From positions 1-64,000 of the forward strand of contig NZ_LNAL01000007.1 in assembly GCF_001483135.1 (NCBI RefSeq): a stretch of 64,000 nucleotides of DNA, read 5' to 3'. Position 1 is the stretch's first letter. Every line of letters starts with the position of its first letter. A program made the translations under genes and the position numbers. This DNA comes from Solirubrum puertoriconensis. GTDB lineage: Bacteria; Bacteroidota; Bacteroidia; Cytophagales; Hymenobacteraceae. Of this stretch, positions 1 to 64,000 are shown piece by piece. Under the pieces are notes generated by a model. The model saw only the letters and a program-made list of their open reading frames with translations. It searched no databases and was not told the origin of the DNA.

Positions 1-1064
<1,064 letters not shown>

Positions 1065-1154
1065 TACCGCCTCGTAATTTTTCCGCTGCGTTTGCTGGCC
1101 GTGCGTCACAAGCCCACGGCGCCCGCCGCTTCACCAGCCGGGATGTCCGCTACG

Positions 1155-1268
1155 ACAATGGTGGCTTTAGCCCGGGTGTTCACCTCTTCCCATTCCGAAC
1201 AGAGCCGTTAAGCCCCGGAGCGCCCATGGTACTGCCTTCGCCGGCGGGAGAGTCGGTCGCCGCCAACC
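1155..1268 (+). rRNA. 5S ribosomal RNA
   Basis: The block TTCACCTCTTCCCATTCCGA followed by ACAGAGCCGTTAAGCC and GGGAGAGTCGGTCGCCGCC has the loop and helix sequence of Bacteroidota 5S rRNA. The terminal helix forms between GGTGGC (1160-1165) and GCCGCC (1259-1264). It follows the 23S gene by about 90 bases on the same strand, as expected in an rrn operon. The ends are approximate. Confidence 0.95.
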
Positions 1269-1278
1269 TTGTCCCTTG

Positions 1279-1340
1279 CCCGAGGCCCCCCGCGGGTTCC
1301 TGCCCTCCAGGAACCGCCGCGGCGGGGCCTCGGCTGTTTG
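1279..1340 (+). terminator. rRNA operon terminator
   Basis: A long GC-rich hairpin starts with CCGAGGCCCC (1279-1288) and closes with GGGGCCTCGG (1324-1333). An inner stem GGTTCCTG / CAGGAACC is also present. It is followed by CTGTTTGT and lies directly after 5S, so it is most likely the terminator of the rrn operon. Confidence 0.85.
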
Positions 1341-1385
1341 TACCGCCCCACCGCCCCCGCCCCGGGGCACCAAGACGGGGCGTCA

Positions 1386-1769
1386 TATAATTACTTAGCT
1401 AAAAGAGAAATATTTAAGTGTGCAGGTGGGTGAACACAATTTGCTTCGCTCAAGCTGAGTGTTGGTCTATACTAAATGTTTGCGTCCTAATGCTTAAAAT
1501 AAACTACTTATCTACGTCCCCAAAAGCTGCACAGATTTAAAGTAGGATGACACTTTGCAATGATTGGACGGTTAAGCACCAGCTTACGCCAACGTGTCCT
1601 TTCGATGTCGCGGCGCATATTACCAAAGCTTAGTAGGATACAGCTAGTGAAATCAGTGGATGATAGCAAAGTACTATCGAGTCGGTTTATCAGTACTGGG
1701 TATTATTTTGCCCATCAATCTAGAAAGTACTGTTGATTCTAAGATTATATATCATTTTAATTACTTCGG
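1386..1769. other. AT-rich intergenic region, no gene seen
   Basis: The stretch is clearly richer in A and T than the rest of the window. I see no open frame with coding character, no RNA gene and no convincing promoter in it. It contains no CCTAGG site, unlike most of the window. The next gene is on the minus strand and ends at 1770. Confidence 0.6.
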
Positions 1770-2294
1770 TTAATCAAGTTCTTTCCGCATTTCTACTAGA
1801 GTAAGTTCTCGATTAGCCACGCCAAACCGATCTTCAACAGGCAATGCTTGCGTATGGCCAGTTGCGCGGAAGCCATGCCGCTCGTACCAAGCAGCCAGTT
1901 CGGGGCGGGCTGAAAGCACTGTGATGGTAATGCTCAGGCAAGCATATCGTTTGGCATGCACTTCGGCGAAAGCTAGTAACTTTTTGCCGATGCCAGCGGC
2001 TTGGGCGGCGGGTTGCACTGCTAGTAAGCCTAAGTATAATGTACCCCGTTGGGGTTGTAAAAATATGCAGCCTTTTAGCTCTTGCGTTTCATCTCGATAG
2101 GTGAAGATGGTAGCAGCAGGTTTGGTAATCAATTCTTGCAAAGCAGCCGCATCGGTGCGCGGACCGCTAAGCAAGTGACCTTCGCTCGTCCAGCCGGCTT
2201 GTTCAGGAGAGCTGCGGTAAGCGCCATTAATTAGCTGCACAAGGTCTGGTATATCAGCGCTTGCGGCAGCGGCTATGACGTATGCTATATTCAT
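1770..2294 (-). CDS. GNAT family N-acetyltransferase
   Basis: The 174-residue product has the GNAT fold signature: beta-strand and pyrophosphate-binding loop around LLAVQPAAQAAGIGKKLL (the Q/R-x-x-G-x-G/A segment), then a C-terminal AWYERHGFRATG motif typical of the family. GNAT enzymes move an acetyl group from acetyl-CoA to an amine; the substrate here cannot be told. I chose the internal ATG at 2294 because homologous proteins begin near this point; an upstream TTG-type start at 2339 would add 15 unlikely residues. TATATTTG on the minus strand at 2298-2305 resembles a -7 element but sits too close to the ATG unless the transcript is leaderless. Base composition is lower in GC than the neighbours. 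Confidence 0.85.
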   Translation of the reverse strand: MNIAYVIAAAASADIPDLVQLINGAYRSSPEQAGWTSEGHLLSGPRTDAAALQELITKPAATIFTYRDETQELKGCIFLQPQRGTLYLGLLAVQPAAQAAGIGKKLLAFAEVHAKRYACLSITITVLSARPELAAWYERHGFRATGHTQALPVEDRFGVANRELTLVEMRKELD

Positions 2295-2910
2295 CTCCAA
2301 ATATAGCCGAGCGCTTGAAGTGAGGCTATGCCGAAGCACCGAATGGACCTTGACGGCTTAGGTTACGGACAAGCATAGATTCGTTTCCCACACTCTATTA
2401 GCTACGAGCCAGGACGTGCTTGGTTCAATGGTGTTGGGCAGCAACGAGAACAGCTCTTTGAGGTCAGTTCATGCTAGACAACCTGAACAAGCAAGAGAGG
2501 GGCAGTGCAGTTCGAGATTCTTTCGGTACAGAGAAAAATCGACACTCCCTTCTATATAACTCAACCACTATCGGAAAGCTTGGGACGTCGATTCAACTGC
2601 TTTTCGTGGCTATGAACACTTGGAAAGTAGGTTAGTGACAAAACGCCTGCCCCTCAGGGTTTTAGTTATTAGGTGTACTTAAAAACAGGTCCGGGGGAGC
2701 ACTATTCATGAGTAGGCAAGCTCGGCAGTACCGCATACATTACTAAGCTCAAGTGTGGCACTTAATCTAGATGTATGTTACTTATCATAAAATAAGTAAT
2801 AATTATTAAACGTTAAGTAATATCCTTTCCTTAAATTGCCCGTACTGAGGCCTAGTTAAGGACTCTGGCACCTCCTGATCCTTACGTCGCAACCACCTGC
2901 ACCCGTAATT
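2295..2910. other. Intergenic region upstream of the exopolysaccharide locus
   Basis: About 600 bases without a credible gene on either strand. The stretch 2760-2840 is very AT-rich and probably carries the promoter of the exopolysaccharide genes, but no exact TAnnTTTG element was found. The last 50 bases hold CACCTCC and CCACCT, forms of the leader motif seen before many genes of this locus. Confidence 0.6.
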
Positions 2911-4308
2911 ATGGAACGGTACCGCCACTACACCGATGCATCACGTCTAATCCTGCCAATTACCGATGTACTGCTCATATTTGGCGCCTTCCGTTGCGCC
3001 GGATATATAACGTCGGGCACTTGGGCTTTTGAGGGTATCTACCCCGCTTTGTTTGTAGTATTCGCACTGTTGTGGTGGATACTATCGGGGCAGTACGCCA
3101 ACATTTACCGCGTCGATAAGCTCATTACGTACCCTGAAAAGCTGATGTACGTGGTGCGTACATTTTTACTGCACGCGGTGCTGCTACTTACCGGTGCCGT
3201 TTTGATGAAGCAATACTGGGTACCGGCGCGCTTCTTGTTTGCAGCCTACAGCTTGTCGCTGATGGCCGTGGTAACAGGGCGCTTTCTCCTCACTTTTGGT
3301 TACCGTCATTACCTCAAGCATGTGGCGCGCCCAATCAGCCGCTACGTAATTGTAGGTGCGGGAGAAAGTGGGCAAAGCCTTTACCGCTTCTTGGCCTCGC
3401 ATGACCCAATTGCGAATGAATTCGCCGGGTTTTTCGCCGACGAGCCCGTGCCAGGCGGTCTGCGCAACCTTGTGCGCGGCAACGTAGCCGATCTGAAAAC
3501 CTTTTGTGAACAAAACCGCATAGACGAAATCTACTTTGCCCTGCCTCTCGACCGCCGCGAATTGATCGAAGAGCTATCGGAGTTTGCCGACCAGCACTTC
3601 CTCTCGTTCCGTATCGTGCCCGATTTCCGAGGCACCGTGCGCAAGGATGTAAATGTGTACTTCTACGACCACATGCCCATCCTCACTATTCGGCACGAGC
3701 CCCTAGGTATTCGCACAAACCAAATGCTAAAACGCATCTTTGATATTGCCTTCTCGCTGGCAGTTATCCTGCTGGTGTTTCCGGTAATCATGCCCATTCT
3801 GGCACTGCTGATTAAGCTCGATTCTTCGGGGCCCATCTTCTTCAAGCAAATGCGCCCCGGCAAGCATAACCAATTGTTTCCGTGCTTCAAGCTACGTACC
3901 ATGAGCGCCAATCATGGGCGTACGGAGCTGCAGGCTACCAAAAACGATCCGCGGGTAACTCGTGTGGGTGCTTACCTACGCAAGTACAACCTCGATGAGC
4001 TGCCGCAGTTCTTCAATGTGCTGCTGGGGCATATGTCGGTTGTGGGGCCGCGCCCCAACATGGTTTCGCAGCTCGAGGAGTACTCTAAACATATTACGCA
4101 ATACCAGTTGCGGCATGCTGTAACGCCAGGAATTACGGGCTATGCCCAGGTAAATGGCTACCGCGGCGAAACCCGCGAACAAGGCACCATGGAAAAGCGG
4201 GTGGAGTACGACCTTAAGTACGTTGAGAACTGGTCGTTTGGCCTCGACATGAAGATCATTGGCCAGACCGTGTGGAACATGGTGCGCGGCGAGAAAAACG
4301 CTTACTAG
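2911..4308 (+). CDS. Exopolysaccharide polyprenyl glycosylphosphotransferase (initiating sugar transferase)
   Basis: The 465-residue inner-membrane protein starts repeat-unit synthesis by moving a hexose-1-phosphate, probably glucose-1-phosphate, to undecaprenyl phosphate. The N-terminal third has about four hydrophobic membrane segments (residues 10-125). A Rossmann-like CoA-binding domain follows (about 145-240, with YVIVGAGESGQSLYRF). After another membrane segment near 275-300 comes the bacterial sugar transferase domain, with the conserved GPIFFKQMRPGK, FKLRTM, LDELPQFFNVLLG, MSVVGPRP and PGITGYAQV motifs. Length and order match the WcaJ/CpsE group. It is the first gene of the plus-strand half of the locus and is followed by a WecG-type transferase. 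The exact sugar is inferred from family members, not shown. Confidence 0.95.
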   Translation: MERYRHYTDASRLILPITDVLLIFGAFRCAGYITSGTWAFEGIYPALFVVFALLWWILSGQYANIYRVDKLITYPEKLMYVVRTFLLHAVLLLTGAVLMKQYWVPARFLFAAYSLSLMAVVTGRFLLTFGYRHYLKHVARPISRYVIVGAGESGQSLYRFLASHDPIANEFAGFFADEPVPGGLRNLVRGNVADLKTFCEQNRIDEIYFALPLDRRELIEELSEFADQHFLSFRIVPDFRGTVRKDVNVYFYDHMPILTIRHEPLGIRTNQMLKRIFDIAFSLAVILLVFPVIMPILALLIKLDSSGPIFFKQMRPGKHNQLFPCFKLRTMSANHGRTELQATKNDPRVTRVGAYLRKYNLDELPQFFNVLLGHMSVVGPRPNMVSQLEEYSKHITQYQLRHAVTPGITGYAQVNGYRGETREQGTMEKRVEYDLKYVENWSFGLDMKIIGQTVWNMVRGEKNAY

Positions 4309-4386
4309 CTAGCTGCCGTATTAGCACCGCCTACACCTAAGCTGCGCAGTAGTTTACTTCTGCTTACCCACTCATCCACCGCTTCT

Positions 4387-5163
4387 GTGCTACCACGTTA
4401 CCCTGTCTTGAACACCTGGATTTCTACTGGTACGCCTACCGCCATGGTAGACACCATTCTGAAGCTGGGTGCGGCCCGTACATCCTCCTATGTGTGCTTC
4501 GCCAACGTGCACATGGTTGTAGAGGCCTACCGCCATCCTACGTTTCGCTCCGTTGTAAATAGAGCTGCGGTAGTAGCCCCCGATGGCAGCCCCGTGGCTG
4601 CGGCCGTGCGCTGGTTTGGCGGCCCCCGCCAACCGCGCGTTGCGGGCATGGATACCTTGCCAATGTTGCTCGAAGAAGCAGCGCGCCGCGGCCAATCGGT
4701 TTATTTCTACGGCACTACGGGCCAGGTTCTGCAAGCCATCGAGGACCGTATACGCCGCGAGCTGCCTTCGCTGCGTATTGCCGGAATGCATGCGCCGCCT
4801 TTCCGCCAACTCACGCAAGCGGAAGACGATGCAGATGTAGCTCGTATCAACGAGGCTAACCCCGATCTGGTGTTTGTAGCCCTAGGTTGCCCCCGACAAG
4901 AGCAGTGGATGGCCACGCACCAAGGCCGCGTTAAAGCATGCATGCTCGGCGTGGGGCAAGCCTTCATGACGTATGCTGGCCTGGAGCGCCGCTTGCCGGC
5001 TTGGGCGCGTAAGCTTTGGCTCGAGTGGGCTTACCGACTGTACTTGGAGCCACGCCGTTTGTGGCGCCGCTACCTCGTCACCAATTCTCGCTTTGTGTGG
5101 CTAATAACCAAAAAAGGAGTGCAACAAATTGTAGGGCGGCCCGCAGAGGCAGCCCCTTGGTAG
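4387..5163 (+). CDS. WecG/TagA/CpsF family glycosyltransferase
   Basis: The 258-residue protein is a GT26 family glycosyltransferase, likely adding the second sugar to the lipid-linked primer made by the preceding gene product. Family motifs visible are VVAPDGSPVAAAVRWFG (the PDG motif near residue 60), SVYFYGTTGQVL and DLVFVALGCPRQEQWMATH. The reading frame starts with GTG at 4387; an ATG at 4444 would remove conserved N-terminal residues, so GTG is preferred. TCCACC lies just upstream. It sits 78 bases after the initiating transferase and is probably cotranscribed. Confidence 0.92.
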   Translation: MLPRYPVLNTWISTGTPTAMVDTILKLGAARTSSYVCFANVHMVVEAYRHPTFRSVVNRAAVVAPDGSPVAAAVRWFGGPRQPRVAGMDTLPMLLEEAARRGQSVYFYGTTGQVLQAIEDRIRRELPSLRIAGMHAPPFRQLTQAEDDADVARINEANPDLVFVALGCPRQEQWMATHQGRVKACMLGVGQAFMTYAGLERRLPAWARKLWLEWAYRLYLEPRRLWRRYLVTNSRFVWLITKKGVQQIVGRPAEAAPW

Positions 5164-5373
5164 GCAGTTGCTTACGTTGTCAGCGCTAGGTAGCGCCATT
5201 GGATATTTTGAAGCTATTTTATACTTTATAAAATTTATTGTTGTACCGGTAAGTGATAATTTATAATAAAAAATATCTTTAATCATATCGATTACGTTAT
5301 TCTGCCTGCGCGTCACCTTGGGTAGGCGTGCGTAGCAGCTCAACCGCTACTCTCCACCAAACTTCACCTAATA
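5164..5373. promoter_or_regulatory. AT-rich leader region before the nucleotide-sugar genes
   Basis: Positions 5205-5290 are strongly AT-rich between two GC-rich genes, the usual look of a promoter region. TATCTTTA (5274-5281) is one base from the Bacteroidota -7 consensus TAnnTTTG, but no TTG element sits at the right distance. The leader motif variant CTCCACCA (5352-5359) lies 14 bases before the next ATG. Confidence 0.4.
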
Positions 5374-6261
5374 ATGAAAGCAGTTATCCTGGCGGGCGGC
5401 TACGGCACCCGCATCAGCGAGGAAAGCGGCGTCCGGCCTAAACCCATGGTTGAGGTTGGCGGCCGGCCCATTTTGTGGCACATCATGAAAATTTACGCCC
5501 ACCACGGCATCACCGACTTTGTGGTGTGCTGCGGTTACAAGGGGCACATGATCAAGCAGTACTTTGCTGATTATTTTCTGCACAACGCTGATATCACCTT
5601 CCGCGTCGACCGCAACGAAATGCAGGTACACCGCCACAACGCCGAGCCCTGGACGGTAACGCTTGTTGATACGGGCCAAGAAACCATGACTGGCGGCCGC
5701 CTACGCCGCGTGCGCGAGTACCTCGGCAACGAAACGTTTTGCATGACCTACGGCGACGGCGTTGGCGATATTAATATCCGGGAGGCCGTGCGCTTCCACC
5801 GCGAGCAGGGTGCTACGGCTACCCTAACGGCTGTGCGCCAGCCCGGCCGCTTTGGAGTGTTCAACCTCAGCGAGAGCTCGGGCCGCATCGAAGCCTTCAC
5901 CGAGAAGCCCGAAGGCGCCGAAACGCCCTGGATTAACGGCGGCTTCTTTGTACTGGAGCCGGGCGTGTTCGACTACATCGAAAACGACAGCACCGTGTGG
6001 GAAAAAGCGCCGCTGGAGCACCTTGCTGCGGAAGGCAAGCTGGCCGCGTACCGCCACACCGGTTTCTGGCAGCCCATGGACACGCTCCGCGATAAAAACC
6101 TGCTCGAAGATTTGTGGCAGCGCGGCACCGCCGCCTGGAAAGTATGGGGCGATGAACCCACCAAGGTTGCCGATCCGGTGATGGAAGAAATTTTGTCGGC
6201 GCCGGTCCAAGCCCCCATTGGCGAGCGAATTGCCGTGCCCACGATTCTGCCCATCGACTAA
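5374..6261 (+). CDS. rfbF: Glucose-1-phosphate cytidylyltransferase
   Basis: The 295-residue enzyme makes CDP-glucose from CTP and glucose-1-phosphate, the entry step to CDP-linked deoxysugars. The N-terminal nucleotidyltransferase signature [19 protein letters not shown] is followed by [20 protein letters not shown], then TYGDGVGDI with the metal-binding Asp, and [13 protein letters not shown] near the C-terminus, all diagnostic for RfbF. The protein is about 35 residues longer than the usual 257; the extra part is a C-terminal tail with no recognised motif. The usual partners CDP-glucose 4,6-dehydratase (rfbG) and the rfbH dehydrase are absent from the window, so the fate of CDP-glucose is open. 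Confidence 0.95.
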
Positions 6262-6278
6262 CGCTTTACTGTTGCAAT

Positions 6279-6303
6279 CGGCCAGCGCGCTACGCTGGGC
6301 CGG
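6279..6303. repeat. GC-rich hairpin between rfbF and the epimerase gene
   Basis: CGGCCAGCG (6279-6287) pairs with CGCTGGGCCGG (about 6293-6303) around a short loop, leaving a small bulge. No T-run follows, so it may be an attenuator or RNA stability element rather than a full terminator. It lies in the 175-base gap after rfbF. Confidence 0.5.
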
Positions 6304-6436
6304 CGTTACTTCTTGTGCTGTGCTGGCCTTGTACCTGCCTAGGTGACGAGGCAGCGCCAGCACTACCCCAGCCCCAACAGCTGGTTTCTGATTTCGCCCG
6401 CTGCCTGCTGCCTAGCCTGTTGCAATACCCACTGTT

Positions 6437-7003
6437 ATGATTTTCACCGAGACCGAGCTTCCCGGCGCTTTCATCATCGATGTGGAGCGTATAGCCGATG
6501 AGCGGGGCTTTTTCGCCCGCTCTTGGTGCGAAGACGAGTTTGCCGCGCACGGCATTGTCACGCCTCCTCTGCAAGCCAACCTTTCTTCCAATCCTCGCAA
6601 AGGCACATTGCGCGGGTTGCACTACCAAGCAGAGCCTTGCGCCGAAACGAAGCTGGTGCGCTGCACCCGCGGCGCGCTGTACGATGTCATCGTGGATTTG
6701 CGACCCGATTCGCCTACCTACGGCCAGTGGCTAGGTGTGGAGCTAACGGCCGAATCGTACCGGATGCTGTACGTACCGGCCGGTTTTGCCCACGGTTTCC
6801 TGACGCTCAAGGACGATACCGATATCAGCTACCAAGTGTCGGCTAAGTACTCGCCGGCCCACGAGCGGGGCATTCGCTGGAACGACCCGGCCTTTGGTAT
6901 TGAGTGGCCGTTTGAGCCCGTGGTGGTATCTGCCCGCGACCAACAACAACCCAATTTCAATTTGCTCCGCACCAACAAGGCTGTGGTGGCTACTACCCTC
7001 TGA
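6437..7003 (+). CDS. dTDP-4-dehydrorhamnose 3,5-epimerase family protein
   Basis: The 188-residue cupin-fold protein matches RfbC-type epimerases, which invert C3 and C5 of a 4-keto-6-deoxy nucleotide sugar. Visible are ERGFFARSW, the KGTLRGLHYQ segment with the catalytic His, VRCTRGALYDVIVDLR and the YVPAGFAHGFLTL loop, then DISYQVSAKYSP with the Tyr region. No dTDP-sugar genes (rmlA, rmlB, rmlD) are nearby; instead it follows a CDP-glucose synthase, so its substrate may be a CDP-linked 4-keto sugar. That assignment is inferred from context only. Confidence 0.9.
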   Translation: MIFTETELPGAFIIDVERIADERGFFARSWCEDEFAAHGIVTPPLQANLSSNPRKGTLRGLHYQAEPCAETKLVRCTRGALYDVIVDLRPDSPTYGQWLGVELTAESYRMLYVPAGFAHGFLTLKDDTDISYQVSAKYSPAHERGIRWNDPAFGIEWPFEPVVVSARDQQQPNFNLLRTNKAVVATTL

Positions 7004-7187
7004 AGTACCGGCTGCAGGCTTGCCCTTCAGCATTATAAATACTGAGTAGGCCACCGTTCGCTAGCTACTATCAGTAATCGCACTCAATACACATTATTAG
7101 CCGCCTAGCAAGGTAGCAAGCCAAAGCCGGGGAGCTTTGGGCCGCTCAACCACTTCCACCTGATACGCCACAGCCTTTTCTTGAGCC

Positions 7188-8453
7188 ATGAACTGCCGTC
7201 ACTGTGAAACAGAACTACACCACGTTTTCGCTGACCTAGGCCACTGCCCGCCTTCCAACTCCATGCTGAATGCACAGCAGCTGGAAGAGCCAGAGCTGAA
7301 TTATCCGCTCAAAACCTACGTCTGCCACAACTGCTTTTTGGTGCAAATAGGAGAGGTGAAAAAAGCCGTCGAGATTTTCGGCTCCGAATACACCTACTTC
7401 TCCTCGTACTCCACCAGCTGGCTCAACCACGCCAGGCGCTACGTGGACATGATGATGGAGCGCTTCGGCTACAACCAAGATTCGCTGGTTATCGAAGCGG
7501 CCTCCAACGACGGCTACCTGCTGCAGTACTTCCGCGAGCACGGTGTACCGGTGCTGGGTATCGACCCTACTGCCAACACCGCGCGCATTGCGGCCGGCAA
7601 GGGCATCCGCACGCTGGTCGACTTCTTCACCACCAAACTGGCCCGCGAGCTGGCCAGCTCCGATCAGAAAGCCGACCTTATCATCGGCAATAACGTGCTG
7701 GCCCACGTGCCCGACATCAACGACTTTGTGGGCGGCATGCACGTTGCCCTGAAACCCGGTGGCGTGGTAACGATGGAGTTTCCGCACTTGCTGAACCTGG
7801 TAGAGAAATGCCAGTTCGATACTATTTACCACGAGCACTACAGCTACCTGTCGCTGAGCACGGTAAATCGCATTTTTGCTTCGCAGGGCCTCACCGTGTT
7901 CGATGTGCAGGAGCTGCCGACGCACGGTGGTTCGTTGCGCATCTTTGCGCGTCACACCGCCGATACCACCAAGCCGGTGACCGAGGCAGTGCGCGATTTG
8001 CTGGCCCGCGAGCGGGAAGCCGGCATGCTCACGCTGGAGTACTACCAGGATTTTCAGCCCCGCATCGATACCGTGCGCACCGATTTCTTGGAGTTTTTGC
8101 TGGAGCAAAAGCGCCTAGGTAAGCGCGTGGCCGGCTACGGCGCGGCAGCTAAGGGCAATACCCTCATCAACTACTGCGGCATTCAGGGCACGGGGCTTAT
8201 CGAGTTTGTAGCCGATGCCTCGCCCTACAAGCAGGATAAATACTTGCCAGGAAGCCACATTCCGGTACTTGCCCCGGAAATGATCCGGGAAGAAAAGCCC
8301 GACTACGTGGTGATTTTACCCTGGAATCTGCGCGAAGAAATTGCCGAGCACCTCGATTTCATCAACGAGTGGGGCGGACAGTTTGTAGTGGCTATTCCGC
8401 AGCTCGAGGTATTTAGCTATGCACCCAGCACCAACCGCGTCGCACAAGTCTGA
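7188..8453 (+). CDS. SAM-dependent sugar C-methyltransferase
   Basis: The 421-residue protein has the three-part layout of deoxysugar C-methyltransferases such as TylC3 and TcaB9. First is an N-terminal zinc-binding part with CRHC and CHNC (residues 3-50). Next is a Rossmann SAM-binding domain starting VIEAASNDGYLLQYF with GIDPT. Last is a C-terminal domain with GYGAAAKGNTLINYCG. The active-site segment YHEHYSYLSL is intact. Known members add a methyl group to C3 of a 4-keto nucleotide sugar. TTCCACCT lies 26 bases before the ATG. The following gene starts 35 bases before this one ends, so the two are translated together. Confidence 0.9.
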   Translation: MNCRHCETELHHVFADLGHCPPSNSMLNAQQLEEPELNYPLKTYVCHNCFLVQIGEVKKAVEIFGSEYTYFSSYSTSWLNHARRYVDMMMERFGYNQDSLVIEAASNDGYLLQYFREHGVPVLGIDPTANTARIAAGKGIRTLVDFFTTKLARELASSDQKADLIIGNNVLAHVPDINDFVGGMHVALKPGGVVTMEFPHLLNLVEKCQFDTIYHEHYSYLSLSTVNRIFASQGLTVFDVQELPTHGGSLRIFARHTADTTKPVTEAVRDLLAREREAGMLTLEYYQDFQPRIDTVRTDFLEFLLEQKRLGKRVAGYGAAAKGNTLINYCGIQGTGLIEFVADASPYKQDKYLPGSHIPVLAPEMIREEKPDYVVILPWNLREEIAEHLDFINEWGGQFVVAIPQLEVFSYAPSTNRVAQV

Positions 8454-9783
8454 GGAGGCTGCGGCCACCGCGTTGGCAGAGCCGCGTGCAACCGGCTCGG
8501 GCCGGGCTATGCACGCGCTGCTGCGCGAGCTGTATCCCATTTGCCGGAGCATCACCGGCGATGGGGTGCGCCAGACGCTGCACGTGCTGGAGCGGCACTT
8601 GCCGCCCGGCCTGCAGGTGCACGAGGTTGCCAGCGGCACGCCCGTTTTCGACTGGGCAGTACCCGCGGAGTGGAACATCCGCGACGCCTACATTGCCGAC
8701 CGGCAGGGGAGGCGAGTGGTTGATTTTCGGGAGCACAGCCTGCACGTGGTAAGCTACAGCACGCCGGTGCACCGCTGGGTAAGCCGTGCCGAGCTTGAGG
8801 AGCACCTGCACTCTTTGCCCGAACAGCCCGATCTGATACCCTACCGCACAAGCTACTACAACCCCACGTGGGGCTTTTGCTTGGCGCACAACCAACGCCA
8901 GCAGTTGCTCGACGATGAGTACGAAGTGTGCATCGACTCGACGCTCGATGCCAATGGTTCGCTTACTTATGGGCAACTCGTGTTGCACGGCGAGTCGGAG
9001 GAAGAGGTGTTGTTTTCGTGCCACATCTGCCACCCCTCGCTTGCCAACGATAACCTGGCGAGCCTGGTAGTGGCAGCCGAGCTAGCGCAATGGCTGGCCG
9101 CCCGCCCCAGGCGGCGCTACACCTACCGCTTTGTGTTTGTGCCCGTAACCGTTGGAGCCATTACCTGGCTACACGAGCACCAGCACACGGCAGTACCGCG
9201 CATCCGGCACGGGTTGGTGTTGTCGCTCCTAGGTGGCCCAGGCAACTTCACCTACAAAAGCTCGCGGCAGGCGCAAACCACCATCGACCGAGCTGTGGCC
9301 GTGGCCTTGCGCGATGCCGACCTAGGCGGCTTCGAGCAGCGCGCGTTTTCGCCCTACGGCTACGACGAGCGGCAGTACTGTTCGCCGGGCTTCAACCTGC
9401 CGGTGGGCTGCCTTACCCGCACGCCCTTCGGCGAGTTTCCGGAGTATCACACCTCGGCCGACAACCCCGATTTTGTGCAGCCGCGCCAGCTGAAAGAATC
9501 GTGGCGGGTGCTGCGGCGGGTGTGCCAGGTGCTCGAACACAACTACGCCTACCAAAACCTAAGCCCTTTTGGCGAACCGCAGCTGGGCCGCCGCGGGCTG
9601 TATAAGCACCTAGGGGGCGGACTCGATGGCCAGCAATGGCAAATGGCTTTGCTCTGGGTGCTCAATCAATCCGATGGGCAGCACACGCTGCTCGACGTAG
9701 CCGAACGCTCGGGCCTCGAGTTTCGGCTGCTGAACAAGGCTGCTCGGGCCCTGCGCCAAGTCGGGCTGTTGACCAAAGCCTGA
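8419..9783 (+). CDS. DUF4910/DUF2172 aminopeptidase-like protein with C-terminal winged helix
   Basis: The 454-residue protein belongs to a family described as aminopeptidase-like with an M28-type fold and a winged-helix tail. Supporting stretches are LLRELYPICRSITGDGVRQT at the N-terminus, the metal-site-like SCHICHPSLANDN near residue 200 and EYHTSADNPDFV near residue 345. The last 80 residues form a predicted helical DNA-binding-like fold. No signal peptide is seen, so it is probably cytoplasmic. Its start lies 35 bases inside the upstream methyltransferase gene. Members often sit in surface-sugar clusters, but a reaction has not been settled to my knowledge. Peptidase activity is not assumed here. 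Confidence 0.85.
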   Translation: MHPAPTASHKSEEAAATALAEPRATGSGRAMHALLRELYPICRSITGDGVRQTLHVLERHLPPGLQVHEVASGTPVFDWAVPAEWNIRDAYIADRQGRRVVDFREHSLHVVSYSTPVHRWVSRAELEEHLHSLPEQPDLIPYRTSYYNPTWGFCLAHNQRQQLLDDEYEVCIDSTLDANGSLTYGQLVLHGESEEEVLFSCHICHPSLANDNLASLVVAAELAQWLAARPRRRYTYRFVFVPVTVGAITWLHEHQHTAVPRIRHGLVLSLLGGPGNFTYKSSRQAQTTIDRAVAVALRDADLGGFEQRAFSPYGYDERQYCSPGFNLPVGCLTRTPFGEFPEYHTSADNPDFVQPRQLKESWRVLRRVCQVLEHNYAYQNLSPFGEPQLGRRGLYKHLGGGLDGQQWQMALLWVLNQSDGQHTLLDVAERSGLEFRLLNKAARALRQVGLLTKA

Positions 9784-9795
9784 TAAAACGCTTCT

Positions 9796-9803
9796 CTCCA
9801 CCT
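9796..9803 (+). promoter_or_regulatory. Leader motif CTCCACCT, 20 bases before ATG 9824
   Basis: Exact CTCCACCT on the sense strand, followed by a second partial copy CTCCACT nearer the start. One of a family of similarly placed copies in this locus. Function unknown; it is not a Shine-Dalgarno sequence and resembles the anti-Shine-Dalgarno strand instead. Confidence 0.55.
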
Positions 9804-9823
9804 ACTTCTCTCTCCACTGGCAT

Positions 9824-11047
9824 ATGGAACCCCAAGTATTAACGGAAGCTCCCCCGCGAGTGGCTGCCAGCAAGCCCTGTATGGTTTGCGGCACCAACGA
9901 TTGCGAGATATTCTACGAGGTGCACGGGGTGCCTACCCAAACGGGTATTCTGTGGCCCACACATGAGGCGGCCCTCCATGCCCCCTTTACCGACGTGCGG
10001 CTGTCGTTTTGCCCGCACTGCCACTTCATCGTAAACGAGGCGTACGAGCCGGCCAAAATCACCCACACCCGCAACGACTTTTCGCTGGAGTTTTCGCCTT
10101 CGTTTAAGGCCTTCACCGATGGGCTGGGGCAAGACCTAGTGCAGCGTTACGGCTTGGAAGAAAAGCGGGTGGTAGATATTGGCTGCGGCGACGGCGACTT
10201 CCTGCGCACGCTGCTGCGCGCGGGCATGAACTCGGGCCTGGGCATCGACCCTGGCTACGCACCTAGGGAAGGCCAAACCGACCCCCAAGGGCTGGAGTTT
10301 GTGAAGGAGTTTTTTGGTCCTGATAAAGCTGATAAGCTACGCGGCGCGGAGCTCATCAGCTGCCGCCACATGCTCGATATCATGGCCGGCAACCAAGCCG
10401 AGTTTGTGCGTATGCTGCGCCGGGCCATTCCGGAAGGCGAGCAGCCTTTGGTTTATTTTGAAGTGCCCAACGCCCTCTACAACATTGGCGAACAGGTGGT
10501 CTGGAACATCGTGAACGAGCACTCGGCGTGGTTTACGCCGCAATCGTTGGCGTACTTGTTCCGTAGCTGCGGGTTCGAGGTGCTGGAGGTACAACCGTGT
10601 TGGCACGGCGAATACATCAGCCTGGTAGCGCGTCCCGCTGGCATGCCCCTAGAGGACCCCGCCTCGTTGCCGCCCACCCACGACCCCACCACGCCCGTGG
10701 CGGTGCGGGCCTTTACCGCCGCCGCCGATAAAGTAATTGCGCAGTGGCAACTCCGCGTAGAGGAGCTGCGTAGCAGTGGCAAGCACGTGGTAATCTGGGC
10801 TGCCGGTTCGCGCGCCATCACCTTCCTGAACACGTTCGATCTGAACGACGCCGTTGTAGCGGTGGTGGATATCAACCCGCGCCGGCAAGGGCAGTTTATG
10901 CCCCGCACCGCGCACCCGGTGGTGGCTCCCGAACAGCTGATGACGTACCGCCCCGATGTGGTCTTTATCAGCAACCCAACCTACGCTCCCGAAATCCAGG
11001 AACAGGCCCGGCAGCTTGGCTTCCGGGGCGAATTCCTGATGCTCTGA
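9824..11047 (+). CDS. SAM-dependent methyltransferase, sugar C-methyltransferase-like
   Basis: The 407-residue protein shares the layout of the upstream methyltransferase but is clearly divergent. It has an N-terminal zinc site (CMVC near residue 20 and CPHC near 64), a SAM-binding Rossmann domain with VVDIGCGDGDFLRTLLRAG and GIDPGY, and a C-terminal domain with VVIWAAGSRAITFLNTF. The active-site segment reads VNEHSAWFTPQSL, so the Glu-His pair is kept while the surrounding Tyr residues of classic C3-methyltransferases are not. It may act on a different position or a different acceptor. Two methyltransferases of this type in one operon suggest a doubly branched or sequentially modified sugar, which is inference. 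Confidence 0.85.
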   Translation: MEPQVLTEAPPRVAASKPCMVCGTNDCEIFYEVHGVPTQTGILWPTHEAALHAPFTDVRLSFCPHCHFIVNEAYEPAKITHTRNDFSLEFSPSFKAFTDGLGQDLVQRYGLEEKRVVDIGCGDGDFLRTLLRAGMNSGLGIDPGYAPREGQTDPQGLEFVKEFFGPDKADKLRGAELISCRHMLDIMAGNQAEFVRMLRRAIPEGEQPLVYFEVPNALYNIGEQVVWNIVNEHSAWFTPQSLAYLFRSCGFEVLEVQPCWHGEYISLVARPAGMPLEDPASLPPTHDPTTPVAVRAFTAAADKVIAQWQLRVEELRSSGKHVVIWAAGSRAITFLNTFDLNDAVVAVVDINPRRQGQFMPRTAHPVVAPEQLMTYRPDVVFISNPTYAPEIQEQARQLGFRGEFLML

Positions 11048-11077
11048 CCTAGGGCCGCACCGCTTACCTCTCTCAGC

Positions 11078-11085
11078 CTCCACCT
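11078..11085 (+). promoter_or_regulatory. Leader motif CTCCACCT, 18 bases before ATG 11104
   Basis: Exact copy of the octamer found before many genes of this locus, in the 56-base gap between the methyltransferase and aminotransferase genes. Function unknown. Confidence 0.55.
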
Positions 11086-11103
11086 CAACACCCTACTTCC
11101 GAT

Positions 11104-12480
11104 ATGACTCCCTCTGTACTTGCGGCTCCCTCGCCGCCCGTAGCCGATGCTCCGGCAAGTGCGGCTGCGGCCATGCCCACCGATGTGCCGGCGCTGCAGG
11201 AGCGCTTTCACGCCGTCATTCCGGGTGGTAGTCATACCTATGCCAAAGGCGACGACCAGTTTCCGGAGAGCATGGCGCCGTACCTCGTGCGCGGCAAGGG
11301 CTGCCGCGTGTGGGATACCGAGCAGAAGGAGTACATCGAATACGGCATGGGCTTGCGGGCCGTAACCCTAGGTCATGCTTACGCGCCGGTAATAAAGGCG
11401 GCCCAGCGCGAAATGCTGCGGGGTACCGCCAACGTAGGCCGCCCCACCATGCTGGAACTGCGTGCTGCAGAGGACTTTTTGGAAACCACCGGCGCCGGCG
11501 ACATGGTGAAGTTCGCCAAAAACGGCTCCGACGTAACCACCGCCGCAATCAAGCTGGCCCGCGCTGCCACCGGCCGCGACCTGGTAGCTTGCTGCCAAGA
11601 TCATCCGTTCTTTTCCACCGACGATTGGTTTATCGGTACTACCGCCATTCGGGCGGGTATTCCCGATTCCGTGCGGCAGCTCACGCTGGGTTTCCGCTAC
11701 AACGACCTAGGCAGTGTGGAACGCTTGTTTGCCGGGCACCCCGGCCAAATTGCCTGCATCATTCTAGAAATCGAGAAGGAAACCCCGCCGGCTCCCGATT
11801 TTTTGCCCGGTTTGCGCCGCTTGTGCGACCAGCACGGCACGGTGCTCATCTTCGACGAAATCATTACTGGGTTACGCTGGCACGTTGGGGGCGCGCAGGC
11901 GCTCTACGGCGTAAAGCCCGACCTGAGCACCTGGGCCAAAGCCTTGGGCAACGGCTTTAGCATTGCGGCTCTCACGGGCAAGCGCGAGCTGATGGAGCTA
12001 GGCGGTTTGCACCACCAGAAGGAGCGCGTATTCCTGCTCTCCACCACCTACGGTGCCGAAAGTCACTCGCTGGCGGCTATGCGTGCGGTGTTGGCCACGT
12101 ACCGCCGCGAGCCCGTGAACGAACACATGCAACAAGTCGGCGAGTATTTGCGTCGTTTAGTAGCGCAGTCTATTGCCGAATATCACCTCACGGAACATTT
12201 TGCGGTGCTGGGGCAACCGCAATGCATGGTGTACGCCACCCGCGACGCCGACCGTCAGCCCTCGCAACCGTTCCGCACCTTGGTGCTGCAAGAGGCCTTG
12301 CGCCGTGGCTTGCTGCTGCCTTCGCTGATTGTGAGCTACGCCCACCAGCCGGCCGATATCGAACTCACTGCCGAGCGCCTGCACGAGGTGCTTGGTGTAT
12401 ACCGCAAGGCCCTCGACGAAGGCCTCGATAAATACCTGCACGGCCGCTCCGTGCAACCCGTGTACCGGGCGCGAAACTGA
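11104..12480 (+). CDS. Class III aminotransferase, glutamate-1-semialdehyde aminomutase-like
   Basis: The 458-residue PLP enzyme resembles HemL: PGGSHTYAKGDDQFPE near the N-terminus, VRGKGCRVWDTEQKEYIEYG, KFAKNGSDVTTAAIKLARAATG, the PLP-Asp segment LIFDEIITGLRW and the Schiff-base Lys in TWAKALGNGFSIAALTG. HemL-like proteins in surface-sugar clusters are thought to transfer amino groups to or rearrange keto sugars rather than make tetrapyrroles. The long Ala-rich N-terminus (about 30 residues) is not part of the enzyme fold. A strong terminator follows, so this gene probably closes the transcript that began upstream. Substrate is unknown. Confidence 0.88.
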   Translation: MTPSVLAAPSPPVADAPASAAAAMPTDVPALQERFHAVIPGGSHTYAKGDDQFPESMAPYLVRGKGCRVWDTEQKEYIEYGMGLRAVTLGHAYAPVIKAAQREMLRGTANVGRPTMLELRAAEDFLETTGAGDMVKFAKNGSDVTTAAIKLARAATGRDLVACCQDHPFFSTDDWFIGTTAIRAGIPDSVRQLTLGFRYNDLGSVERLFAGHPGQIACIILEIEKETPPAPDFLPGLRRLCDQHGTVLIFDEIITGLRWHVGGAQALYGVKPDLSTWAKALGNGFSIAALTGKRELMELGGLHHQKERVFLLSTTYGAESHSLAAMRAVLATYRREPVNEHMQQVGEYLRRLVAQSIAEYHLTEHFAVLGQPQCMVYATRDADRQPSQPFRTLVLQEALRRGLLLPSLIVSYAHQPADIELTAERLHEVLGVYRKALDEGLDKYLHGRSVQPVYRARN

Positions 12481-12510
12481 AAGGTGGAGCAGTTTCGATG
12501 CCTTGTGCCG

Positions 12511-12549
12511 CCCCGTCGGACCCGAAAGGGACCGGCGGGGTTGTTATTT
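12511..12549 (+). terminator. Intrinsic terminator after the aminotransferase gene
   Basis: CCCCGTCGGACCC (12511-12523) pairs with GGGACCGGCGGGG (12528-12540) around a GAAA loop, with two mismatches in the stem, and is followed by TTGTTATTT. It lies 30 bases past the stop codon. Confidence 0.85.
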
Positions 12550-12782
12550 ACAGCCAACCGAAGGTCGTCATTATATCTTCCGATTCAGGTAATTGATGAC
12601 TCTTTAATTAGTATTATTTGTATCAATTAATAATCAATTAGATATGGATCAGTAACTGTGAATTAGACTAATTTGCAGTGAAAGTTTATATAATATTTTA
12701 CTGTGAATAAATAGAAATATTGTTCTGCTTATCGCTATCTTAAATCAAAATCAGTATAAGCCTTTGCCAACCAAAACAGGTT
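12550..12782. promoter_or_regulatory. AT-rich promoter region of the second sugar operon
   Basis: The stretch 12590-12750 is very AT-rich, contrasting with the flanking genes, and follows a terminator. It therefore probably holds the promoter for the genes at 12783-16559. No exact TTG / TAnnTTTG pair was found, and unlike most genes of the locus the leader has no CTCCACCT. Confidence 0.45.
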
Positions 12783-14096
12783 ATGATCATACTTGACAAA
12801 TTTCTGCAAGCTCGCGAGCAAGAAGGACGGCCAATCCGCGTGGGACTGTGGGGCGCTGGTGAAATGGCAAAGGGCATGGTGAACCAAGTGATGCGCTACA
12901 CGCCGGGTATGGTGGTGAGCGTAATTGCCAACCGCACCCTGAGCAAAGCGCACGAAGCCTACGAATACACCGGCAATACAGCCCTGGAGTGCAACGATTT
13001 AGAATCGTTGCAGGCGTGTATTTCGAGCGGGGGCTTGGTTGTAACCGAAAATGCCGAACTGCTGTGCGAAGTAGATGGGCTGGATTTGCTGGTGGAGTGC
13101 ACCGGCACCATTCACTACGCCGCCAACTTGGTGATGAAAGCCATCCAGAACAAAAAGCACGTGCTGCTTTTCAATCCGGAGGTTGATGCCACCATTGGGC
13201 CCATCATGAAAGTGTACGCCGACAAAGCTGGCGTGATGCTGAGCGGTTGCGACGGCGACCAACCCGGCGTAATCATGAACCTGTACCGCTTTGTGAAAGG
13301 CCTGGGTCTGACACCGCTGATTTGCGGCAACATCAAAGGGCTGCAGGATTTTTACCGCAACCCCACCACCCAAAAAGGGTTTGCCGAACGCTGGCAGCTG
13401 ACGCCCGAAATGGTGACCAGCTTTGCCGACGGCACCAAAATATCGATTGAGCAGGCCTGCGTAGCCAACGCCACCGGCATGGGCGTGGCCAAGCGCGGTA
13501 TGCTTGGCTACCACCACGATGGCCACATCGATGACATGACCGGCATGTACGACGTGGAGGAACTGAAGCGCCTAGGTGGTATTGTGGATTACGTGGTGGG
13601 GCCTAAGCCCGGCCCGGGCGTGTTTGTGTACGCCACCACCGACGACCCCAAAACCAAGCATTACCTCGAGTATGGCAAGCTGGGCACGGGGCCGCTCTAC
13701 AGCTTTTATACGCCGTACCACCTCATCTACGCCGAAATTCCAATTTCCATAGCCCGCATGGTGCTGTTTCAGGACATTGTGATGGCGCCCCTAGGTGGAC
13801 CGGTGGTAGAGGTAATTACCCATGCCAAAACCCCGTTGCAAGCAGGCCACAAGCTCGATGGCCTAGGCGGCTACGACACCTACGGGCAGTGCGAAAACGC
13901 CGAAACCGCCCGCCTGGAAAACCTGCTGCCCGTGGGCCTGGCCGAAGGCTGCGTGCTGAAGCGCGACGTGCCTCGCGACCACCCCATTACGTTCGACGAC
14001 GTGGAGCTGCCCGCCGACAACCTGGTGCAGCGCCTCTACCGCGAGCAAACGGCCATGTTCTTCCCGCATTTGCAACGTAAGCCCGAGCTGGTGTAA
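12783..14096 (+). CDS. NAD(P)-dependent oxidoreductase with SAF domain, homoserine dehydrogenase-like
   Basis: The 437-residue protein begins with a Rossmann fold (RVGLWGAGEMAKGMVNQV), carries a homoserine-dehydrogenase-like central part (LVECTGTIHYAANLVMKAI, LSGCDGDQPGVIMNLYRF) and ends in a SAF-type domain (LPVGLAEGCVLKRDVPRDH). Related proteins occur in surface-sugar clusters, some with a HemL-like aminotransferase as here; their reaction is not established. It starts a new transcript after the terminator at 12511 and is followed by an epimerase and a dehydrogenase gene. A redox step on a sugar or on a side-chain donor is a reasonable guess, no more. Confidence 0.82.
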   Translation: MIILDKFLQAREQEGRPIRVGLWGAGEMAKGMVNQVMRYTPGMVVSVIANRTLSKAHEAYEYTGNTALECNDLESLQACISSGGLVVTENAELLCEVDGLDLLVECTGTIHYAANLVMKAIQNKKHVLLFNPEVDATIGPIMKVYADKAGVMLSGCDGDQPGVIMNLYRFVKGLGLTPLICGNIKGLQDFYRNPTTQKGFAERWQLTPEMVTSFADGTKISIEQACVANATGMGVAKRGMLGYHHDGHIDDMTGMYDVEELKRLGGIVDYVVGPKPGPGVFVYATTDDPKTKHYLEYGKLGTGPLYSFYTPYHLIYAEIPISIARMVLFQDIVMAPLGGPVVEVITHAKTPLQAGHKLDGLGGYDTYGQCENAETARLENLLPVGLAEGCVLKRDVPRDHPITFDDVELPADNLVQRLYREQTAMFFPHLQRKPELV

Positions 14097-14127
14097 ACAC
14101 CGCTGCTCGGCATTTCGCTATTCGCTC

Positions 14128-14135
14128 CTCCACCT
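14128..14135 (+). promoter_or_regulatory. Leader motif CTCCACCT, 16 bases before ATG 14152
   Basis: Exact copy of the octamer, followed by TTCACCT at about 14135-14141. Same position relative to the start codon as the other copies in the locus. Confidence 0.55.
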
Positions 14136-14151
14136 TTCACCTACACCTTAC

Positions 14152-15267
14152 ATGATCGACGCCTTACCTACCAAAACCGACAACCGCATTTTGCGGGAGG
14201 ATATGGTGGCTATCTATGAAAAGCTTAGCGACCAAGAGAAGGATAAACTACGCGACTCTACCATTTTGCTGACCGGCTGCGGCGGCTTTTTGGGCTACTA
14301 CTTCATGCACTTCTTCGCGCACTTTGCCGAGGAGCTGCAGATCAAGCGCATCATCGCCCTCGAGAACTTCCTCACCGGTACCAAAGACTGGCTCGACAAC
14401 TTGGTGGCCAGCAACCCCGAGGTAATTAAGCTGCACGAGTTCAATGTGATTACCGACTCGGTAGCCGATGTGCCGGGCGCTGAAGAGGCCGATCTGGTCA
14501 TTCACATGGCCTCCATTGCCTCGCCCACTTTTTACCGCATTTACCCCATCGAGACGGTGGATGCGAACATCACGGGCCTGCGCCGCTTGCTCGATTTTTA
14601 CGCCGAGAAGCAACTGCGCGGCTTCCTGTTTTTCTCGAGCAGCGAGGTTTACGGCGACCCGTTCCCCGAATTTATCCCGACCAAGGAGGACTACCGCGGC
14701 AACGTAGCCACCATCGGGCCGCGCGCCTGCTACGACGAGGCCAAGCGCTTCGGCGAAACGCTGTGCTACCTGTTTTCGCAGAAGTACAACATGCCCATCG
14801 GCATGGCCCGGCCCTTCAACAACTACGGGCCCGGCATGAACATCAACGACAAGCGCCTGCCCGCCGACTTTGCCAAAGCCGTGGTAGAAGGCCGCGACCT
14901 GGAGATTCTGTCGGACGGCACGCCCACGCGCACCTTCTGCTACATTTCCGATGCCATTACCGGTTACCTGAAAGTGCTGCTGCACGGCAAGTTCGACGTG
15001 TTCAACATCGGCATGGACAACCCCGAGCTGTCGGTGCGCGAGTTTGCCGAAATCTTTGAGCGCAACGGCCGCGAGATTTTTGGGTACACGGGCAAAATCT
15101 CCTTCAGCGTGTCGCAGGATAAGGAGTACATGACCGACAACCCCAACCGCCGCTGCCCCGACCTCACTAAGGCGCGCACCATCCTGGGGTACGACCCGCA
15201 GGTGCGTATTGAGGAGGGCATTCAGCGCTACCTCCAATTCCTTCACCTCAACAACGGCCAGCTATAA
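14152..15267 (+). CDS. NAD-dependent epimerase/dehydratase, UDP-glucuronate decarboxylase-like
   Basis: The 371-residue short-chain dehydrogenase has an extended N-terminus of about 35 residues, then ILLTGCGGFLGYYFMHFF (NAD-binding GxxGxxG form) and a catalytic Ser-Tyr-Lys set in FFSSSEVYGDP and CYDEAKRFGE. The GPRACYDEAKR segment and RPFNNYGPGM are close to UDP-glucuronate decarboxylases, which make UDP-xylose. Because the next gene encodes a nucleotide-sugar dehydrogenase, a route UDP-glucose to UDP-glucuronate to UDP-xylose-type sugar is plausible; a dehydratase or epimerase role on the CDP sugar is an alternative. Its stop codon overlaps the next start by one base (TAATG). Confidence 0.88.
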   Translation: MIDALPTKTDNRILREDMVAIYEKLSDQEKDKLRDSTILLTGCGGFLGYYFMHFFAHFAEELQIKRIIALENFLTGTKDWLDNLVASNPEVIKLHEFNVITDSVADVPGAEEADLVIHMASIASPTFYRIYPIETVDANITGLRRLLDFYAEKQLRGFLFFSSSEVYGDPFPEFIPTKEDYRGNVATIGPRACYDEAKRFGETLCYLFSQKYNMPIGMARPFNNYGPGMNINDKRLPADFAKAVVEGRDLEILSDGTPTRTFCYISDAITGYLKVLLHGKFDVFNIGMDNPELSVREFAEIFERNGREIFGYTGKISFSVSQDKEYMTDNPNRRCPDLTKARTILGYDPQVRIEEGIQRYLQFLHLNNGQL

Positions 15268-16559
15268 TGATAACGGTACTCGGACTTGGGTTCGTGGGGC
15301 TTACCACGGCCCTAGGGTTCAGCAAGAAAGGCTTCAAGGTGTACGGCATCGACGTAAACCAGGAGCGCGTCGGTAAAATCAAAAACTACGAGGTGCCCTT
15401 TTACGAGCCGCACCTCGACGAAGCACTGCGCGAAGAGCTGGGCCAGAACTTCATCATTGATGCTTCGCTGCAGGAAGCTGTGAACGACAGCAAGGCCATC
15501 ATCATTTGCGTGGGCACCCCCGGCAACCCCGACGGCAGCGCCAACCTTACGTACCTGCTCAGCGCCGTAAAGGACGTATTCGAAGCCAGCGAAGGCGACT
15601 TCAAGGTTATCGTGACGAAAAGCACAGTGCCGCCCTCCACGGTGTCGAAGAAGGTGAAGCCCTACGTCGATCAGCTGAATCAGGAGTACAACAAGCCCAT
15701 CGGGCTGGCCTCGAACCCCGAGTTTCTGCGCGAAGGCTACGCCTGGGACGACTTTATGCACCCCGACCGCATCGTGATTGGGGTAGAGGATGAGCGCTCC
15801 AAGCAGGTGCTAAATCAGATTTATCTGCCCTTCAACGCGCCGGTGCACTACGTCACGTACAACTCGGCGGAATTCATTAAGTACCTCTCGAACACGCTGC
15901 TTTCCACGCTGATCAGCTTCTCGAACGAAATGTCGATGATTGCTGAGCACATCGGCGACATCGACGTGCCTTCGGCGTTCAAGATTCTGCACCAGGACAA
16001 GCGCTGGAGTGGGGCCCCAGCCAACATGGCGAGCTACGTGTTTCCGGGTTGCGGCTACGGCGGTTACTGCCTGCCCAAGGATACGGCCGCGCTGGCCAGC
16101 ATTGCCAAGGAGAACGGTTTTGAGGCCAAAATCCTGGAAAGCAACCTGCGGATCAACGAGGAAATCATGGATTTCATGGCCAACAAGATTGCCGCGGCGG
16201 TGCCCAACAAAGAGGCTACCATTGGCATTTTGGGGCTGGCGTTCAAAAGCGGTTCCGACGACGTGCGCCTGAGCCCGAGCAAATTCATCATCGAGAAGCT
16301 GCTGGCGCAGGGCTACAACCGCATCGTGGCTTACGACCCCATGGCCAACGAAGTATTCGCCAAGGAGTTCAACCTGCCGATTGCCTACGCAGACTCGCTT
16401 GAGAGCGTGGTGGAGCAAGCCGACGAGCTGGTGCTGCTCACCAGCTGGGCCGAGTTCAAGCAAAACAAGGAGCTGGTTACGAGCAAGCGCCTGTTCGATT
16501 TCCGCTACGCGTTGGCCGAACTGCCCAAGCCGCCCGTGGCCGAGGAAAGCGTAGCGTAA
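15267..16559 (+). CDS. UDP-glucose/GDP-mannose dehydrogenase family protein
   Basis: The 430-residue enzyme oxidises the C6 hydroxyl of a nucleotide hexose to a carboxylate with two NAD+. It shows the N-terminal Rossmann motif VLGLGFVGLTTALGFSKKG, the central dimerisation helix with YNSAEFIKYLSNTLLSTLISF and the catalytic Cys in GCGYGGYCLPKDTAAL, where most members read GGSCFPKD. A C-terminal Rossmann domain follows, with IGILGLAFKSGSDDVRLSPS. The start ATG overlaps the upstream stop, so translation is coupled. The product is probably an acidic sugar such as glucuronate; the exact substrate cannot be told from sequence. Confidence 0.93.
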   Translation: MITVLGLGFVGLTTALGFSKKGFKVYGIDVNQERVGKIKNYEVPFYEPHLDEALREELGQNFIIDASLQEAVNDSKAIIICVGTPGNPDGSANLTYLLSAVKDVFEASEGDFKVIVTKSTVPPSTVSKKVKPYVDQLNQEYNKPIGLASNPEFLREGYAWDDFMHPDRIVIGVEDERSKQVLNQIYLPFNAPVHYVTYNSAEFIKYLSNTLLSTLISFSNEMSMIAEHIGDIDVPSAFKILHQDKRWSGAPANMASYVFPGCGYGGYCLPKDTAALASIAKENGFEAKILESNLRINEEIMDFMANKIAAAVPNKEATIGILGLAFKSGSDDVRLSPSKFIIEKLLAQGYNRIVAYDPMANEVFAKEFNLPIAYADSLESVVEQADELVLLTSWAEFKQNKELVTSKRLFDFRYALAELPKPPVAEESVA

Positions 16560-16570
16560 AGCTAACTGAC

Positions 16571-16616
16571 ATGGCAAACGCCTTAGGTGCCCGTAGCACC
16601 TAGGGCGTTTGCCATT
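16571..16616 (+). terminator. Terminator-like hairpin closing the plus-strand sugar operon
   Basis: ATGGCAAACGCC plus TTAGGTGC pairs with GCACCTAGGG plus CGTTTGCCAT around CCGTA, giving a stem of about 20 base pairs. The 3' arm contains a CCTAGG site. It lies 11 bases after the dehydrogenase stop, at the meeting point of the two convergent halves of the locus. The T-run is poor. Confidence 0.7.
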
Positions 16617-16651
16617 TGCAGCGGAAGCTAGAACCGCCGCGGTAGTGAAAC

Positions 16652-16695
16652 TCAAAAAACAAAGCCCCGCAGCACCTGTCCGGGCTGCGGGGCTT
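16652..16695 (-). terminator. Intrinsic terminator of the minus-strand glycosyltransferase operon
   Basis: On the minus strand AAGCCCCGCAGC pairs with GCTGCGGGGCTT and is followed by TGTTTTTTGAG, a clear T-run. It lies about 25 bases past the stop codon of the two-domain GT2 gene at 16721. Confidence 0.88.
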
Positions 16696-16720
16696 GGGGG
16701 TTAAACGGCTTGTAATGCTA

Positions 16721-18679
16721 CTACACCGACGGCAGCAGCGGCCGGACCATGCGGCCATCGAGGCGCGACAAGAACGTGAAAGCCGTACGAACGGGCATCC
16801 AGCGCAGGGGCACTTGCAGGTCGCGCAGCTCGGGTAAACCTAGGAGGTTCAGGATTTGGCGGGCTTCGGCTACATCGCCGCGCTGCAAAGCCCGGTAGGC
16901 GCCAGCCAGCACAAATTGGTAGAAGAAATGCGCTTGCGCCTGATCAAGCACGTCAGCGGACAGATGCTTCGCGGTCCGCACTTTGTCGAACATGCGCAGC
17001 AACTGGTTGATGGTGGTTTGGTTGAACATTTGCGCCGTAACGGCACCTTGGTGAATGCTGTAGGCTGCCGGCGTTTCGGGTACGCGCAGCACGCCGTGGA
17101 TAGCAAACAAACGGGCCCACAGGTCGGTGTCGCCGCTGCTGCCTTGCTGCTCATCGAGGCAGCCAACTTGCATGTAGGCTTCGCGGCTGACGATGATAGC
17201 CGGAATGCGCACCATGGAGGAGTCGGTGAGTACCTGCTTCAGGGCTTCGGTGGGCTTCAGGAATTGTTCCTGCTTCACGCCCTGGTGACGAATGAAGCGT
17301 TCTTCCATATCCACCAGATCGACGCCGAACAGCACAGTGGGGTGGTTGCGACGGGTGCGCCGCAAGCGGTTCACTATTAGCATCAGCCCGCCCGGAAAGA
17401 AGTAATCGTCGTCGTGCAGGTGCATTACGTAGTGCCCTGTGGCCCGCAAAATGCACAGGTTGAAGTTGCCGGCGCCGGTGCCGCCGGGCGGGTTGTGGTA
17501 GTAGCGCCACTGCGAGGCGGGCACATCGGCAAGCAGGCGGTGCACCAACTCCTCGCTGCGGGTGTCATCGGGCGGCGAGTTGTCGGAAATTACCAGCTCC
17601 ACATCGGGCGGCAGGGTGCCAATGGAGCGCAGGGTGCGCTCGAGCAGCTCGGGCCGTTTGTAGGTGGGCACGCAAAGGCTCAGCAAGGGCGCCTCCGCAT
17701 TGGTGGTGCTGTTAGGCAGCGGCGCACCTAGGCGTGCCCGTGCTTGTACCAACCGGCGGCTAGCCAACACCTCGCGCCGGTTGCGCCAGATGTAAGAGTA
17801 AGCCGATAACGAGGGCCGCTCCATTAGCAGCGTGTAGGCCAGCACGGCCGCTTGGCGCGGCAAAGAGCGCAGCCAAAAACCAGGCTTTGCCGGTGCGTTC
17901 TTGGCCAGCAGCAACAGTTGGTTCTTTACCGCATCGGCCTTGATGGCTGCCCCTAGGCGGCGGCGCAAGGTTAAGTCGCCGGGGCGGAACACACGCGGGT
18001 GCACCGCGCGGCACTCCGGGTCGAACCAGGTGCGCCACCCGTACAATTGCCCGCGCCAAGCAATGTCCCAGTCCTCTTTGTGGGCGAAGAAACGTTCGTC
18101 GAAGAACTGACCGGCTACGCGCAAATCGTCGATGAAGCGGCGGCGGTACAAGGGCAATGCGCCATCGGCGCCATCGACCCAACCGGCTTGTGGCCGAGCC
18201 TCCGATACCCGCTGGCCGTGCAGCCGCAGCCGGTAGCGCCCGTCGGGGTGGCGGTCCATACCGGCCGAGTCGATGACGGGGTCGGCGTCGGGGCTTTGCA
18301 CCAGCAACCCGCACACCGTACCAATACGTTCGTCGTGGTGCATGGCCAGCATGGCGCGACTCAGGTAATCGGGCGGCAGCACCACATCGGGGTTCACGAG
18401 CAGAACAAAATCGGTGTGGGTGCGGTCGAGGGAGTAGTTGTGGCCGCCGCAAAAACCAGTGTTTTTCGGAAGGGCATGCAACTGCACCCGCGCGTCGCCT
18501 TCGATGAGGCGTTGCACGCGGGCGCAGGTGTCGTCGGCGGAGGCGTTATCGACCACCCAAACCTCAAAGTTGGGGTAGTCTTGGGCCAGCACCGAGGCCA
18601 GGCATTGCTCAATGGAGTCGGCGCTGTTCCAGGTTACGATGGAGAGCAGCGCCGAAGGGGTAGAGGTAGAAGTAGCCAT
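16721..18679 (-). CDS. Two-domain family 2 glycosyltransferase
   Basis: The 652-residue cytoplasmic protein carries two GT2 (GT-A fold) domains. The first (about 10-290) has SIVTWNSADSIEQCL, WVVDNASADDT and LLVNPDVVLP as its DxD-type site, and resembles rhamnosyltransferase-like enzymes. The second (about 330-560) has SLCVPTYKRPELLERTL, LVISDNSPPDD and MHLHDDDYFF. Both nucleotide-sugar sites look intact, so one protein could add two sugars in turn. It is the last gene of the gmd-fcl-GT61-GT2 group. CTCCACCT lies one base before the ATG, much closer than in the other genes; no better start was found inside the frame. Confidence 0.92.
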   Translation of the reverse strand: MATSTSTPSALLSIVTWNSADSIEQCLASVLAQDYPNFEVWVVDNASADDTCARVQRLIEGDARVQLHALPKNTGFCGGHNYSLDRTHTDFVLLVNPDVVLPPDYLSRAMLAMHHDERIGTVCGLLVQSPDADPVIDSAGMDRHPDGRYRLRLHGQRVSEARPQAGWVDGADGALPLYRRRFIDDLRVAGQFFDERFFAHKEDWDIAWRGQLYGWRTWFDPECRAVHPRVFRPGDLTLRRRLGAAIKADAVKNQLLLLAKNAPAKPGFWLRSLPRQAAVLAYTLLMERPSLSAYSYIWRNRREVLASRRLVQARARLGAPLPNSTTNAEAPLLSLCVPTYKRPELLERTLRSIGTLPPDVELVISDNSPPDDTRSEELVHRLLADVPASQWRYYHNPPGGTGAGNFNLCILRATGHYVMHLHDDDYFFPGGLMLIVNRLRRTRRNHPTVLFGVDLVDMEERFIRHQGVKQEQFLKPTEALKQVLTDSSMVRIPAIIVSREAYMQVGCLDEQQGSSGDTDLWARLFAIHGVLRVPETPAAYSIHQGAVTAQMFNQTTINQLLRMFDKVRTAKHLSADVLDQAQAHFFYQFVLAGAYRALQRGDVAEARQILNLLGLPELRDLQVPLRWMPVRTAFTFLSRLDGRMVRPLLPSV

Positions 18680-18680
18680 G

Positions 18681-18688
18681 AGGTGGAG
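18681..18688 (-). promoter_or_regulatory. Leader motif CTCCACCT adjacent to the GT2 start codon
   Basis: Exact octamer on the minus strand, one base before the ATG at 18679. The spacing is unlike the 16-20 bases of the other exact copies. Confidence 0.45.
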
Positions 18689-18752
18689 AGGCTAGCTAAG
18701 CAGGAGGAAATGCGGCCAGTAGCCGCAAGCAGGAGCGAAGGGCAGAAGCCGC

Positions 18753-19985
18753 CTAGGCTAACTGCTGCTTGGTAGCGGCAACTAGGGGCTCAACTTTGGC
18801 GCGCAAGGCGTCAACGTCAATCAGCAAATCCTCTTCCCAAGCTTCCCACCGGTTTTTCACGGTGGCACCTAGGGTTGAGAGCTGAAAGTGGTAGTGCATT
18901 CCGGCTTTGGTAGCGAGGTCGAGGTAGTCGGCCACCACAAAGTGCTCCGGAAACAGCTCGACCAAATCGGAGCCGTTGGGGCAGAACACCAGGTTGGTGA
19001 GGCCAGCGCCCACGGGGCTCACGATGATGCGCGCGCCCGCAAACAGCGCTACCTTTTCGGCAAAGGAGTAGGGACTGAGCACATGGGTTTCGAAGCCGTA
19101 GCCGTGCAATAGCTTCTCAACCTCGGCTTCGTTGCGCGTTTGGCGCACCGAGGCATCGCGCCGGCTGATGTACACCAACGGCCCGAAGCGGCTCGCCAGC
19201 GCTGCATCGGCGGGTAAGAAAGCCTGGCGCAGGTAGTTGGCAGCCCACTGCGGCACGTGGTTGCCCGAGCCGCGCACCGAGGTGGTGGCAATCAGCTGGG
19301 TAGCCTGCACGTGGCGGTGCGTTTCTACGTCGATGATGCGCTCGGGGCCAATGCCTAGGTGGGCGAGGCTCTCGCGCACAAAGCCGTGGTTGCGGTTGTA
19401 CACCAGGAAGTAGTCGACGGAGCTGAGCAGCCCGGCCTCCTGCAGCAGGTGCAGCCGCGGCAACGAGTCGATCAGCCAATGGTAGTAGTTGCCCGAGGCC
19501 GCGCCGCCGCCCGAGAGCAGGCTGCATACCGTGCCCTCGATGCGAGTAGGCTCCAGAAACCACTGCTGCCGGAAGATGTTGTTGTGCTCGGGTTGCGTGA
19601 GGTCCCAGGAGCCGCCGTACTGAAACGACACGTCGCCCACCAGCCGATTATCATGGCTGATGATAGCCACGCTGTTGGGGTTATCGGCGTACACCCGGCC
19701 GTTGCGCAGCGTAACTACAAAGGCCGTAGGCAGTTGCTCGGTAGTGTTGGGCTTGCCGTGCAAGCCCGAGAAATCGGCCGCACACTCATAAAACCCGATT
19801 GGCAGGACCAGGGTAGAGGTGTGGGCCGGCTCAATCTCGTAATACGTGGCACCGCTGCCAGCCTGCTGGGCCAGCTGCGCGCTGCTTGCATGCACCCCAA
19901 CCGGGCGGTACTGGCGGTGGTACGGAACCCACTCGCGCAGCAGGCGCCCGGCCTTGCGCTGCACCCTACTTAGTACTGCGTGCAT
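18753..19985 (-). CDS. Family 61 glycosyltransferase
   Basis: The 410-residue protein matches the GT61 (DUF563) family. Diagnostic stretches are GNYYHWLIDSLPRLHLLQEAG near residue 165, VDYFLVYNRNHGFVRESLAHLG, LVYISRRDASVRQTRNE and IIVSPVGAGLTNLVFCPNGSDLVELFPE near residue 330. Bacterial members transfer sugars to polysaccharide intermediates; donor and acceptor are unknown here. It lies 32 bases after the fcl gene and 73 bases before the two-domain GT2, all on the minus strand, so cotranscription is likely. No signal peptide or membrane segment is seen. Confidence 0.9.
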   Translation of the reverse strand: MHAVLSRVQRKAGRLLREWVPYHRQYRPVGVHASSAQLAQQAGSGATYYEIEPAHTSTLVLPIGFYECAADFSGLHGKPNTTEQLPTAFVVTLRNGRVYADNPNSVAIISHDNRLVGDVSFQYGGSWDLTQPEHNNIFRQQWFLEPTRIEGTVCSLLSGGGAASGNYYHWLIDSLPRLHLLQEAGLLSSVDYFLVYNRNHGFVRESLAHLGIGPERIIDVETHRHVQATQLIATTSVRGSGNHVPQWAANYLRQAFLPADAALASRFGPLVYISRRDASVRQTRNEAEVEKLLHGYGFETHVLSPYSFAEKVALFAGARIIVSPVGAGLTNLVFCPNGSDLVELFPEHFVVADYLDLATKAGMHYHFQLSTLGATVKNRWEAWEEDLLIDVDALRAKVEPLVAATKQQLA

Positions 19986-20017
19986 AAATAGCAGGTAAGG
20001 CTATGAAACATTACTGC

Positions 20018-20989
20018 CTAGGTAGCCAGCGCTTGTAGCGCATGCTTGGCCACTTCGCCCGCATCGGATTGCCACTCGGCGGCCTCAAGTACGCGCCGGA
20101 TGCCTTCGCGTAGCTCAATCTGATGTCGCCATCCCAGGCCGTGCAGTCGGCTTACATCGAGTAGCTTGCGCGGGGTGCCATCGGGGCGCGAGGTATTGAA
20201 CACCAGCTCGCCGCGGAAGCCCGTCAGCTCGGCAATGGTTTCGGCCAGTTCGCGAATGGTCAGGTCTTCACCCGTGCCCACGTTGATTGGTTCGCGCCCA
20301 TCGTAGTGCAGCAGCAGGTGCAAGCAAGCATCGGCCAAGTCATCGACGTGCAAAAACTCGCGGTACGGTTTGCCCGTGCCCCACACCTCAACCTGCGGCA
20401 AACCCAGGGCGGCCGCTTCGCTGATTTTGCGCAGCAGCGCAGCCATCACGTGCGAGTTCTCGGGGTGGTAATTGTCGCCGGTGCCGTACAGGTTGGTAGG
20501 CATCACCGTGATGAACTGGCACCCGTGTTGGTCGCGGTAAGCCTCGCACAACTTCAGGCCCGCAATTTTGGCAATGGCGTACGGCTCGTTGGTTTGCTCA
20601 AGCGGCCCGGTCAGCAGGTATTCCTCTTTAATAGGCTGAGGTGCCATCTTGGGATAGATGCACGACGAACCCAGGTACAATAGCTTCTTTACGCCGTGCA
20701 CGCGGGCTTGCTCCAGCACATTGGCCTCAATCATGAGGTTGTCGTACAGAAAATCGGCACGGTAGGTATTGTTGGCTACGATGCCGCCCACTTTAGCAGC
20801 GGCCAGCAGCACGTACTCCGGTTTTTCTTCCGCAAAGAAAGCGGCCACGGCGGCTTGGTTGCGCAGGTCGAGCTCTTTGGAAGTTCGCAGCACCAGGTTG
20901 TTGTAACCCGCGCGCTGCAGGCGGCGCACCAGTGCCGAGCCCGCCATTCCGCGGTGCCCGGCAACGTAAATCTTGGCGTTCTGATCCAT
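20018..20989 (-). CDS. fcl: GDP-L-fucose synthase
   Basis: The 323-residue SDR enzyme converts GDP-4-keto-6-deoxy-mannose to GDP-L-fucose by epimerisation at C3 and C5 and NADPH reduction. It shows [59 protein letters not shown] and the catalytic Tyr-Lys in [15 protein letters not shown], all typical of Fcl/WcaG. The start is the ATG at 20989; an upstream in-frame start at 21010 would add seven residues and lose the TTCCACCT leader placed 8 bases ahead. It follows gmd by 33 bases, giving the complete two-step route from GDP-mannose to GDP-fucose. Confidence 0.96.
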
Positions 20990-21022
20990 AGGTAGGGAGG
21001 TGGAAAGCAACTCGGGCGCAGC

Positions 21023-22138
21023 CTACGATTCGTAGTAGTTCAGCACCTTGTGGCCGGCCTCGCGCAAGGTGGCGTCGCGGCGGAACAGCTCCAAGTCGGC
21101 GTGCATCATGTCCTGCACCAGTGCGGGCAGGTCGTACTGCGGTTTCCAGCCCAGCTTTTCCTGTGCTTTCGTAGGGTCGCCGATGAGCAGTTCCACCTCG
21201 GTGGGGCGGAAGTACTCCGGGTCGACGGCTACAATCTCCTTACCTAGGGGCAACTGGAACTCGGGGTTGTGGCAAGCCACCACGTGGCCGGTTTCGTCGG
21301 CGCCTTCGCCAAAGAACGTTAGCTCAATACCCACTTCGCGGAAAGCCAGGCGCACGAACTCGCGCACGGTGGTCGTCACGCCGGTGGCAATCACGAAATC
21401 CTCGGGCTGGTCCTGCTGCAGGATGCGCCACATGGCTTCCACGTAGTCCTTGGCGTGGCCCCAGTCGCGCTTGGCGTCGAGGTTGCCCAGGTACAGCTTG
21501 TCTTGCAGACCTAGGGCGATGCGGGCGGCGGCGCGGGTGATTTTGCGCGTCACGAACGTTTCGCCGCGCAAGGGCGACTCGTGGTTGAACAGGATGCCGT
21601 TGCAGGCGTACATGTTGTAGGCCTCGCGGTAGTTCACCGTAATCCAGTAGGCGTAGAGCTTGGCCACGGCGTAGGGCGAGCGGGGGTAGAAGGGCGTGGT
21701 CTCGCGCTGCGGCACCTCCTGCACCAAGCCGTAGAGCTCCGAGGTGCTGGCTTGGTAAATGCGCGTCTTCTCCGTCAGGCCCAGGATGCGGATGGCCTCG
21801 AGCAGGCGCAAGGTACCCACACCGTCCACGTCGGCCGTGTACTCGGGCGTGTCGAACGACACCTTCACGTGCGACATGGCGCCCAGGTTGTAAATCTCGT
21901 CGGGCTGCACCTCCTGCACAATGCGGATCAGGTTCGTCGAGTCCGACAGGTCGCCGTAGTGCAGCTTAAAGCGAATGTCTTGTTCGTGGGGGTCTTGGTA
22001 GAGATGGTCAATACGTTCGGTGTTGAAGAGCGAGGAGCGGCGCTTGATGCCGTGAACTTCGTAGCCTTTGCTGAGCAGCAGTTCGGCCAAGTACGAGCCG
22101 TCTTGGCCCGTGATGCCGGTGATGAGGGCACGCTTCAT
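21023..22138 (-). CDS. gmd: GDP-mannose 4,6-dehydratase
   Basis: The 371-residue SDR enzyme makes GDP-4-keto-6-deoxy-mannose from GDP-mannose. It begins [20 protein letters not shown] with the NADP-binding GxxGxxG, and shows HGIKRRSS, the catalytic QASTSELYG and [18 protein letters not shown], and [20 protein letters not shown]. Length is normal. It heads the gmd-fcl-GT61-GT2 group; tandem terminators for the upstream gene lie just before it. The leader carries CTCCACCACCT about 19 bases before the ATG. A very AT-rich stretch at 22200-22265 is the likely promoter. Confidence 0.97.
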
Positions 22139-22294
22139 GGTAGAGGAGCAAAAGAGAGGTGGTGGAGATACGACAAAGTCTTTGCTAGAACTTTGACGGC
22201 AAATAATTGGATTACTTATCTTCTAAACAATGGTTTCAATAAATAAAATTATTTTTTAATTCAAAAAAGTACCATTGCGCCCCGTTGAATGCAA

Positions 22295-22325
22295 AAAGCC
22301 CGGCCATGCGTATGGTCGGGCTTTG
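22295..22325 (-). terminator. Second of two tandem terminators after the large beta-helix gene
   Basis: AAAGCCCGGCCA pairs with TGGTCGGGCTTT around TGCGTA. On the minus strand the stem ends in a T-run (CTTTTTG). Together with the hairpin at 22342 it should strongly isolate gmd from transcription of the beta-helix gene. Confidence 0.8.
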
Positions 22326-22341
22326 CTAACTGCTTGTAAAA

Positions 22342-22373
22342 CAACAAAGCCCGACAGTTGCCGGGCTTTGTTG
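22342..22373 (-). terminator. First of two tandem terminators after the large beta-helix gene
   Basis: CAACAAAGCCCG pairs with CGGGCTTTGTTG around ACAGTTGC. On the minus strand it is followed by TTTTAC. It lies about 30 bases past the stop codon at 22403 and shares its stem sequence with the second terminator, suggesting duplication. Confidence 0.82.
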
Positions 22374-22402
22374 AGTGGATTTTGAAACGAACCGAGGGAA
22401 GC

Positions 22403-25400
22403 TTACTGCGTGATGCGGAAGATTTCCAGGCCGGATACGTTGATGGCACCGCCGGTGCTGCGCAGTTCGATGATGCCGTTGGTAACGGTTACTTTCTGCG
22501 GAGCCGTCTTCTGCCATTTGCCGGCTGCACCGCTGGTGTAGTTCGTCAGCGAAGGCTGGCCGTTCAGCGTGGTGCTGTAGGTTTGCGAATAGTTGTCCTC
22601 GAACACGAAGTACGATACTTCGTAGGTGCCGTTCGGTACGTTGTTCACCGTCAGACGCAGGTTGTTGCTCCATACGAACGAGCGGATCATCTGAGCGCGG
22701 GCAGCATCGGTAGCGGGATTCAGCGTAACCGATTGTGCCGAAAGCTTGCCACCGTTGGTGGTGATGTCCTTGAAGGTAGTGCCGTCTTCGTATTTGATGC
22801 CGTCGATGGTTTGAGCCGGGCCATTCAGGTTGATAGCGCGGAACAGAGTGCGGGTTTCAACCGGAGTAGTCGGAGCCGTGGTGGTGTTGTGCTTCCATAC
22901 TTCCACGCCCGAGAGGTTGGGGTGGCCGCCCGAAGTGCTCAGGGCAATGCTGCCGTTGCTCACGTCAACCTTGAAGGGGCCTACACGCTCCCACTGGCCA
23001 GCACCGCCGGTGTTGTGGTTCGATTTCACCGTCTGGCCGTTTACCAGAATGTTGGTGGTTTCAGCGTTGTTGTCTTCCCAGATGTAAGCGTACACCGAGT
23101 AGCTGCCAGCGGGCACGCCCGTCAGCGTTGCGCCTACTGTGCTACCGCCCACAGCGGTGTTCAGCATGCCAGCGCGGGTAGCATCGGTAGCGGGGCTCAG
23201 GGTGGTAGCAGCGTTCGAGAAGTTGGTGCCGGTTACCTGTAAGTTAGCAGCGCCAGCCGAAGCTTCCCACTTGTTGCCGTCGAGGGTTACAGCGGTACCG
23301 TTGATGTCGATGCCGCGGTAGAAGGTGGCGTTAGCCGGGCCAGCCATGGGCGTGTTGCCGGTAGTCGGAACTGCTTGTACTGATACGCTTACAGCAGCCG
23401 AGTTGGTGGTTGCACCAGCGTTGTCGGTAGCGCGCGCCGTGAGGCTCAGCGAGCCGGCAGCAGCCGGAGTAAAGCTAAACGCATAAGGAGCAGAGGTGTC
23501 TTCGCCAAGCTTAGTGGTGCCGTTGAAGAATTCGACTTTAGCAACAGTGCCATCAGCATCAGCAGCCGTTGCCGACAGCGACAAGGCCTGACCTAGGGTG
23601 AGGCTAGTTGCAGCCGAGAGGGTAACAGTAGGAGCTTGGTTTGCAGCAGCAGCGTGCTTCCATACTTCCACGCCCGAGAGGTTGGGGTGGCCACCCGTGG
23701 TGCTCAGGGCAATGCTGCCGTTGCTCACATCGACCTTGAAGGGACCTACGCGCTGCCAGTTGCCAGCCGAGCCGGTGTTTAGGCCCGCCTTAACGGTTTG
23801 GCCGTTGAGTACGATGTCGGTGGTTTCAGCGGCGTTGTCTTCCCAGATGTAAGCGTACACCGAGTAAGTGCCAGCCGGAACGCTCGTGAAGGTAGCACCC
23901 ACCGACGAGCCACCTACAGCGGTGCGCAGCATGGTGGCGCGCTCGGGCTCGGTATTAGGCGTAAGAGTTACCGAAGGATTGCTAAAGTTGGTGCCAGTTA
24001 CCTGGAAGTTGGCAGCGCCCGTAGCCGCTTCCCACTTGTGGCCATCGAGGGTCACAGCGGTGCCGTTAATGTCGACGCCGCGGTAGAAAGTAGCACCCGT
24101 GGGGCCGCTCATGGGCGTGCTGCCGGTGTTGCCGCCGCCTTCAGTAGGAGCGGGAGCGGGTGTAGGCGCGGGGGCCGGAGCAGGAGAGGTAGGAGTGGTA
24201 GGGGTAGGCGAGCTACCCGTACCCGAACCACCTACACCGAGGCTGATGCTGTTCTGCTGTAGCTTCTGCTGCCACAGAGTCCATTCGTTCTTTTCCGTGT
24301 CAACCGTAATGGGGTTGGGCATGTGGTTGGTGCTCGTGCAGTTGTTGCAAGCACCGGTGCTCAAGTCATGACGGTTGGCGAAAGGCACATTGTAGCCTTC
24401 GCGGTAATAACCAATGGTGTTGTTGTCCGTCTGGTTATTGTAGAATACGTTGCCCGGTTGCTGGTAGGCGTTGAAGATAGCCGTAGCAGCCCAAGCCGAG
24501 GGCAGTTTGGTACCGTCGGGCAAGTAGCCGGCCGTTACCATGCGGTTGTGGTGGAAGCGTACATCGTGGCCCGAGGCAATGTTCATCGCCGCGTTACACG
24601 TCGAGATGAACTGGTTGTTGTAGGCATCGATAAACGCAGCGGTAGTCGAGGCCGACGAACCATCGCCGTCGGTGGTCATGCCGGTACCGGTAAACTTGCT
24701 GGCGTTGGCCGGAATGGGGTAAGCACCTTGCACGTAGTTGTCGTGCACACGCGCCGGGCTACCCGAAACACCGCCCGAATTGTAGAAGTTGATGTTGTCT
24801 TCTACCAGCGAGTTATTGGGTTCGTTTACAACCTGGTTCCAGGCAACTTCGATGTTGCCTACGTTGCGAACCTGGTTCAGACCTAGGAACTGTACGTACT
24901 CGCCACCGCCGTTGCGGAAGCGGCCGTCAATGTTCTTGGCCACGTTGCGGCGCACCGTCAGCGTTTGCGAAGGCGAACCATCGCCGCTCCACTGGTAAGC
25001 TGCAATACCCGAGGTGTGTTCGAAGTAGTTGTTCTCAACAAGTACCGAACGACCCGAGTTTACCTCCACGAAACGACCGTGGCGGCGATTATCCACGCTC
25101 TGGTTCAGGCCGTAACCTTTGTTGTTGCGGATGATCAGCGTGCCACCGCCGTTCTTCGCATCAATCAGGTCGCCGGCGCCTGCCAGGATACAGTTCTCAA
25201 TAGTAACTGGTTGGGTGGTCTGGATTCGAATACACGGGGTGTTAGAGTCCGTGCTCTTGAAGTTGCCAGAGTAGGTACCACCTTGCGTAATTACGAGGGG
25301 TGCCGAATACGTCACGTTAGGGGCTTGGCCCTGCGCTAGCGATACGCTAGGCTGCAGTCCAATCATCGACAGCACGAGCACCACTGAGGGCAGAAAGCGT

Positions 25401-25453
25401 GCACCAGAGTTTTCACGGTCAAACCGCGGCCGGAATCCAGAGGTTTTTTGCAT
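22403..25453 (-). CDS. Secreted right-handed beta-helix protein with three carbohydrate-binding-like modules
   Basis: The 1016-residue exported protein starts at the ATG at 25453, giving a signal peptide ending near SVSLAQG (residue 43). Residues 45-410 form a parallel beta-helix with pectate-lyase-like repeats. A Pro/Ala/Thr linker follows, then malectin- or CBM-like module 1 (FYRGVDINGTAVTLDG to SGVEVWKH), an Ig-like domain (APTVTLSAATSLTLGQ to AVSVSV), a near-copy module 2 and a divergent module 3 ending GLEIFRITQ. The protein may bind or cut the polysaccharide made by this locus; lyase, epimerase or structural roles are all possible. No type IX C-terminal tail is obvious. The helix part is paralogous to the protein encoded at 26109. 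Confidence 0.88.
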   Translation of the reverse strand: MQKTSGFRPRFDRENSGARFLPSVVLVLSMIGLQPSVSLAQGQAPNVTYSAPLVITQGGTYSGNFKSTDSNTPCIRIQTTQPVTIENCILAGAGDLIDAKNGGGTLIIRNNKGYGLNQSVDNRRHGRFVEVNSGRSVLVENNYFEHTSGIAAYQWSGDGSPSQTLTVRRNVAKNIDGRFRNGGGEYVQFLGLNQVRNVGNIEVAWNQVVNEPNNSLVEDNINFYNSGGVSGSPARVHDNYVQGAYPIPANASKFTGTGMTTDGDGSSASTTAAFIDAYNNQFISTCNAAMNIASGHDVRFHHNRMVTAGYLPDGTKLPSAWAATAIFNAYQQPGNVFYNNQTDNNTIGYYREGYNVPFANRHDLSTGACNNCTSTNHMPNPITVDTEKNEWTLWQQKLQQNSISLGVGGSGTGSSPTPTTPTSPAPAPAPTPAPAPTEGGGNTGSTPMSGPTGATFYRGVDINGTAVTLDGHKWEAATGAANFQVTGTNFSNPSVTLTPNTEPERATMLRTAVGGSSVGATFTSVPAGTYSVYAYIWEDNAAETTDIVLNGQTVKAGLNTGSAGNWQRVGPFKVDVSNGSIALSTTGGHPNLSGVEVWKHAAAANQAPTVTLSAATSLTLGQALSLSATAADADGTVAKVEFFNGTTKLGEDTSAPYAFSFTPAAAGSLSLTARATDNAGATTNSAAVSVSVQAVPTTGNTPMAGPANATFYRGIDINGTAVTLDGNKWEASAGAANLQVTGTNFSNAATTLSPATDATRAGMLNTAVGGSTVGATLTGVPAGSYSVYAYIWEDNNAETTNILVNGQTVKSNHNTGGAGQWERVGPFKVDVSNGSIALSTSGGHPNLSGVEVWKHNTTTAPTTPVETRTLFRAINLNGPAQTIDGIKYEDGTTFKDITTNGGKLSAQSVTLNPATDAARAQMIRSFVWSNNLRLTVNNVPNGTYEVSYFVFEDNYSQTYSTTLNGQPSLTNYTSGAAGKWQKTAPQKVTVTNGIIELRSTGGAINVSGLEIFRITQ
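22880..23345 (-). repeat. Direct repeat copy B encoding CBM-like module 2
   Basis: The DNA is highly similar to 23645-24115 in the same gene; for example GTGCTTCCATACTTCCACGC and GGCAATGCTGCCGTTGCTCA occur in both. Shared DNA identity as well as protein identity points to a recent internal duplication. Confidence 0.8.
23645..24115 (-). repeat. Direct repeat copy A encoding CBM-like module 1
   Basis: Partner of the repeat at 22880-23345. The two copies are separated by the Ig-like domain (about 23360-23640). The two modules share TPM-GP-ATFYRG-DINGTAVTLDG and end SGVEVWKH. Confidence 0.8.
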
Positions 25454-26042
25454 TCTGTTTTTGTTAAGAAAAAGGTCCTTTACAGGAATTGTTGCGGCTT
25501 CAACCTGGGTCGGTAACAATTCGTTCCGATGGCCAGATGTTTAATGTGCAATTGTGGGCTTCTGGAATAATTATCCTCGGAGGAGAACAGAATTAAATCA
25601 GAAAATCCATTTTTGACCGCAATGCCAACCAAGCTATTTGTTCCGGGCCCAGAAGCTAGCCTCGGTTGGCTTTGTGTCGTTACCAAGCTAAGTAAGCTTA
25701 TATTAAGCTTTTTAACCCAACTTCACTATTCTCCGTACTTAGCAGGCAACCACTTATTACCTACTCCTCTCATCACCTAATTCCCAGCTGTACAATCCTG
25801 CTGATGCACGGTGTACGCCGTTTAATCAGGTTCATTACTCAGCTATTGACTAGTAAAAGTGCAATTGCTGATGCCGGTGTTCACTGCAAATGTATAAAAG
25901 TTTTGGAAACACCAAGGGGTGCCTAAAATAAAGTTTAATTGCATTATTTATGTGCCTGTTGTGAATGCATAAATACCGAATAGGCCTTTAGGCTAGTTAC
26001 AGCGCAGTTTCCAATAGACACTTTCTAAGTAAGCTCGGCCAT
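25454..26042. other. Long intergenic region upstream of the large beta-helix gene
   Basis: About 590 bases without a credible gene; the one open frame here lacks coding character. It holds a candidate minus-strand promoter at 25887-25916, which would give a leader of about 430 bases before the ATG. A long untranslated leader or a nearer unseen promoter would both fit. Confidence 0.5.
25887..25916 (-). promoter_or_regulatory. Candidate Bacteroidota-type promoter
   Basis: On the minus strand CTTG (25913-25916) is followed after 18 bases by TACATTTG (25887-25894), matching the -7 consensus TAnnTTTG; the usual spacer is 19-21. It points toward the beta-helix gene starting at 25453. Confidence 0.45.
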
Positions 26043-26070
26043 AAAAAAAGCACCCCGAGGCAGGGTGCTG
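26043..26070 (-). terminator. Intrinsic terminator of the second beta-helix gene
   Basis: On the minus strand AGCACCC pairs with GGGTGCT around TGCCTCG and is followed by TTTTTTTAT. It lies 40 bases past the stop codon at 26109. Confidence 0.92.
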
Positions 26071-26108
26071 CTGAAAAAAAGTTTTCTGCGAGCAAAAAAA
26101 GGAGCTTA

Positions 26109-27302
26109 CTAAGGTGTTTTCGAAGCCATTAGCTGCGTTTGCTCGGGGCCGACCTTAATGCGGGATTTGGTAATTTTCTGCTGCCAGCGGCGCCACTCGT
26201 GGGCCTCCGATTGCAGGGTTATTGGATTGGGCAAATGAATGTTGGCGACGCAAGTGCTGCAATGGCCCGTGCTCAGGTCGTGCCGATTGGCCATGGGTAC
26301 CTTGTAACCGTTCTTGGCAAACCCGATGACGTTTTTCTCAATTTTGTTGGCGAAGAACACGCTGCGGGGCTTATCGTAAGCATTGAACACCGAGGTAGCG
26401 GCGTAGGTAGCTTTTAGCTCGCGGCCGTCGCGGAGGCGGCTGCTGCTTACCATGCGGTTGTTGGAGTAGCGAATGTGGTGCCCAGCAGCAATGTTCATGG
26501 CCGCGTTACAAGTTGATACCACTTGGTTGTCGTACGCCTCGACGTAGGCCGTGCAGGTAAGCGGGGTGCTGCCGTCGCCATCGGTGGTGATGCCGCTGCC
26601 AGTAAACGAATCGGCAGTGGCAGGCACGGGGTAAGCGCCCTGGATGTAATTGTTGTGGATGCGAATGGGGCTCTTGGCCGTGCCCGACGAGTTGTAAATG
26701 TTGATGTTGTCTTCGACCATCGAACGATCGGGCTCGTTGATGACCTGGTTCCAGGCAATTTCCACGTTGGGCACTGCCCGCACCTGATTCAGCAGCACAA
26801 AATGCGTTTTGCTACCGCCGCCATTTCGGTATCGGCCCGTAATGTTGAAGGTGCGGTTGCGCAGGATGCGGAGGGTTTGGTTGGCTGAGCCATTGCCTTG
26901 CCACTTATACACCACAATTCCGCCGGTTTGGCGAAGCTCGCAGTTGGCCACGGTAACAGAGTTGCCGTCGTTTACTTCCAGAAACCGACCGGGCGCCTGG
27001 TTCTCCTCGGTAGGCGCCAAGGCTACACCTACGCAGTTTTGCACCGTAAGCCGGGCGCCGCCGTTGCGTGCATCAATCAGCAGGCCGGCCCCCTCGAGGC
27101 GGCAGCGGCGCAATACCACCGGCTCGTCGGTATCGATGCGGATGCAGGGTTTGTTGGGGTTGTTGCTACGATACGTACCGGTGTAAATGCCACCACGTTT
27201 TATGATAAGTGTTTCGGTGCCGGGGGTACCGGCCTGCTCCGAAGCAGGCACTACCAAGCAAGTGCCAAATAATGACCAGCAGATAAGGCGAAATGGTAGC
27301 AT
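26109..27302 (-). CDS. Secreted right-handed beta-helix protein
   Basis: The 397-residue protein has a signal peptide (MLPFRLICWSLFGTCLVVPA) followed by a single parallel beta-helix. It aligns along its length with residues 45-410 of the protein encoded at 22403: both carry an F/Y-RNGGG stretch, VEDNIN-YNS, TTDGDGS, TCNAAMNIA and MANRHDLSTG or FANRHDLSTG followed by a Cys-x-x-Cys pair. It lacks the linker and binding modules. I chose the ATG at 27302; an upstream start at 27446 would add 48 residues before a clear signal peptide. ACACCTCT lies just ahead of the ATG. Function is unknown; a role in cutting, modifying or anchoring the exopolysaccharide is inferred from position. Confidence 0.88.
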   Translation of the reverse strand: MLPFRLICWSLFGTCLVVPASEQAGTPGTETLIIKRGGIYTGTYRSNNPNKPCIRIDTDEPVVLRRCRLEGAGLLIDARNGGARLTVQNCVGVALAPTEENQAPGRFLEVNDGNSVTVANCELRQTGGIVVYKWQGNGSANQTLRILRNRTFNITGRYRNGGGSKTHFVLLNQVRAVPNVEIAWNQVINEPDRSMVEDNINIYNSSGTAKSPIRIHNNYIQGAYPVPATADSFTGSGITTDGDGSTPLTCTAYVEAYDNQVVSTCNAAMNIAAGHHIRYSNNRMVSSSRLRDGRELKATYAATSVFNAYDKPRSVFFANKIEKNVIGFAKNGYKVPMANRHDLSTGHCSTCVANIHLPNPITLQSEAHEWRRWQQKITKSRIKVGPEQTQLMASKTP

Positions 27303-27454
27303 AGAGGTGTGTTGGGGTAGGAAGTACAAGCAGCGGGTAACAGCAGTATCAACGGCACCCTTAAATGCGCCACAGCAGGCGTACCGCACAATGGCTTGGT
27401 ACGCCTGCTTGTTACCAGCACCCGCTTGCCCTAGGTGCCACACCATCTCTGAGG

Positions 27455-28294
27455 CTAGTGCAGGAAGTAGCCCACCAGCCTGCGGGCATAGCCATTCATC
27501 AGGAACAGCGGTACCAGAGGCGTGGGGCAGTTTTTAAGGGCAAAGTGAGTGAAGTTGCGCAGGTTGCCGCCGCCACGAATACCAAACAGGTGCTCGTAGT
27601 AGCCGCGGATGCTTCTTTGTTTACGGGTTATTTCTTGGCCGCTCTCCTCGGGGTAGGTGAGCAGGTGTGCATCGTAGTTGATGTAGACGGGAAAGCCGTG
27701 CCGCCGGGCCACGCTCGTGAAGTCGTAATCGGCGAGGTAATGGGGCAGGCGCTTTTCATCAAACAAGCCAATGCTGGCAAACACCTGTGCCGGAATAAGC
27801 AGGCCCCGGCCGGGTAGGTACGTTACCGGGTGCAAGCCACGTTGCTGCTCGGGTTTCAGCACCTCCAGCAAGTCGCTGCGGCGGTGCGTCAGCCAACTGA
27901 ATACTTCGCCGCCGTAAATGGGCTTGGTGGTGGAGGCATCGAGTTCCAATGCACCTAGGAGTGCATCGGGGTGTTTTTGGGCCCACTGCAGCATGCGCTC
28001 CACAAAAGCGGCGTCGCAGATAACATCGTTGTTGAGCGTCATTACACGGTTGGCGCCGTGCTCCAGCGCCCGCCGAATGCCCATGTTCACGCCAGCCGTC
28101 CAGAAGAGGTTGCCGTCGCCCTGCAGTACCTCCACTTCCGGAAATTCCTTGGCCAGCACTTCGCTGGTGCCGTCAGTGGAGCCATCGTCGACCACAATGG
28201 TGCGGAAACGGGTGTTGGTTTGCTGCCGCAGCGACTGCAGGCACGCACGGGTATAGGCCAGGCGGTTGAATACCGGAATGACGATGTACAACAT
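27455..28294 (-). CDS. Family 2 glycosyltransferase
   Basis: The 279-residue GT-A fold enzyme opens with YIVIPVFNRLAYTRACLQSL, has VVDDGSTDGTSEVL as nucleotide-binding loop and LNNDVICDAAFVERML as the DxD-like metal site. The ending (GYYEHLFGIRGGGNLRNF) fits rhamnosyltransferase-like GT2 proteins. It is the last gene of the wza-to-GT2 run on the minus strand. Two exact CTCCACCT copies lie 17 and 31 bases before its ATG. Donor sugar is unknown. Confidence 0.92.
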   Translation of the reverse strand: MLYIVIPVFNRLAYTRACLQSLRQQTNTRFRTIVVDDGSTDGTSEVLAKEFPEVEVLQGDGNLFWTAGVNMGIRRALEHGANRVMTLNNDVICDAAFVERMLQWAQKHPDALLGALELDASTTKPIYGGEVFSWLTHRRSDLLEVLKPEQQRGLHPVTYLPGRGLLIPAQVFASIGLFDEKRLPHYLADYDFTSVARRHGFPVYINYDAHLLTYPEESGQEITRKQRSIRGYYEHLFGIRGGGNLRNFTHFALKNCPTPLVPLFLMNGYARRLVGYFLH

Positions 28295-28311
28295 ATGCCT
28301 TGGTAGAGTAG

Positions 28312-28319
28312 AGGTGGAG
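28312..28319 (-). promoter_or_regulatory. Leader motif CTCCACCT, 17 bases before ATG 28294
   Basis: Exact octamer on the minus strand, the nearer of two copies in the 54-base gap between two glycosyltransferase genes. Confidence 0.55.
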
Positions 28320-28325
28320 AAGCTT

Positions 28326-28333
28326 AGGTGGAG
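28326..28333 (-). promoter_or_regulatory. Second CTCCACCT copy, 31 bases before ATG 28294
   Basis: Exact octamer repeated 14 bases from the first copy, so the leader carries a direct repeat of the motif. Confidence 0.5.
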
Positions 28334-28348
28334 GTTGTGTGGCGGGCG

Positions 28349-29692
28349 CTACGCTACGGCAGCGCTGGAGTACTCGGGGGTAGTGGCCGGCGTGGCGGGC
28401 TCGGCAACTTGCTGCACGTGGGGCGTGTGCACCGGCTCGGCCAACTCGGCAAAAGCGGGGTCGAGGGCAGCTAGGCGCCCTAGGTGGTGGGCCACCAGCT
28501 TGGGCCAAGTATGCTCGCAGGCGTAGGCATAGCTGGCACGGCCCATACGCTCCAGTTCCGCGGGGTGGTCGTAGAGGTATTCTACCTGGCGGGCTAGGGC
28601 CTCAGCAGTAGCTTCGGGCGTGCTTACGGGCACTTTGATGCCTGCATCATCGGGTATAAAATCGGTGGCGCCGTGGTGGTCGAGGGTGAGGATGGGCAGA
28701 CCTAGGGCCATCGACTCGAGGTATTGCGAGGCGAAGGTGTCGCGCAGGCTGCAGAGCATAAATAAGTCATGCTCGAGGTAGGCCTGCCGCACGGCGCTGA
28801 AGGGTACGGCGCCGTGCCAGGTTACTTTATCCTCGATGCCAGCTGCGGCAATCCAGCCGGGTACCAGCGGACCCACGGGCCCATCACCCAAGATGTCCAG
28901 GTGAAACTTTACGCGCGGATTGACCTTGCCTAAGGCTTCAATAACCAAGTGCAGGCCTTTGCGCGGAAACAGGCGGGCCAGCCACAAAATGCGTAGCTCG
29001 CCGTTGGCGCGTTGCGGCCGTACGGGGTACTCGGCGGGGTAAAAGGCCGGAAACTGCCCCGTGCTCATGGCCAGCTCCACGCGCTTGGCACCTAGGCTAC
29101 GGGCCAGCTCGGCGGTTTCGCGGTTGGCCGTGAGTACTAGCTTGGCGTGGCGCAACGATTGCCGCACGTTAGGATCGAAGGTGATGAGCAACTTGCTGAT
29201 GATGTTGCGCATCGTTTCGGTTTTAAACCAATCGGGCAGGTAGCGGCGCAGCGAGGCCGGGGCTTTCATGCCGCCTCCCAAGGGGCCCAGCAACAAGGGC
29301 TTACCCAGGCGCCACATCCACGAGGCCATTTGCAGGCTGTTATAGGTAATGTGGTGCACCAAATCGAAGTCAACTTGCTTATCGATTTCCTGCGCCTTGC
29401 GCCACGCCCGGTACTGCCAGCAGATGTAGTGCGCGTACACCCCAAACTGCCAGCGGTAGATGTAGTCGAAGAACTTAGGAACGTGCACGTTTACTACCCG
29501 AATGCGCTGGGCAACGGGGTTGTCGGCGTGTTCTTGTAGGTGCTTCTCGATGGAGCCGTTTTTACCTAGGGGCGTGGTAAAGCACCACACCTGGTGGCCC
29601 AGCGCGGCGGTTTCCCAAAGGGTATTGAAGCCGTGGCTGTCTTCGCCACCCGAGTTCGGCTGGCAACCGTAGGCAGAGAGCAGAATTTTCAT
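28349..29692 (-). CDS. Family 4 glycosyltransferase
   Basis: The 447-residue GT-B enzyme starts MKILLSAYGCQPNSGGEDSH, the usual N-terminal loop of this group, and has the donor-binding LWLARLFPRKGLHLVIEALG and a C-terminal segment with LESMALGLPILTLDHHGATDFI holding the E-x7-E type motif. The ATG at 29692 is preferred; the longer frame to 29869 adds 59 residues without homologous character. It begins five bases after the stop of the preceding gene, so translation is probably coupled. The C-terminal 35 residues are low-complexity and Ala/Pro-rich. Confidence 0.92.
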   Translation of the reverse strand: MKILLSAYGCQPNSGGEDSHGFNTLWETAALGHQVWCFTTPLGKNGSIEKHLQEHADNPVAQRIRVVNVHVPKFFDYIYRWQFGVYAHYICWQYRAWRKAQEIDKQVDFDLVHHITYNSLQMASWMWRLGKPLLLGPLGGGMKAPASLRRYLPDWFKTETMRNIISKLLITFDPNVRQSLRHAKLVLTANRETAELARSLGAKRVELAMSTGQFPAFYPAEYPVRPQRANGELRILWLARLFPRKGLHLVIEALGKVNPRVKFHLDILGDGPVGPLVPGWIAAAGIEDKVTWHGAVPFSAVRQAYLEHDLFMLCSLRDTFASQYLESMALGLPILTLDHHGATDFIPDDAGIKVPVSTPEATAEALARQVEYLYDHPAELERMGRASYAYACEHTWPKLVAHHLGRLAALDPAFAELAEPVHTPHVQQVAEPATPATTPEYSSAAVA

Positions 29693-29696
29693 GGTA

Positions 29697-30728
29697 CTAA
29701 GCTTGGGGAGCCGGAGATAAAACCTGGGCGTCGGGTGGAGCCAAGACGGAAGTAGGAGCGGGATTGGGAGCAGGCGCTGCGGCTGGGCGCTTAAACACGC
29801 GGCGCAGCTTGGCCGTGATGCGGCTTTGCAGAAACTCGCGGAAGCGCTGCTGGTCGCGGCGGCGGTCAATCAGTACAAAGCGGGGGTGCTGCAGCGGAAA
29901 CGGCAGCTCCAGGGTAGGCACATCGGCCTGGCTGTCGGTGGCATCCATGGTGTGGGTGCCTTGCTCGCCAAAGCCAATATTGCCCACTAGGTTAACGGCC
30001 GGCACAATGCACAAACCCGAGTTAGCCGCAATGGCAAAGTGCCACTGGTAGTCCCATACATCGGGCGGCTGCGGCAAGCTGAGCACGCTGCGGATTTTGC
30101 TGAGGCGGTAGCGCTCCTCCAGCCACGAGCTGTAAATGCCTTTCAGCTTGCCCTGGGCTTCGAGCTCGGGCAAGTGCTGCATCCGGAAATCGAAGTGCTG
30201 CCAGGCGCGGCGCCACGTAGCCCAACCCCAGCTGTTTACCTGGTTGGAGAAGTAGTACGAAGCGGCGCCCGAACCAGGCACTTGTGCGGCCTCCGCGGCA
30301 AAGTTGTTGCCGCCAATGTGCATTACGCGGGTATCGTGGCGGTAGCGGGCCAGCAGCTCGGCGCAGTAGGGAAAGAACGATTTGGCCGGAACACAGTCGT
30401 CTTCGAGGATGATGCCTTCTTCCTCGTGCTGAAAAAACCAGTCGATGGCGGTAGCCGGTGCCACGCCGCAATTGAGGTTGCTGGGCCGAAACAGCGTTTG
30501 CACCGCACAGGGCCAATCAACCAGCTCGTGCACCAGGGCGCGGGTTTCGGCGCACAGGGCTTCGTCGGTGGGGCGGTGCGGGCGGGGGCCGTCGGCGGCT
30601 ACGTACAGGCGAGTAGGCCGCACGCGCCGGATGGCTTCGAGCACGCGCCGGGTGGTATCGGGTCGGTTAAAAATGAGGAGCAGCACCGGCGTATCAAAGC
30701 CCGCGCTGGGAGAGTAATGTTCAGGCAT
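29697..30728 (-). CDS. Nucleotide-diphospho-sugar transferase, GT2-like
   Basis: The 343-residue protein has PVLLLIFNRPDTTRRVLEAI and LYVAADGPRP at the N-terminus, then EGIILEDDCVPAKSFFPYCAEL as the DDC metal site and INSWGWATWRRAWQHFD-like residues in the middle, a pattern common in Bacteroidota surface-sugar loci and related to GT-A enzymes. The ATG at 30728 is chosen over 30734 because it places the motif variant CTCCACCG at the usual 16-base distance; both are possible. Start overlaps the end of the upstream polymerase gene. The last 40 residues are Pro/Ala-rich. Confidence 0.85.
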   Translation of the reverse strand: MPEHYSPSAGFDTPVLLLIFNRPDTTRRVLEAIRRVRPTRLYVAADGPRPHRPTDEALCAETRALVHELVDWPCAVQTLFRPSNLNCGVAPATAIDWFFQHEEEGIILEDDCVPAKSFFPYCAELLARYRHDTRVMHIGGNNFAAEAAQVPGSGAASYYFSNQVNSWGWATWRRAWQHFDFRMQHLPELEAQGKLKGIYSSWLEERYRLSKIRSVLSLPQPPDVWDYQWHFAIAANSGLCIVPAVNLVGNIGFGEQGTHTMDATDSQADVPTLELPFPLQHPRFVLIDRRRDQQRFREFLQSRITAKLRRVFKRPAAAPAPNPAPTSVLAPPDAQVLSPAPQA

Positions 30729-32025
30729 CTGCATGAGCTACGGCGGTGGAGGAAATGGCCTCTTCGGTGCGGCGCGTACGGCGCGGCACCCGAGGCTGGT
30801 AGACGGCTGGCGCTGCAACCGGCAGCGGGTCCATTATGGCGAGTGCGAACCCGTAAACGGAGTACATGTAGTAGGGCCAGTCGTAGGAGAAGCTGTAGAG
30901 CAGGCTACTACCCAGGAAGGCCAGAAAAGCGGCCGAGTTGGCATCGAGGGGCTCGGGACTGCGTAGGCGGCGGATTACCAGCTTGATGGGCACCACCAGC
31001 ACCAGCAGCACGCCAATTATCCCGAAGTAAAACAGACGGTCGACGTACCAGCTGTGGAAGTGGTGGCCGGTACCGTCCTTCCACACTTTCAGCTTCGACT
31101 CGGTAGAGTAAAACTGAATGGGCAGCTCAAAACCTTTCAGGCGCATACCCGCCACGGGGTGCTCCTGAATAAACGGCTCGTACGAGCGGAACTGCTGCAG
31201 GCGCCAGCTGCCGGTGCCTTGCTTGTCGGGGTTTTGGATATCCTCGATGCTGGTTTCGAGGCGGGCCAGCACCTCGGGGTTGTTCAACACCACGCCAATG
31301 CCGCCACCTAGGGCCACCACAATCGGCAGCACGAACAAGGGCATGAACCGCTGAAACGAGAGCGTAACACCCTTGGTGCGGCGCAGCATAAACACATTGA
31401 GCGTGAGGGCCAGCAAGGTGCACAGCCACACCGTGCGGTGCTGCAGAAACACAATCATGCCCAGGGCTACAAAAAACACCAGCAACCTAGGCAGCCCGCC
31501 CTTGGCCATGTACTGGTTGAAGTAGTACAATGCTAGCAGCAGCAGCAGGTACGTCGACTCCACGTTGAAGCCGCGTTCGTTGTCCACGAAAGAAGCCAAA
31601 CTTAGGGCTTCGGGAAAATTGATGACCAAGCTGGCCGCCAGCCCCACCAGCAAAAAGCCCATCAGCAAACTTAGGGGCGGCATGCCGTAACGGCGGTAAA
31701 AACCGTACACCGCAAACAACGGCATAATTACCAGCAGCTTGTTGAACACGTGCGGGTACACCATCCAAGTATCCCAGCCAATGCGCGATTCCAAAGCCAA
31801 CGCAGCCAAGCAAGCCAGCATCACAAAATACCACTTGCGCATGGTGGGGCTGAAGCAGCGCAAGTACAGCACACTCAACCCGAGCATGCCGGCCGTGAGC
31901 AGCTGCATACACATCCAGAGCACCGGGTCGTCGGCATCCTCGAACGCAAATGCCGTAAAGGCCCGGTCGGTGAGCAGCACAACCAGCAGTACAATCAGAA
32001 AGCGGAACCGCAGGCTGATGATCAT
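30721..32025 (-). CDS. O-antigen ligase/polymerase family protein (Wzy-like)
   Basis: The 434-residue integral membrane protein has about ten to twelve hydrophobic segments (starting FRFLIVLLVVLLT) and a large periplasmic loop (about 255-345) containing GSWRLQQFRSYEPFIQEHPV and HHFHSWYVDRLFYFG, the pattern of the Wzy_C/O-antigen ligase family. In a Wzx/Wzy pathway it would join lipid-linked repeat units in the periplasm. Being beside Wzx, Wzc and Wza supports the polymerase role over a ligase role. CTCCACCT lies 18 bases before the ATG. The gene overlaps the start of the following transferase. Confidence 0.87.
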   Translation of the reverse strand: MIISLRFRFLIVLLVVLLTDRAFTAFAFEDADDPVLWMCMQLLTAGMLGLSVLYLRCFSPTMRKWYFVMLACLAALALESRIGWDTWMVYPHVFNKLLVIMPLFAVYGFYRRYGMPPLSLLMGFLLVGLAASLVINFPEALSLASFVDNERGFNVESTYLLLLLALYYFNQYMAKGGLPRLLVFFVALGMIVFLQHRTVWLCTLLALTLNVFMLRRTKGVTLSFQRFMPLFVLPIVVALGGGIGVVLNNPEVLARLETSIEDIQNPDKQGTGSWRLQQFRSYEPFIQEHPVAGMRLKGFELPIQFYSTESKLKVWKDGTGHHFHSWYVDRLFYFGIIGVLLVLVVPIKLVIRRLRSPEPLDANSAAFLAFLGSSLLYSFSYDWPYYMYSVYGFALAIMDPLPVAAPAVYQPRVPRRTRRTEEAISSTAVAHADA

Positions 32026-32043
32026 GGCGGGTAAGCGGAGAGT

Positions 32044-32051
32044 AGGTGGAG
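32044..32051 (-). promoter_or_regulatory. Leader motif CTCCACCT, 18 bases before ATG 32025
   Basis: Exact octamer on the minus strand in the 27-base gap between the GT4 stop and the Wzy-like start. Confidence 0.55.
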
Positions 32052-32052
32052 G

Positions 32053-33177
32053 TTAAGTAAGCTCGAGCACGAGCGGTTCGGTTACGGCATCTTTGTAGAG
32101 TTGGCGCGTGAGGGCGGCGGTACGCTCCCAGGTAAAATCCCGGCTGCGTAGCCGGCCGGCCTCGCTCAGGCGGCGGCGCAGCGCCTTATCGGCCAATATC
32201 TGCGCCAGTTGTTCGGCTAGCTGCTGCGGGGCATCGGGCCGGAAGTAAAGCGCGGCATCTTGGGCAACCTCCGGAAAGCACGAGGCCGTGCTAAGCACCA
32301 CCGGGCAGCCGTGGGCGAAGGCCTCCAGAATGGGCAGGCCAAACCCCTCGTAATGCGAAGGAAATACGAAGGCCTCGGCGTCGCGGTAGAGGTAAGCCAG
32401 CTCGGCATCGGTAAGCGGGCCGAGCTGCACCACCCGATCGGTGAGCCGCAAGGTGCGCATCTGCTCCTGCTCTGGCAAGCTGAACGGGCCACCGCCTGCG
32501 CATACGAAATACAGTTCCGGATGTTGGCGTTGTAGTAGGCTGGCAGCTTCTAAAAAGCAACCAAAGTTTTTGTACATGCCGCGCGTGCCGGTGTACAGCA
32601 CGTAGCGTCCCGGCACCCTAGGTGCCGGGCCCGTAGCCTCGGTAGTGGTAGTGCCGTGCGGAATTACCACCACGCGCTCGGGCGGCAGGTTAAGCAAGCG
32701 CAGCGCATCGGCACGGGTATTTTCCGATACGGTAATGATGCGGCTAGCCCGGTCGGCCACGCGCTTCAGATGACTCAGTTCCCGATCGGGGTAGTACTCC
32801 GGGTACAGGTACGGAATCATATCGTGGATAGTGATGACGAAGGGCTTGCCCGCTGGCATCCGTTCCAGGAAATAATCGTCGTCGAAGAGCGTGGGATGAA
32901 ACACATCAAAATCGGCGCGCTGCAGGGCTTGGCGAGCCGCCCAGTCGTTGCAGGCTTTGATGAAGCGCCACCCGCCCGGTAGGTTGGTGTTCGGGAAAAA
33001 CGTACGGTGGTTGGTATACTGCCGGTCGCGCAGATACAAGTTGTTGCTTAGCACAACCGGCAGCTCGTACTGCAGCTTTGAGCCAGCGTGGCGCATTAGC
33101 TCCCAGAAGTACCGCGACACACCACCGTAGTTCTGGATGGTGAAGATCTGATGGTCGTATAGAACTTTGGTAGTCAT
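32053..33177 (-). CDS. Family 4 glycosyltransferase, mannosyltransferase-like
   Basis: The 374-residue GT-B enzyme contains NYGGVSRYFWELMRH near the N-terminus, ISRIITVSENTRADAL-like acceptor-side residues, YVLYTGTRGMYKNFGCFLEA in the donor domain and the catalytic EGFGLPILEAFAHGCPVV motif near residue 280. Related proteins transfer mannose or other hexoses. The start ATG overlaps the stop of the flippase gene as ATGA (33174-33177), so translation is coupled. Inside the gene, at 32609-32629, a 9-base-pair inverted repeat surrounds a CCTAGG site. Confidence 0.93.
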   Translation of the reverse strand: MTTKVLYDHQIFTIQNYGGVSRYFWELMRHAGSKLQYELPVVLSNNLYLRDRQYTNHRTFFPNTNLPGGWRFIKACNDWAARQALQRADFDVFHPTLFDDDYFLERMPAGKPFVITIHDMIPYLYPEYYPDRELSHLKRVADRASRIITVSENTRADALRLLNLPPERVVVIPHGTTTTEATGPAPRVPGRYVLYTGTRGMYKNFGCFLEAASLLQRQHPELYFVCAGGGPFSLPEQEQMRTLRLTDRVVQLGPLTDAELAYLYRDAEAFVFPSHYEGFGLPILEAFAHGCPVVLSTASCFPEVAQDAALYFRPDAPQQLAEQLAQILADKALRRRLSEAGRLRSRDFTWERTAALTRQLYKDAVTEPLVLELT

Positions 33178-34835
33178 ACCAATTCAGCTTCGGGGTCGGG
33201 AGAAAGGGCAGGCTGGTGCCGCAACTCGGGTGCGGCCACGGCCGCACCCGGCGCTACCGGAGCTGCAGGCGGTGTTGCCTGGCTCTCCGGGTGGTGGGAG
33301 GGGGCGGCACCTAGGCGGCGCATCAGCCACGCCGAGGGGGCCGCTGCCCAGCCTGTGGTGGGCAACGAAAGCTTTGCCATGATGCGTACCAGTACAGCGC
33401 GCAGTGCCTCGGGCGGCCAGAACAGTAGCAACCCACCGGCCGTGGTGGCACCGGTGAGCAACGCCAGCCCAAAGCGCACGGGCAAGGGAGCACCCGCCGA
33501 GCGCAAACCGTACATTACCAGGCCCAGCACCACAGCTACCACGGTAGCCATGGTAAGGCCGGGCACGTAGGAGCGCAGCACCGCCACCGGCGACACGGCC
33601 AGCACGCGGTTCATCAAGCTCATGTACAGAATGGTGCGCACTACCTCGCCCATTACCACAGCCGAGGCCACGCCTACCAGGCCGTACGGCGCCATAATCA
33701 CAAACAGCAGCGGCAGCAGAGCCGTGTAGCCGATGTTCAGCACCAGTTTGGGCGTGAGGGTGGCGGTGGCATCGCACACTACGCCGGCAAACATGGTAAC
33801 CATGCTCATCGAAAAGGCCACACACACCATTTGCAGAATGGGAGCCGCCTCCAGCCATTTGGGGCCCAGCATTACCAGCACAATTTCGGGGGCAGCCATA
33901 GCCGCGCCGGCGCAAGTAGGCATTACAATGGCCCCCACCAGCATAATGCTGCTCAGGTACACTTCGCGCAGCTTGGGGCGGTCGTCTTGCAGTTGGCTGA
34001 ACGAGGGAAAAATGACCTTGGCGATGCTGCTCGTGAGCAGGTAAATCGGCAGGCCAATTAGCATCCAGGCGCGGCTGTACAAGCCCAAAGCGGCCGCGTT
34101 AAGCAAGCGGCCAATCAGCAGCGTATCGAGCGAGCCGGTAAGGAACTCCAGAAAGCTGATGGCTGACATGCGCGAGCCGTACGCCACCAGCGGCCGGTAC
34201 ACTTCCCACCGAAAAATGAGCATTACGGAGTGGCGCGCGGCCACAAAAGCCATGATGGTGAGCAGCAGCAACTGGCCCACTTGCGCGCCTACCAGCGCCC
34301 ACACGCCAAAGCCTGCCCACGCCATACCAATGCCAATGCCACCGTAGCTGAGTACATAGGCGGCTACCTCAATAATGGCCAGAGTTTGAAAGCGCATTTG
34401 CCGCCGAAGCAGGCTCAGTGCAGTGGCGTTCAGGCCCGTCAGAAACAAACCTAGGGCGAGCACCCGCACCACCGGCACCACTTTGGGCTCGTGGAAAAAG
34501 GTAACAGCCAGCGGAGCGCCAACCACCAGAATGGCCGAAAACAGCGCCCCCAGCAGAGCCGAAGAAGTGAAAGCTGCCCGAACATCCTCGGTGGTGATAT
34601 CGGGCTTTTGGATGATGGCCTGCTCCATGCCCATTTGGGCGAAGTAGCTGCCGAAGCGCAGGATTACACCGGCCAAGGCAACCAAGCCAAACTCGGCGGG
34701 CGTAAGCAGGCGCGCCATTACGGCGGTGTACCCTACCTGCAGCAGTGCTGTGGTAATGGAAGCGCCGGTGGTCCACTTCACACCGTGAACCGTGGCGGCA
34801 GTAAGACTGCGCGCCGGGGCAGCGGACGAGGCCAT
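33174..34835 (-). CDS. Polysaccharide flippase, Wzx-like (MOP superfamily)
   Basis: The 553-residue membrane protein has about fourteen hydrophobic segments, with the family's N-terminal VKWTTGASITTALLQVGYTA and RLLTPAEFGLVALAGVILRF and the later GLYSRAWMLIGLPIYL. It should carry lipid-linked repeat units across the inner membrane. The last 50 residues are a Pro/Ala-rich cytoplasmic tail, unusual for the family and not needed for transport. CTCCACCT lies 16 bases before the ATG. It shares an ATGA overlap with the following GT4 gene. Confidence 0.92.
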   Translation of the reverse strand: MASSAAPARSLTAATVHGVKWTTGASITTALLQVGYTAVMARLLTPAEFGLVALAGVILRFGSYFAQMGMEQAIIQKPDITTEDVRAAFTSSALLGALFSAILVVGAPLAVTFFHEPKVVPVVRVLALGLFLTGLNATALSLLRRQMRFQTLAIIEVAAYVLSYGGIGIGMAWAGFGVWALVGAQVGQLLLLTIMAFVAARHSVMLIFRWEVYRPLVAYGSRMSAISFLEFLTGSLDTLLIGRLLNAAALGLYSRAWMLIGLPIYLLTSSIAKVIFPSFSQLQDDRPKLREVYLSSIMLVGAIVMPTCAGAAMAAPEIVLVMLGPKWLEAAPILQMVCVAFSMSMVTMFAGVVCDATATLTPKLVLNIGYTALLPLLFVIMAPYGLVGVASAVVMGEVVRTILYMSLMNRVLAVSPVAVLRSYVPGLTMATVVAVVLGLVMYGLRSAGAPLPVRFGLALLTGATTAGGLLLFWPPEALRAVLVRIMAKLSLPTTGWAAAPSAWLMRRLGAAPSHHPESQATPPAAPVAPGAAVAAPELRHQPALSPDPEAELV

Positions 34836-34851
34836 ACAGAAAGCAGTAAAA

Positions 34852-34859
34852 AGGTGGAG
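34852..34859 (-). promoter_or_regulatory. Leader motif CTCCACCT, 16 bases before ATG 34835
   Basis: Exact octamer on the minus strand, between the palindrome at 34871 and the flippase start codon. Confidence 0.55.
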
Positions 34860-34870
34860 GCGGAGGAGCA

Positions 34871-34892
34871 GCCGCGGCCGGCCGGCCGCGGC
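34871..34892. repeat. Perfect 22-base palindrome between wzc and wzx
   Basis: GCCGCGGCCGG followed by its exact reverse complement CCGGCCGCGGC. It lies six bases past the wzc stop codon and before the wzx leader motif. No T-run follows, so it may trim transcript levels or protect the mRNA end rather than fully terminate. Confidence 0.7.
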
Positions 34893-34897
34893 ACTAC

Positions 34898-37279
34898 CTA
34901 GTTGCTATACCCGTAGGTATAGGCTTTCTTCTTGTAGCGGTACTCGTAGGTTTTGTTGAAGTGCATGTCGTTGATAATGATGTAGACATGCTTGATCTTG
35001 CCTTCGTCGTAGAGCTCGTTGATCTGGCTGATGTACGAAGGGTCGGTGTAGTTCTGGCGCACCACGTAGATGTTGGCATCGAGGTAGCGCAGCAGCACGA
35101 AGTACTCCGATACATACCCCACGGGCGGGGTGTCGAGCAGCACGTAATCGTACTCTTCGCGCAGTTGCTCCATCAGGGCCGTCATGCGCGTCGATTCGAG
35201 CAGCTCCATGGGGTTCGGCGGAATGTCGCCGCACATCAGCACATCGAGGTTCGGCACCGACGAGGAGCGCAAACAGTCGCCCAGGGGGCGTTGGTTGGCT
35301 AAGTAAGCGGCCAAGCCCGGCGCCTGCGGGTCGTAGTTGAAGTAGTTGGCTACCGTGGGGCGGCGTAAGTCCGTTTCAACCAGCACCACGCGGCGGCCCG
35401 AGTGGGCCAACTCGGCGGCCAGGTTCACGGCGCAAAAGCTTTTGCCTTCGCCCGGTACCGAGGAGGTTACCCCGATTACCTTCTTGTCGAGCCCGGCCGA
35501 GAGGTACTGCAGGTTTACGCGAATCGAGCGGAACGACTCCGCAATCGGACCTTTAGGATTATGCAGCATCTCCATGCGCTCCGATTTGTTGCCGTGGGCT
35601 ACCACACCCAACATCGGAATATCAGTGATGCGCGAGAGGTCCTCTTTGCTCTGGATGCGACGGTTGGCCTTATCCATCAGCAGCACAATACCTAGGGGGC
35701 CGAGCAAGCCGGCCAGCAGGGCCATAAAACCAACGAACAAAGGCTGCGGAGCCGAGGGGCCGTTGCCACTCATAGCTGCCCGGTCGATGATTCGTTTATC
35801 GGTGGTGTTCGTAGCCAGTTCGATAGCCGCCTCGGCGCGCTTATCAACCAAGAAGCTGTAGTTCTTGTCGTTGAAATCGGACTTGCTCTTGAGCACGGCC
35901 AGCTGACGCTCGTTTTCAGGCATGCGGCTCATCTCAGCGCGCACCTTGTTCAGCTGGGTGGTCAGGTCGGCCAGCTGAATGTCGGTCGACCGAATCATGC
36001 TGCTCAGGTTTTGCTCCAGCGAAGCCCGCGTGTTGCGAATGCGCTCGTCGAGCACCTCCACCAAGGGGTTGTTGCTGCTGGCATTCACTACCAGGCCCGA
36101 GCGCTCTTTGTACAGCTCGGCCATTTGCAGAATCAGGCTGCTCAGCACCGGGTCGTTCACGCCCGAGGCCGAGGCGGCAGTAATGGCGCGGTCGTCGCGC
36201 AGTTGGCGCAGCATGCCTTGGTAAAAGCTGCGCTGCGATGCCAGGCGGGTGCGCTCGATTTCAATGTTTGAGGTCTGCTGAATGCCCGAGGCCGATTGGG
36301 CGTTGACATCCACCACGCCGCGCTCGGCCCGGAAGGTGCTAAGCTCTTCGGCCGACTTCTGGCGGGCCTGGGCCAGTTTGGCAATTTCGTTGTCCAGAAA
36401 CTCCACGGTTTTTTGGCCCGTTTCGTTTTTCTCGCGCAGGTCGGCCGCAATGAACACGCTCATTAGCGTATCCAAAAATTGCTGCTCTTTTACGGGCACG
36501 GTGCCTTTGGTGCGCAGCTCAATAATGCGCGACTCTTGGTCAATGGTGCGCACCTTCAGCCGATCCTGGTAGGCGCCCGTGAGGCTGCCTAGGTCGTTGA
36601 GCGTGAAGAAGTATTTCTCGCCGGCAATGGCCGATGCGTTCGGCTCGGGCTGAATGGTGATGTTGAGCAGCGCATGGCGCAGGGTTTCGCCGGCGCGCAT
36701 GGTATGATCGAATTCGGTATCAATTACTTCGCGTACCAGCGAGCCGCTTTGCAGGTTGGTCAGCTGGCCCTTGTCTACTTTAGCTTGCACGCGGTAGCGC
36801 CCATCGGGCAGTATCTCCACGCTAACCTTGGTGCCGGTTAGTTGTGGGGCCCCTAGGTCGGGCACTACCCGGAACGGTACAGAACCAGCGGGTCGCTCGC
36901 GCACCTGCAAGGTCTTCACCGAGTTCAGCCAGTTATCGGGGGCGGCGTAGTAACTCACCTTAAATTCGGGCAGCTTCTCGATGGCCTGGCGCACCATGCC
37001 AGCCGAGCTAATCAGCCCGATTTCGTCTTCCATCTGAATGCCGCGTTCCTTTACCTCAAGCAGGTTCAGGAGTTCTTGGGCTTGCTTAGAGCCGGTGCTC
37101 TGGTTGCCCAGCAGCATGGTGGCGCGGTAGTCGTATACCGGCGATTTTACTTTGAGGTAAAAAAACGCCGCCGCACCAGCGAGCAGCAAACCCAGCAGGA
37201 AAAAAGTCCAGCGGGCCCGAAGCTTGAAGAATAATTGGTGAAGATCTAAGTCGTCGGAGGTGGTAGCGCGTGATTCCAT
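34898..37279 (-). CDS. wzc: Polysaccharide co-polymerase and tyrosine autokinase, Wzc-like
   Basis: The 793-residue inner-membrane protein has a Wzz-type N-terminus with a membrane segment (about 27-48), a long periplasmic coiled-coil part, a second membrane segment near 515-540 and a C-terminal BY-kinase domain. The kinase shows Walker A (SSVPGEGKS, about 607-614), Walker A' (VVLVETDLRRP) and Walker B (YDYVLLDTPP). The C-terminus is a tyrosine cluster with six Tyr in the last 17 residues, the autophosphorylation tail. It controls chain length and works with the Wza-like export protein encoded just upstream. No matching tyrosine phosphatase gene is in the window. Confidence 0.96.
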   Translation of the reverse strand: MESRATTSDDLDLHQLFFKLRARWTFFLLGLLLAGAAAFFYLKVKSPVYDYRATMLLGNQSTGSKQAQELLNLLEVKERGIQMEDEIGLISSAGMVRQAIEKLPEFKVSYYAAPDNWLNSVKTLQVRERPAGSVPFRVVPDLGAPQLTGTKVSVEILPDGRYRVQAKVDKGQLTNLQSGSLVREVIDTEFDHTMRAGETLRHALLNITIQPEPNASAIAGEKYFFTLNDLGSLTGAYQDRLKVRTIDQESRIIELRTKGTVPVKEQQFLDTLMSVFIAADLREKNETGQKTVEFLDNEIAKLAQARQKSAEELSTFRAERGVVDVNAQSASGIQQTSNIEIERTRLASQRSFYQGMLRQLRDDRAITAASASGVNDPVLSSLILQMAELYKERSGLVVNASSNNPLVEVLDERIRNTRASLEQNLSSMIRSTDIQLADLTTQLNKVRAEMSRMPENERQLAVLKSKSDFNDKNYSFLVDKRAEAAIELATNTTDKRIIDRAAMSGNGPSAPQPLFVGFMALLAGLLGPLGIVLLMDKANRRIQSKEDLSRITDIPMLGVVAHGNKSERMEMLHNPKGPIAESFRSIRVNLQYLSAGLDKKVIGVTSSVPGEGKSFCAVNLAAELAHSGRRVVLVETDLRRPTVANYFNYDPQAPGLAAYLANQRPLGDCLRSSSVPNLDVLMCGDIPPNPMELLESTRMTALMEQLREEYDYVLLDTPPVGYVSEYFVLLRYLDANIYVVRQNYTDPSYISQINELYDEGKIKHVYIIINDMHFNKTYEYRYKKKAYTYGYSN

Positions 37280-37345
37280 GCCGGTTGGGCTAGGTGTTTG
37301 GACGTGTGGTGGAGCAAGCCGGTGCGGACGCAGGTACTCGCAGGC

Positions 37346-38125
37346 TTAATTCACCCTCAGGTAATTCAGGATCAGGGCCAAGGCCGAGATGCCCGAGAAT
37401 ACCAGGGCGAGGTTGGCGATGTTGGCGCGGTTTGTACGGGCAGCCATGGGCTCTACGTACAGCGCGTCGTTGGGCAGCAGAAAGAAGTTGGGCGACTCAA
37501 GCAGCTTCGGGTCGGTGAGGTCGAGCAAGATTACTTCGTTGCCTTTGGGAGTCGGGCGAATGAGTTTGATGTTCTCGCGGTTGCCAAACTCGGTAAGGTC
37601 GCCAGCCAAGCCCAGCGCTTCGAGCACCGTAACTTGGCCGTTATACACGAAATGGCGCCCAGGGTTTCTTACTTCGCCCAGCACCGTGATTTTAAATGAG
37701 AGCAGCTTCACCAGCACGTTGGCATCGCGCACGTAATTGCCTACCTCGCGCTGTATGCGCGCTTGGGCTTCTTCGATGGTGAGACCCTGCAATTTGACCT
37801 TCCCCACGGTTGGTAGGTTAATGTTGCCGTTGGTGTCGACGTTGTAGCCGGCCAAAAACATGTTGCCGGGGTCGCCCTGAAACACCGCCCGCGCATCCGT
37901 CACGTTAAAAATCTCATTCAGCGAGGGTTGCACACTTTGCACCCGCACCGATAATACATCGTTGGGTTGAATGCGGTAAGGCTGGAGCGTGTTGGGCGCC
38001 AATACTGCCGTCGACTTATTGTATTTGCCTTGAAAATAAGGGAGTTTGCGTTGGGGCACACAGGCCGCAAACAACAACGGCAGCACAAAAAGGCACAGCC
38101 GCACGCGGTGCAGTAAAAAGAGCAT
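37346..38125 (-). CDS. wza: Polysaccharide export lipoprotein, Wza-like
   Basis: The 259-residue outer-membrane protein has a lipoprotein signal peptide with lipobox LFAAC (Cys near 22), then the Poly_export domain (YRIQPNDVLSVRVQSVQPSL) and an SLBB domain (KITVLGEVRNPGRHFVYNG). The C-terminal helix (IANLALVFSGISALALILNY) would cross the outer membrane. It forms the exit channel and partners Wzc encoded 66 bases downstream. It heads the minus-strand assembly genes; CTCCACCACC lies directly before the ATG. The long intergenic region upstream should hold the operon promoter. Confidence 0.95.
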   Translation of the reverse strand: MLFLLHRVRLCLFVLPLLFAACVPQRKLPYFQGKYNKSTAVLAPNTLQPYRIQPNDVLSVRVQSVQPSLNEIFNVTDARAVFQGDPGNMFLAGYNVDTNGNINLPTVGKVKLQGLTIEEAQARIQREVGNYVRDANVLVKLLSFKITVLGEVRNPGRHFVYNGQVTVLEALGLAGDLTEFGNRENIKLIRPTPKGNEVILLDLTDPKLLESPNFFLLPNDALYVEPMAARTNRANIANLALVFSGISALALILNYLRVN

Positions 38126-38422
38126 GGTGGTGGAGGAGTTATGCTTCGGTGTGGCCGTATACGCTACATGTCGAAAGCTGGTGGCGCAGCTTTAGCCAAA
38201 ACGTACACAACAACGAAGGAAGCAGTTGGAGAGCCTAGTGTATAGAATTTTTCCATAAACGTATAGGACATAAATTTATTTGTCAAGTTAATCTTAAATT
38301 ATTCTGATAATAATTTGTAATAAGTTTTGCTGCAATAATTCGACCAAACCTTTTCGTGTGGATACATATATGCTGTAGGAAAGCCATAACCGCCTACCTT
38401 CGGTTAGGTATTCGAATTGCTT
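38126..38422. promoter_or_regulatory. Divergent promoter region between wza and the response regulator
   Basis: The stretch 38240-38345 is AT-rich and lies between divergent genes, so it should hold promoters for both. TACCTTCG (38395-38402, plus strand) is one base from the -7 consensus and sits 20 bases before the regulator ATG. No good -33 element was found for either direction. Confidence 0.5.
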
Positions 38423-39103
38423 ATGAAGATTCTGTTAGTTGAAGACGAGCCGAAAGTCGCGGCGTTCCTTCAAAAAGGGCTGAGCGAACAAACGCATTTG
38501 GTTGATATAGCGGCCGACGGGCTGTTGGGGTTGCGCCAGGCTCTTACCACTTCATACGACCTGATTATCCTCGATCAGCTGCTGCCGGGCTTAAGCGGGT
38601 TGGAGGTGTGCCGGCAGGTGCGGGCCCACAACACCGCTGTGCCCATTCTGATGCTAACAGCCCTAGGTGAAACCGATGATAAGATCAGGGGCCTGGACGC
38701 CGGGGCCGACGATTACCTCGTGAAACCCTTTGCTTTTCAGGAGTTGCTGGCGCGCATCCGGGCGCTTTCGCGCCGCCGCCAAGAGGCTCCCAGCCAACCC
38801 GTGCTGCGCCTCGCCGACCTTACCCTCGACCCCATGAGCAAGCAGGTTACGCGTGCGGGGCAAACCATTCAGCTTACGGCGCGCGAGTTTGCTTTGCTGC
38901 ACTACTTGCTGCGCAACCAAGGCCGGGTAGTATCGCGGGTAGATATACTGGAGCACGTTTGGGAAACCAGCTTCGATACCGGTTCCAACGTGATTGATGT
39001 GTACATCAACTTCCTGCGCAAAAAGCTCGACAAGGATTTTTCGCCCAAACTCATTCACACCCTTGTTGGGATGGGCTACGTGGCCAAAGTCAACGAAAGC
39101 TGA
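38423..39103 (+). CDS. OmpR/PhoB-family response regulator
   Basis: The 226-residue protein has a receiver domain (residues 1-115) with acidic pocket VEDE, phospho-acceptor Asp51 in LIILDQLLPGLSG and Lys in LVKPFAFQEL, followed by a winged-helix DNA-binding domain (about 130-222) with LTAREFALLHYLLRNQGRVVSR and VIDVYINFLRKKLD. The ATG at 38423 gives the standard MKILLVEDE start. It is paired with the histidine kinase gene 208 bases downstream. Being divergent from wza raises the chance that it controls exopolysaccharide genes, which is inference. Confidence 0.95.
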   Translation: MKILLVEDEPKVAAFLQKGLSEQTHLVDIAADGLLGLRQALTTSYDLIILDQLLPGLSGLEVCRQVRAHNTAVPILMLTALGETDDKIRGLDAGADDYLVKPFAFQELLARIRALSRRRQEAPSQPVLRLADLTLDPMSKQVTRAGQTIQLTAREFALLHYLLRNQGRVVSRVDILEHVWETSFDTGSNVIDVYINFLRKKLDKDFSPKLIHTLVGMGYVAKVNES

Positions 39104-39311
39104 GGCGTTTGGGCGTTAATGAGCTTGGGAGTTGCGGGTAGGGCGTTGAGGCTTTCGGCCCATGAGCGGGCCAACCGGTAAGGGCCTTCGCTGCCATTGC
39201 CGACCCCTAGGCCCCAGCGCACGGCTGTTCACCTAGGGCACTAGCCAGCTTGTATCCTCGTCAACTCCTAAACGCAATACCGCTAAAGCCCCTCAACTCA
39301 CTAACTGCCCC

Positions 39312-40697
39312 ATGTCGATCCGCCTGCGCTTGGCGCTGCAGTTTGCGGCCATTGTGGCCTTCACGCTGCTGCTGTTTTCGGCGCTTATTTACTTGTTCAC
39401 GTACCTCTCGCGCAGTCAATCGTTCGAGGAAAGCCTGCGCAACCGAGCCCAGGTTGTGGCGCACGTGTATTTCGATGGAAGCCAAGCCAAAACCGACCGG
39501 CGTAGCCGCGCCGGCTACAGCCGCTACCTCCGTCAGTTTTATCGCACCCTGCCCGACGAAGAGGTGCGCATCTACGGCATGAACGGGCGCGTGGTGTTTC
39601 GGGAGGGCGTGGCCACTTCGCGGGCGTTGCCGGCCGAGTGGCTGCACGAAATCGACGAGCCCATGGTGCAAAAGCAGTCTAACTGGCACTACACCGTGGG
39701 TATGTTTTACTCGGTGCCGGAGCGCGGCCGCTTCTTGGTGGTGGCTTGGTCGAAAGATGCTGACAGCGAGCAGAAGCTGGGTACACTGCGCACGGTACTC
39801 ATCACTGGGCTGCTGATTTCGCTAGTGGTAACCGGCATTGGCGGTTGGGTATTTGCCGGGCAGGCCTTGCGCCCCATGCGCTTGGCCGTGCAGGAAATGA
39901 GCAGCATCACCGCTTCGGACATGCACCGCCGCCTTTCCGGGGCCGATGGGCAAGACGAAGTATCGCAGCTGGCCAGCACGTTCAACAGCCTGCTCGATCG
40001 GTTGCAAACGGCTTTTGTGGGGCAGCGCACTTTCGTGCGCGACGCCTCGCACGAGTTGCGTACGCCCCTAACAGTGCTTATTGGTGAGCTGGAGGTAGCC
40101 TTGCTCCAACCGCGTACGTCGGAAGAATACCAGCAGGTGCTGCGCAACACCCTCGATGCGGCCCGTTTGCTGAAGGACCTTGCCAACGGGCTGCTGCAAA
40201 TAGCCCGCGCCTCCGACGACCCCTCGCAAGTGCCGCTCGTTCCCATGCGCCTCGATGAGTTGCTGCTGCAAGCCCACGAGGAGGTGCAGCGCCGGCACCA
40301 AACCTGTCGCATCGACCTCGACTTTCAGGTGCCGCCCAACATTGAGCCCATCGTGAACGGCAACGAAGCGCTGTTACTTTCGGCGGCGCTCAACGTGCTC
40401 GAAAATGCCTGCAAGTTTTCGCGCGGGGCCGAGCGCCCGGTGCTGGCTACCCTAAGTGCCTCGGGCCGCACGGTGAAGTTGCAGGTGCAGGATTGGGGGG
40501 TTGGCATGCACGAAGCCGACCGGCAACAGGTATTTGTGCCCTTTTTCAGAGCCGACAATGCCCGCGGCGTACCTGGGCACGGCATTGGCTTGCCACTTAC
40601 GCACCAGATTATGCTGCTGCACGGTGGCAGTATTGGTGTAGCGAGTAAACTAGGCGAAGGCACCCAGGTGACGTTGGAGTTGCCGAGGTTAATTTAG
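39312..40697 (+). CDS. Sensor histidine kinase
   Basis: The 461-residue membrane kinase has a membrane segment at about 8-32, a periplasmic sensor part to about 155, a second segment near 158-180 and a HAMP domain (about 183-235). The dimerisation domain carries the phospho-acceptor His247 in RDASHELRTPLTVL. The catalytic ATPase domain has the N box NVLENACKFS, G1 QDWGVGM, F box FVPFFRAD and G2 GHGIGLPLTHQI. It is the likely partner of the regulator at 38423. The signal sensed is unknown; no known sensor fold was recognised in the periplasmic part. Confidence 0.95.
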   Translation: MSIRLRLALQFAAIVAFTLLLFSALIYLFTYLSRSQSFEESLRNRAQVVAHVYFDGSQAKTDRRSRAGYSRYLRQFYRTLPDEEVRIYGMNGRVVFREGVATSRALPAEWLHEIDEPMVQKQSNWHYTVGMFYSVPERGRFLVVAWSKDADSEQKLGTLRTVLITGLLISLVVTGIGGWVFAGQALRPMRLAVQEMSSITASDMHRRLSGADGQDEVSQLASTFNSLLDRLQTAFVGQRTFVRDASHELRTPLTVLIGELEVALLQPRTSEEYQQVLRNTLDAARLLKDLANGLLQIARASDDPSQVPLVPMRLDELLLQAHEEVQRRHQTCRIDLDFQVPPNIEPIVNGNEALLLSAALNVLENACKFSRGAERPVLATLSASGRTVKLQVQDWGVGMHEADRQQVFVPFFRADNARGVPGHGIGLPLTHQIMLLHGGSIGVASKLGEGTQVTLELPRLI

Positions 40698-40830
40698 GAG
40701 GGTATTTAATCCTGCTTTAATTCAGTTTTAACCGCAGATTAAGACGAGGAAAGAAAATTGCAGAGTATTGTGGTGCCTGCGTAGTTGCCCCGTGGTTGTC
40801 CATAAGACTGGTACTTTTTTCTCTTTCTCA

Positions 40831-42453
40831 ATGGATTCGACAACTGTTTCGACACCGACTGCGCCGGTGGCCCCTACTGCCTCTGCGCCCCCAAATGGCC
40901 CCTCGCCGTCGTATAAGAACACCTTGGTTAAGGACCTGCCAGCAGGTTTGGTGGTGTTTCTGGTAGCATTGCCATTGTGCCTAGGAATTTCCCTTGCCTC
41001 CGGAGCACCGCTACTTGCCGGTCTGATAGCAGGTATTGTAGGCGGCTTGGTCGTAAGCTGGGTAAGCGGTTCGCAGCTTAGCGTAAGCGGCCCGGCAGCT
41101 GGTCTCACTACCATTGTGCTGGCTGGTATTCAGCAAGCCGGGAGCTACGAGGCATTTCTGGTGGCCGTGGTTATGGCCGGGGCATTGCAAATCATCTTAG
41201 GTTCGCTGAAGGCTGGGGTAATCGGCATGTACTTTCCAACTTCGGTTATCCGGGGCATGCTGGCTGCCATTGGCCTGATCCTGATCCTCAAGCAAATTCC
41301 GCACTTTTTGGGTGGCGACGAGGACTTCTTCGAAGACCTGAATTTCTTCCAGCCCGATGGCATGAACACGTTCTCGTCTATCGGGCGGGCACTGGGCGAG
41401 CTGCAGCCGGGCGCGCTGCTGATTGGCATTTTCTCGCTGGTAGTACTGCTATCGTGGGAGCGACCCTTCATCAAGCGCAACAAGGTGCTTGGCTTGGTAC
41501 CCGGTGCGCTTATTGTGGTGGTGTGCTCCATCATTATCAACGTGGTTTTGGGTAGCGTTCGGCCCGAGTGGCAGGTGAAAACCACGCACCTCGTAAAGCT
41601 GCCCGTTATCAGCTCGGTAAATGATGTATTGGGCTCGTTGCGCTTCCCCGATTGGAGCGTACTCACCAACGGCAACATCTACATCCTGGCCCTTACCATC
41701 GGCATTGTAGCCTCGCTCGAGTCGCTGCTGAGCGTAGAAGCTGTAGATAAGCTCGACCCCCTGAAACGCAACACGCCCACAAGCCGCGAACTGATTGCTC
41801 AAGGCACGGGCAACATTATCTCAGGTTTGCTAGGTGGTTTGCCGCTTACGGCCGTAATCGTGCGTTCTTCGGCCAACATCCACGCCGGTGCCGCTTCGCG
41901 CATTTCGGCGTTCTTCCACGGCATATTGCTGCTGATGGCGGTTTTGTTCTTGGAGGATGTGCTGAACCTGATTCCGCTGTCGGCGCTGGCTGCCGTACTG
42001 CTGATGGTGGGTTACAAACTCACGAAACCGACGCTATACCTCACGCAGTGGCGACTAGGCTGGGCGCAGTTCCTGCCCTTCGTGGTAACCGTGGGTGTAA
42101 TTCTGTTTACCGACCTGCTCAAAGGCGTGGGCGTAGGCTTGGCCGTGGCTGCTTTCTATATTCTGAAAGCCAACGCCGAATCGGCATACTTCTTCCACTA
42201 CGAGCCTGATCATCAACCGGGCACGGTGCACCTAAAGCTGGCCGAGCACGTGTCGTTTCTCAACAAAGCGGCCATCACTACTACCCTCGACCGCTTTAAG
42301 CCGGGCACCCGCGTAATCCTCGACGGCTCTGATTCCGTATCGATTGATTACGATGTGCTTGAAGCCATCGAGAACTACCGCCAGAGTGCCAAGGATCGGG
42401 GCGTGGAGCTCATTCTCCGCGACATTCCGCAGGTACAGGTGTTAGGCCACTAA
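40831..42453 (+). CDS. SulP-family anion transporter with STAS domain
   Basis: The 540-residue inner-membrane protein has the SLC26/SulP core: KDLPAGLVVFLVALPLCLGISLASG, VSGPAAGLTTIVLAG and later ALAAVLLMVGYKLTKP, about 12-14 membrane segments. A C-terminal STAS-type domain (about 455-540) follows. I chose the ATG at 40831, giving a Pro/Thr-rich cytoplasmic N-terminus. The carbonic anhydrase gene begins 66 bases downstream, so the likely substrate is bicarbonate, as in BicA-type pairs; sulfate or other anions cannot be excluded. Confidence 0.92.
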   Translation: MDSTTVSTPTAPVAPTASAPPNGPSPSYKNTLVKDLPAGLVVFLVALPLCLGISLASGAPLLAGLIAGIVGGLVVSWVSGSQLSVSGPAAGLTTIVLAGIQQAGSYEAFLVAVVMAGALQIILGSLKAGVIGMYFPTSVIRGMLAAIGLILILKQIPHFLGGDEDFFEDLNFFQPDGMNTFSSIGRALGELQPGALLIGIFSLVVLLSWERPFIKRNKVLGLVPGALIVVVCSIIINVVLGSVRPEWQVKTTHLVKLPVISSVNDVLGSLRFPDWSVLTNGNIYILALTIGIVASLESLLSVEAVDKLDPLKRNTPTSRELIAQGTGNIISGLLGGLPLTAVIVRSSANIHAGAASRISAFFHGILLLMAVLFLEDVLNLIPLSALAAVLLMVGYKLTKPTLYLTQWRLGWAQFLPFVVTVGVILFTDLLKGVGVGLAVAAFYILKANAESAYFFHYEPDHQPGTVHLKLAEHVSFLNKAAITTTLDRFKPGTRVILDGSDSVSIDYDVLEAIENYRQSAKDRGVELILRDIPQVQVLGH

Positions 42454-42519
42454 GCCCGGATAACCACCGGCGGCCAATCCCACATTGTTAGGCACCAACT
42501 CAGTTTCCCATTCCCGTTT

Positions 42520-43272
42520 ATGCAACACATTCTTGAAGGCAACCGCCGTTGGGTGGAGTCTCGCCTTGCCGAAGACCCAGAATACTTCCATAAACTCTCG
42601 CAAGGCCAAAAGCCACGTTACCTGTTCATCGGCTGCTCCGATTCGCGGGTTCCTGGTTCGGCCATCACCGGCACCAAGCCGGGCGAAATGTTTACCCATC
42701 GCAACATCGCCAACCTGGTTGTGCCCACCGACATGAACATGCTGTCGGTGCTGCAGTACGCGGTTGAGGTGCTCAAGGTGGAGGTGATTTTGGTAGTAGG
42801 CCACTACGGCTGCGGCGGTGTGGCAGCGGCAGCTTCCAACAAGCAGCACGGTCTCATCGACAGCTGGCTCACCAACATCCGCGACGTAATTCGCTTGCAC
42901 GAAACCGAGCTGTTGCGCATCCACGACGAGGACCAGCGTCTGCGCCGCCTCGTGGAGCTGAACGTGATGGAGCAGGTGCGCAACCTGGCCAAAACCAACA
43001 TCATTCAGAACGCCCGTACCAAGCCCAACCCGCCGCAGCTGCACGGCTTGGTATACGACATCAGCGAGGGTATTCTGCACGACCTAGAAGTAGACACCCG
43101 CGACCTCGACGAGTTCAGCCACATCTACAGCACTATTTCCAAGCCGGCCGCGCCGCTCGATCCGCAGGTGCAGGCCGAGGTGCAGCAGCAACTGCAACAG
43201 CAGCACAGCAAAGGCAAAAAGCAGGAGGCAGCACAAGCCACTGAGCAAAACGAGGCCAAGCAAACCGCTTAG
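42520..43272 (+). CDS. Beta-class carbonic anhydrase
   Basis: The 250-residue cytoplasmic enzyme interconverts CO2 and bicarbonate. The zinc ligands Cys39 (CSDSRVP), His95 and Cys98 (GHYGCGGV) and the catalytic Asp41-Arg pair are present. FTHRNIANLV is also typical. The C-terminus carries an extra Gln/Lys-rich tail of about 30 residues not needed for catalysis. It is probably cotranscribed with the SulP transporter, and a terminator follows at 43320. Confidence 0.96.
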   Translation: MQHILEGNRRWVESRLAEDPEYFHKLSQGQKPRYLFIGCSDSRVPGSAITGTKPGEMFTHRNIANLVVPTDMNMLSVLQYAVEVLKVEVILVVGHYGCGGVAAAASNKQHGLIDSWLTNIRDVIRLHETELLRIHDEDQRLRRLVELNVMEQVRNLAKTNIIQNARTKPNPPQLHGLVYDISEGILHDLEVDTRDLDEFSHIYSTISKPAAPLDPQVQAEVQQQLQQQHSKGKKQEAAQATEQNEAKQTA

Positions 43273-43319
43273 GTTTCGGCTTCGTCTTGTGGGTGCGGTT
43301 GATAGCTCGCCGACGCCAT

Positions 43320-43360
43320 CGCAAAACCTTCGGGCCCTTCGCCCGGAGGTTTTTGCGTTT
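43320..43360 (+). terminator. Terminator of the SulP-carbonic anhydrase operon
   Basis: CGCAAAACCTTCGGGC pairs with GCCCGGAGGTTTTTGCG around CCTTC with small mismatches, then GTTTCGG. It lies about 45 bases after the carbonic anhydrase stop. Confidence 0.8.
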
Positions 43361-43469
43361 CGGAGGGGAGCGTACTAGGTGCTTACCCTCACATGATTAT
43401 GTGAGGGCTGCCGTTGCAACGGCCGGGCGCAGGGTTGGTCTTGTAAGCCGAACTTAATGGCTTTGCCTT

Positions 43470-44381
43470 ATGCCAACCTTTAGCCGTATCGTGCCCGTGC
43501 TGGCCGCCTGCTGGCTTGCCGCTTCAGCCTTTCAGCCACCTAGGGCCGATACCTCCGCCACGCCCTCCGACGACCTAGGGGCACTCAGCGACGACTTCAA
43601 CGACGCGGCTAGTTTGGGCAACTGGAAGCAATTTCATCAGGCCGAAGGCTGGCCCAGCATGGTGGCCCGGGCAGAGGTAGGAGGCATAGCCAAAGGGCTA
43701 TTGTACCTCGAGCCCACCACCAGCGGCTGGTACGCCGATTTCCACGGCGCCTTCATGTACAAGGAGGTAACCGGCGACTTTTTCGTGACTTCGCGGCTGA
43801 AGATAACAGGCAAAACCGCCGAGCTGCCTGCCACTACATGGTCGTTGGCGGGGCTGATGGTGCGCGAAGCCCGGCCCACCGCCACGCCGGCCAACTGGAA
43901 GCCCAACGGCGAGAACTGGCTGTTCCTGACGGCGGGTATAGCGGAGCCGGTTGGCCAGCCCGTGTTCGAATCGAAGACCACCGTAAACAGCCGCTCCAAC
44001 CTAAAGCTGCGCCCCGCCAAAACCGGTTGGGTGGAGCTGGGCATTATGCGCGTACGGGCCGCTTTTGTGCTGCTTTACCGCTACGATGGCGAAACCCAGT
44101 GGCACGTGCACGAGCGGTTTTACCGGCGCGATATGCCCCGCACCGTGCAAGTGGGCCTCAACGCCTACACCGATTGGTACTCGGCCCAGCAGTACCACAA
44201 CGACCCCATGCGCTTCAACACCACCATCGTCAGCAACGGAAAGCCCGACCTAGGGCTGCACGTCGACTACGTACGTTTTCAGCGCCCCGGGTACCAGGCA
44301 AGCAGCCCTATGGCCGATGCCAGCGAGCTTACCGACTACACCCTCAGCAACGCCGAACTGCTGAAAACCTTGCGGCTCTGA
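43470..44381 (+). CDS. Secreted concanavalin A-like (DUF1349-type) protein
   Basis: The 303-residue protein has a signal peptide (MPTFSRIVPVLAACWLAASA) and one jelly-roll domain with DDFNDAASLGNWKQF, LAGLMVREARP and VQVGLNAYTDWYS, similar to DUF1349 or LamG-like proteins that bind or hydrolyse glycans. No catalytic residues can be named. It stands alone between terminator-like hairpins at 43320 and 44404. TGGCTTTG just before the start is close to a -7 element. Confidence 0.7.
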   Translation: MPTFSRIVPVLAACWLAASAFQPPRADTSATPSDDLGALSDDFNDAASLGNWKQFHQAEGWPSMVARAEVGGIAKGLLYLEPTTSGWYADFHGAFMYKEVTGDFFVTSRLKITGKTAELPATTWSLAGLMVREARPTATPANWKPNGENWLFLTAGIAEPVGQPVFESKTTVNSRSNLKLRPAKTGWVELGIMRVRAAFVLLYRYDGETQWHVHERFYRRDMPRTVQVGLNAYTDWYSAQQYHNDPMRFNTTIVSNGKPDLGLHVDYVRFQRPGYQASSPMADASELTDYTLSNAELLKTLRL

Positions 44382-44403
44382 GGGTAACGGTACTTGCCCT
44401 AGG

Positions 44404-44470
44404 TGCCCAGCACCCCAAGGAGCAGGAGGGGCCACATTGCCGCCTTTCCCGCTCCTTGGGGCACTGGGCA
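44404..44470. terminator. Long inverted repeat after the DUF1349-type gene
   Basis: TGCCCAGCACCCCAAGGAGC (44404-44423) pairs with GCTCCTTGGGGCACTGGGCA (44451-44470) at 18 of 20 positions, leaving a 27-base loop. It is preceded by a CCTAGG site and has no good T-run, so its strength as a terminator is uncertain. Confidence 0.6.
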
Positions 44471-44576
44471 TTAATACGGAGCCGGATTTCAGTATTTAAA
44501 AGGCCAACGGGCCTGCCGGGCGGGCGTACCATACCCTCGGGCCCTGCTAAGGCAGCGGCATGGTCGAATCAATAGT

Positions 44577-45821
44577 ATGAGCCCCTCCGTGATTAAACAC
44601 CCCAACACCAATACGCAAGCCATCAGCTGGAACCAGATTCGCGAACAGTTTAATCTCAACCCAGAGTACACCCACCTAGGCGCCTCGCAGTTTATCTGTT
44701 CGCACCCCAAAGTGGTGCGCGAGGCCATTCAGCACTACGCGCAGTTGCTCGACGCCAACCCGGTTATGAACACCCTGGCGCTGGAAAACGACGAGATGCA
44801 GAAGGTGCGCGAAGCAGCAGCTCGCTACTTGCAAATCGATAACCCCGATAACATTGCCCTGACGGACAGCACCACCATGGGCATGGGCCTGACCTACACG
44901 GCCCTGAACCTGCAGCCTGGCCAGGAAATCCTGACTACCGAGCACGACCACTACTCGCAGCACGAAGCCATACGGCAAGCCATTAAGCGCACCGGGGCCA
45001 GCTGCCGCACGATTCGGATGTACGAGCGCATCAACCACGTTACCGAGGAGGAAATTGTGGAATCGGTGGTGCGCGGCATTGGGCCGAATACCCGCGTGCT
45101 TGGCATTACGTGGGTGCACTCCAGCACCGGCCTCAAAACGCCCGTGGCTCAAATTGCGCAGGCCGTTGCCGCAGTAAACCGCCACCGCAACGAGGCCGAC
45201 CGCGTGCTGCTGCTGGTAGATGGCGTGCACGGCTTTGGCATCGAGCGCGAAACGTTTGCCGACCTAGGCTGCGACTTCTTCATCACGAGCGGGCACAAGT
45301 GGCTCTACGGCCCGCGCGGTACCGGCTTGGTGGCCGCCACCAGCGCCGCATGGCAGCGGGTGTCGCCCATTATCCCAAGCTACACCGAGGCCATGGACGT
45401 CATCATCGAAGAAGACGAGCGGCCCGAGCACATGGATGGCAAGCAGATGACACCGGGCGGCTTTCACTCCCTGGAGCACCGCTGGGCGCTGCGGGCAGCG
45501 TTTGAGTTTATGGAAGGCCTAGGGCGCGAACGGGTGTGCGAGCGGGTGCACCAGCTAAACCGGCAGTGTAAAGAGGGGCTGGCCGCCATGCCGCACGTAA
45601 CCTTGCACACCCCCCTGAGCGACGCGTTGTCGTCGGGGATTACCTCGTTTGAGGTGCGCGGCTACAACACCGATGAGGTAATTGAGCGGCTGAAGGAGCA
45701 AAAGGTGGTTGCTACCAAAGCCCCATACCGGCACTACAACTATGCACGCTTTACGCCGGGTATCTTCAACACCGAAGAGGAGGTGGAGCGGGGCTTAGCG
45801 GCCGTGCGCTCGTTGGCCTAA
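44577..45821 (+). CDS. Class V aminotransferase family protein
   Basis: The 414-residue PLP enzyme belongs to the fold-type I family that includes cysteine desulfurases and isopenicillin N epimerase. NIALTDSTTMGMGLTYTALN and ILTTEHDHYSQHEAIRQAI lie in the N-terminal half, VLGITWVHSSTGLKTPV and LLLVDGVHGFG hold the PLP-binding Asp-x-x-His, and the Schiff-base Lys is in ITSGHKWLYGPRGTG. No Cys-containing desulfurase loop was seen, so an epimerase- or lyase-like reaction is more likely. Neighbours give no clue to the substrate. Confidence 0.88.
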   Translation: MSPSVIKHPNTNTQAISWNQIREQFNLNPEYTHLGASQFICSHPKVVREAIQHYAQLLDANPVMNTLALENDEMQKVREAAARYLQIDNPDNIALTDSTTMGMGLTYTALNLQPGQEILTTEHDHYSQHEAIRQAIKRTGASCRTIRMYERINHVTEEEIVESVVRGIGPNTRVLGITWVHSSTGLKTPVAQIAQAVAAVNRHRNEADRVLLLVDGVHGFGIERETFADLGCDFFITSGHKWLYGPRGTGLVAATSAAWQRVSPIIPSYTEAMDVIIEEDERPEHMDGKQMTPGGFHSLEHRWALRAAFEFMEGLGRERVCERVHQLNRQCKEGLAAMPHVTLHTPLSDALSSGITSFEVRGYNTDEVIERLKEQKVVATKAPYRHYNYARFTPGIFNTEEEVERGLAAVRSLA

Positions 45822-45906
45822 CGAATGCCCAAGGCAGCTGCCCGATGGTGTTTGCAGCTTGCGTACCTAGGGCAATTGCCAGCGCAGCAGCGACTTTTTT
45901 CGGGCG

Positions 45907-45914
45907 TATCTTTG
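45907..45914 (+). promoter_or_regulatory. Candidate -7 promoter element before topB
   Basis: TATCTTTG matches the Bacteroidota -7 consensus TAnnTTTG. No TTG lies 19-21 bases upstream. If used, transcription would begin near 45920, leaving a 60-base leader before the GTG start at 45982. Confidence 0.4.
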
Positions 45915-45981
45915 TTGATTCCAATGCCGCTGACGCATGCCACGCAGCGGTAGCCTACCGAATCAGCGAGAATCTGCGATA

Positions 45982-48528
45982 GTGAAAGTCTGCATTGCCG
46001 AAAAACCCAGCGTAGCCCGCGAAATAGCCAACGTGCTAGGTGCCAACCGGCGCATGGACGGCTACTACGAGGGCAACGGTTACCAAGTCACCTGGACGTT
46101 CGGGCACTTCTGCACCCTGAAGGAGCCCGAGGATTACCGCCCCGAGTGGAAGCGCTGGAGCATTCACGACCTGCCCATGATGCCCGACAACTTCGGCATC
46201 AAGCTGATGCAGGACGACGGCGTGCGCAAGCAGTTTGCCATCATCAAAGGTTTGCTGAACAGTGCCGAAGAGGTAATCAACTGCGGCGACGCCGGCCAGG
46301 AAGGCGAGGTAATCCAACGCTGGGTGCTCACCGAAGCCAAATACCGCAAGCCTTTCAAGCGCCTCTGGATTTCGTCGCTCACCGAAGAAGCCATTCGGCA
46401 GGGCTTTGCCAACCTGCGCGAGGGCAAAGAGTTCGACCGCCTGTACATGGCCGGCAAGAGCCGCGCCATCGGCGACTGGCTGCTGGGCCTGAACGCCACC
46501 CGATTGTTTACGCTGAAGTACGCCTCGGGCCGCGGGCAGGTGCTAAGCCTGGGCCGCGTGCAAACGCCCACGCTGGCCCTGCTTGTCGACCGCTACCACG
46601 AGATTCGCAACTTCAAGCCCGAGCCCTATTGGGTGCTGCGCACCGAGTACCGCGGCACCCTGTTCAGCCACGTAGCGCCGCCCAAAAAAGGCAAAGCCGA
46701 CGACGACGAGCCCGATGAGAAGGCTCGCCTGAAAGCGCGCGGCTACTTCGTGAGCCAGGAAGAAGCCGATGCCGCCATGGCCGCCGTGAAGGATGCACCG
46801 CTGACGGTTACGGGCGTTGAAATTAAGAAGGCGCTGGAGTCGCCGCCTGCCTTGTTCGACCTTACCTCGCTGCAGGTGCAGTGCAACAACCAGCTGGGCC
46901 TCTCGGCCGAGGATACGCTGAAGACGGTGCAAAGCCTCTACGAGAAGAAGGTAGTCAGCTATCCGCGTGTGGATACCACCTTCCTGCCCGACGACCAGTA
47001 CGCCAAAATTCCCGGCATTCTGCAGGGCATTAGCGGGCCGTACCGCACCCTGGTGCAGCCGCTGTTGGGCGAAAAGATTCGCAAGTCGAGCAAGGTCTTC
47101 AACAACAACAAGGTAACCGACCACCACGCCATCATCCCGACGGGCAACGCACCCGGTGGCCTGAGCCAAGCCGAGCACAACGTGTACGATATCATCGTGC
47201 GCCGATTTCTGGCTGCGTTCTACCCCGACTGCGAGGTCTCGAACACTACCGTAACGGCGGAGGCGGCAGGCCACCCGTTCCGGGTGCGTGGCCGACAGAT
47301 TCTCAACCCGGGGTGGCGCATCGTGTACGGCGACCCTACGCAGCAACAGGCGCCTAGCACGGCGAAGGCTGGCGAGGGCGACGACGACGTGGTGAACACC
47401 GTGCTGCCGTCGTTCACGAAAGGCGAGTCGGGCCCGCACAAGCCGCGCCTCGACCAAAAAGTAACCCAGCCCCCACGCGAGTACACCGAGGCTATGTTGC
47501 TGCGCGGCATGGAAACCGCCGGCCGCAACGTGGAGGACGAGGAGCTGCGCCAGGCCATGAAGGAAAACGGCATCGGCCGGCCCTCTACGCGCGCCGCCAT
47601 CATCGAAACGCTGTTTAAGCGCGGCTACATTCAGCGCGAGAAAAAGCGCATTGTGCCCACGCCTACGGGGGTGGAGCTGATTGGCCTGATCAGAAACCCC
47701 ACGCTGAAATCGGCGGAGCTGACGGGCCAGTGGGAGCGGAAGCTGCGCCAGATTGAAGGCGGCAACCTCGAGCCCGATCAGTTTTTGGCCGAGCTGAAAG
47801 GCCTGGTGCAGGAGATGGTGCAGGAGGTAAAGCAAGACCGCGCCCGCATGGTGGCCCCGCCGCCCACCGCCACCGAAGCCGCTGCCTCGGCGGCCAAAAA
47901 CGGCGGCAGCAAGCCCACCCCCGCAAAGCCCGCTGCCCCCACCACGCCCGGTCCCGAGGGTGCCCTAGGTGGATGCCCGGCCTGCGGCCAGGGCCACGTG
48001 CTGAAGGGTAAAACCGCTTTTGGTTGCTCGCGCTTCCGCGAGGGGTGCCAGTTCCGATTGCCGCTGATGTTCGAGGGCAAGAAGTTCACCGACAAGCAAG
48101 TGCAGGCGCTGCTGGCCAAAGGCCGCACTCCCGTCATCAAAGGCTTCATCGACGACCTAGGACAGAAGTTCGACGCGGCCATCGGCCTCAACGCCAAGCA
48201 CCAACCCGAGCTGCAACGCGCAGCCGAAAGCAAGCCCGCCGCCGACGATAAGCCGCAGCAGATACCTTGCCCGGTGTGCCGCCTAGGTACCATGCTCAAG
48301 GGCAAAACGGCCTGGGGCTGCTCACGCTTCCGCGAAGACTGCCAGTTCCGGGTGCCGCTCGAGCTGTGCGGCCGCCAACTTACCGATGCGCAAGTGGCCA
48401 AGCTGCTGCGCCGGGGCAAGTCGGATGTGATACGCGGCTTTACCTCGCAGCGCACCGGCGCTAAGTTCGAGGCAGCCTTAGAAGTGACAGCCGAGGGCGA
48501 GGTGAAGTTTGTGTTCGAGAAGAAGTAA
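45982..48528 (+). CDS. topB: DNA topoisomerase III
   Basis: The 848-residue type IA topoisomerase relaxes and decatenates DNA through a 5'-phosphotyrosine link. The start is taken as GTG 45982, giving VKVCIAEKPSVAREIANVLG as in homologues; an ATG at 45937 would add 15 residues. A TOPRIM domain (1-150, with NCGDAGQEGEVIQRW) is followed by the IA core with SRAIGDWLLGLNATR, active-site Tyr327 in SYPRVDTTFL and GIGRPSTRAAIIETL. The C-terminus has two zinc-ribbon-like repeats beginning CPACGQGHVLKGKTAFGCSR and CPVCRLGTMLKGKTAWGCSR after an Ala/Pro linker. Confidence 0.96.
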   Translation: MKVCIAEKPSVAREIANVLGANRRMDGYYEGNGYQVTWTFGHFCTLKEPEDYRPEWKRWSIHDLPMMPDNFGIKLMQDDGVRKQFAIIKGLLNSAEEVINCGDAGQEGEVIQRWVLTEAKYRKPFKRLWISSLTEEAIRQGFANLREGKEFDRLYMAGKSRAIGDWLLGLNATRLFTLKYASGRGQVLSLGRVQTPTLALLVDRYHEIRNFKPEPYWVLRTEYRGTLFSHVAPPKKGKADDDEPDEKARLKARGYFVSQEEADAAMAAVKDAPLTVTGVEIKKALESPPALFDLTSLQVQCNNQLGLSAEDTLKTVQSLYEKKVVSYPRVDTTFLPDDQYAKIPGILQGISGPYRTLVQPLLGEKIRKSSKVFNNNKVTDHHAIIPTGNAPGGLSQAEHNVYDIIVRRFLAAFYPDCEVSNTTVTAEAAGHPFRVRGRQILNPGWRIVYGDPTQQQAPSTAKAGEGDDDVVNTVLPSFTKGESGPHKPRLDQKVTQPPREYTEAMLLRGMETAGRNVEDEELRQAMKENGIGRPSTRAAIIETLFKRGYIQREKKRIVPTPTGVELIGLIRNPTLKSAELTGQWERKLRQIEGGNLEPDQFLAELKGLVQEMVQEVKQDRARMVAPPPTATEAAASAAKNGGSKPTPAKPAAPTTPGPEGALGGCPACGQGHVLKGKTAFGCSRFREGCQFRLPLMFEGKKFTDKQVQALLAKGRTPVIKGFIDDLGQKFDAAIGLNAKHQPELQRAAESKPAADDKPQQIPCPVCRLGTMLKGKTAWGCSRFREDCQFRVPLELCGRQLTDAQVAKLLRRGKSDVIRGFTSQRTGAKFEAALEVTAEGEVKFVFEKK

Positions 48529-48538
48529 AAGACCGCTG

Positions 48539-48573
48539 AACCGGCTGCTACTCTCGTGGCAGCCGGTTTTCTT
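48539..48573 (+). terminator. topB terminator
   Basis: AACCGGCTGC (48539-48548) pairs with GCAGCCGGTT (48559-48568) and is followed by TTCTTTTG. Confidence 0.88.
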
Positions 48574-48601
48574 TTGCGGCAACAAGTCAGTAATACACAA
48601 A

Positions 48602-48949
48602 ATGGCAGCAAAGCCGAAAAAATCAGCACCGCGTGCACCCAAGCCAGCAGCGAAGCAGGCAGTTGCTCCGGCCATACAACCGGCCCAACTCTACAAGGCG
48701 CGGCTGTTGGGCTACCTCATAGGCTTGGTGCCGCTAGTGGCCTTATTGCTGATGTTTCGGCAGATACTACCGAGCAACATAGCATTGGGTATCGTGTTAG
48801 TTGGCTTCATGGCCTCGGTGATGGTGCAGCAGCGCATTCGGCAGCGCTACCCCTACAATTTCAAAGAACGAGCCGAGTGGTGGGCCCTAGGTACCTACAC
48901 AGCGCTGGTAGTGCTGCTAACGGTGGTGCTTCTCAGTTTTTGGTCCTGA
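48602..48949 (+). CDS. Small membrane protein, unknown function
   Basis: The 115-residue protein starts with a Lys/Ala/Pro-rich stretch (MAAKPKKSAPRAPKPAAK) and then has three hydrophobic segments (about 38-58, 63-80 and 95-113). The basic N-terminus should face the cytoplasm. I recognise no family. The ATG at 48602 lies just past the topB terminator. Codon use agrees with its neighbours, so it is probably real. Confidence 0.75.
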   Translation: MAAKPKKSAPRAPKPAAKQAVAPAIQPAQLYKARLLGYLIGLVPLVALLLMFRQILPSNIALGIVLVGFMASVMVQQRIRQRYPYNFKERAEWWALGTYTALVVLLTVVLLSFWS

Positions 48950-49051
48950 TGCTGAAAAGTGTTAGAAACCACATATTCATGTGATAAGGCCCAGGCAACG
49001 CCTGCTAAATCACCGGCATCTAGGCGGTCATACAAACTCATTCCGACCGCT

Positions 49052-50161
49052 ATGAAAACCTCTTTGCTACTCGGCCTACTGCTCACTTGCGGAACGGCAA
49101 TTGCCCAAACTCCTACCTACCAAGGCTTGCCCGTGGTGAAGGCACATGCCGACCAGGCCGATTACCGCCTTGGTAATGCTTGGGTGAGAGGCAGCTGGCG
49201 CATTGCCCCCGAGGCCAGCCCCGATGTGCTGCTCTTACCGCTGCACGCCAGCAAAGAAACCCTCGTGTTCCGGACCGACCGCGACTCCATCCGATACACG
49301 CTGGCGCCCGGCGACAAAAAGCAGTTTTACGTGTTGCTCGACGATGGCCGTTACGCCCTCACGGAGCTGCGCGCCACGGCTTTTGGAGCGGAGCGGCTGC
49401 GCTACAACGGCCCGCGCGGAGCCGCCACGCACGCCATTCGCTACGAGAGTGGAAGTGACAACGCGTACTTGGCCCAGCTGCGTCAGCAATACAACCTCGA
49501 CGCCGTGGTGCAGGGTGCTGCCAACGACACCGAGCGCGCCCAGCGCCTGCTGCACTGGGTGCACCAGCAGTGGCGCCACGATGGCGGCAACACCCCAACG
49601 AAGAACGACGCCCTAACAATTCTGGCCGAGGCCAAACAAGGCAAGCAGTTCCGCTGCGTGGAGTACGGCATTGTGGCCACCTCATGCCTCAACGCCTACG
49701 GGTTGAAGTCGCGGGTGCTGGGCCTGAAAACCAAGGATGTGGAAACCACGCAATCGGGTGCGGGGCACGTGTTGCTCGAAACCTGGTTGCCCGACCTGCA
49801 AAAGTGGGTGCTGCTCGATGGGCAGTGGGATGTAATGCCCGTGCTGCGCGGTAAGCCGCTGAACGCCGTGGAGTTTCAGCAAGCCATTGTGCGTAACTAC
49901 AAGGAGCTGGAACTTCGCAGCCTATCGGGCACGGCCAAAAGGGGGTACGTTGACTGGATAACGCCCTACCTGTACTACCTCGATGTACGATTCGACAACC
50001 GCGAAGGCGTTGGCCTGCAGCGCGAAAAGGTAAACGGCAAGGGCAGCCTGATGTTGGTGCCGGTGGGCGCTAAGGAGCCGACGGTGTTCCAGGCTAGCTC
50101 GCCCATTAACTACTGCGTGTATACCCGCTCGTTGGCCGATTTCTACGCCAAGCCAGAGTAA
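49052..50161 (+). CDS. Secreted transglutaminase-like protein
   Basis: The 369-residue protein has a signal peptide (MKTSLLLGLLLTCGTAIAQ), an N-terminal beta-rich part and a transglutaminase-like core with a complete catalytic triad: Cys202 in FRCVEYG, His239 in GAGHVLLETW and Asp256 in LLDGQWD. Such proteins act as proteases, amidases or cross-linking enzymes in the periplasm; the actual reaction is unknown. The start ATG at 49052 is set by the signal peptide. A terminator follows at 50200. Confidence 0.85.
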   Translation: MKTSLLLGLLLTCGTAIAQTPTYQGLPVVKAHADQADYRLGNAWVRGSWRIAPEASPDVLLLPLHASKETLVFRTDRDSIRYTLAPGDKKQFYVLLDDGRYALTELRATAFGAERLRYNGPRGAATHAIRYESGSDNAYLAQLRQQYNLDAVVQGAANDTERAQRLLHWVHQQWRHDGGNTPTKNDALTILAEAKQGKQFRCVEYGIVATSCLNAYGLKSRVLGLKTKDVETTQSGAGHVLLETWLPDLQKWVLLDGQWDVMPVLRGKPLNAVEFQQAIVRNYKELELRSLSGTAKRGYVDWITPYLYYLDVRFDNREGVGLQREKVNGKGSLMLVPVGAKEPTVFQASSPINYCVYTRSLADFYAKPE

Positions 50162-50199
50162 GGGCCGCCGATTTCAATTGCCGGTATCTGCTTGCATTG

Positions 50200-50242
50200 C
50201 ACCCGTTCGGAGCGACTTACGTAACGAACGGGTGTACTTTTT
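50200..50242 (+). terminator. Terminator of the transglutaminase-like gene
   Basis: CACCCGTTCG (50200-50209) pairs with CGAACGGGTG (50225-50234), followed by TACTTTTT. Confidence 0.82.
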
Positions 50243-50251
50243 CCCACATTG

Positions 50252-50476
50252 ATGCCTCCCCAACTCGGCAAGTTACTCGTCATTATCGGCCTCGGCATTG
50301 TGGTACTGGGCGCCATCATCTGGCTAGGTGGCGGCAGCCTGTTCAGCTGGTTTGGGCGCCTGCCCGGCGACATTCGCATCGAACGGCCCAACTTCCGATT
50401 CTACGCGCCCATCGTATCGATGCTGCTGCTGAGTTTGGTGCTGAGCGCTATTATGTGGTTGGTGCGCAGGCTGTAG
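50252..50476 (+). CDS. DUF2905-family small membrane protein
   Basis: The 74-residue protein has two hydrophobic segments (about 7-25 and 48-68) joined by the family-specific loop SWFGRLPGDIRIERPNFRFY. The function of the family is unknown. The ATG at 50252 is preferred over a TTG one codon earlier. It lies directly after a terminator, so it needs its own promoter or read-through. Confidence 0.88.
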   Translation: MPPQLGKLLVIIGLGIVVLGAIIWLGGGSLFSWFGRLPGDIRIERPNFRFYAPIVSMLLLSLVLSAIMWLVRRL

Positions 50477-50484
50477 GCCCTAGG

Positions 50485-51225
50485 TTAGAAACTGCGCGCC
50501 AGCTGCAAGGTGCCCTGCGTGGGCGACTGACCTATGCGAAACGGCGGTTGGTAATAAGCGCTTATGCTCCAAGCATCGCCCAGGGCTACGTACGCCTGCC
50601 CAAATAACTGGGCGGCTTCGCTATCGTAGGATGAAGTTGGAAAGGCCACGCCCACTAACAGCCGAAATTGCCCTTCGGAGCCGAAGCCCCGTCCTGCACC
50701 TAGGCGCGCCGAGGGGTTGCCCAGGCCGGTCAGGTCGTGGGCGTAGTCGAGCTGTGCGTGCCAGCTGTCGAGGCGGCCGCCGCGCACGCGAAGTTGCGGT
50801 ACAAACCGTACGGCCTGCAGCTCGCGGTAATAGCCCAGCTTGCCCACCCATATCCCAAACGAACCGCCAAAGTAGCGGCCGTCGGCGGCGGCGTAGGGGT
50901 TGAGGCCCCACAGGCGCGTGTTGCCCAGAATGGGGTAGCGGAAGTCGCCGGTAAGGTTACCAAAGCCGCCGCGCAAACCTACCGTAAAGGTGGTGCTGTA
51001 GTCGGCATCGGATTCCTGCCACAGGTTGCGGTGCGCCACGTGCAGCCCAGTGGCCCAATAACCCGGGTTACCCATCGCCAAATTGGGCTGCCGGCCCAGC
51101 AGTGCCTCAGTACCTACCAGCCAGCTGTTGATTACCTGGCGGCTCGGTGGGGTAGGGGTTTGGGCCTGCAGCGGCTGAGCGGCGGCCACGCAACCTAGGG
51201 CTGCGGCGAGGAGCACGTGTTTCAC
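50485..51225 (-). CDS. Secreted beta-rich protein, probably outer membrane
   Basis: The 246-residue protein has a signal peptide (MKHVLLAAALGCVAAAQPLQAQ) and then alternating hydrophobic/polar strands with many Tyr, Trp and Gly residues, ending in LQLARSF. A terminal Phe after such strands is typical of outer-membrane beta-barrels. It resembles no family I can name. It lies tail to tail with the DUF2905 gene and downstream of the SDR gene on the same strand. Confidence 0.7.
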   Translation of the reverse strand: MKHVLLAAALGCVAAAQPLQAQTPTPPSRQVINSWLVGTEALLGRQPNLAMGNPGYWATGLHVAHRNLWQESDADYSTTFTVGLRGGFGNLTGDFRYPILGNTRLWGLNPYAAADGRYFGGSFGIWVGKLGYYRELQAVRFVPQLRVRGGRLDSWHAQLDYAHDLTGLGNPSARLGAGRGFGSEGQFRLLVGVAFPTSSYDSEAAQLFGQAYVALGDAWSISAYYQPPFRIGQSPTQGTLQLARSF

Positions 51226-51263
51226 AAGGCAAAGAAACGGACTGCTCCCGCACGTAGTATGCC

Positions 51264-52754
51264 CTAGGTAGCCGACGGCACCGCAGACGATGGTGACCTA
51301 GGGGCGCTGCCGTACTGCACAATATTTTCGATCATGCCCTTGAAAATGACGAAATGGAAGGGCACTAGCGAATACCAGTACAAGCGCCCCGCCAAGCCGC
51401 GCGGCCGGAAAGCGGCCAATTGCTCGAGCGTGTGGGTGCCATCGGCGTTATCGAGAATGCGGAATTGCAGCCACGCCTCGCCGGGCAGCTTCATTTCGGC
51501 ATAGAGCAGCAGGCGACGACTGACGCGGTCGGCTACCAGCACGCGCCAGAAATCGAGCGGGTCGCCGGGGCGCAGCGATGAGGCGGAGCGGCGTCCGCGC
51601 CGCAAGCCCACACCGCCCACTAGTTTATCGAGCAAGCCACGCACGCGCCACAGCCAATCAACCTTGTACCACCCGCGTTTGCCGCCAATGCGCCAGATGT
51701 TATCGAGCACCTCTTCGGGCGGGCGGGCAAAGTGCATTACTTGGCGGTCGAAGAACATGCCGTGCTGCGGTATCTGCACGTAGTCCATGTAGTTTTTGTC
51801 GGCCACGCCGCTGCTGGCGGCATCCTTCCAGCTGCTGATGACCTCGTTTTGCTCGATGCGCTGAAACGCCAGCTCCAGGGCTTCGGTGTAGCTCATGCAC
51901 TGGTGCGGCACGGCTTTGCGGATGCTGCGACGCAGATCGGCCACGGTGTCGTTCTTCAGCGAATCAACCAAGCTTTGCGCCAGCGAAAACGAGGTGCGCG
52001 TTACCAGAAACAACCACCACGACGACAACCGGGGCGTGAGCACCGGCACCGTGAGTATGGGCCGACGAAAGCCGCGCAGCCGCGCAAAGCCCTGCAGCAT
52101 CTGCTTGTACGTGAGCACATCGGGCCCACCGATATCGAAGGTTTTGCCCAGGCAAGCGGGGTTGTCGAGCACGGCTGTGAGGTAGTGCATCACGTCGCGC
52201 ACGCCAATGGGTTGGCAGCGCGAGTTCAGCCACTTGGGGCCTACCATCACAGGCAATTTCTCGACTAGGTCGCGAATGATTTCGAACGAAGCCGAGCCCG
52301 ACCCGATAATGATGCTGGCACGCAGTACCGTGGCTTGCGCGTGGGCGGCTTTCTTCAGCTCGCGCTCCACACCTAAGCGCGAGCGGAGGTGGGTGGAGAG
52401 CTTCGGATCGTTGACGATGCCCGAGAGGTAAATCACCTGCCGGATGCGGGTGCCGTTGAGATACTGCACAAAGTTGCTGGCCGACTGCTGCTCGGCGCGG
52501 TAAAAATCGCGGCCGTTGGTGCTCATGGAGTGCACCAGGTAATACGCCGCGTCGAAATCCTGGGGCAAATGGCGTAGGGTGTCGGGTTGGCGCAAGTCGG
52601 CTTGCACCACCTGCACACGGTCGTGCAGCGGGGCCGGCAGTTCGTAGCGCCTAGGGTCGCGCACGAGGCAGGTTACGTCGTGGCCGGCTTCTACCAGCAG
52701 CGGCAGCAAGCGTTGGCCAATGTAGCCGTTGGCGCCGGTAAGCAGAATGCGCAT
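51264..52754 (-). CDS. SDR-family NAD(P)-binding protein with DUF2867 domain
   Basis: The 496-residue protein starts MRILLTGANGYIGQRLLPLL, an NAD(P)-binding GxxGxxG Rossmann motif of the atypical SDR/NmrA type, and has AAYYLVHSMS and IYLSGIVNDPKLSTHL in the first 200 residues. Residues 330-480 match DUF2867, with RLLLYAEMKLPGEAWLQF and LYWYSLVPFHFVIFKGMIE. The ATG at 52754 is chosen since six upstream residues do not belong to the fold. Its substrate is unknown; related proteins are called nucleoside-diphosphate-sugar epimerases without proof. Confidence 0.88.
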   Translation of the reverse strand: MRILLTGANGYIGQRLLPLLVEAGHDVTCLVRDPRRYELPAPLHDRVQVVQADLRQPDTLRHLPQDFDAAYYLVHSMSTNGRDFYRAEQQSASNFVQYLNGTRIRQVIYLSGIVNDPKLSTHLRSRLGVERELKKAAHAQATVLRASIIIGSGSASFEIIRDLVEKLPVMVGPKWLNSRCQPIGVRDVMHYLTAVLDNPACLGKTFDIGGPDVLTYKQMLQGFARLRGFRRPILTVPVLTPRLSSWWLFLVTRTSFSLAQSLVDSLKNDTVADLRRSIRKAVPHQCMSYTEALELAFQRIEQNEVISSWKDAASSGVADKNYMDYVQIPQHGMFFDRQVMHFARPPEEVLDNIWRIGGKRGWYKVDWLWRVRGLLDKLVGGVGLRRGRRSASSLRPGDPLDFWRVLVADRVSRRLLLYAEMKLPGEAWLQFRILDNADGTHTLEQLAAFRPRGLAGRLYWYSLVPFHFVIFKGMIENIVQYGSAPRSPSSAVPSAT

Positions 52755-52858
52755 AAGCCAAATGAGTTGCAAGCCAGAGTACTTAGGCTAACTCAAGTGC
52801 GCGGCAAAGGTTTGGGGCCGCAAGGCGGCGCAGAAAGCAATTGGCCTATATTGCCTCA

Positions 52859-53068
52859 ATGAATAGCAATCCGCCCACAACTCGGTTGAAGTTGCGCCCG
52901 ATGTTTTTTGCAGGCTTAGCATGGCTGGTGTTAGGCCTGTCGCAACAGAGTATGCGGGTGTTTGCAATCCTGGGCGTGATGTTTATGGTAATCAGCTTAA
53001 GGCCGCGCAAGGCTGCTCAACCGGCCGCGGACGCTGGGCCGGGTGATGATCAGGAGCCCGGGGCATAG
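52859..53068 (+). CDS. Small membrane protein, unknown function
   Basis: The 69-residue product has two hydrophobic stretches (about 17-32 and 36-49) and an acidic, Pro/Ala-rich C-terminus. The ATG at 52859 is the first good start. No family recognised. It lies between divergent neighbours in the same orientation as the next gene and may be real, but short length keeps confidence modest. Confidence 0.5.
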   Translation: MNSNPPTTRLKLRPMFFAGLAWLVLGLSQQSMRVFAILGVMFMVISLRPRKAAQPAADAGPGDDQEPGA

Positions 53069-53098
53069 CGAAATACCGCCTAGGTAGTTGGCAAGCGC

Positions 53099-53106
53099 TA
53101 CTTTTG
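53099..53106 (+). promoter_or_regulatory. Candidate -7 element before the GT39 gene
   Basis: TACTTTTG matches TAnnTTTG and lies 24 bases before the ATG at 53131. No TTG is found at the expected distance upstream. Its position argues against the TTG start at 53104, which would overlap the element. Confidence 0.4.
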
Positions 53107-53130
53107 CCCGCGCTTCTTGTTTGCTTGCTT

Positions 53131-54792
53131 ATGCCGTCTTTACCCATGTCGTCGCGTTGGTGGTTGTGGTTGCTGCTGCTAGCCCTAGGTGGGGCGTTCT
53201 TCGTCAACCTCAACGCTTGGGGCGTACTCGAGAGCAGCGAAGCCCGCTACGCCGAAATTGGCCGCGAAATGCTGGTGGGGCAGGATTGGCTGCACCCGCG
53301 CCTGCTGGGTATTCAGCACTTTCATAAGCCGCCCGTTACGTACTGGCTCACGGCCGCCGGGCTGGGGCTGTTTGGTAGCTCGGCCGGTGCCGTGCGCGTG
53401 CTGCCGGTGCTGGCGGTGCTAGGGCAAGTGGCGCTGATGTACGGTTTGGGCCTACTGCTGTTCAGCGGCGATAAGCGCCGCGCCATTGCCACGGCGGTGG
53501 TATACGGCACGCTGCCGGTGGTGCTCATTTCGGCGCTCAACGTAACTACCGATGCCTACTTGGCTACGCTGGAGCTGCTATCGGCTTATGCGTTTGTGCG
53601 TTACCACTACACGCCCGCTGGCAAGCCGGCCGCGGGTTGGCTTTACCTAGGCTGGGTAGCGTTGGGGCTAGGTTTCCTCACGAAAGGCCCAGTAGCAGTG
53701 GTGCTACCGCTGATGGCCGTTATCAGCCTGCACACCAACCGCGCCGCGCCGCGCCGCCCCTGGAGTGCGCACCACCTGCTGGCCGTTCTGCTGTTTGTGC
53801 TGGCGGGCCTGAGCTGGTACCTGCTGCTACTGCTCGACGACCCGAAGTTTCTGCGCTACTTCCTGTTCGAACACACGGTGCAGCGCTTTGCCAATGCGGC
53901 CACGTTTAACCGGGCTAAGCCGTGGTGGTTTTATGTGGTGCTGGCCCCACTAGGCAGCTTGCCATGGTCGGCGGTGCTGATTACCGAAGTAGTACGCAAC
54001 GGTTGGCGCGGCCTGTGTACTCGGTGGCAGCAAGTACTGCTGTGGTGGGTGCTGGTGCCGCTGGTGTTCTTCTCGCTCTCCAAATCGAAGCTGCTGCTCT
54101 ACGTGCTGCCCATTTTTCCGGGGGTGGCGCTGCTGACGGTAGAGCTGCTCGGCCGCCGCACCGATGCCGTGCTATTTCGCTGGTATGTGGGCTTTATGTC
54201 GTTGTTCGGGTTGTTGCTCGGGGCCATGTGCTTGCTGCCCATCTTCGGTCCGGGCTTTGGCCTCACCATCAGCCCAGTTACGGCCATGTGGCCCGCAGGA
54301 GGTGTAGTGGTGCTACTGCTCACGCACTTGTTTTGGGATGAAGTGCGCATTGCCCCCAAGCTACTGGTGCTCACGGTGGTATTCACGATGGGCTTGCTGG
54401 TTTCGGCCAAGGCGTTCCTAGGTCAGGTAGAGGGGCAGGCCAACGGCAGCCGCCCAGTGGCCGAGCGCCTTGAGCAACTGAAACTGGCGCAACGCCCAGT
54501 GCTAGTGTACAACGAGTTGCTGCCTTCGTTGGCGTTCGAGCAGCACAAGCTGCCAATTTCGCTCTACGATGGCAACCACAGCCTGCAGCGCGAAACCCAG
54601 TTCGAGCGCGACGAGCAATGGCGCCGCCACCTCATCAACCTGCAAGACCCCGCCGATACCGTGGCCCTAGGTGCCTGGCTCCGCCAACGCCCCGTGGTGC
54701 TGACCAAAAAGGAATTGCCCACCGAGCGGCAGTACCTGGTGAAAGGTCTCAGTAAGCACGAGCAAGTAGGCCCCTGGACTATTTACTACTAA
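53131..54792 (+). CDS. ArnT-like family 39 membrane glycosyltransferase
   Basis: The 553-residue protein has about a dozen membrane segments and the GT39/GT83 pattern: N-terminal LNAWGVLESSEARYAEIGRE with the catalytic Asp/Glu loop, LHPRLLGIQHFHKPPVTYWL, FLTKGPVAVVLPLMAVISL and LSKSKLLLYVLPIFPGVALL. It should move a sugar from a polyprenyl-phosphate donor to a periplasmic acceptor such as lipid A or a protein. The start at 53131 is supported by the -7-like element upstream; 53146 is also possible. The next gene begins 13 bases after the stop. Confidence 0.92.
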   Translation: MPSLPMSSRWWLWLLLLALGGAFFVNLNAWGVLESSEARYAEIGREMLVGQDWLHPRLLGIQHFHKPPVTYWLTAAGLGLFGSSAGAVRVLPVLAVLGQVALMYGLGLLLFSGDKRRAIATAVVYGTLPVVLISALNVTTDAYLATLELLSAYAFVRYHYTPAGKPAAGWLYLGWVALGLGFLTKGPVAVVLPLMAVISLHTNRAAPRRPWSAHHLLAVLLFVLAGLSWYLLLLLDDPKFLRYFLFEHTVQRFANAATFNRAKPWWFYVVLAPLGSLPWSAVLITEVVRNGWRGLCTRWQQVLLWWVLVPLVFFSLSKSKLLLYVLPIFPGVALLTVELLGRRTDAVLFRWYVGFMSLFGLLLGAMCLLPIFGPGFGLTISPVTAMWPAGGVVVLLLTHLFWDEVRIAPKLLVLTVVFTMGLLVSAKAFLGQVEGQANGSRPVAERLEQLKLAQRPVLVYNELLPSLAFEQHKLPISLYDGNHSLQRETQFERDEQWRRHLINLQDPADTVALGAWLRQRPVVLTKKELPTERQYLVKGLSKHEQVGPWTIYY

Positions 54793-54805
54793 GCACAACT
54801 TGCTG

Positions 54806-55333
54806 ATGGCCGAGCCAAACCCGCAGATACGCCCCGAAATGCCGGCCGATAAAGAAGCCGTTTTCGAGGTAAACAAGCATGCCTTTAACCGCCCCGACGA
54901 GGCTCTTTTGGTTGATGCGCTGCGTCAGAGCCCTGCTTTTGTGCCAGGTTTGTCGTTGGTGGCCGAAGCGGCCGGGCAAGTGGTCGGCCATATCTTGTTT
55001 ACCATTATCAAGATCGAGCAGCCGGGCCGGGAGCCAATTACGAGCCTAGCACTTGCGCCCATGGCTGTGCTGCCGGAGTGGCAAGGCGAAGGCCTAGGTA
55101 CCCAGTTGGTGCAACGTGGTTTGGAGCAGGCCCGCGCGTTGGGGTACCGCTCAGTAATCGTGCTTGGCCACGAGCGTTACTACCCTAGGTTCGGTTTCAG
55201 GCCTGCGCAGGAGTGGGGCCTCAGCGCTCCTTTTGCGGTGCCAGCCGCCGCATTTATGGCCTTGGAGCTGGTAACCGGTGGGTTGGCTGGTGTGCAAGGT
55301 GTGGTGCGCTATGCGCCCGAGTTCGGCCTCTAA
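54806..55333 (+). CDS. GNAT family N-acetyltransferase, YhbS-like
   Basis: The 175-residue protein has the complete GNAT fold: FEVNKHAFNRPDEALLVDAL at the N-terminus, LALAPMAVLPEWQGEGLGTQLVQRGL (acetyl-CoA-binding loop Q/R-x-x-G-x-G) and VLGHERYYPRFGFRPAQEWG. YhbS-type members have been described as putative acetyltransferases of unknown target. It follows the GT39 gene by 13 bases and is likely cotranscribed. The stop lies in the 5' edge of the terminator. Confidence 0.9.
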   Translation: MAEPNPQIRPEMPADKEAVFEVNKHAFNRPDEALLVDALRQSPAFVPGLSLVAEAAGQVVGHILFTIIKIEQPGREPITSLALAPMAVLPEWQGEGLGTQLVQRGLEQARALGYRSVIVLGHERYYPRFGFRPAQEWGLSAPFAVPAAAFMALELVTGGLAGVQGVVRYAPEFGL

Positions 55334-55380
55334 CCACCGCGGCCCGGCATCCTAAGTGGTTACCGGGCCGCGGTGGTTTT
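55332..55380. terminator. Bidirectional terminator between convergent genes
   Basis: AACCACCGCGGCCCGG (55332-55347) pairs with CCGGGCCGCGGTGGTT (55363-55378) around a 15-base loop; T-rich on the plus side, and it begins within the acetyltransferase stop region. It can end transcription of the acetyltransferase and of lysA. Confidence 0.9.
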
Positions 55381-55393
55381 GGTAGGGCGAGTA

Positions 55394-56536
55394 CTACACG
55401 TACACCGCCGGGGCTTTGTCGCGCAGGTTGTAGTTCGAGGCCATTACCTCGCCGTAGGCGCCGGCCGTGCGCAGCACTACCACGTCGCCGCGGCGGGTTT
55501 CGGGCAGGGCAATGCGCCGCCCAAACGAGTCCGACGATTCGCAGATGGGGCCAACCACGTCGTAAAGCTGCTCCTCGCCTTTGCTGGTCAGGTTCTCGAT
55601 GCGGTGGTAGCTCTGGTACAAGGCCGGGCGGATCAGCTCCGTCATGCCCGCATCGAGAATTGCGAAGCGCGTCTGCTGGCTTTCCTTCACGTAGAGCACG
55701 CGGCTTACCAGCGTGCCACACTGGGCCACCAGGGCGCGGCCAAGCTCTACGTGCACCTGCTGCTCGGGGCGGCGGCGCAGGTACTGGTCGATGGTGCTGA
55801 AGTAGGCCTCGAAGTCCGGAATCAGCTGCTCGTCGGGCTGCTCGTAGTTCACACCTAGGCCGCCGCCTACGTTGAGGTGGGGCAGCACAATGCCACGGTG
55901 CTCAAACCACTGCTGCAGCTCGTTTACGCGGTGGCACAAGGTTTCAAATACCGATATGTCGGTAATCTGCGAACCGATGTGCACGTGCAAACCCACCAGT
56001 TCCACGTGTGGCAGCGTTGCCAGCATATCTACCACGCCCGGCAACTCGGCCATGCCAATGCCGAACTTGTTGGCTTTCAGGCCCGTGGTAATATAGTGGT
56101 GCGTGCGAGCATCCACGTTGGGATTGAGGCGCAGCGCCACGCGGGCTTTTTTACCTAGGGCGCCGGCTAGCTCGCTGAGCACCTCCAGCTCGGGGCCCGA
56201 CTCCACGTTGAAGCACCAGATATCGGCAGCCAGCGCACGGTTGATTTCCGCATCCGATTTGCCTACGCCGGCAAACACCACGTGGTCGGGCGCGAAGCCG
56301 GCCTCGAGGGCGCGCTGCACTTCGTTGCCGCTTACGCAGTCGGCTCCAAAACCATGCTCCCGCATCAACTGCAGCACGGGGTCGTTGGTGTTGGCTTTGA
56401 GCGCGTAATGCACCTGAATGTTGCGCGACTCGGCGGCGCGCTGGGCGGCCTGCAAGGTCTGGCGCAGCAGGCCTAGGTCGTAGAGGTAAAAGGGTGTGGG
56501 CCGGGTGGCTAAGTCCGACGGAAGTTGAAGAGACAT
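55394..56536 (-). CDS. lysA: Diaminopimelate decarboxylase
   Basis: The 380-residue PLP enzyme removes CO2 from meso-diaminopimelate to give L-lysine. The Schiff-base Lys is in VHYALKANTND near residue 48. GGGLGVNYE provides the phosphate-binding Gly-rich loop, and the C-terminal part shows ILDAGMTELIRPALY, PICESSDSFGRR with the active-site Cys, and RTAGAYGEVMASNYN. Length is slightly shorter than the usual 400-420. It lies 125 bases downstream of lysC, giving a small lysine gene pair. Confidence 0.96.
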   Translation of the reverse strand: MSLQLPSDLATRPTPFYLYDLGLLRQTLQAAQRAAESRNIQVHYALKANTNDPVLQLMREHGFGADCVSGNEVQRALEAGFAPDHVVFAGVGKSDAEINRALAADIWCFNVESGPELEVLSELAGALGKKARVALRLNPNVDARTHHYITTGLKANKFGIGMAELPGVVDMLATLPHVELVGLHVHIGSQITDISVFETLCHRVNELQQWFEHRGIVLPHLNVGGGLGVNYEQPDEQLIPDFEAYFSTIDQYLRRRPEQQVHVELGRALVAQCGTLVSRVLYVKESQQTRFAILDAGMTELIRPALYQSYHRIENLTSKGEEQLYDVVGPICESSDSFGRRIALPETRRGDVVVLRTAGAYGEVMASNYNLRDKAPAVYV

Positions 56537-56661
56537 GGTATACGTGGGCTTACCCTTGGCCGCCCCTGGGTAGGAAAGCGGCCAGGCGGCCAGGCCGCGG
56601 TAGGGTAAGTGGTTGAAAGCGAAGTGTAAATCAGAAAGCTAAGACCCGAAAGCAGCCGGGC

Positions 56662-58017
56662 TTAGTTCCCTTGGATAGGAGCGTTAGCCAAGGCTTGCTC
56701 GCGCCGAAACAGGCCATCGTTGAGGGCATGCAGGGCGCGGGCCTTGTCGGTGGTGTTGATGAGGATGCTGATGTTGTTGGGCGAGCCGCCGTAGCTAATC
56801 ATGCGCAACGGCACATCGCGCAAGGTATCGAACACTTGCCCGGCCGCGCCGTGTTGCTCCTGCACCAGGTTGCCCACCAAGCAAATGATGGTGAGGTCGG
56901 TATCGATTTCGACGGTGCCAAAGCGGCGCAGCTCTTCCAGAATAGCAGGCAGGTTGCTCGAGTCATCGATGGTGAGGGACACGGCCACCTCCGAGGTAGT
57001 TACCATATCGATGGGCGTGCGGTAACGCTCGAATACATCGAAAATGCTGCGCAAGAAACCGAAAGCCAGCAGCATGCGGCTGCTTTTGATGCGAATGGCC
57101 GTGAGGCCGTCTTTAGCGGCTACTGCCTTAATTGCCTCCGAACCGGTTTTCGACGAAATGAGCGTACCAGGCGCTTCGGGCTGCATGGTGTTCAGCAGGC
57201 GCACCGGAATACCGTGCTCGCGTGCGGGCAGCACCGAGCTGGGGTGCAGAATTTTAGCTCCAAAATAGGCCAGCTCGGCCGCTTCATCAAACGACAACTC
57301 GCGGATGGGGTAGGTGCCCTCTACCACGCGCGGGTCGTTGTTGTGCAGGCCGTCGATGTCGGTCCAAATCTGGATTTCCTCGGCATTGGCGGCCGCCCCA
57401 ATCAGCGAAGCTGAGTAATCGGAGCCGCCGCGCTTCAGGTTATCGATATAGCCCTCGGCACTGCGGCAGATGTAGCCTTGCGTGATGAACAGGTGGTGCC
57501 CTAGGTTTGCCGCCAACTGCGAAGCCAGATGCTCGCGGATGTAGGCCGCATCGGGTTCGTCGTCGTGGTCGAGGCGCATGAACTCCAGCGCCGGCAGCAA
57601 GGCCGCTTGCTCGCCCAACACGCGCGTGAGGTACAAATGAAACAGCTGCGTGCTTAGCAGCTCGCCTTGGGCCAGAATCACCTTTTCGCCCGAGGCCGAC
57701 AGCGGCGTGCGGGTGAGGTTGAAGATGGTTTTGAACGACTCGTCGAGCAGCTTGGTGGCCTCCTGGGCCACGGCCGCATCGGGCAGCAGCTCCTTGGCTA
57801 CCATGTGGTAGTGCTGGCGCAAAATCTCGGTTTGCGAGGTAGCCGCCGTGATTTCGCCTTCGAACAGCAGCTTGGCAATGGCTACCAGCGCATTGGTGGT
57901 GCCCGACATGGCCGAGAGCACCACGATGCGGGGCTCCTGGGCCTTAATAAGCTCGGCCACGGCACGCATCCGCTCGGCCGACCCGACGGACGTGCCGCCG
58001 AACTTGAGAACTTTCAT
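56662..58017 (-). CDS. lysC: Aspartate kinase
   Basis: The 451-residue enzyme phosphorylates aspartate, the first step to lysine, threonine, methionine and diaminopimelate. MKVLKFGGTSVGSAERM is the ATP/Asp-binding start, IVVLSAMSGTTNAL follows, and GSDYSASLIGAAANAEEIQIWTD holds substrate residues. Two ACT domains occupy about 305-445 (IDMVTTSEVAVSLTID is part of the first), so feedback control by an amino acid is expected. The ATG at 58017 is chosen because longer frames lack homology. CTCCACTT lies about 11 bases before it. The stem at 56638-56665 over the stop codon is a weak terminator. Confidence 0.96.
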   Translation of the reverse strand: MKVLKFGGTSVGSAERMRAVAELIKAQEPRIVVLSAMSGTTNALVAIAKLLFEGEITAATSQTEILRQHYHMVAKELLPDAAVAQEATKLLDESFKTIFNLTRTPLSASGEKVILAQGELLSTQLFHLYLTRVLGEQAALLPALEFMRLDHDDEPDAAYIREHLASQLAANLGHHLFITQGYICRSAEGYIDNLKRGGSDYSASLIGAAANAEEIQIWTDIDGLHNNDPRVVEGTYPIRELSFDEAAELAYFGAKILHPSSVLPAREHGIPVRLLNTMQPEAPGTLISSKTGSEAIKAVAAKDGLTAIRIKSSRMLLAFGFLRSIFDVFERYRTPIDMVTTSEVAVSLTIDDSSNLPAILEELRRFGTVEIDTDLTIICLVGNLVQEQHGAAGQVFDTLRDVPLRMISYGGSPNNISILINTTDKARALHALNDGLFRREQALANAPIQGN

Positions 58018-58084
58018 GAGAGTAGAGAAAGTGGAGTGACAAGGACTCAACCACTTGCAGGGTGGTTGCTAGGTGAAACGCAAG

Positions 58085-58113
58085 AAAAAAGCGCCGGTTG
58101 GAGGACCGGCGCT
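58085..58113 (-). terminator. Intrinsic terminator after a small minus-strand unit
   Basis: On the minus strand AGCGCCGGT pairs with ACCGGCGCT around CCTCCA and is followed by TTTTTT. It lies 41 bases past the stop of the small frame at 58155 and upstream of lysC, so some transcript starting above 58155 must end here. Confidence 0.88.
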
Positions 58114-58154
58114 AACTACTTTGAAGTAAGATTAAACAAGTGGCAGGGCGACGG

Positions 58155-58286
58155 TCAGCTACGGGTACGTTTCACCCGTTTAGCGCACTTACCCTTTTTG
58201 CCCATAGCACACACGTCAGCCGCAGCCAGGGTAACCAGGCCGGCCGAAGCGGTTTGCGAAGCGAAAATGAAAGCGGTGCTGAACAT
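58155..58286 (-). CDS. Candidate small protein, 43 residues
   Basis: The frame encodes a hydrophobic N-terminal half (MFSTAFIFASQTASAGLVTL) and a strongly basic end (KKGKCAKRVKRTRS) with two Cys residues. TACATTTG on the minus strand (58294-58301), seven bases before the ATG, matches the -7 consensus, and a clean terminator follows 41 bases after the stop. The unit thus looks like a complete tiny gene. It could instead be a small RNA. No family is recognised and the promoter lacks a -33 element. Confidence 0.5.
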   Translation of the reverse strand: MFSTAFIFASQTASAGLVTLAAADVCAMGKKGKCAKRVKRTRS

Positions 58287-58301
58287 GCTGATGCAAATGT
58301 A

Positions 58302-58560
58302 ACTCTGCCGATGCCCCGATAAGCTGGGATTAGCTGAGTTTGCGGCCGCGAAGTACGGACATAAAGCCGCAACAACCAGCACCCCGAAAAAATATATGTG
58401 TTACACAGGGCCAGGCACAAGGATGTACTGCGGTGCCCTAGGTGCTAGGCGGGGCGCTAAAACTCGGCGCCTAGGACTCAGTAACCCGAATTGTCGTTGA
58501 GTGCTGAAAAGTAAGCATCAGAGCAACAGGTTTGTAATTGTATCATCACCAGAATATGTG
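58302..58560. other. Intergenic region, no gene seen
   Basis: Apart from the promoter elements at either end, I see no coding frame. Two CCTAGG sites lie at 58437 and 58470. The stretch 58505-58560 is AT-rich. Confidence 0.5.
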
Positions 58561-58561
58561 A

Positions 58562-58592
58562 TTGTGGCCTGCGGAGCTTGCAAGTAGGTTTG
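58562..58592 (+). promoter_or_regulatory. Bacteroidota-type promoter of the beta-helix lipoprotein gene
   Basis: TTG (58562-58564) and TAGGTTTG (58585-58592) are separated by 20 bases, matching the -33 TTG / -7 TAnnTTTG arrangement. The ATG follows 49 bases later. It is the best promoter match in the window. Confidence 0.7.
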
Positions 58593-58641
58593 GGGCACCA
58601 ATCTGACCTAGGGTCAGCCACGCACCCCAACCTCCCTACCT

Positions 58642-60369
58642 ATGAAAACGCTTAGCAACTCGGCGCTGCGCACGGCGCTGCTTGGCAGCTTTGGCCTCGC
58701 CGCACTGATCGGCTGCAACAAGAACAACGAGCCGGAGCCCAACAAGCCCACTCCCGGCGGCAATAATACCTGCAGCTACACCGTGGTGTCGGTTACCAAC
58801 GCCATAAACACGCCTACTACTTGGCAGAGCTGCAAAGTGTATGTGGTAGGGCCCAACGTCACGCTGGGCAGCACGCTCACCATCGAGGCTGGAGCCATCG
58901 TGAAGTTTCAGGCCAACGCAGGCTTGTCGTTAACGGCGGGTGGGCGCATTGAGGCGGTGGGTACTGCCGATAACCCTGTGGTGTTTACCTCGGTTCTCGA
59001 CGACGCCAACGGCGGCGACACCAACAACGACGGCACCGCTACCACGCCGGCCAAGCGCAATTGGGGCAGCATTGCTCTAGCGGGCCAAAGCGGTTCGCGC
59101 TTCGAGCACTGCCGGTTTATGTACGGTGGGGCGGGGGCGCCCAACACAACGCTCGATCTGTTTGGTGCCTCGGCCACGGTGCGCAACTGCCGGTTTGTGC
59201 GCAACGGCGGTGGTGCTCCCAACTTTAAAGGAGCCCTCAGTGCCAGCCGTGCGCCTACCAACACGGTAATCGAAGGCAATACGTTTTACCTGAACGAAAT
59301 GCCGCTGCGCATCACCAATCTGTATAGCCTCAACAACTCCAATACCTTCAGCAACCCCGCCAACGCGGCCGAGAAAAACGACTACAACGGCATTTGGGTA
59401 GAGGACGCCACCAGCACCTCGGTGGCGTTGACTTGGGGCGAAACCGAAGTGCCCTTCGTGGTGGGCGGCCTCACGCTTGATGCGCCCATGACCCTGGAGC
59501 CCGGCGTAATGGTGAAGTTCGACGACCTAGGCAACCTGGTGCTCACGGCCAGCTCGGGCCGCATACTAGCCAATGGTACCGCGGCGCAGCCCGTCGTGTT
59601 CACGTCCATCCACGACGATGCCACGGGCGGCGACACCAACGCCAACGGCAATGCCACCGCCCCGGCCCGCAAAAGCTGGCGCGGCTTGGTGCTGAACACC
59701 ACCACCGGCTCGGTGCTCGATAATTCCCGCTTTTACTACGGCGGCAGCGGTGGCACGGTACTCAACCTAACCGGCGCCGTGGCAGAAGTGCGCAACAGCG
59801 TATTTGCCCACAACGGCGACGATGTGAGCACGGCTACCCGCGCCGTGCTCGATGCCCACGCCTCGGCGGGCGGTACCGTTATCCGCAGCAACACCTTCTT
59901 CGACAACGTGCGCCCCTTGTCGATTACCTCCAACATCGACCTCGACGACTCCAACACCTTCAGCAACCCCGCCAACGCAGCCGAGAAAAACCAGTACCAG
60001 GGCATCTACGTCGACTGGAACGCGAACCTGCTGAAGCCCAACGTGAGCTGGGGCGAAACAGAGGTGGCATTTGTGAACCTGAGCAACATCGACCTGGCAC
60101 CTGCCAACACGCTGGCCCTTGGCAACAACGTGGTGCTGAAGTTTAACCCCGGCCTGCAAATGACGCTGCGCACCGGCACCAGCCAACTGCTCAACCACAA
60201 CGGGTCCGGCGTACGCTTTACCTCCGTGAAGGACGACGCCCTAGGGGGCGACTCGAACGGCAACGGCACTGCCAACGCGCCCGCCGCCAACGATTGGCGG
60301 GGCATCTACATCGATACGCTACCGGGCGTGTGGGTGCAGGGTAGCCACATCCTGTACCAGAGCCACTAA
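58642..60369 (+). CDS. Beta-helix repeat lipoprotein
   Basis: The 575-residue protein has a lipoprotein signal with lipobox ALIGC (Cys near 25), a short Pro/Asn linker and three successive units of right-handed beta-helix. Each unit carries an Asp-rich turn: DDANGGDTNNDG, DDATGGDTNANG and DDALGGDSNGNG, resembling calcium-binding loops. Two units share NTFSNPANAAEKN. TLTIEAGAIVKFQANAG-type strands are common in Bacteroidota surface lipoproteins of unknown role. It should sit on the outer membrane. It has its own promoter at 58562. Confidence 0.8.
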   Translation: MKTLSNSALRTALLGSFGLAALIGCNKNNEPEPNKPTPGGNNTCSYTVVSVTNAINTPTTWQSCKVYVVGPNVTLGSTLTIEAGAIVKFQANAGLSLTAGGRIEAVGTADNPVVFTSVLDDANGGDTNNDGTATTPAKRNWGSIALAGQSGSRFEHCRFMYGGAGAPNTTLDLFGASATVRNCRFVRNGGGAPNFKGALSASRAPTNTVIEGNTFYLNEMPLRITNLYSLNNSNTFSNPANAAEKNDYNGIWVEDATSTSVALTWGETEVPFVVGGLTLDAPMTLEPGVMVKFDDLGNLVLTASSGRILANGTAAQPVVFTSIHDDATGGDTNANGNATAPARKSWRGLVLNTTTGSVLDNSRFYYGGSGGTVLNLTGAVAEVRNSVFAHNGDDVSTATRAVLDAHASAGGTVIRSNTFFDNVRPLSITSNIDLDDSNTFSNPANAAEKNQYQGIYVDWNANLLKPNVSWGETEVAFVNLSNIDLAPANTLALGNNVVLKFNPGLQMTLRTGTSQLLNHNGSGVRFTSVKDDALGGDSNGNGTANAPAANDWRGIYIDTLPGVWVQGSHILYQSH

Positions 60370-60418
60370 GCGCCGCGCATCTAGGCTTAGCTACTATTCA
60401 ATTGTTCTATTTCTGTGT

Positions 60419-60452
60419 AGCCGCTTTGGTGCCAAAAGGCACCAAAGCGGCT
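60419..60452. repeat. Perfect inverted repeat after the lipoprotein gene
   Basis: AGCCGCTTTGGTGCC pairs exactly with GGCACCAAAGCGGCT around AAAA. There is no T-run on the plus side; it may still end or protect the lipoprotein mRNA, whose stop codon lies 50 bases upstream. The rest of the gap to 60657 shows no gene; TAATTTTC near 60590 is a weak -7 match for the next gene. Confidence 0.75.
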
Positions 60453-60657
60453 GCCATGTTTGGGCCTTGTGGTCCTAAGTCGGGCACGCGCAATACCCAC
60501 ACCGGAGCAGCGTTGTAGGCCCCGGAGCTCTGTGGCGTGTGTATTTCGGCGGCATTCGGCTACCTTACCGAACGTTTGTTGGGCTTCTTGCTAATTTTCG
60601 GCCTGTACTGGGACGATGTTTGCTTGTAAGTTCGACTGAGTTCCACACCCGACCTGC

Positions 60658-61521
60658 ATGAAACTACTTCCCACTCTGGTTTTGGCTGGAGGCTTGTGTA
60701 GCGTAGCCGCGCTGCCGCTGCAAGCCCAACAACTGCGGCTGCCCGTGATGAGCCCTACCGTGCGCATGCGGCAGGATTTCTCCACGTCCTACATCGAGCT
60801 GGCGTACGGCCGCCCCTCCAAGCGCGGCCGCGACATCTTCGGTAAGCTCGAGCCCTACGGCCAGGTGTGGCGCACGGGGGCCAACTCGTCTACCCGCATC
60901 AAGTTTGGCGAGGAAGTAAAGTTTGGTGGCCAAGTGGTGCCGGCCGGTACCTACGCCTTGTTCACCATTCCCGACCCCAAGGAGTGGACCATCATCCTGA
61001 ACAAAGACACCTCGCAGTGGGGTGCCTACGACTACCGGCCCGAACTCGATTTAGCGCGCGTGAAGGCCAAGCCGCGCACCTCTAACACCGCCGCCGAGTC
61101 GTTTTCCATTATGCTGGAAAACCTGCAGCCCGCCGCCGCCGACCTCACCCTGCGTTGGGACAAAGTGCGCGTGAGTGTGCCCATTGAGGCCGATGCCGAC
61201 GCCCGCATCATGGCGCAAATTCAGGACGCCATGAAGACGGACAAGAAGCCGTACTTCGCCGCCGCGCAGTACTACTACAGTACCGGCAAAGACCTAAACC
61301 AAGCCATTACCTGGCTCGACGAATCCATTAAGCAGCAGCCCAGCTATTATGCCTATTACTGGAAGGGCAAAATGCTGCAAAAGGCCAACCGCAACTCCGA
61401 AGCCGCCGAAGCCGCCCGCCAGTCGCTGGCCTTGGTGAAGCAAGAGAAAAACGAGCACAGCCGCGACGAATACACCCGCCTGAACGAGCAGCTGCTTAAG
61501 GAGGTGAAAGGCAAAAAGTAA
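60658..61521 (+). CDS. DUF2911-family secreted protein
   Basis: The 287-residue protein has a signal peptide (MKLLPTLVLAGGLCSVAALP...QAQ) and a DUF2911 domain (about 28-180) with STSYIELAYGRPSKRGRDIF, LEPYGQVWRTGANSSTRIKF and VPAGTYALFTIPDPKEWTII. The C-terminal 90 residues form a TPR-like helical part (WLDESIKQQPSYYAYYWKGK). The family is common in Bacteroidota and its function is unknown. A large hairpin follows between this gene and the convergent GH97 gene. Confidence 0.92.
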   Translation: MKLLPTLVLAGGLCSVAALPLQAQQLRLPVMSPTVRMRQDFSTSYIELAYGRPSKRGRDIFGKLEPYGQVWRTGANSSTRIKFGEEVKFGGQVVPAGTYALFTIPDPKEWTIILNKDTSQWGAYDYRPELDLARVKAKPRTSNTAAESFSIMLENLQPAAADLTLRWDKVRVSVPIEADADARIMAQIQDAMKTDKKPYFAAAQYYYSTGKDLNQAITWLDESIKQQPSYYAYYWKGKMLQKANRNSEAAEAARQSLALVKQEKNEHSRDEYTRLNEQLLKEVKGKK

Positions 61522-61541
61522 GCGGCATTTTTAGCCCCCAG

Positions 61542-61610
61542 AAGCCGCAGAGGGCTTACGCGGAGGACGCTGATATCAGCGCCTTCTACGTAAGCCCTCT
61601 GCGGCTTTTG
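61542..61610. terminator. Large cruciform-like bidirectional terminator
   Basis: AAGCCGCAGAGGGCTTACG (61542-61560) pairs perfectly with CGTAAGCCCTCTGCGGCTT (61589-61607), 19 base pairs. The loop holds a second palindrome CGCTGATATCAGCG (61568-61581). TTTTG follows on the plus side. It lies between convergent genes. Confidence 0.85.
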
Positions 61611-61622
61611 CGGAAAACCGAC

Positions 61623-63737
61623 CTAGCGCCGCGCGGGCTTAAAGCTGATGGCTGTACCACCACCGGCAGCCAACTGCAGCTTTAAATTCGATTTGCTGGT
61701 TACCCGCACATTCCGGATCTGGTACACCATGGGGTTTTTCTCCCAATCGGCGCCTTTACCGTCGGCGTAGATGGTGGCCTCGTAGGTGGTGTTGGGCGAG
61801 AGGAAGTCGAGCTTCACTTGCTGGTTGCGGGCCTGCTCGTCGGTAATGGCACCTAGGTACCACTCGTCTTTGCCTTTGGCTTTGCGCGCGATGGTGAGGT
61901 AGTCGCCGGGTTCGGCCAGCAGCACGCGGGTGTCGTCCCAATCCACAGCTACGTCCTTGATGAACTGAAAGGCATCGAGGCGCTGCTCGTAGGCTTCGGG
62001 CAGGTCGGCGGCCATTTGCAGCGGCGAGTACATGGTAACGTACAGGGCCAGCTGCTTGGCAAGGGTAGTGTGCACTTGCCGGCCTTTGTTGCGCTCGGGG
62101 TTCCAGCTTTCCAACTTTATCTGGAAGACGCCCGGCGTGTAATCCATGGGGCCGCCCATCAGGCGCGTGAAGGGCAGAATGGTTTCGTGCTCGGGCGGGT
62201 TGCCTTCGCTCCAGGCGTTGAACTCGTTGCCGCGTGCGGCCTCGCTGGCCAGCCAGTTGGGGTAGGTGCGGTGCTGGCCCGTCGGCCGCACCGATTCGTG
62301 CATATCCACCATAATCTGGCGCTTGGCCATGTGCTCGGCGGTGCGGTTGTAGTGGTTCACCATCCACTGGCCATCGTGGTGCTCCCCGCGCGGAATAATG
62401 CGGCCCACGTAACCGGTTTTCACGGCGTCGTAGCCGTGGTCTTTCATAAAGCGCAGGGCTTCGTCTTGGCGGCGCTCGTAATTGGTAACCGAGCCCGAGG
62501 TTTCGTGGTGCATAATCAGCTTCACGCCCTTGCCCGTGGCGTAGCGCTGCAGCTCCTGCACGTCGAAATCGGGATAGGGCGTCACAAAGTCGAACACCTC
62601 CTCCTTCCAGTTGCCGTGCCAGTCTTCCCAGCCCACGTTCCAGCCTTCTACCAGCACGCCCTCAATGCCGTGCTTGGCTGCAAAATCGATGTAGCGCTTC
62701 ACGTTGGCGGTGTTGGCACCGTGGCGTCCGTTGGGCTTAAGCGCGTTCCAATCGGTGGAGGCCAGCTTTAGGTTGCCCGTGTCGGAATAGTTCCAGGAGG
62801 CTTTGTTGACGTGCATTTCCCACCACACACCCACAAACTTCTGCGGCTTTATCCAGCTTACATCCTGCAGCTTGGTGGGCTCGTTCAGGTTCAGAATAAG
62901 CTTCGAGGCCAGTACCTCGGTGGCTTTGTCGCTTACCACCACCGTGCGCCAGGGCGTGTGCTCGGGCGCTTGCAGGTAAGCCGCGGCCCCGGTAGCCGAG
63001 GGCACCAGCTGCGCACCTAGGGCGTAGTTCTTGGTGTCCACGTTCAGCATCATGGCAGGGTAGTTCACCAAGGCTGCTTCGTGGATGTTCACGTACAACC
63101 CGTCGTCCGATTTCAGCATTAAGGGCGTTTGCACCGTGGTTGGCGCTGCCTTCAGCTGAATGGGCGTAATGGGCAAGGTGTTTACCTCGCTCAGGCGGGT
63201 GGTTTGGTAAGCGTACTCGTTCGAGTCGTAGTCGCCGGGTATCCAGAAGGCTTTATGGTTGGCGGGCAAGTTGAACTCGGTACGCTCTTGCTGCACCACA
63301 AAGTACTGTAGGTTGGGCTGCTGCGGCCACTCGTAGCGAAAACCTAGGCCGTCGTCGAACAACCGGAAACGCACCTGCATCTGCCGCTTTTCAGTGCCCG
63401 GTTGCTGCAGCGTTACCAGCAACTCTTTGTAGCGGTTGCGGATTTGCTTCACCTCGCCCCACACCGGCGCCCAGGTTTCATCAACCTGCGCCGAATCAAC
63501 TTTGATTACAGTTAGCCCTTTGTCGAACCCTGGCTGGCCTTGCAGCAACACACCTAGGCGGCTGGGTTTCAGCACCTGCTTCTGCCCGAAGCTGAGCTGG
63601 TACAGCGGCTCGCCCTCGGGGCTTAGCCGAAAGTTGAGCGCGAGCTTATTGGTAGGGGAGTGGAGGGTTTGAGCCAGCGCGGGCCCGGAGGCAAGCAGCG
63701 CGGCGGCAAAGGCAAAGGCAAAGGCAGCACGGGTCAT
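61623..63737 (-). CDS. Glycoside hydrolase family 97 protein (SusB-like alpha-glucosidase)
   Basis: The 704-residue exported enzyme has a signal peptide (MTRAAFAFAFAAALLASGPA, cut near ALAQ), an N-terminal beta-sandwich, a central TIM barrel (about 300-580) and a C-terminal beta-sandwich. Glutamates expected for the inverting SusB type are seen in EGVLVEGWNVGWED, LIMHHETSG, RGNEFNAWSEG and NPPEHETILPFTR. The start is the ATG at 63737; a TTG three codons upstream is less likely. No SusC/SusD or regulator genes are adjacent, unlike classic starch loci. Alpha-glucoside hydrolysis in the periplasm is the best guess. Confidence 0.94.
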   Translation of the reverse strand: MTRAAFAFAFAAALLASGPALAQTLHSPTNKLALNFRLSPEGEPLYQLSFGQKQVLKPSRLGVLLQGQPGFDKGLTVIKVDSAQVDETWAPVWGEVKQIRNRYKELLVTLQQPGTEKRQMQVRFRLFDDGLGFRYEWPQQPNLQYFVVQQERTEFNLPANHKAFWIPGDYDSNEYAYQTTRLSEVNTLPITPIQLKAAPTTVQTPLMLKSDDGLYVNIHEAALVNYPAMMLNVDTKNYALGAQLVPSATGAAAYLQAPEHTPWRTVVVSDKATEVLASKLILNLNEPTKLQDVSWIKPQKFVGVWWEMHVNKASWNYSDTGNLKLASTDWNALKPNGRHGANTANVKRYIDFAAKHGIEGVLVEGWNVGWEDWHGNWKEEVFDFVTPYPDFDVQELQRYATGKGVKLIMHHETSGSVTNYERRQDEALRFMKDHGYDAVKTGYVGRIIPRGEHHDGQWMVNHYNRTAEHMAKRQIMVDMHESVRPTGQHRTYPNWLASEAARGNEFNAWSEGNPPEHETILPFTRLMGGPMDYTPGVFQIKLESWNPERNKGRQVHTTLAKQLALYVTMYSPLQMAADLPEAYEQRLDAFQFIKDVAVDWDDTRVLLAEPGDYLTIARKAKGKDEWYLGAITDEQARNQQVKLDFLSPNTTYEATIYADGKGADWEKNPMVYQIRNVRVTSKSNLKLQLAAGGGTAISFKPARR

Positions 63738-63852
63738 AGGGCGCAAGGTAAGGCAGCTGCGGCAGTTTAAGTTGCGCAGTTTATTTGCAAGATGCCTGTT
63801 TTATCGACTGTGCCACCAACCTGTTTTTGCAACACCGACTACCCATCGGCAG

Positions 63853-63999
63853 TTACCCCAAGGCTACCGCCGATAACTTGGTGGCACTTGCTCGCTCTCT
63901 GATAATCTTCCCGATTTCATCCAGAGCCTGCCGGGCCTCACGCATTACGGGCAGCAAGGGCCAGATGTGCGGCATACCTGCGCCACGTACCACCCGTAG
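63853..63999 (-). CDS. Possible C-terminal end of a gene running past the window edge
   Basis: An open frame of 48 codons enters from the right edge on the minus strand and stops at 63853-63855. It ends with helical-looking residues (PVMREARQALDEIGKIIRER, then ASATKLSAVALG). GC pattern resembles coding sequence, but the piece is too short to assign. The gap 63738-63852 shows only a normal upstream region of the GH97 gene. Confidence 0.35.
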   Translation of the reverse strand, partial: LRVVRGAGMPHIWPLLPVMREARQALDEIGKIIRERASATKLSAVALG

Positions 64000-64000
64000 C

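Follow-up and report, generated by a model that had tools for sequence, protein, structure and literature searches.

Two paralogous beta-helix proteins of a Wzx/Wzy exopolysaccharide locus in Solirubrum puertoriconensis and their possible part in polymer editing

A gene pair inside an exopolysaccharide locus

The window, that is, the whole stretch of 64,000 nucleotides of Solirubrum puertoriconensis DNA that was analysed, carries an exopolysaccharide (EPS) locus of the Wzx/Wzy kind in which two neighbouring genes encode proteins with a common beta-helix (Table 1). The short form, protein B, has its likely start at ATG 27302, giving 397 aa, and the long form, protein A, at ATG 25453, giving 1016 aa; a mechanical ORF finder places the starts elsewhere, at ATG 27446 and TTG 25519, respectively. 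B and the front of A are identical at 193 of 366 residues (53%, 427 bits), which bears out the first-pass annotation of a paralogous pair, and the segments that it had singled out, NRHDLSTG followed by CxxC, VEDNIN and TTDGDGS, are found in A and B alike. Two adjacent copies occur in all 8 genomes of the source genus, source included, and the pair is therefore beyond chance. Not all family members have the NRHDLSTG/CxxC segment: both Hymenobacter metallicola copies (L019) and L020 show another sequence in its place, and because of this loss neither motif was retained as a catalytic marker.

Table 1. Positions of the genes, domains and putative control elements in the window
Feature	Position	Strand	Basis or remark
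UDP-glucose-dehydrogenase-like gene (presumed)	15267..16559		assignment putative
Gmd-like GDP-mannose dehydratase (presumed)	21023..22138	-	downstream of A; position kept in other loci
Terminator-like hairpin after A	22342..22373	-	scan reports +; stem also readable on - (by eye)
Protein A (long form)	22403..25453	-	signal peptide (by eye), beta-helix, Pro-rich linker, malectin-like, Big_7, malectin-like, malectin-like
Malectin-like module 3	22406..22843	-	modelled, pLDDT 84; human malectin Z 13.6
Malectin-like module 2	22892..23335	-	module alignment
Big_7 Ig-like domain (PF17957)	23378..23629	-	curated match covers residues 631-695 of 1038-aa frame; remainder from weaker Ig/PKD matches
Malectin-like module 1	23648..24100	-	module alignment
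Beta-helix part of A	24236..25297	-	53% identical to B
Leader of A	25454..25886	-	near-constant length
Conserved covarying hairpin, 5' end of leader	25839..25871	-	pair counts, model search
TAnnTTTG promoter-like element of A (TACATTTG)	25887..25894	-	441 nt before start codon
Terminator-like hairpin after B	26049..26069	-	terminator scan
Protein B (short form)	26109..27302	-	Cys-bearing hydrophobic N-terminal segment, right-handed beta-helix, stop just past helix
Glycosyltransferase 2	27455..28294	-	nearest detected upstream locus gene of B
Wzy-like polymerase/ligase (PF04932)	30721..32025	-	profile
Wzx-like flippase (PF13440)	33174..34835	-	profile
Wzc-like co-polymerase (Wzz + AAA)	34898..37279	-	profile
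Wza-like export protein (Poly_export)	37346..38125	-	profile

The additional domains announced for A are also present, namely a Big_7 Ig-like domain (PF17957, 48.5 bits against a cut-off of 24.1) and three copies of a module of about 146 aa. The modules are malectin-like, module 3 by its predicted fold. The model of module 3, the only one compared in this way, aligned with human malectin (9ikp) at Z 13.6 (rmsd 2.6, 136 aligned), with the C-terminal domain of a B. uniformis beta-glucuronidase at Z 16.6 and with CBM35 at about 10. An alignment of six modules matched the malectin profile with an hhalign probability of 96%; the profile PF11721 gave no match in these six members, and on the long forms of G001 and G022 it reached 21.0 and 20.8 bits, under the cut-off of 23.

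The neighbourhood of the pair was surveyed in 20 loci picked by hand among the matches listed, from at least 121 genomes with matches, some of them only weak. Both copies lay inside a polysaccharide locus in 18 of these 20 chosen loci, which span three genera of one bacterial family, and none of 20 control regions held two or more locus matches. In the two exceptions (L078 and L080) a lone long copy is present, and no polysaccharide genes were detected around it. Upstream of the short form, the first locus gene to be detected was a glycosyltransferase 2 gene in 18/18 pairs, at a distance of 25-233 nt in 11 pairs and of 0.9-1.4 kb in the other 7.

Fold and relatives of the shared helix

The helix is modelled as a right-handed parallel beta-helix of the pectin-lyase-like type (pLDDT 88, pTM 0.88). 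A structure search with this model aligned 495 chains, of which 410 reached Z 8 or more; the best tailspike was 6f7d (Z 26.9), and structures of NosD, PL6, AlgE, AlgG and RbmB all scored Z 24-26; hydrolases, lyases, epimerases and non-enzymes thus obtained similar values. Neither Pfam, NCBIfam nor PHROGs matched the helix, and no credible PDB match was obtained by sequence or by profile, which supports the proposal of a new family. The sole helix matches in the PDB, a PKD-domain chain (E 0.95) and an IF-1 chain (E 0.37), were taken as chance. PF13229 (Beta_helix) gave no match in the window proteins at E up to 1, and exceeded its gathering cut-off of 25.9 in the helix ORFs of two of six relatives scanned (L021, L022, L024, L025, L027 and L060), with 26.9 in L022 and 27.0 in L025. 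Among open-licence PMC papers, none was found on this helix family or on a Hymenobacter EPS beta-helix pair.

On two Deinococcus plasmids, relatives at 37-38% identity are located in regions that also contain glycosyltransferase genes and an O-antigen ligase gene, the latter 7 and 12 kb away (the Deinococcus search gave 7 places in 3 records, and one region per record was inspected). The ORF of a phage relative (L024) has a tailspike PHROG match as well, and in L026 two genes in the neighbourhood of the helix gene match PHROGs for tail spike, tail fiber and EPS depolymerase; a phages collection searched with the helix gave no match. In a phylum sample of 395 genomes, strong helix matches occurred in 4, only within the bacterial family of the source, and 4 further genomes of one genus gave weak ones (E 8e-7 to 1.5e-5). 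The helix family would be a so far undescribed group of tools, probably polymer-specific, common to bacteria and phages. The cross-species neighbourhood, together with the Deinococcus and phage tail-gene relatives, supports the earlier suggestion that the proteins act on the polymer which the adjacent genes produce. The homologues in phage tail gene regions would also agree with a domesticated tailspike aimed mainly at phages or competitors rather than at the cell's own polymer, but the stable position in the synthesis locus across three genera and the tracts of identical sequence (359, 272 and 1056 bp) that the two copies share in 3 of 19 pairs make this highly improbable.

Conserved residues and the chemistry of the helix

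Conservation counts and a tree were derived from 51 rows, many of which are closely related; L017 (distant), L018 and L019 (on the same contigs as G005 and G057) and a broken additional copy in L058 were not included. The tree backbone is mostly unresolved, open at 14 of its 47 inner branches, and the phage rows sit on long branches. Position 198 is acidic in all 51 sequences and position 241 in 50, E197 is missing in 7, R157 is Arg in 48, R106 is basic in 48 and H216 is His in 47. The catalytic assignment to conserved carboxylates is weak, because of the seven losses of E197 and because D198, judged by strand parity, may face inward.

Membership of PL6, the alginate/chondroitin lyases (PF14592), was taken seriously because Foldseek places PL6 chains at ranks 1-4, and the likeness in fold is considerable (7o7a, Z 25.9, 301 residues, with alignments that reach the C-terminal helix). 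The SIKS and LRHGN motifs of PL6 hold its catalytic Lys and Arg. Within the PL6 alignment SIKS and LRHGN are invariant, and the corresponding IVSIKS and LRHGN are absent from the helix family; no Lys equivalent to that of SIKS is conserved among its 51 sequences, and its single near-universal Lys is located in the C-terminal helix. The profile comparison with PL6 gave no PF14592 match in the window proteins at E up to 1 or across the source genome, and an hhalign probability of 4.3% with a PL6 profile built from only 3 sequences. Membership was rejected on profile and motif despite the top Foldseek rank. The mannuronan C5-epimerases AlgG and AlgE share the fold (Z 24.6-25.5) but not a sequence match, and Asp-Pro-His, the motif of these epimerases, was not seen when the sequences of A and B were read by eye. 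AlgG also acts in an EPS locus. The idea of a lyase or of an AlgG/AlgL-like epimerase, advanced in the first-pass annotation, hence found no specific support.

The conserved Arg and His residues keep a lyase under consideration, and the PL6, AlgE, AlgG and RbmB structures lie at most 3 Z units below the best tailspike. Moreover, the window contains what we take to be a UDP-glucose-dehydrogenase-like gene, so that glucuronate would be plausible. Vibrio cholerae RbmB (Z 24.2) is, according to PMC11637428, a beta-helix lyase of a biofilm cluster that acts on its own matrix polymer, and it gave no sequence match to the pair in PDB searches. Set against the missing profile match and motifs, these points leave a lyase or C5-epimerase working on a uronic-acid unit as a rather doubtful option.

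The acidic residues present at 198 and 241 in nearly every sequence argue against non-catalytic helices that would serve as lectin-like anchors or cross-linkers, B holding the polymer at the cell and A in the matrix, and so does the occurrence of this helix within phage tail genes or next to them, a setting in which beta-helices often cleave. Such anchors would fit the three malectin-like modules of A, the presence of the PfbA adhesin among the structural matches (Z 24.7), the incomplete conservation of E197 and the stewartan agglutination described for WceF itself in PMC7949094; on balance we judge them unlikely.

Two compartments and the leader of the long form

The two genes had been proposed to be separate transcription units with strong terminators. 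What stands is a hairpin after each gene and, for A, a TAnnTTTG element, the Bacteroidetes-type promoter consensus, with a TTG near it at 25913-25915. The strength of the terminators and the independence of B were not borne out: the terminator scan gave 5 sites, fewer than the average of 8.2 in shuffles, and it is more likely that B closes the upstream operon, since no TAnnTTTG occurs in the 400 nt upstream of it and it begins 152 nt past the glycosyltransferase gene.

The N-termini of the two forms are asymmetric. A crude script found an N-terminal Cys in 14 of 18 short forms, in none of 20 long forms and in none of three Deinococcus forms, and by eye the short form of L065 has one as well; a simple pattern for a T9SS-like tail was matched by 9 of the 20 long forms. 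Localisation was deduced from the relatives because the lipobox of the window B, FGTC, is atypical, 4/18 short and all 3 Deinococcus forms went unflagged, and the window A, which ends in module 3, lacks a T9SS tail. From these sequence signals the short form looks membrane-tethered, either lipoprotein-like or membrane-anchored, and the long form would be secreted, with a T9SS-like tail in some species.

The reading that we favour is a depolymerase divided between two compartments, with Pantoea WceF as its closest counterpart. A and B would be a polysaccharide-processing pair of an unnamed beta-helix family, dedicated to the EPS of the Wzx/Wzy locus, with B cell-bound, A in the matrix and endo-cleavage as their activity, a proposal to which we give about even chances. 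B, whose gene probably closes the synthesis operon, would stay on the cell and act on the chain while it is being exported or immediately afterwards. A, with its three putative carbohydrate-binding modules, its own promoter motif and its long leader, would work on the polymer of the matrix. The likeliest chemistry would resemble that of tailspike hydrolases, with conserved carboxylates of adjacent rungs carrying out endo-cleavage, and it would set chain length and open the matrix to remodelling.

WceF of Pantoea stewartii is a stewartan hydrolase whose beta-helix has a tailspike-like fold and whose gene belongs to an EPS cluster that includes wzc; PMC7949094 describes a slow hydrolytic action on the cognate polymer, cites knockouts with longer chains and leaves the site of action of WceF, periplasm or matrix, open. 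According to the same paper WceF is a single protein that forms trimers and has a Tat signal as well as a P22-like head domain; here there are two copies, and B has no head and neck domains because the shared helix starts near residue 32, leaving no room. PDB sequence searches with the pair listed no WceF-like protein. Evolution seems to have split the two possible jobs of WceF, in the periplasm and in the matrix, between two genes with the same helix.

Other systems share the fold. The tailspikes of phages Det7, Sf6 and HK620 resemble the pair, and the helix family itself occurs in the tailspike-PHROG ORF mentioned above, but they are virion parts and not a chromosomal pair with N-terminal signals. 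Colanic acid WcaM is an EPS-locus beta-helix; the only protein so named to appear in the search was from a phage (rank 46). We know of no secreted partner of Achromobacter VexL. By its entry title VexL (6fi2, Foldseek rank 43) is a beta-helix periplasmic capsule depolymerase, and its capsule, unlike the present polymer, is ABC-transporter-dependent.

The identical tracts suggest that gene conversion may keep both copies matched to one polymer. An extended version of the favoured reading, in which tethered and secreted copies of a tailspike-like depolymerase are matched in this way to edit the EPS and a structured leader RNA of a new class controls the secreted copy only, is tentative and, taken as a whole, somewhat doubtful. 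In 34 of the 35 genomes examined the leader comes with a covarying hairpin, which is derived from single-sequence folds, pair counts and a model search, its pairs having been drawn by eye from the window sequence; the second of the pair counts used an alignment fitted to the structure, two partial antisense matches included. RNAalifold predicted no pairs in a gapless 70-column leader alignment or in 14 whole leaders, and in four clusters of close relatives it gave structures with mixed covariation terms (-3.6, -1.6, +6.4 and +5.8), outcomes that count against a shared leader structure. Rfam gave no leader match in 22000-28500, with four sub-threshold matches near 22.1-22.4 kb, no second site of the leader was found in the genomes searched, and none of the open-licence PMC papers found describes such a leader. 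Its length is 434-443 nt in 34 of the 35 genomes examined, and this fixed length is an independent regulatory puzzle.

Helix, modules and putative chemistry

The first-pass annotation had proposed that two proteins of the window share a beta-helix and that one of them carries an Ig-like domain and three additional modules. Both points were borne out. The helix parts of the long form, A, and the short form, B, are 53% identical over 366 residues in a gap-free alignment, and in A the helix leads into a Pro-rich linker and then three malectin-like modules, with a Big_7 Ig domain standing between the first and the second. The model of module 3 (pLDDT 84) matched the C-terminal domain of Bacteroides uniformis beta-glucuronidase (Z 16.6), human malectin (Z 13.6) and CBM35 (Z about 10), and the module alignment reached 96% probability against the malectin profile, the Pfam malectin cut-off not being attained.

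Features of the helix-protein pair in the window
Feature	Positions	Strand	Remark
B, short form	26109-27302	-	ATG start
A, long form	22403-25453	-	ATG start
Leader of A, including TAnnTTTG	25454-25894	-	upstream of A

No curated family of Pfam, NCBIfam or PHROGs covers the helix, nor was a credible match found among PDB sequences. AlphaFold2, run with 14 sequences, confidently predicted a right-handed parallel beta-helix (pLDDT 88). Structural comparison of this model with VIA-align placed the Det7 tailspike first (Z 26.9), followed by NosD (26.1), the PL6 protein Pedsa0632 (25.9), AlgE6 (25.5), AlgG (24.7) and RbmB (24.2), with no single family clearly ahead, and two of the six relatives scanned (L022 and L025) passed the Pfam Beta_helix cut-off. 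Hence the beta-helix fold is well supported as a model, and the modelled fold alone cannot pick among chemistries.

Conservation was counted in 51 family sequences, many of them close kin: position 198 is acidic in all 51, 241 in 50 and 197 in 44, and Asn201 is present in 49. In the model, residues 197, 198 and 201 (strand 196-203) and 241 (strand 236-241) probably lie on adjacent rungs of one sheet; the direction of their side chains was deduced from strand parity only, and that of D198 may face inward. Catalysis by carboxylates on adjacent rungs is found in tailspike hydrolases, e.g. those of P22 and Sf6. A lyase of PL6 type was not borne out, the PL6 catalytic motifs being absent from the 51 sequences; given the conservation of R157 (48/51), of a basic residue at R106 (48/51) and of H216 (47/51), the helix may nevertheless be a lyase. 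A hydrolase is put above a lyase, and a lyase above a pure binder.

Two forms in a polysaccharide locus

Of ten window proteins scanned against Pfam, nine gave matches in support of Wza-, Wzc-, Wzx- or Wzy-like functions or of glycosyltransferases, the tenth (29697-30734) having no match; other window genes presumably encode Gmd, Fcl and UGD, judging from their sequences. A strong inverted repeat at 27375-27408 (GCAGGCGTACC...GGTACGCCTGC), noted by reading, lies in the gap between the glycosyltransferase gene and B and has no T run.

Twenty loci, picked by us among the matches listed, and 20 arbitrary same-family control regions were searched with the window's own locus proteins. Both copies were present in 18 loci, and in all of these the nearest detected same-strand gene upstream of the short form was a homologue of the 27455 glycosyltransferase, 25-233 nt away in 11 loci and 0.9-1.4 kb away in seven, where another gene may lie in between. 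Further neighbours in the 18 loci were Wzy-, Wzx-, Wzc- or glycosyltransferase-like, and a Gmd homologue comes after the long copy in 13. L078 and L080 hold a lone long copy, the other window locus proteins having no match there. Control regions gave one weak match in 5/20 and two matches in none.

The two forms, divided by a threshold that we set at 60 residues past the helix, differ at both ends. Short forms end at most 19 residues past the helix in 18/18 pairs, and the 20 long forms extend 290-706 residues beyond it. Among the 18 short forms, 14 were flagged for a Cys closing their N-terminal hydrophobic segment (a fifteenth, in L065, was seen by eye), against none of the 20 long ones; in L077 and L079 the short form resembles a signal anchor, as judged by eye. 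A T9SS-like tail motif was found in nine of the 20 long forms and is absent from A. The motif TAnnTTTG, present upstream of A, was not found in the 400 nt before B, nor before the short frame in any of the 18 loci; in L070 it occurs inside the short frame, ahead of the helix. The simplest reading of these sequences is that the short form would be expressed along with the synthesis operon and stay tethered, and that the long form would be secreted under separate control.

The closest kind to this pair would be WceF of Pantoea stewartii, described as a stewartan hydrolase with a tailspike-like fold, encoded in the stewartan cluster; its authors came to no decision on whether the enzyme works in the periplasm or the matrix (PMC7949094). 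A and B differ from WceF in sequence, in the lack of a head domain in B and in being two copies with different ends.

Long identical tracts between the helix-coding stretches of the two copies occur in three of 19 pairs (1056 bp in L077, 359 bp in L072 and 272 bp in L074); the longest in A and B is 16 bp. In a copy tree with a poorly resolved backbone, the copies of L075, L076, L077 and L079 cluster by species and not by form, as do the L072/L074 couple and the L065 copies (support 91/91, under the starred level); other lineages, the window's included, lack such clustering. The identical tracts suggest that gene conversion or duplication happened recently in those pairs; together with the species-wise grouping they would fit conversion, or duplications that recurred, in some lineages, and would point to one substrate common to both copies. 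Among close species B diverges quicker than the helix of A (24236-25297), with 80% against 98% identity to genome G007.

The leader of the long form

In 34 of the 35 genomes examined, 434-443 nt separate TAnnTTTG from the start codon of the long form, and in the remaining one 425 nt, the start codon of 19 of the later genomes being set by script as a Met-Gln 420-450 nt downstream; such a start was found in all 19, some having other Met codons too. Four of the 19 first pairs (L075, L076, L077 and L079), outside the 35, have no site at that distance. Despite its near-constant length, the leader DNA is barely alignable outside close relatives.

The 5' hairpin gave a mean folding z of -2.9 in 34 leaders (100 shuffles each; L073 positive), and whole leaders one of -2.5 (12 shuffles each; 33/34 negative). 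Hairpin pair counts exceeded those of shuffled and slid versions, with a covariation of 0.303 against 0.173 when shuffled, and a second count on 20 new sites and two antisense matches gave 0.237 against 0.120; in fixed register just 68% of cells pair. RNAalifold predicted no structure on the leader sets taken whole, and Rfam had no match at A's leader. A search of 204 family genomes (E 0.01) with R1, a model of the hairpin, matched 34 genomes at one site each, 14 of which had served to build it. Each of the other 20 sites precedes a gene with the long-form Met-Gln N-terminus; 18 of these genes have frames of at least 815 codons, and in G069 and G064 the frame runs into the end of a contig or of the fetched stretch. 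The leader may be a new structured RNA.

Distribution of the helix

Two or more copies were found in all eight genomes of the genus, the 4.8-Mb host genome counted, and matches, part of them weak, in 121 of 204 family genomes (3/6 genera; the relatives L018 and L019 are Hymenobacter). Among 395 genomes sampled across the phylum, strong matches were confined to the family of Hymenobacter. Beyond it, an Aminicenantes MAG protein (L020) has 34% identity and a lipoprotein-like start, and Deinococcus has matches on three plasmids of two strains. On two of these, QL22 unnamed3 and KNUC1210, the helix gene is annotated 'hypothetical protein', with an O-antigen ligase 7 and 12 kb off and glycosyltransferase and NPCBM genes in the region. 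On the third (L060), NPCBM domains are fused to the same helix (12810-15077), and polysaccharide synthesis genes are absent from the 29 kb covered.

Viral matches come from six IMG/VR contigs, with seven loci in all. In the 1263-codon ORF of L024 the helix occupies the C-terminal end, and another part matches a tailspike PHROG; in L026, two genes neighbouring the helix gene match PHROGs for tail spike, tail fiber and EPS depolymerase, and one neighbour in L027 has a weak tail fiber match. No PHROG match was obtained for the L025 helix ORF and two of its neighbours, nor for one L021 neighbour. In L021 a 48% identical helix (2890-4569) lies at the contig end; with its signal peptide and T9SS-like tail, both recognised by eye, it may be phage cargo or bacterial flank. 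A distant helix relative with 28% identity (L017, G007:C1:1113168-1114076) lies elsewhere in a genome of the same genus.
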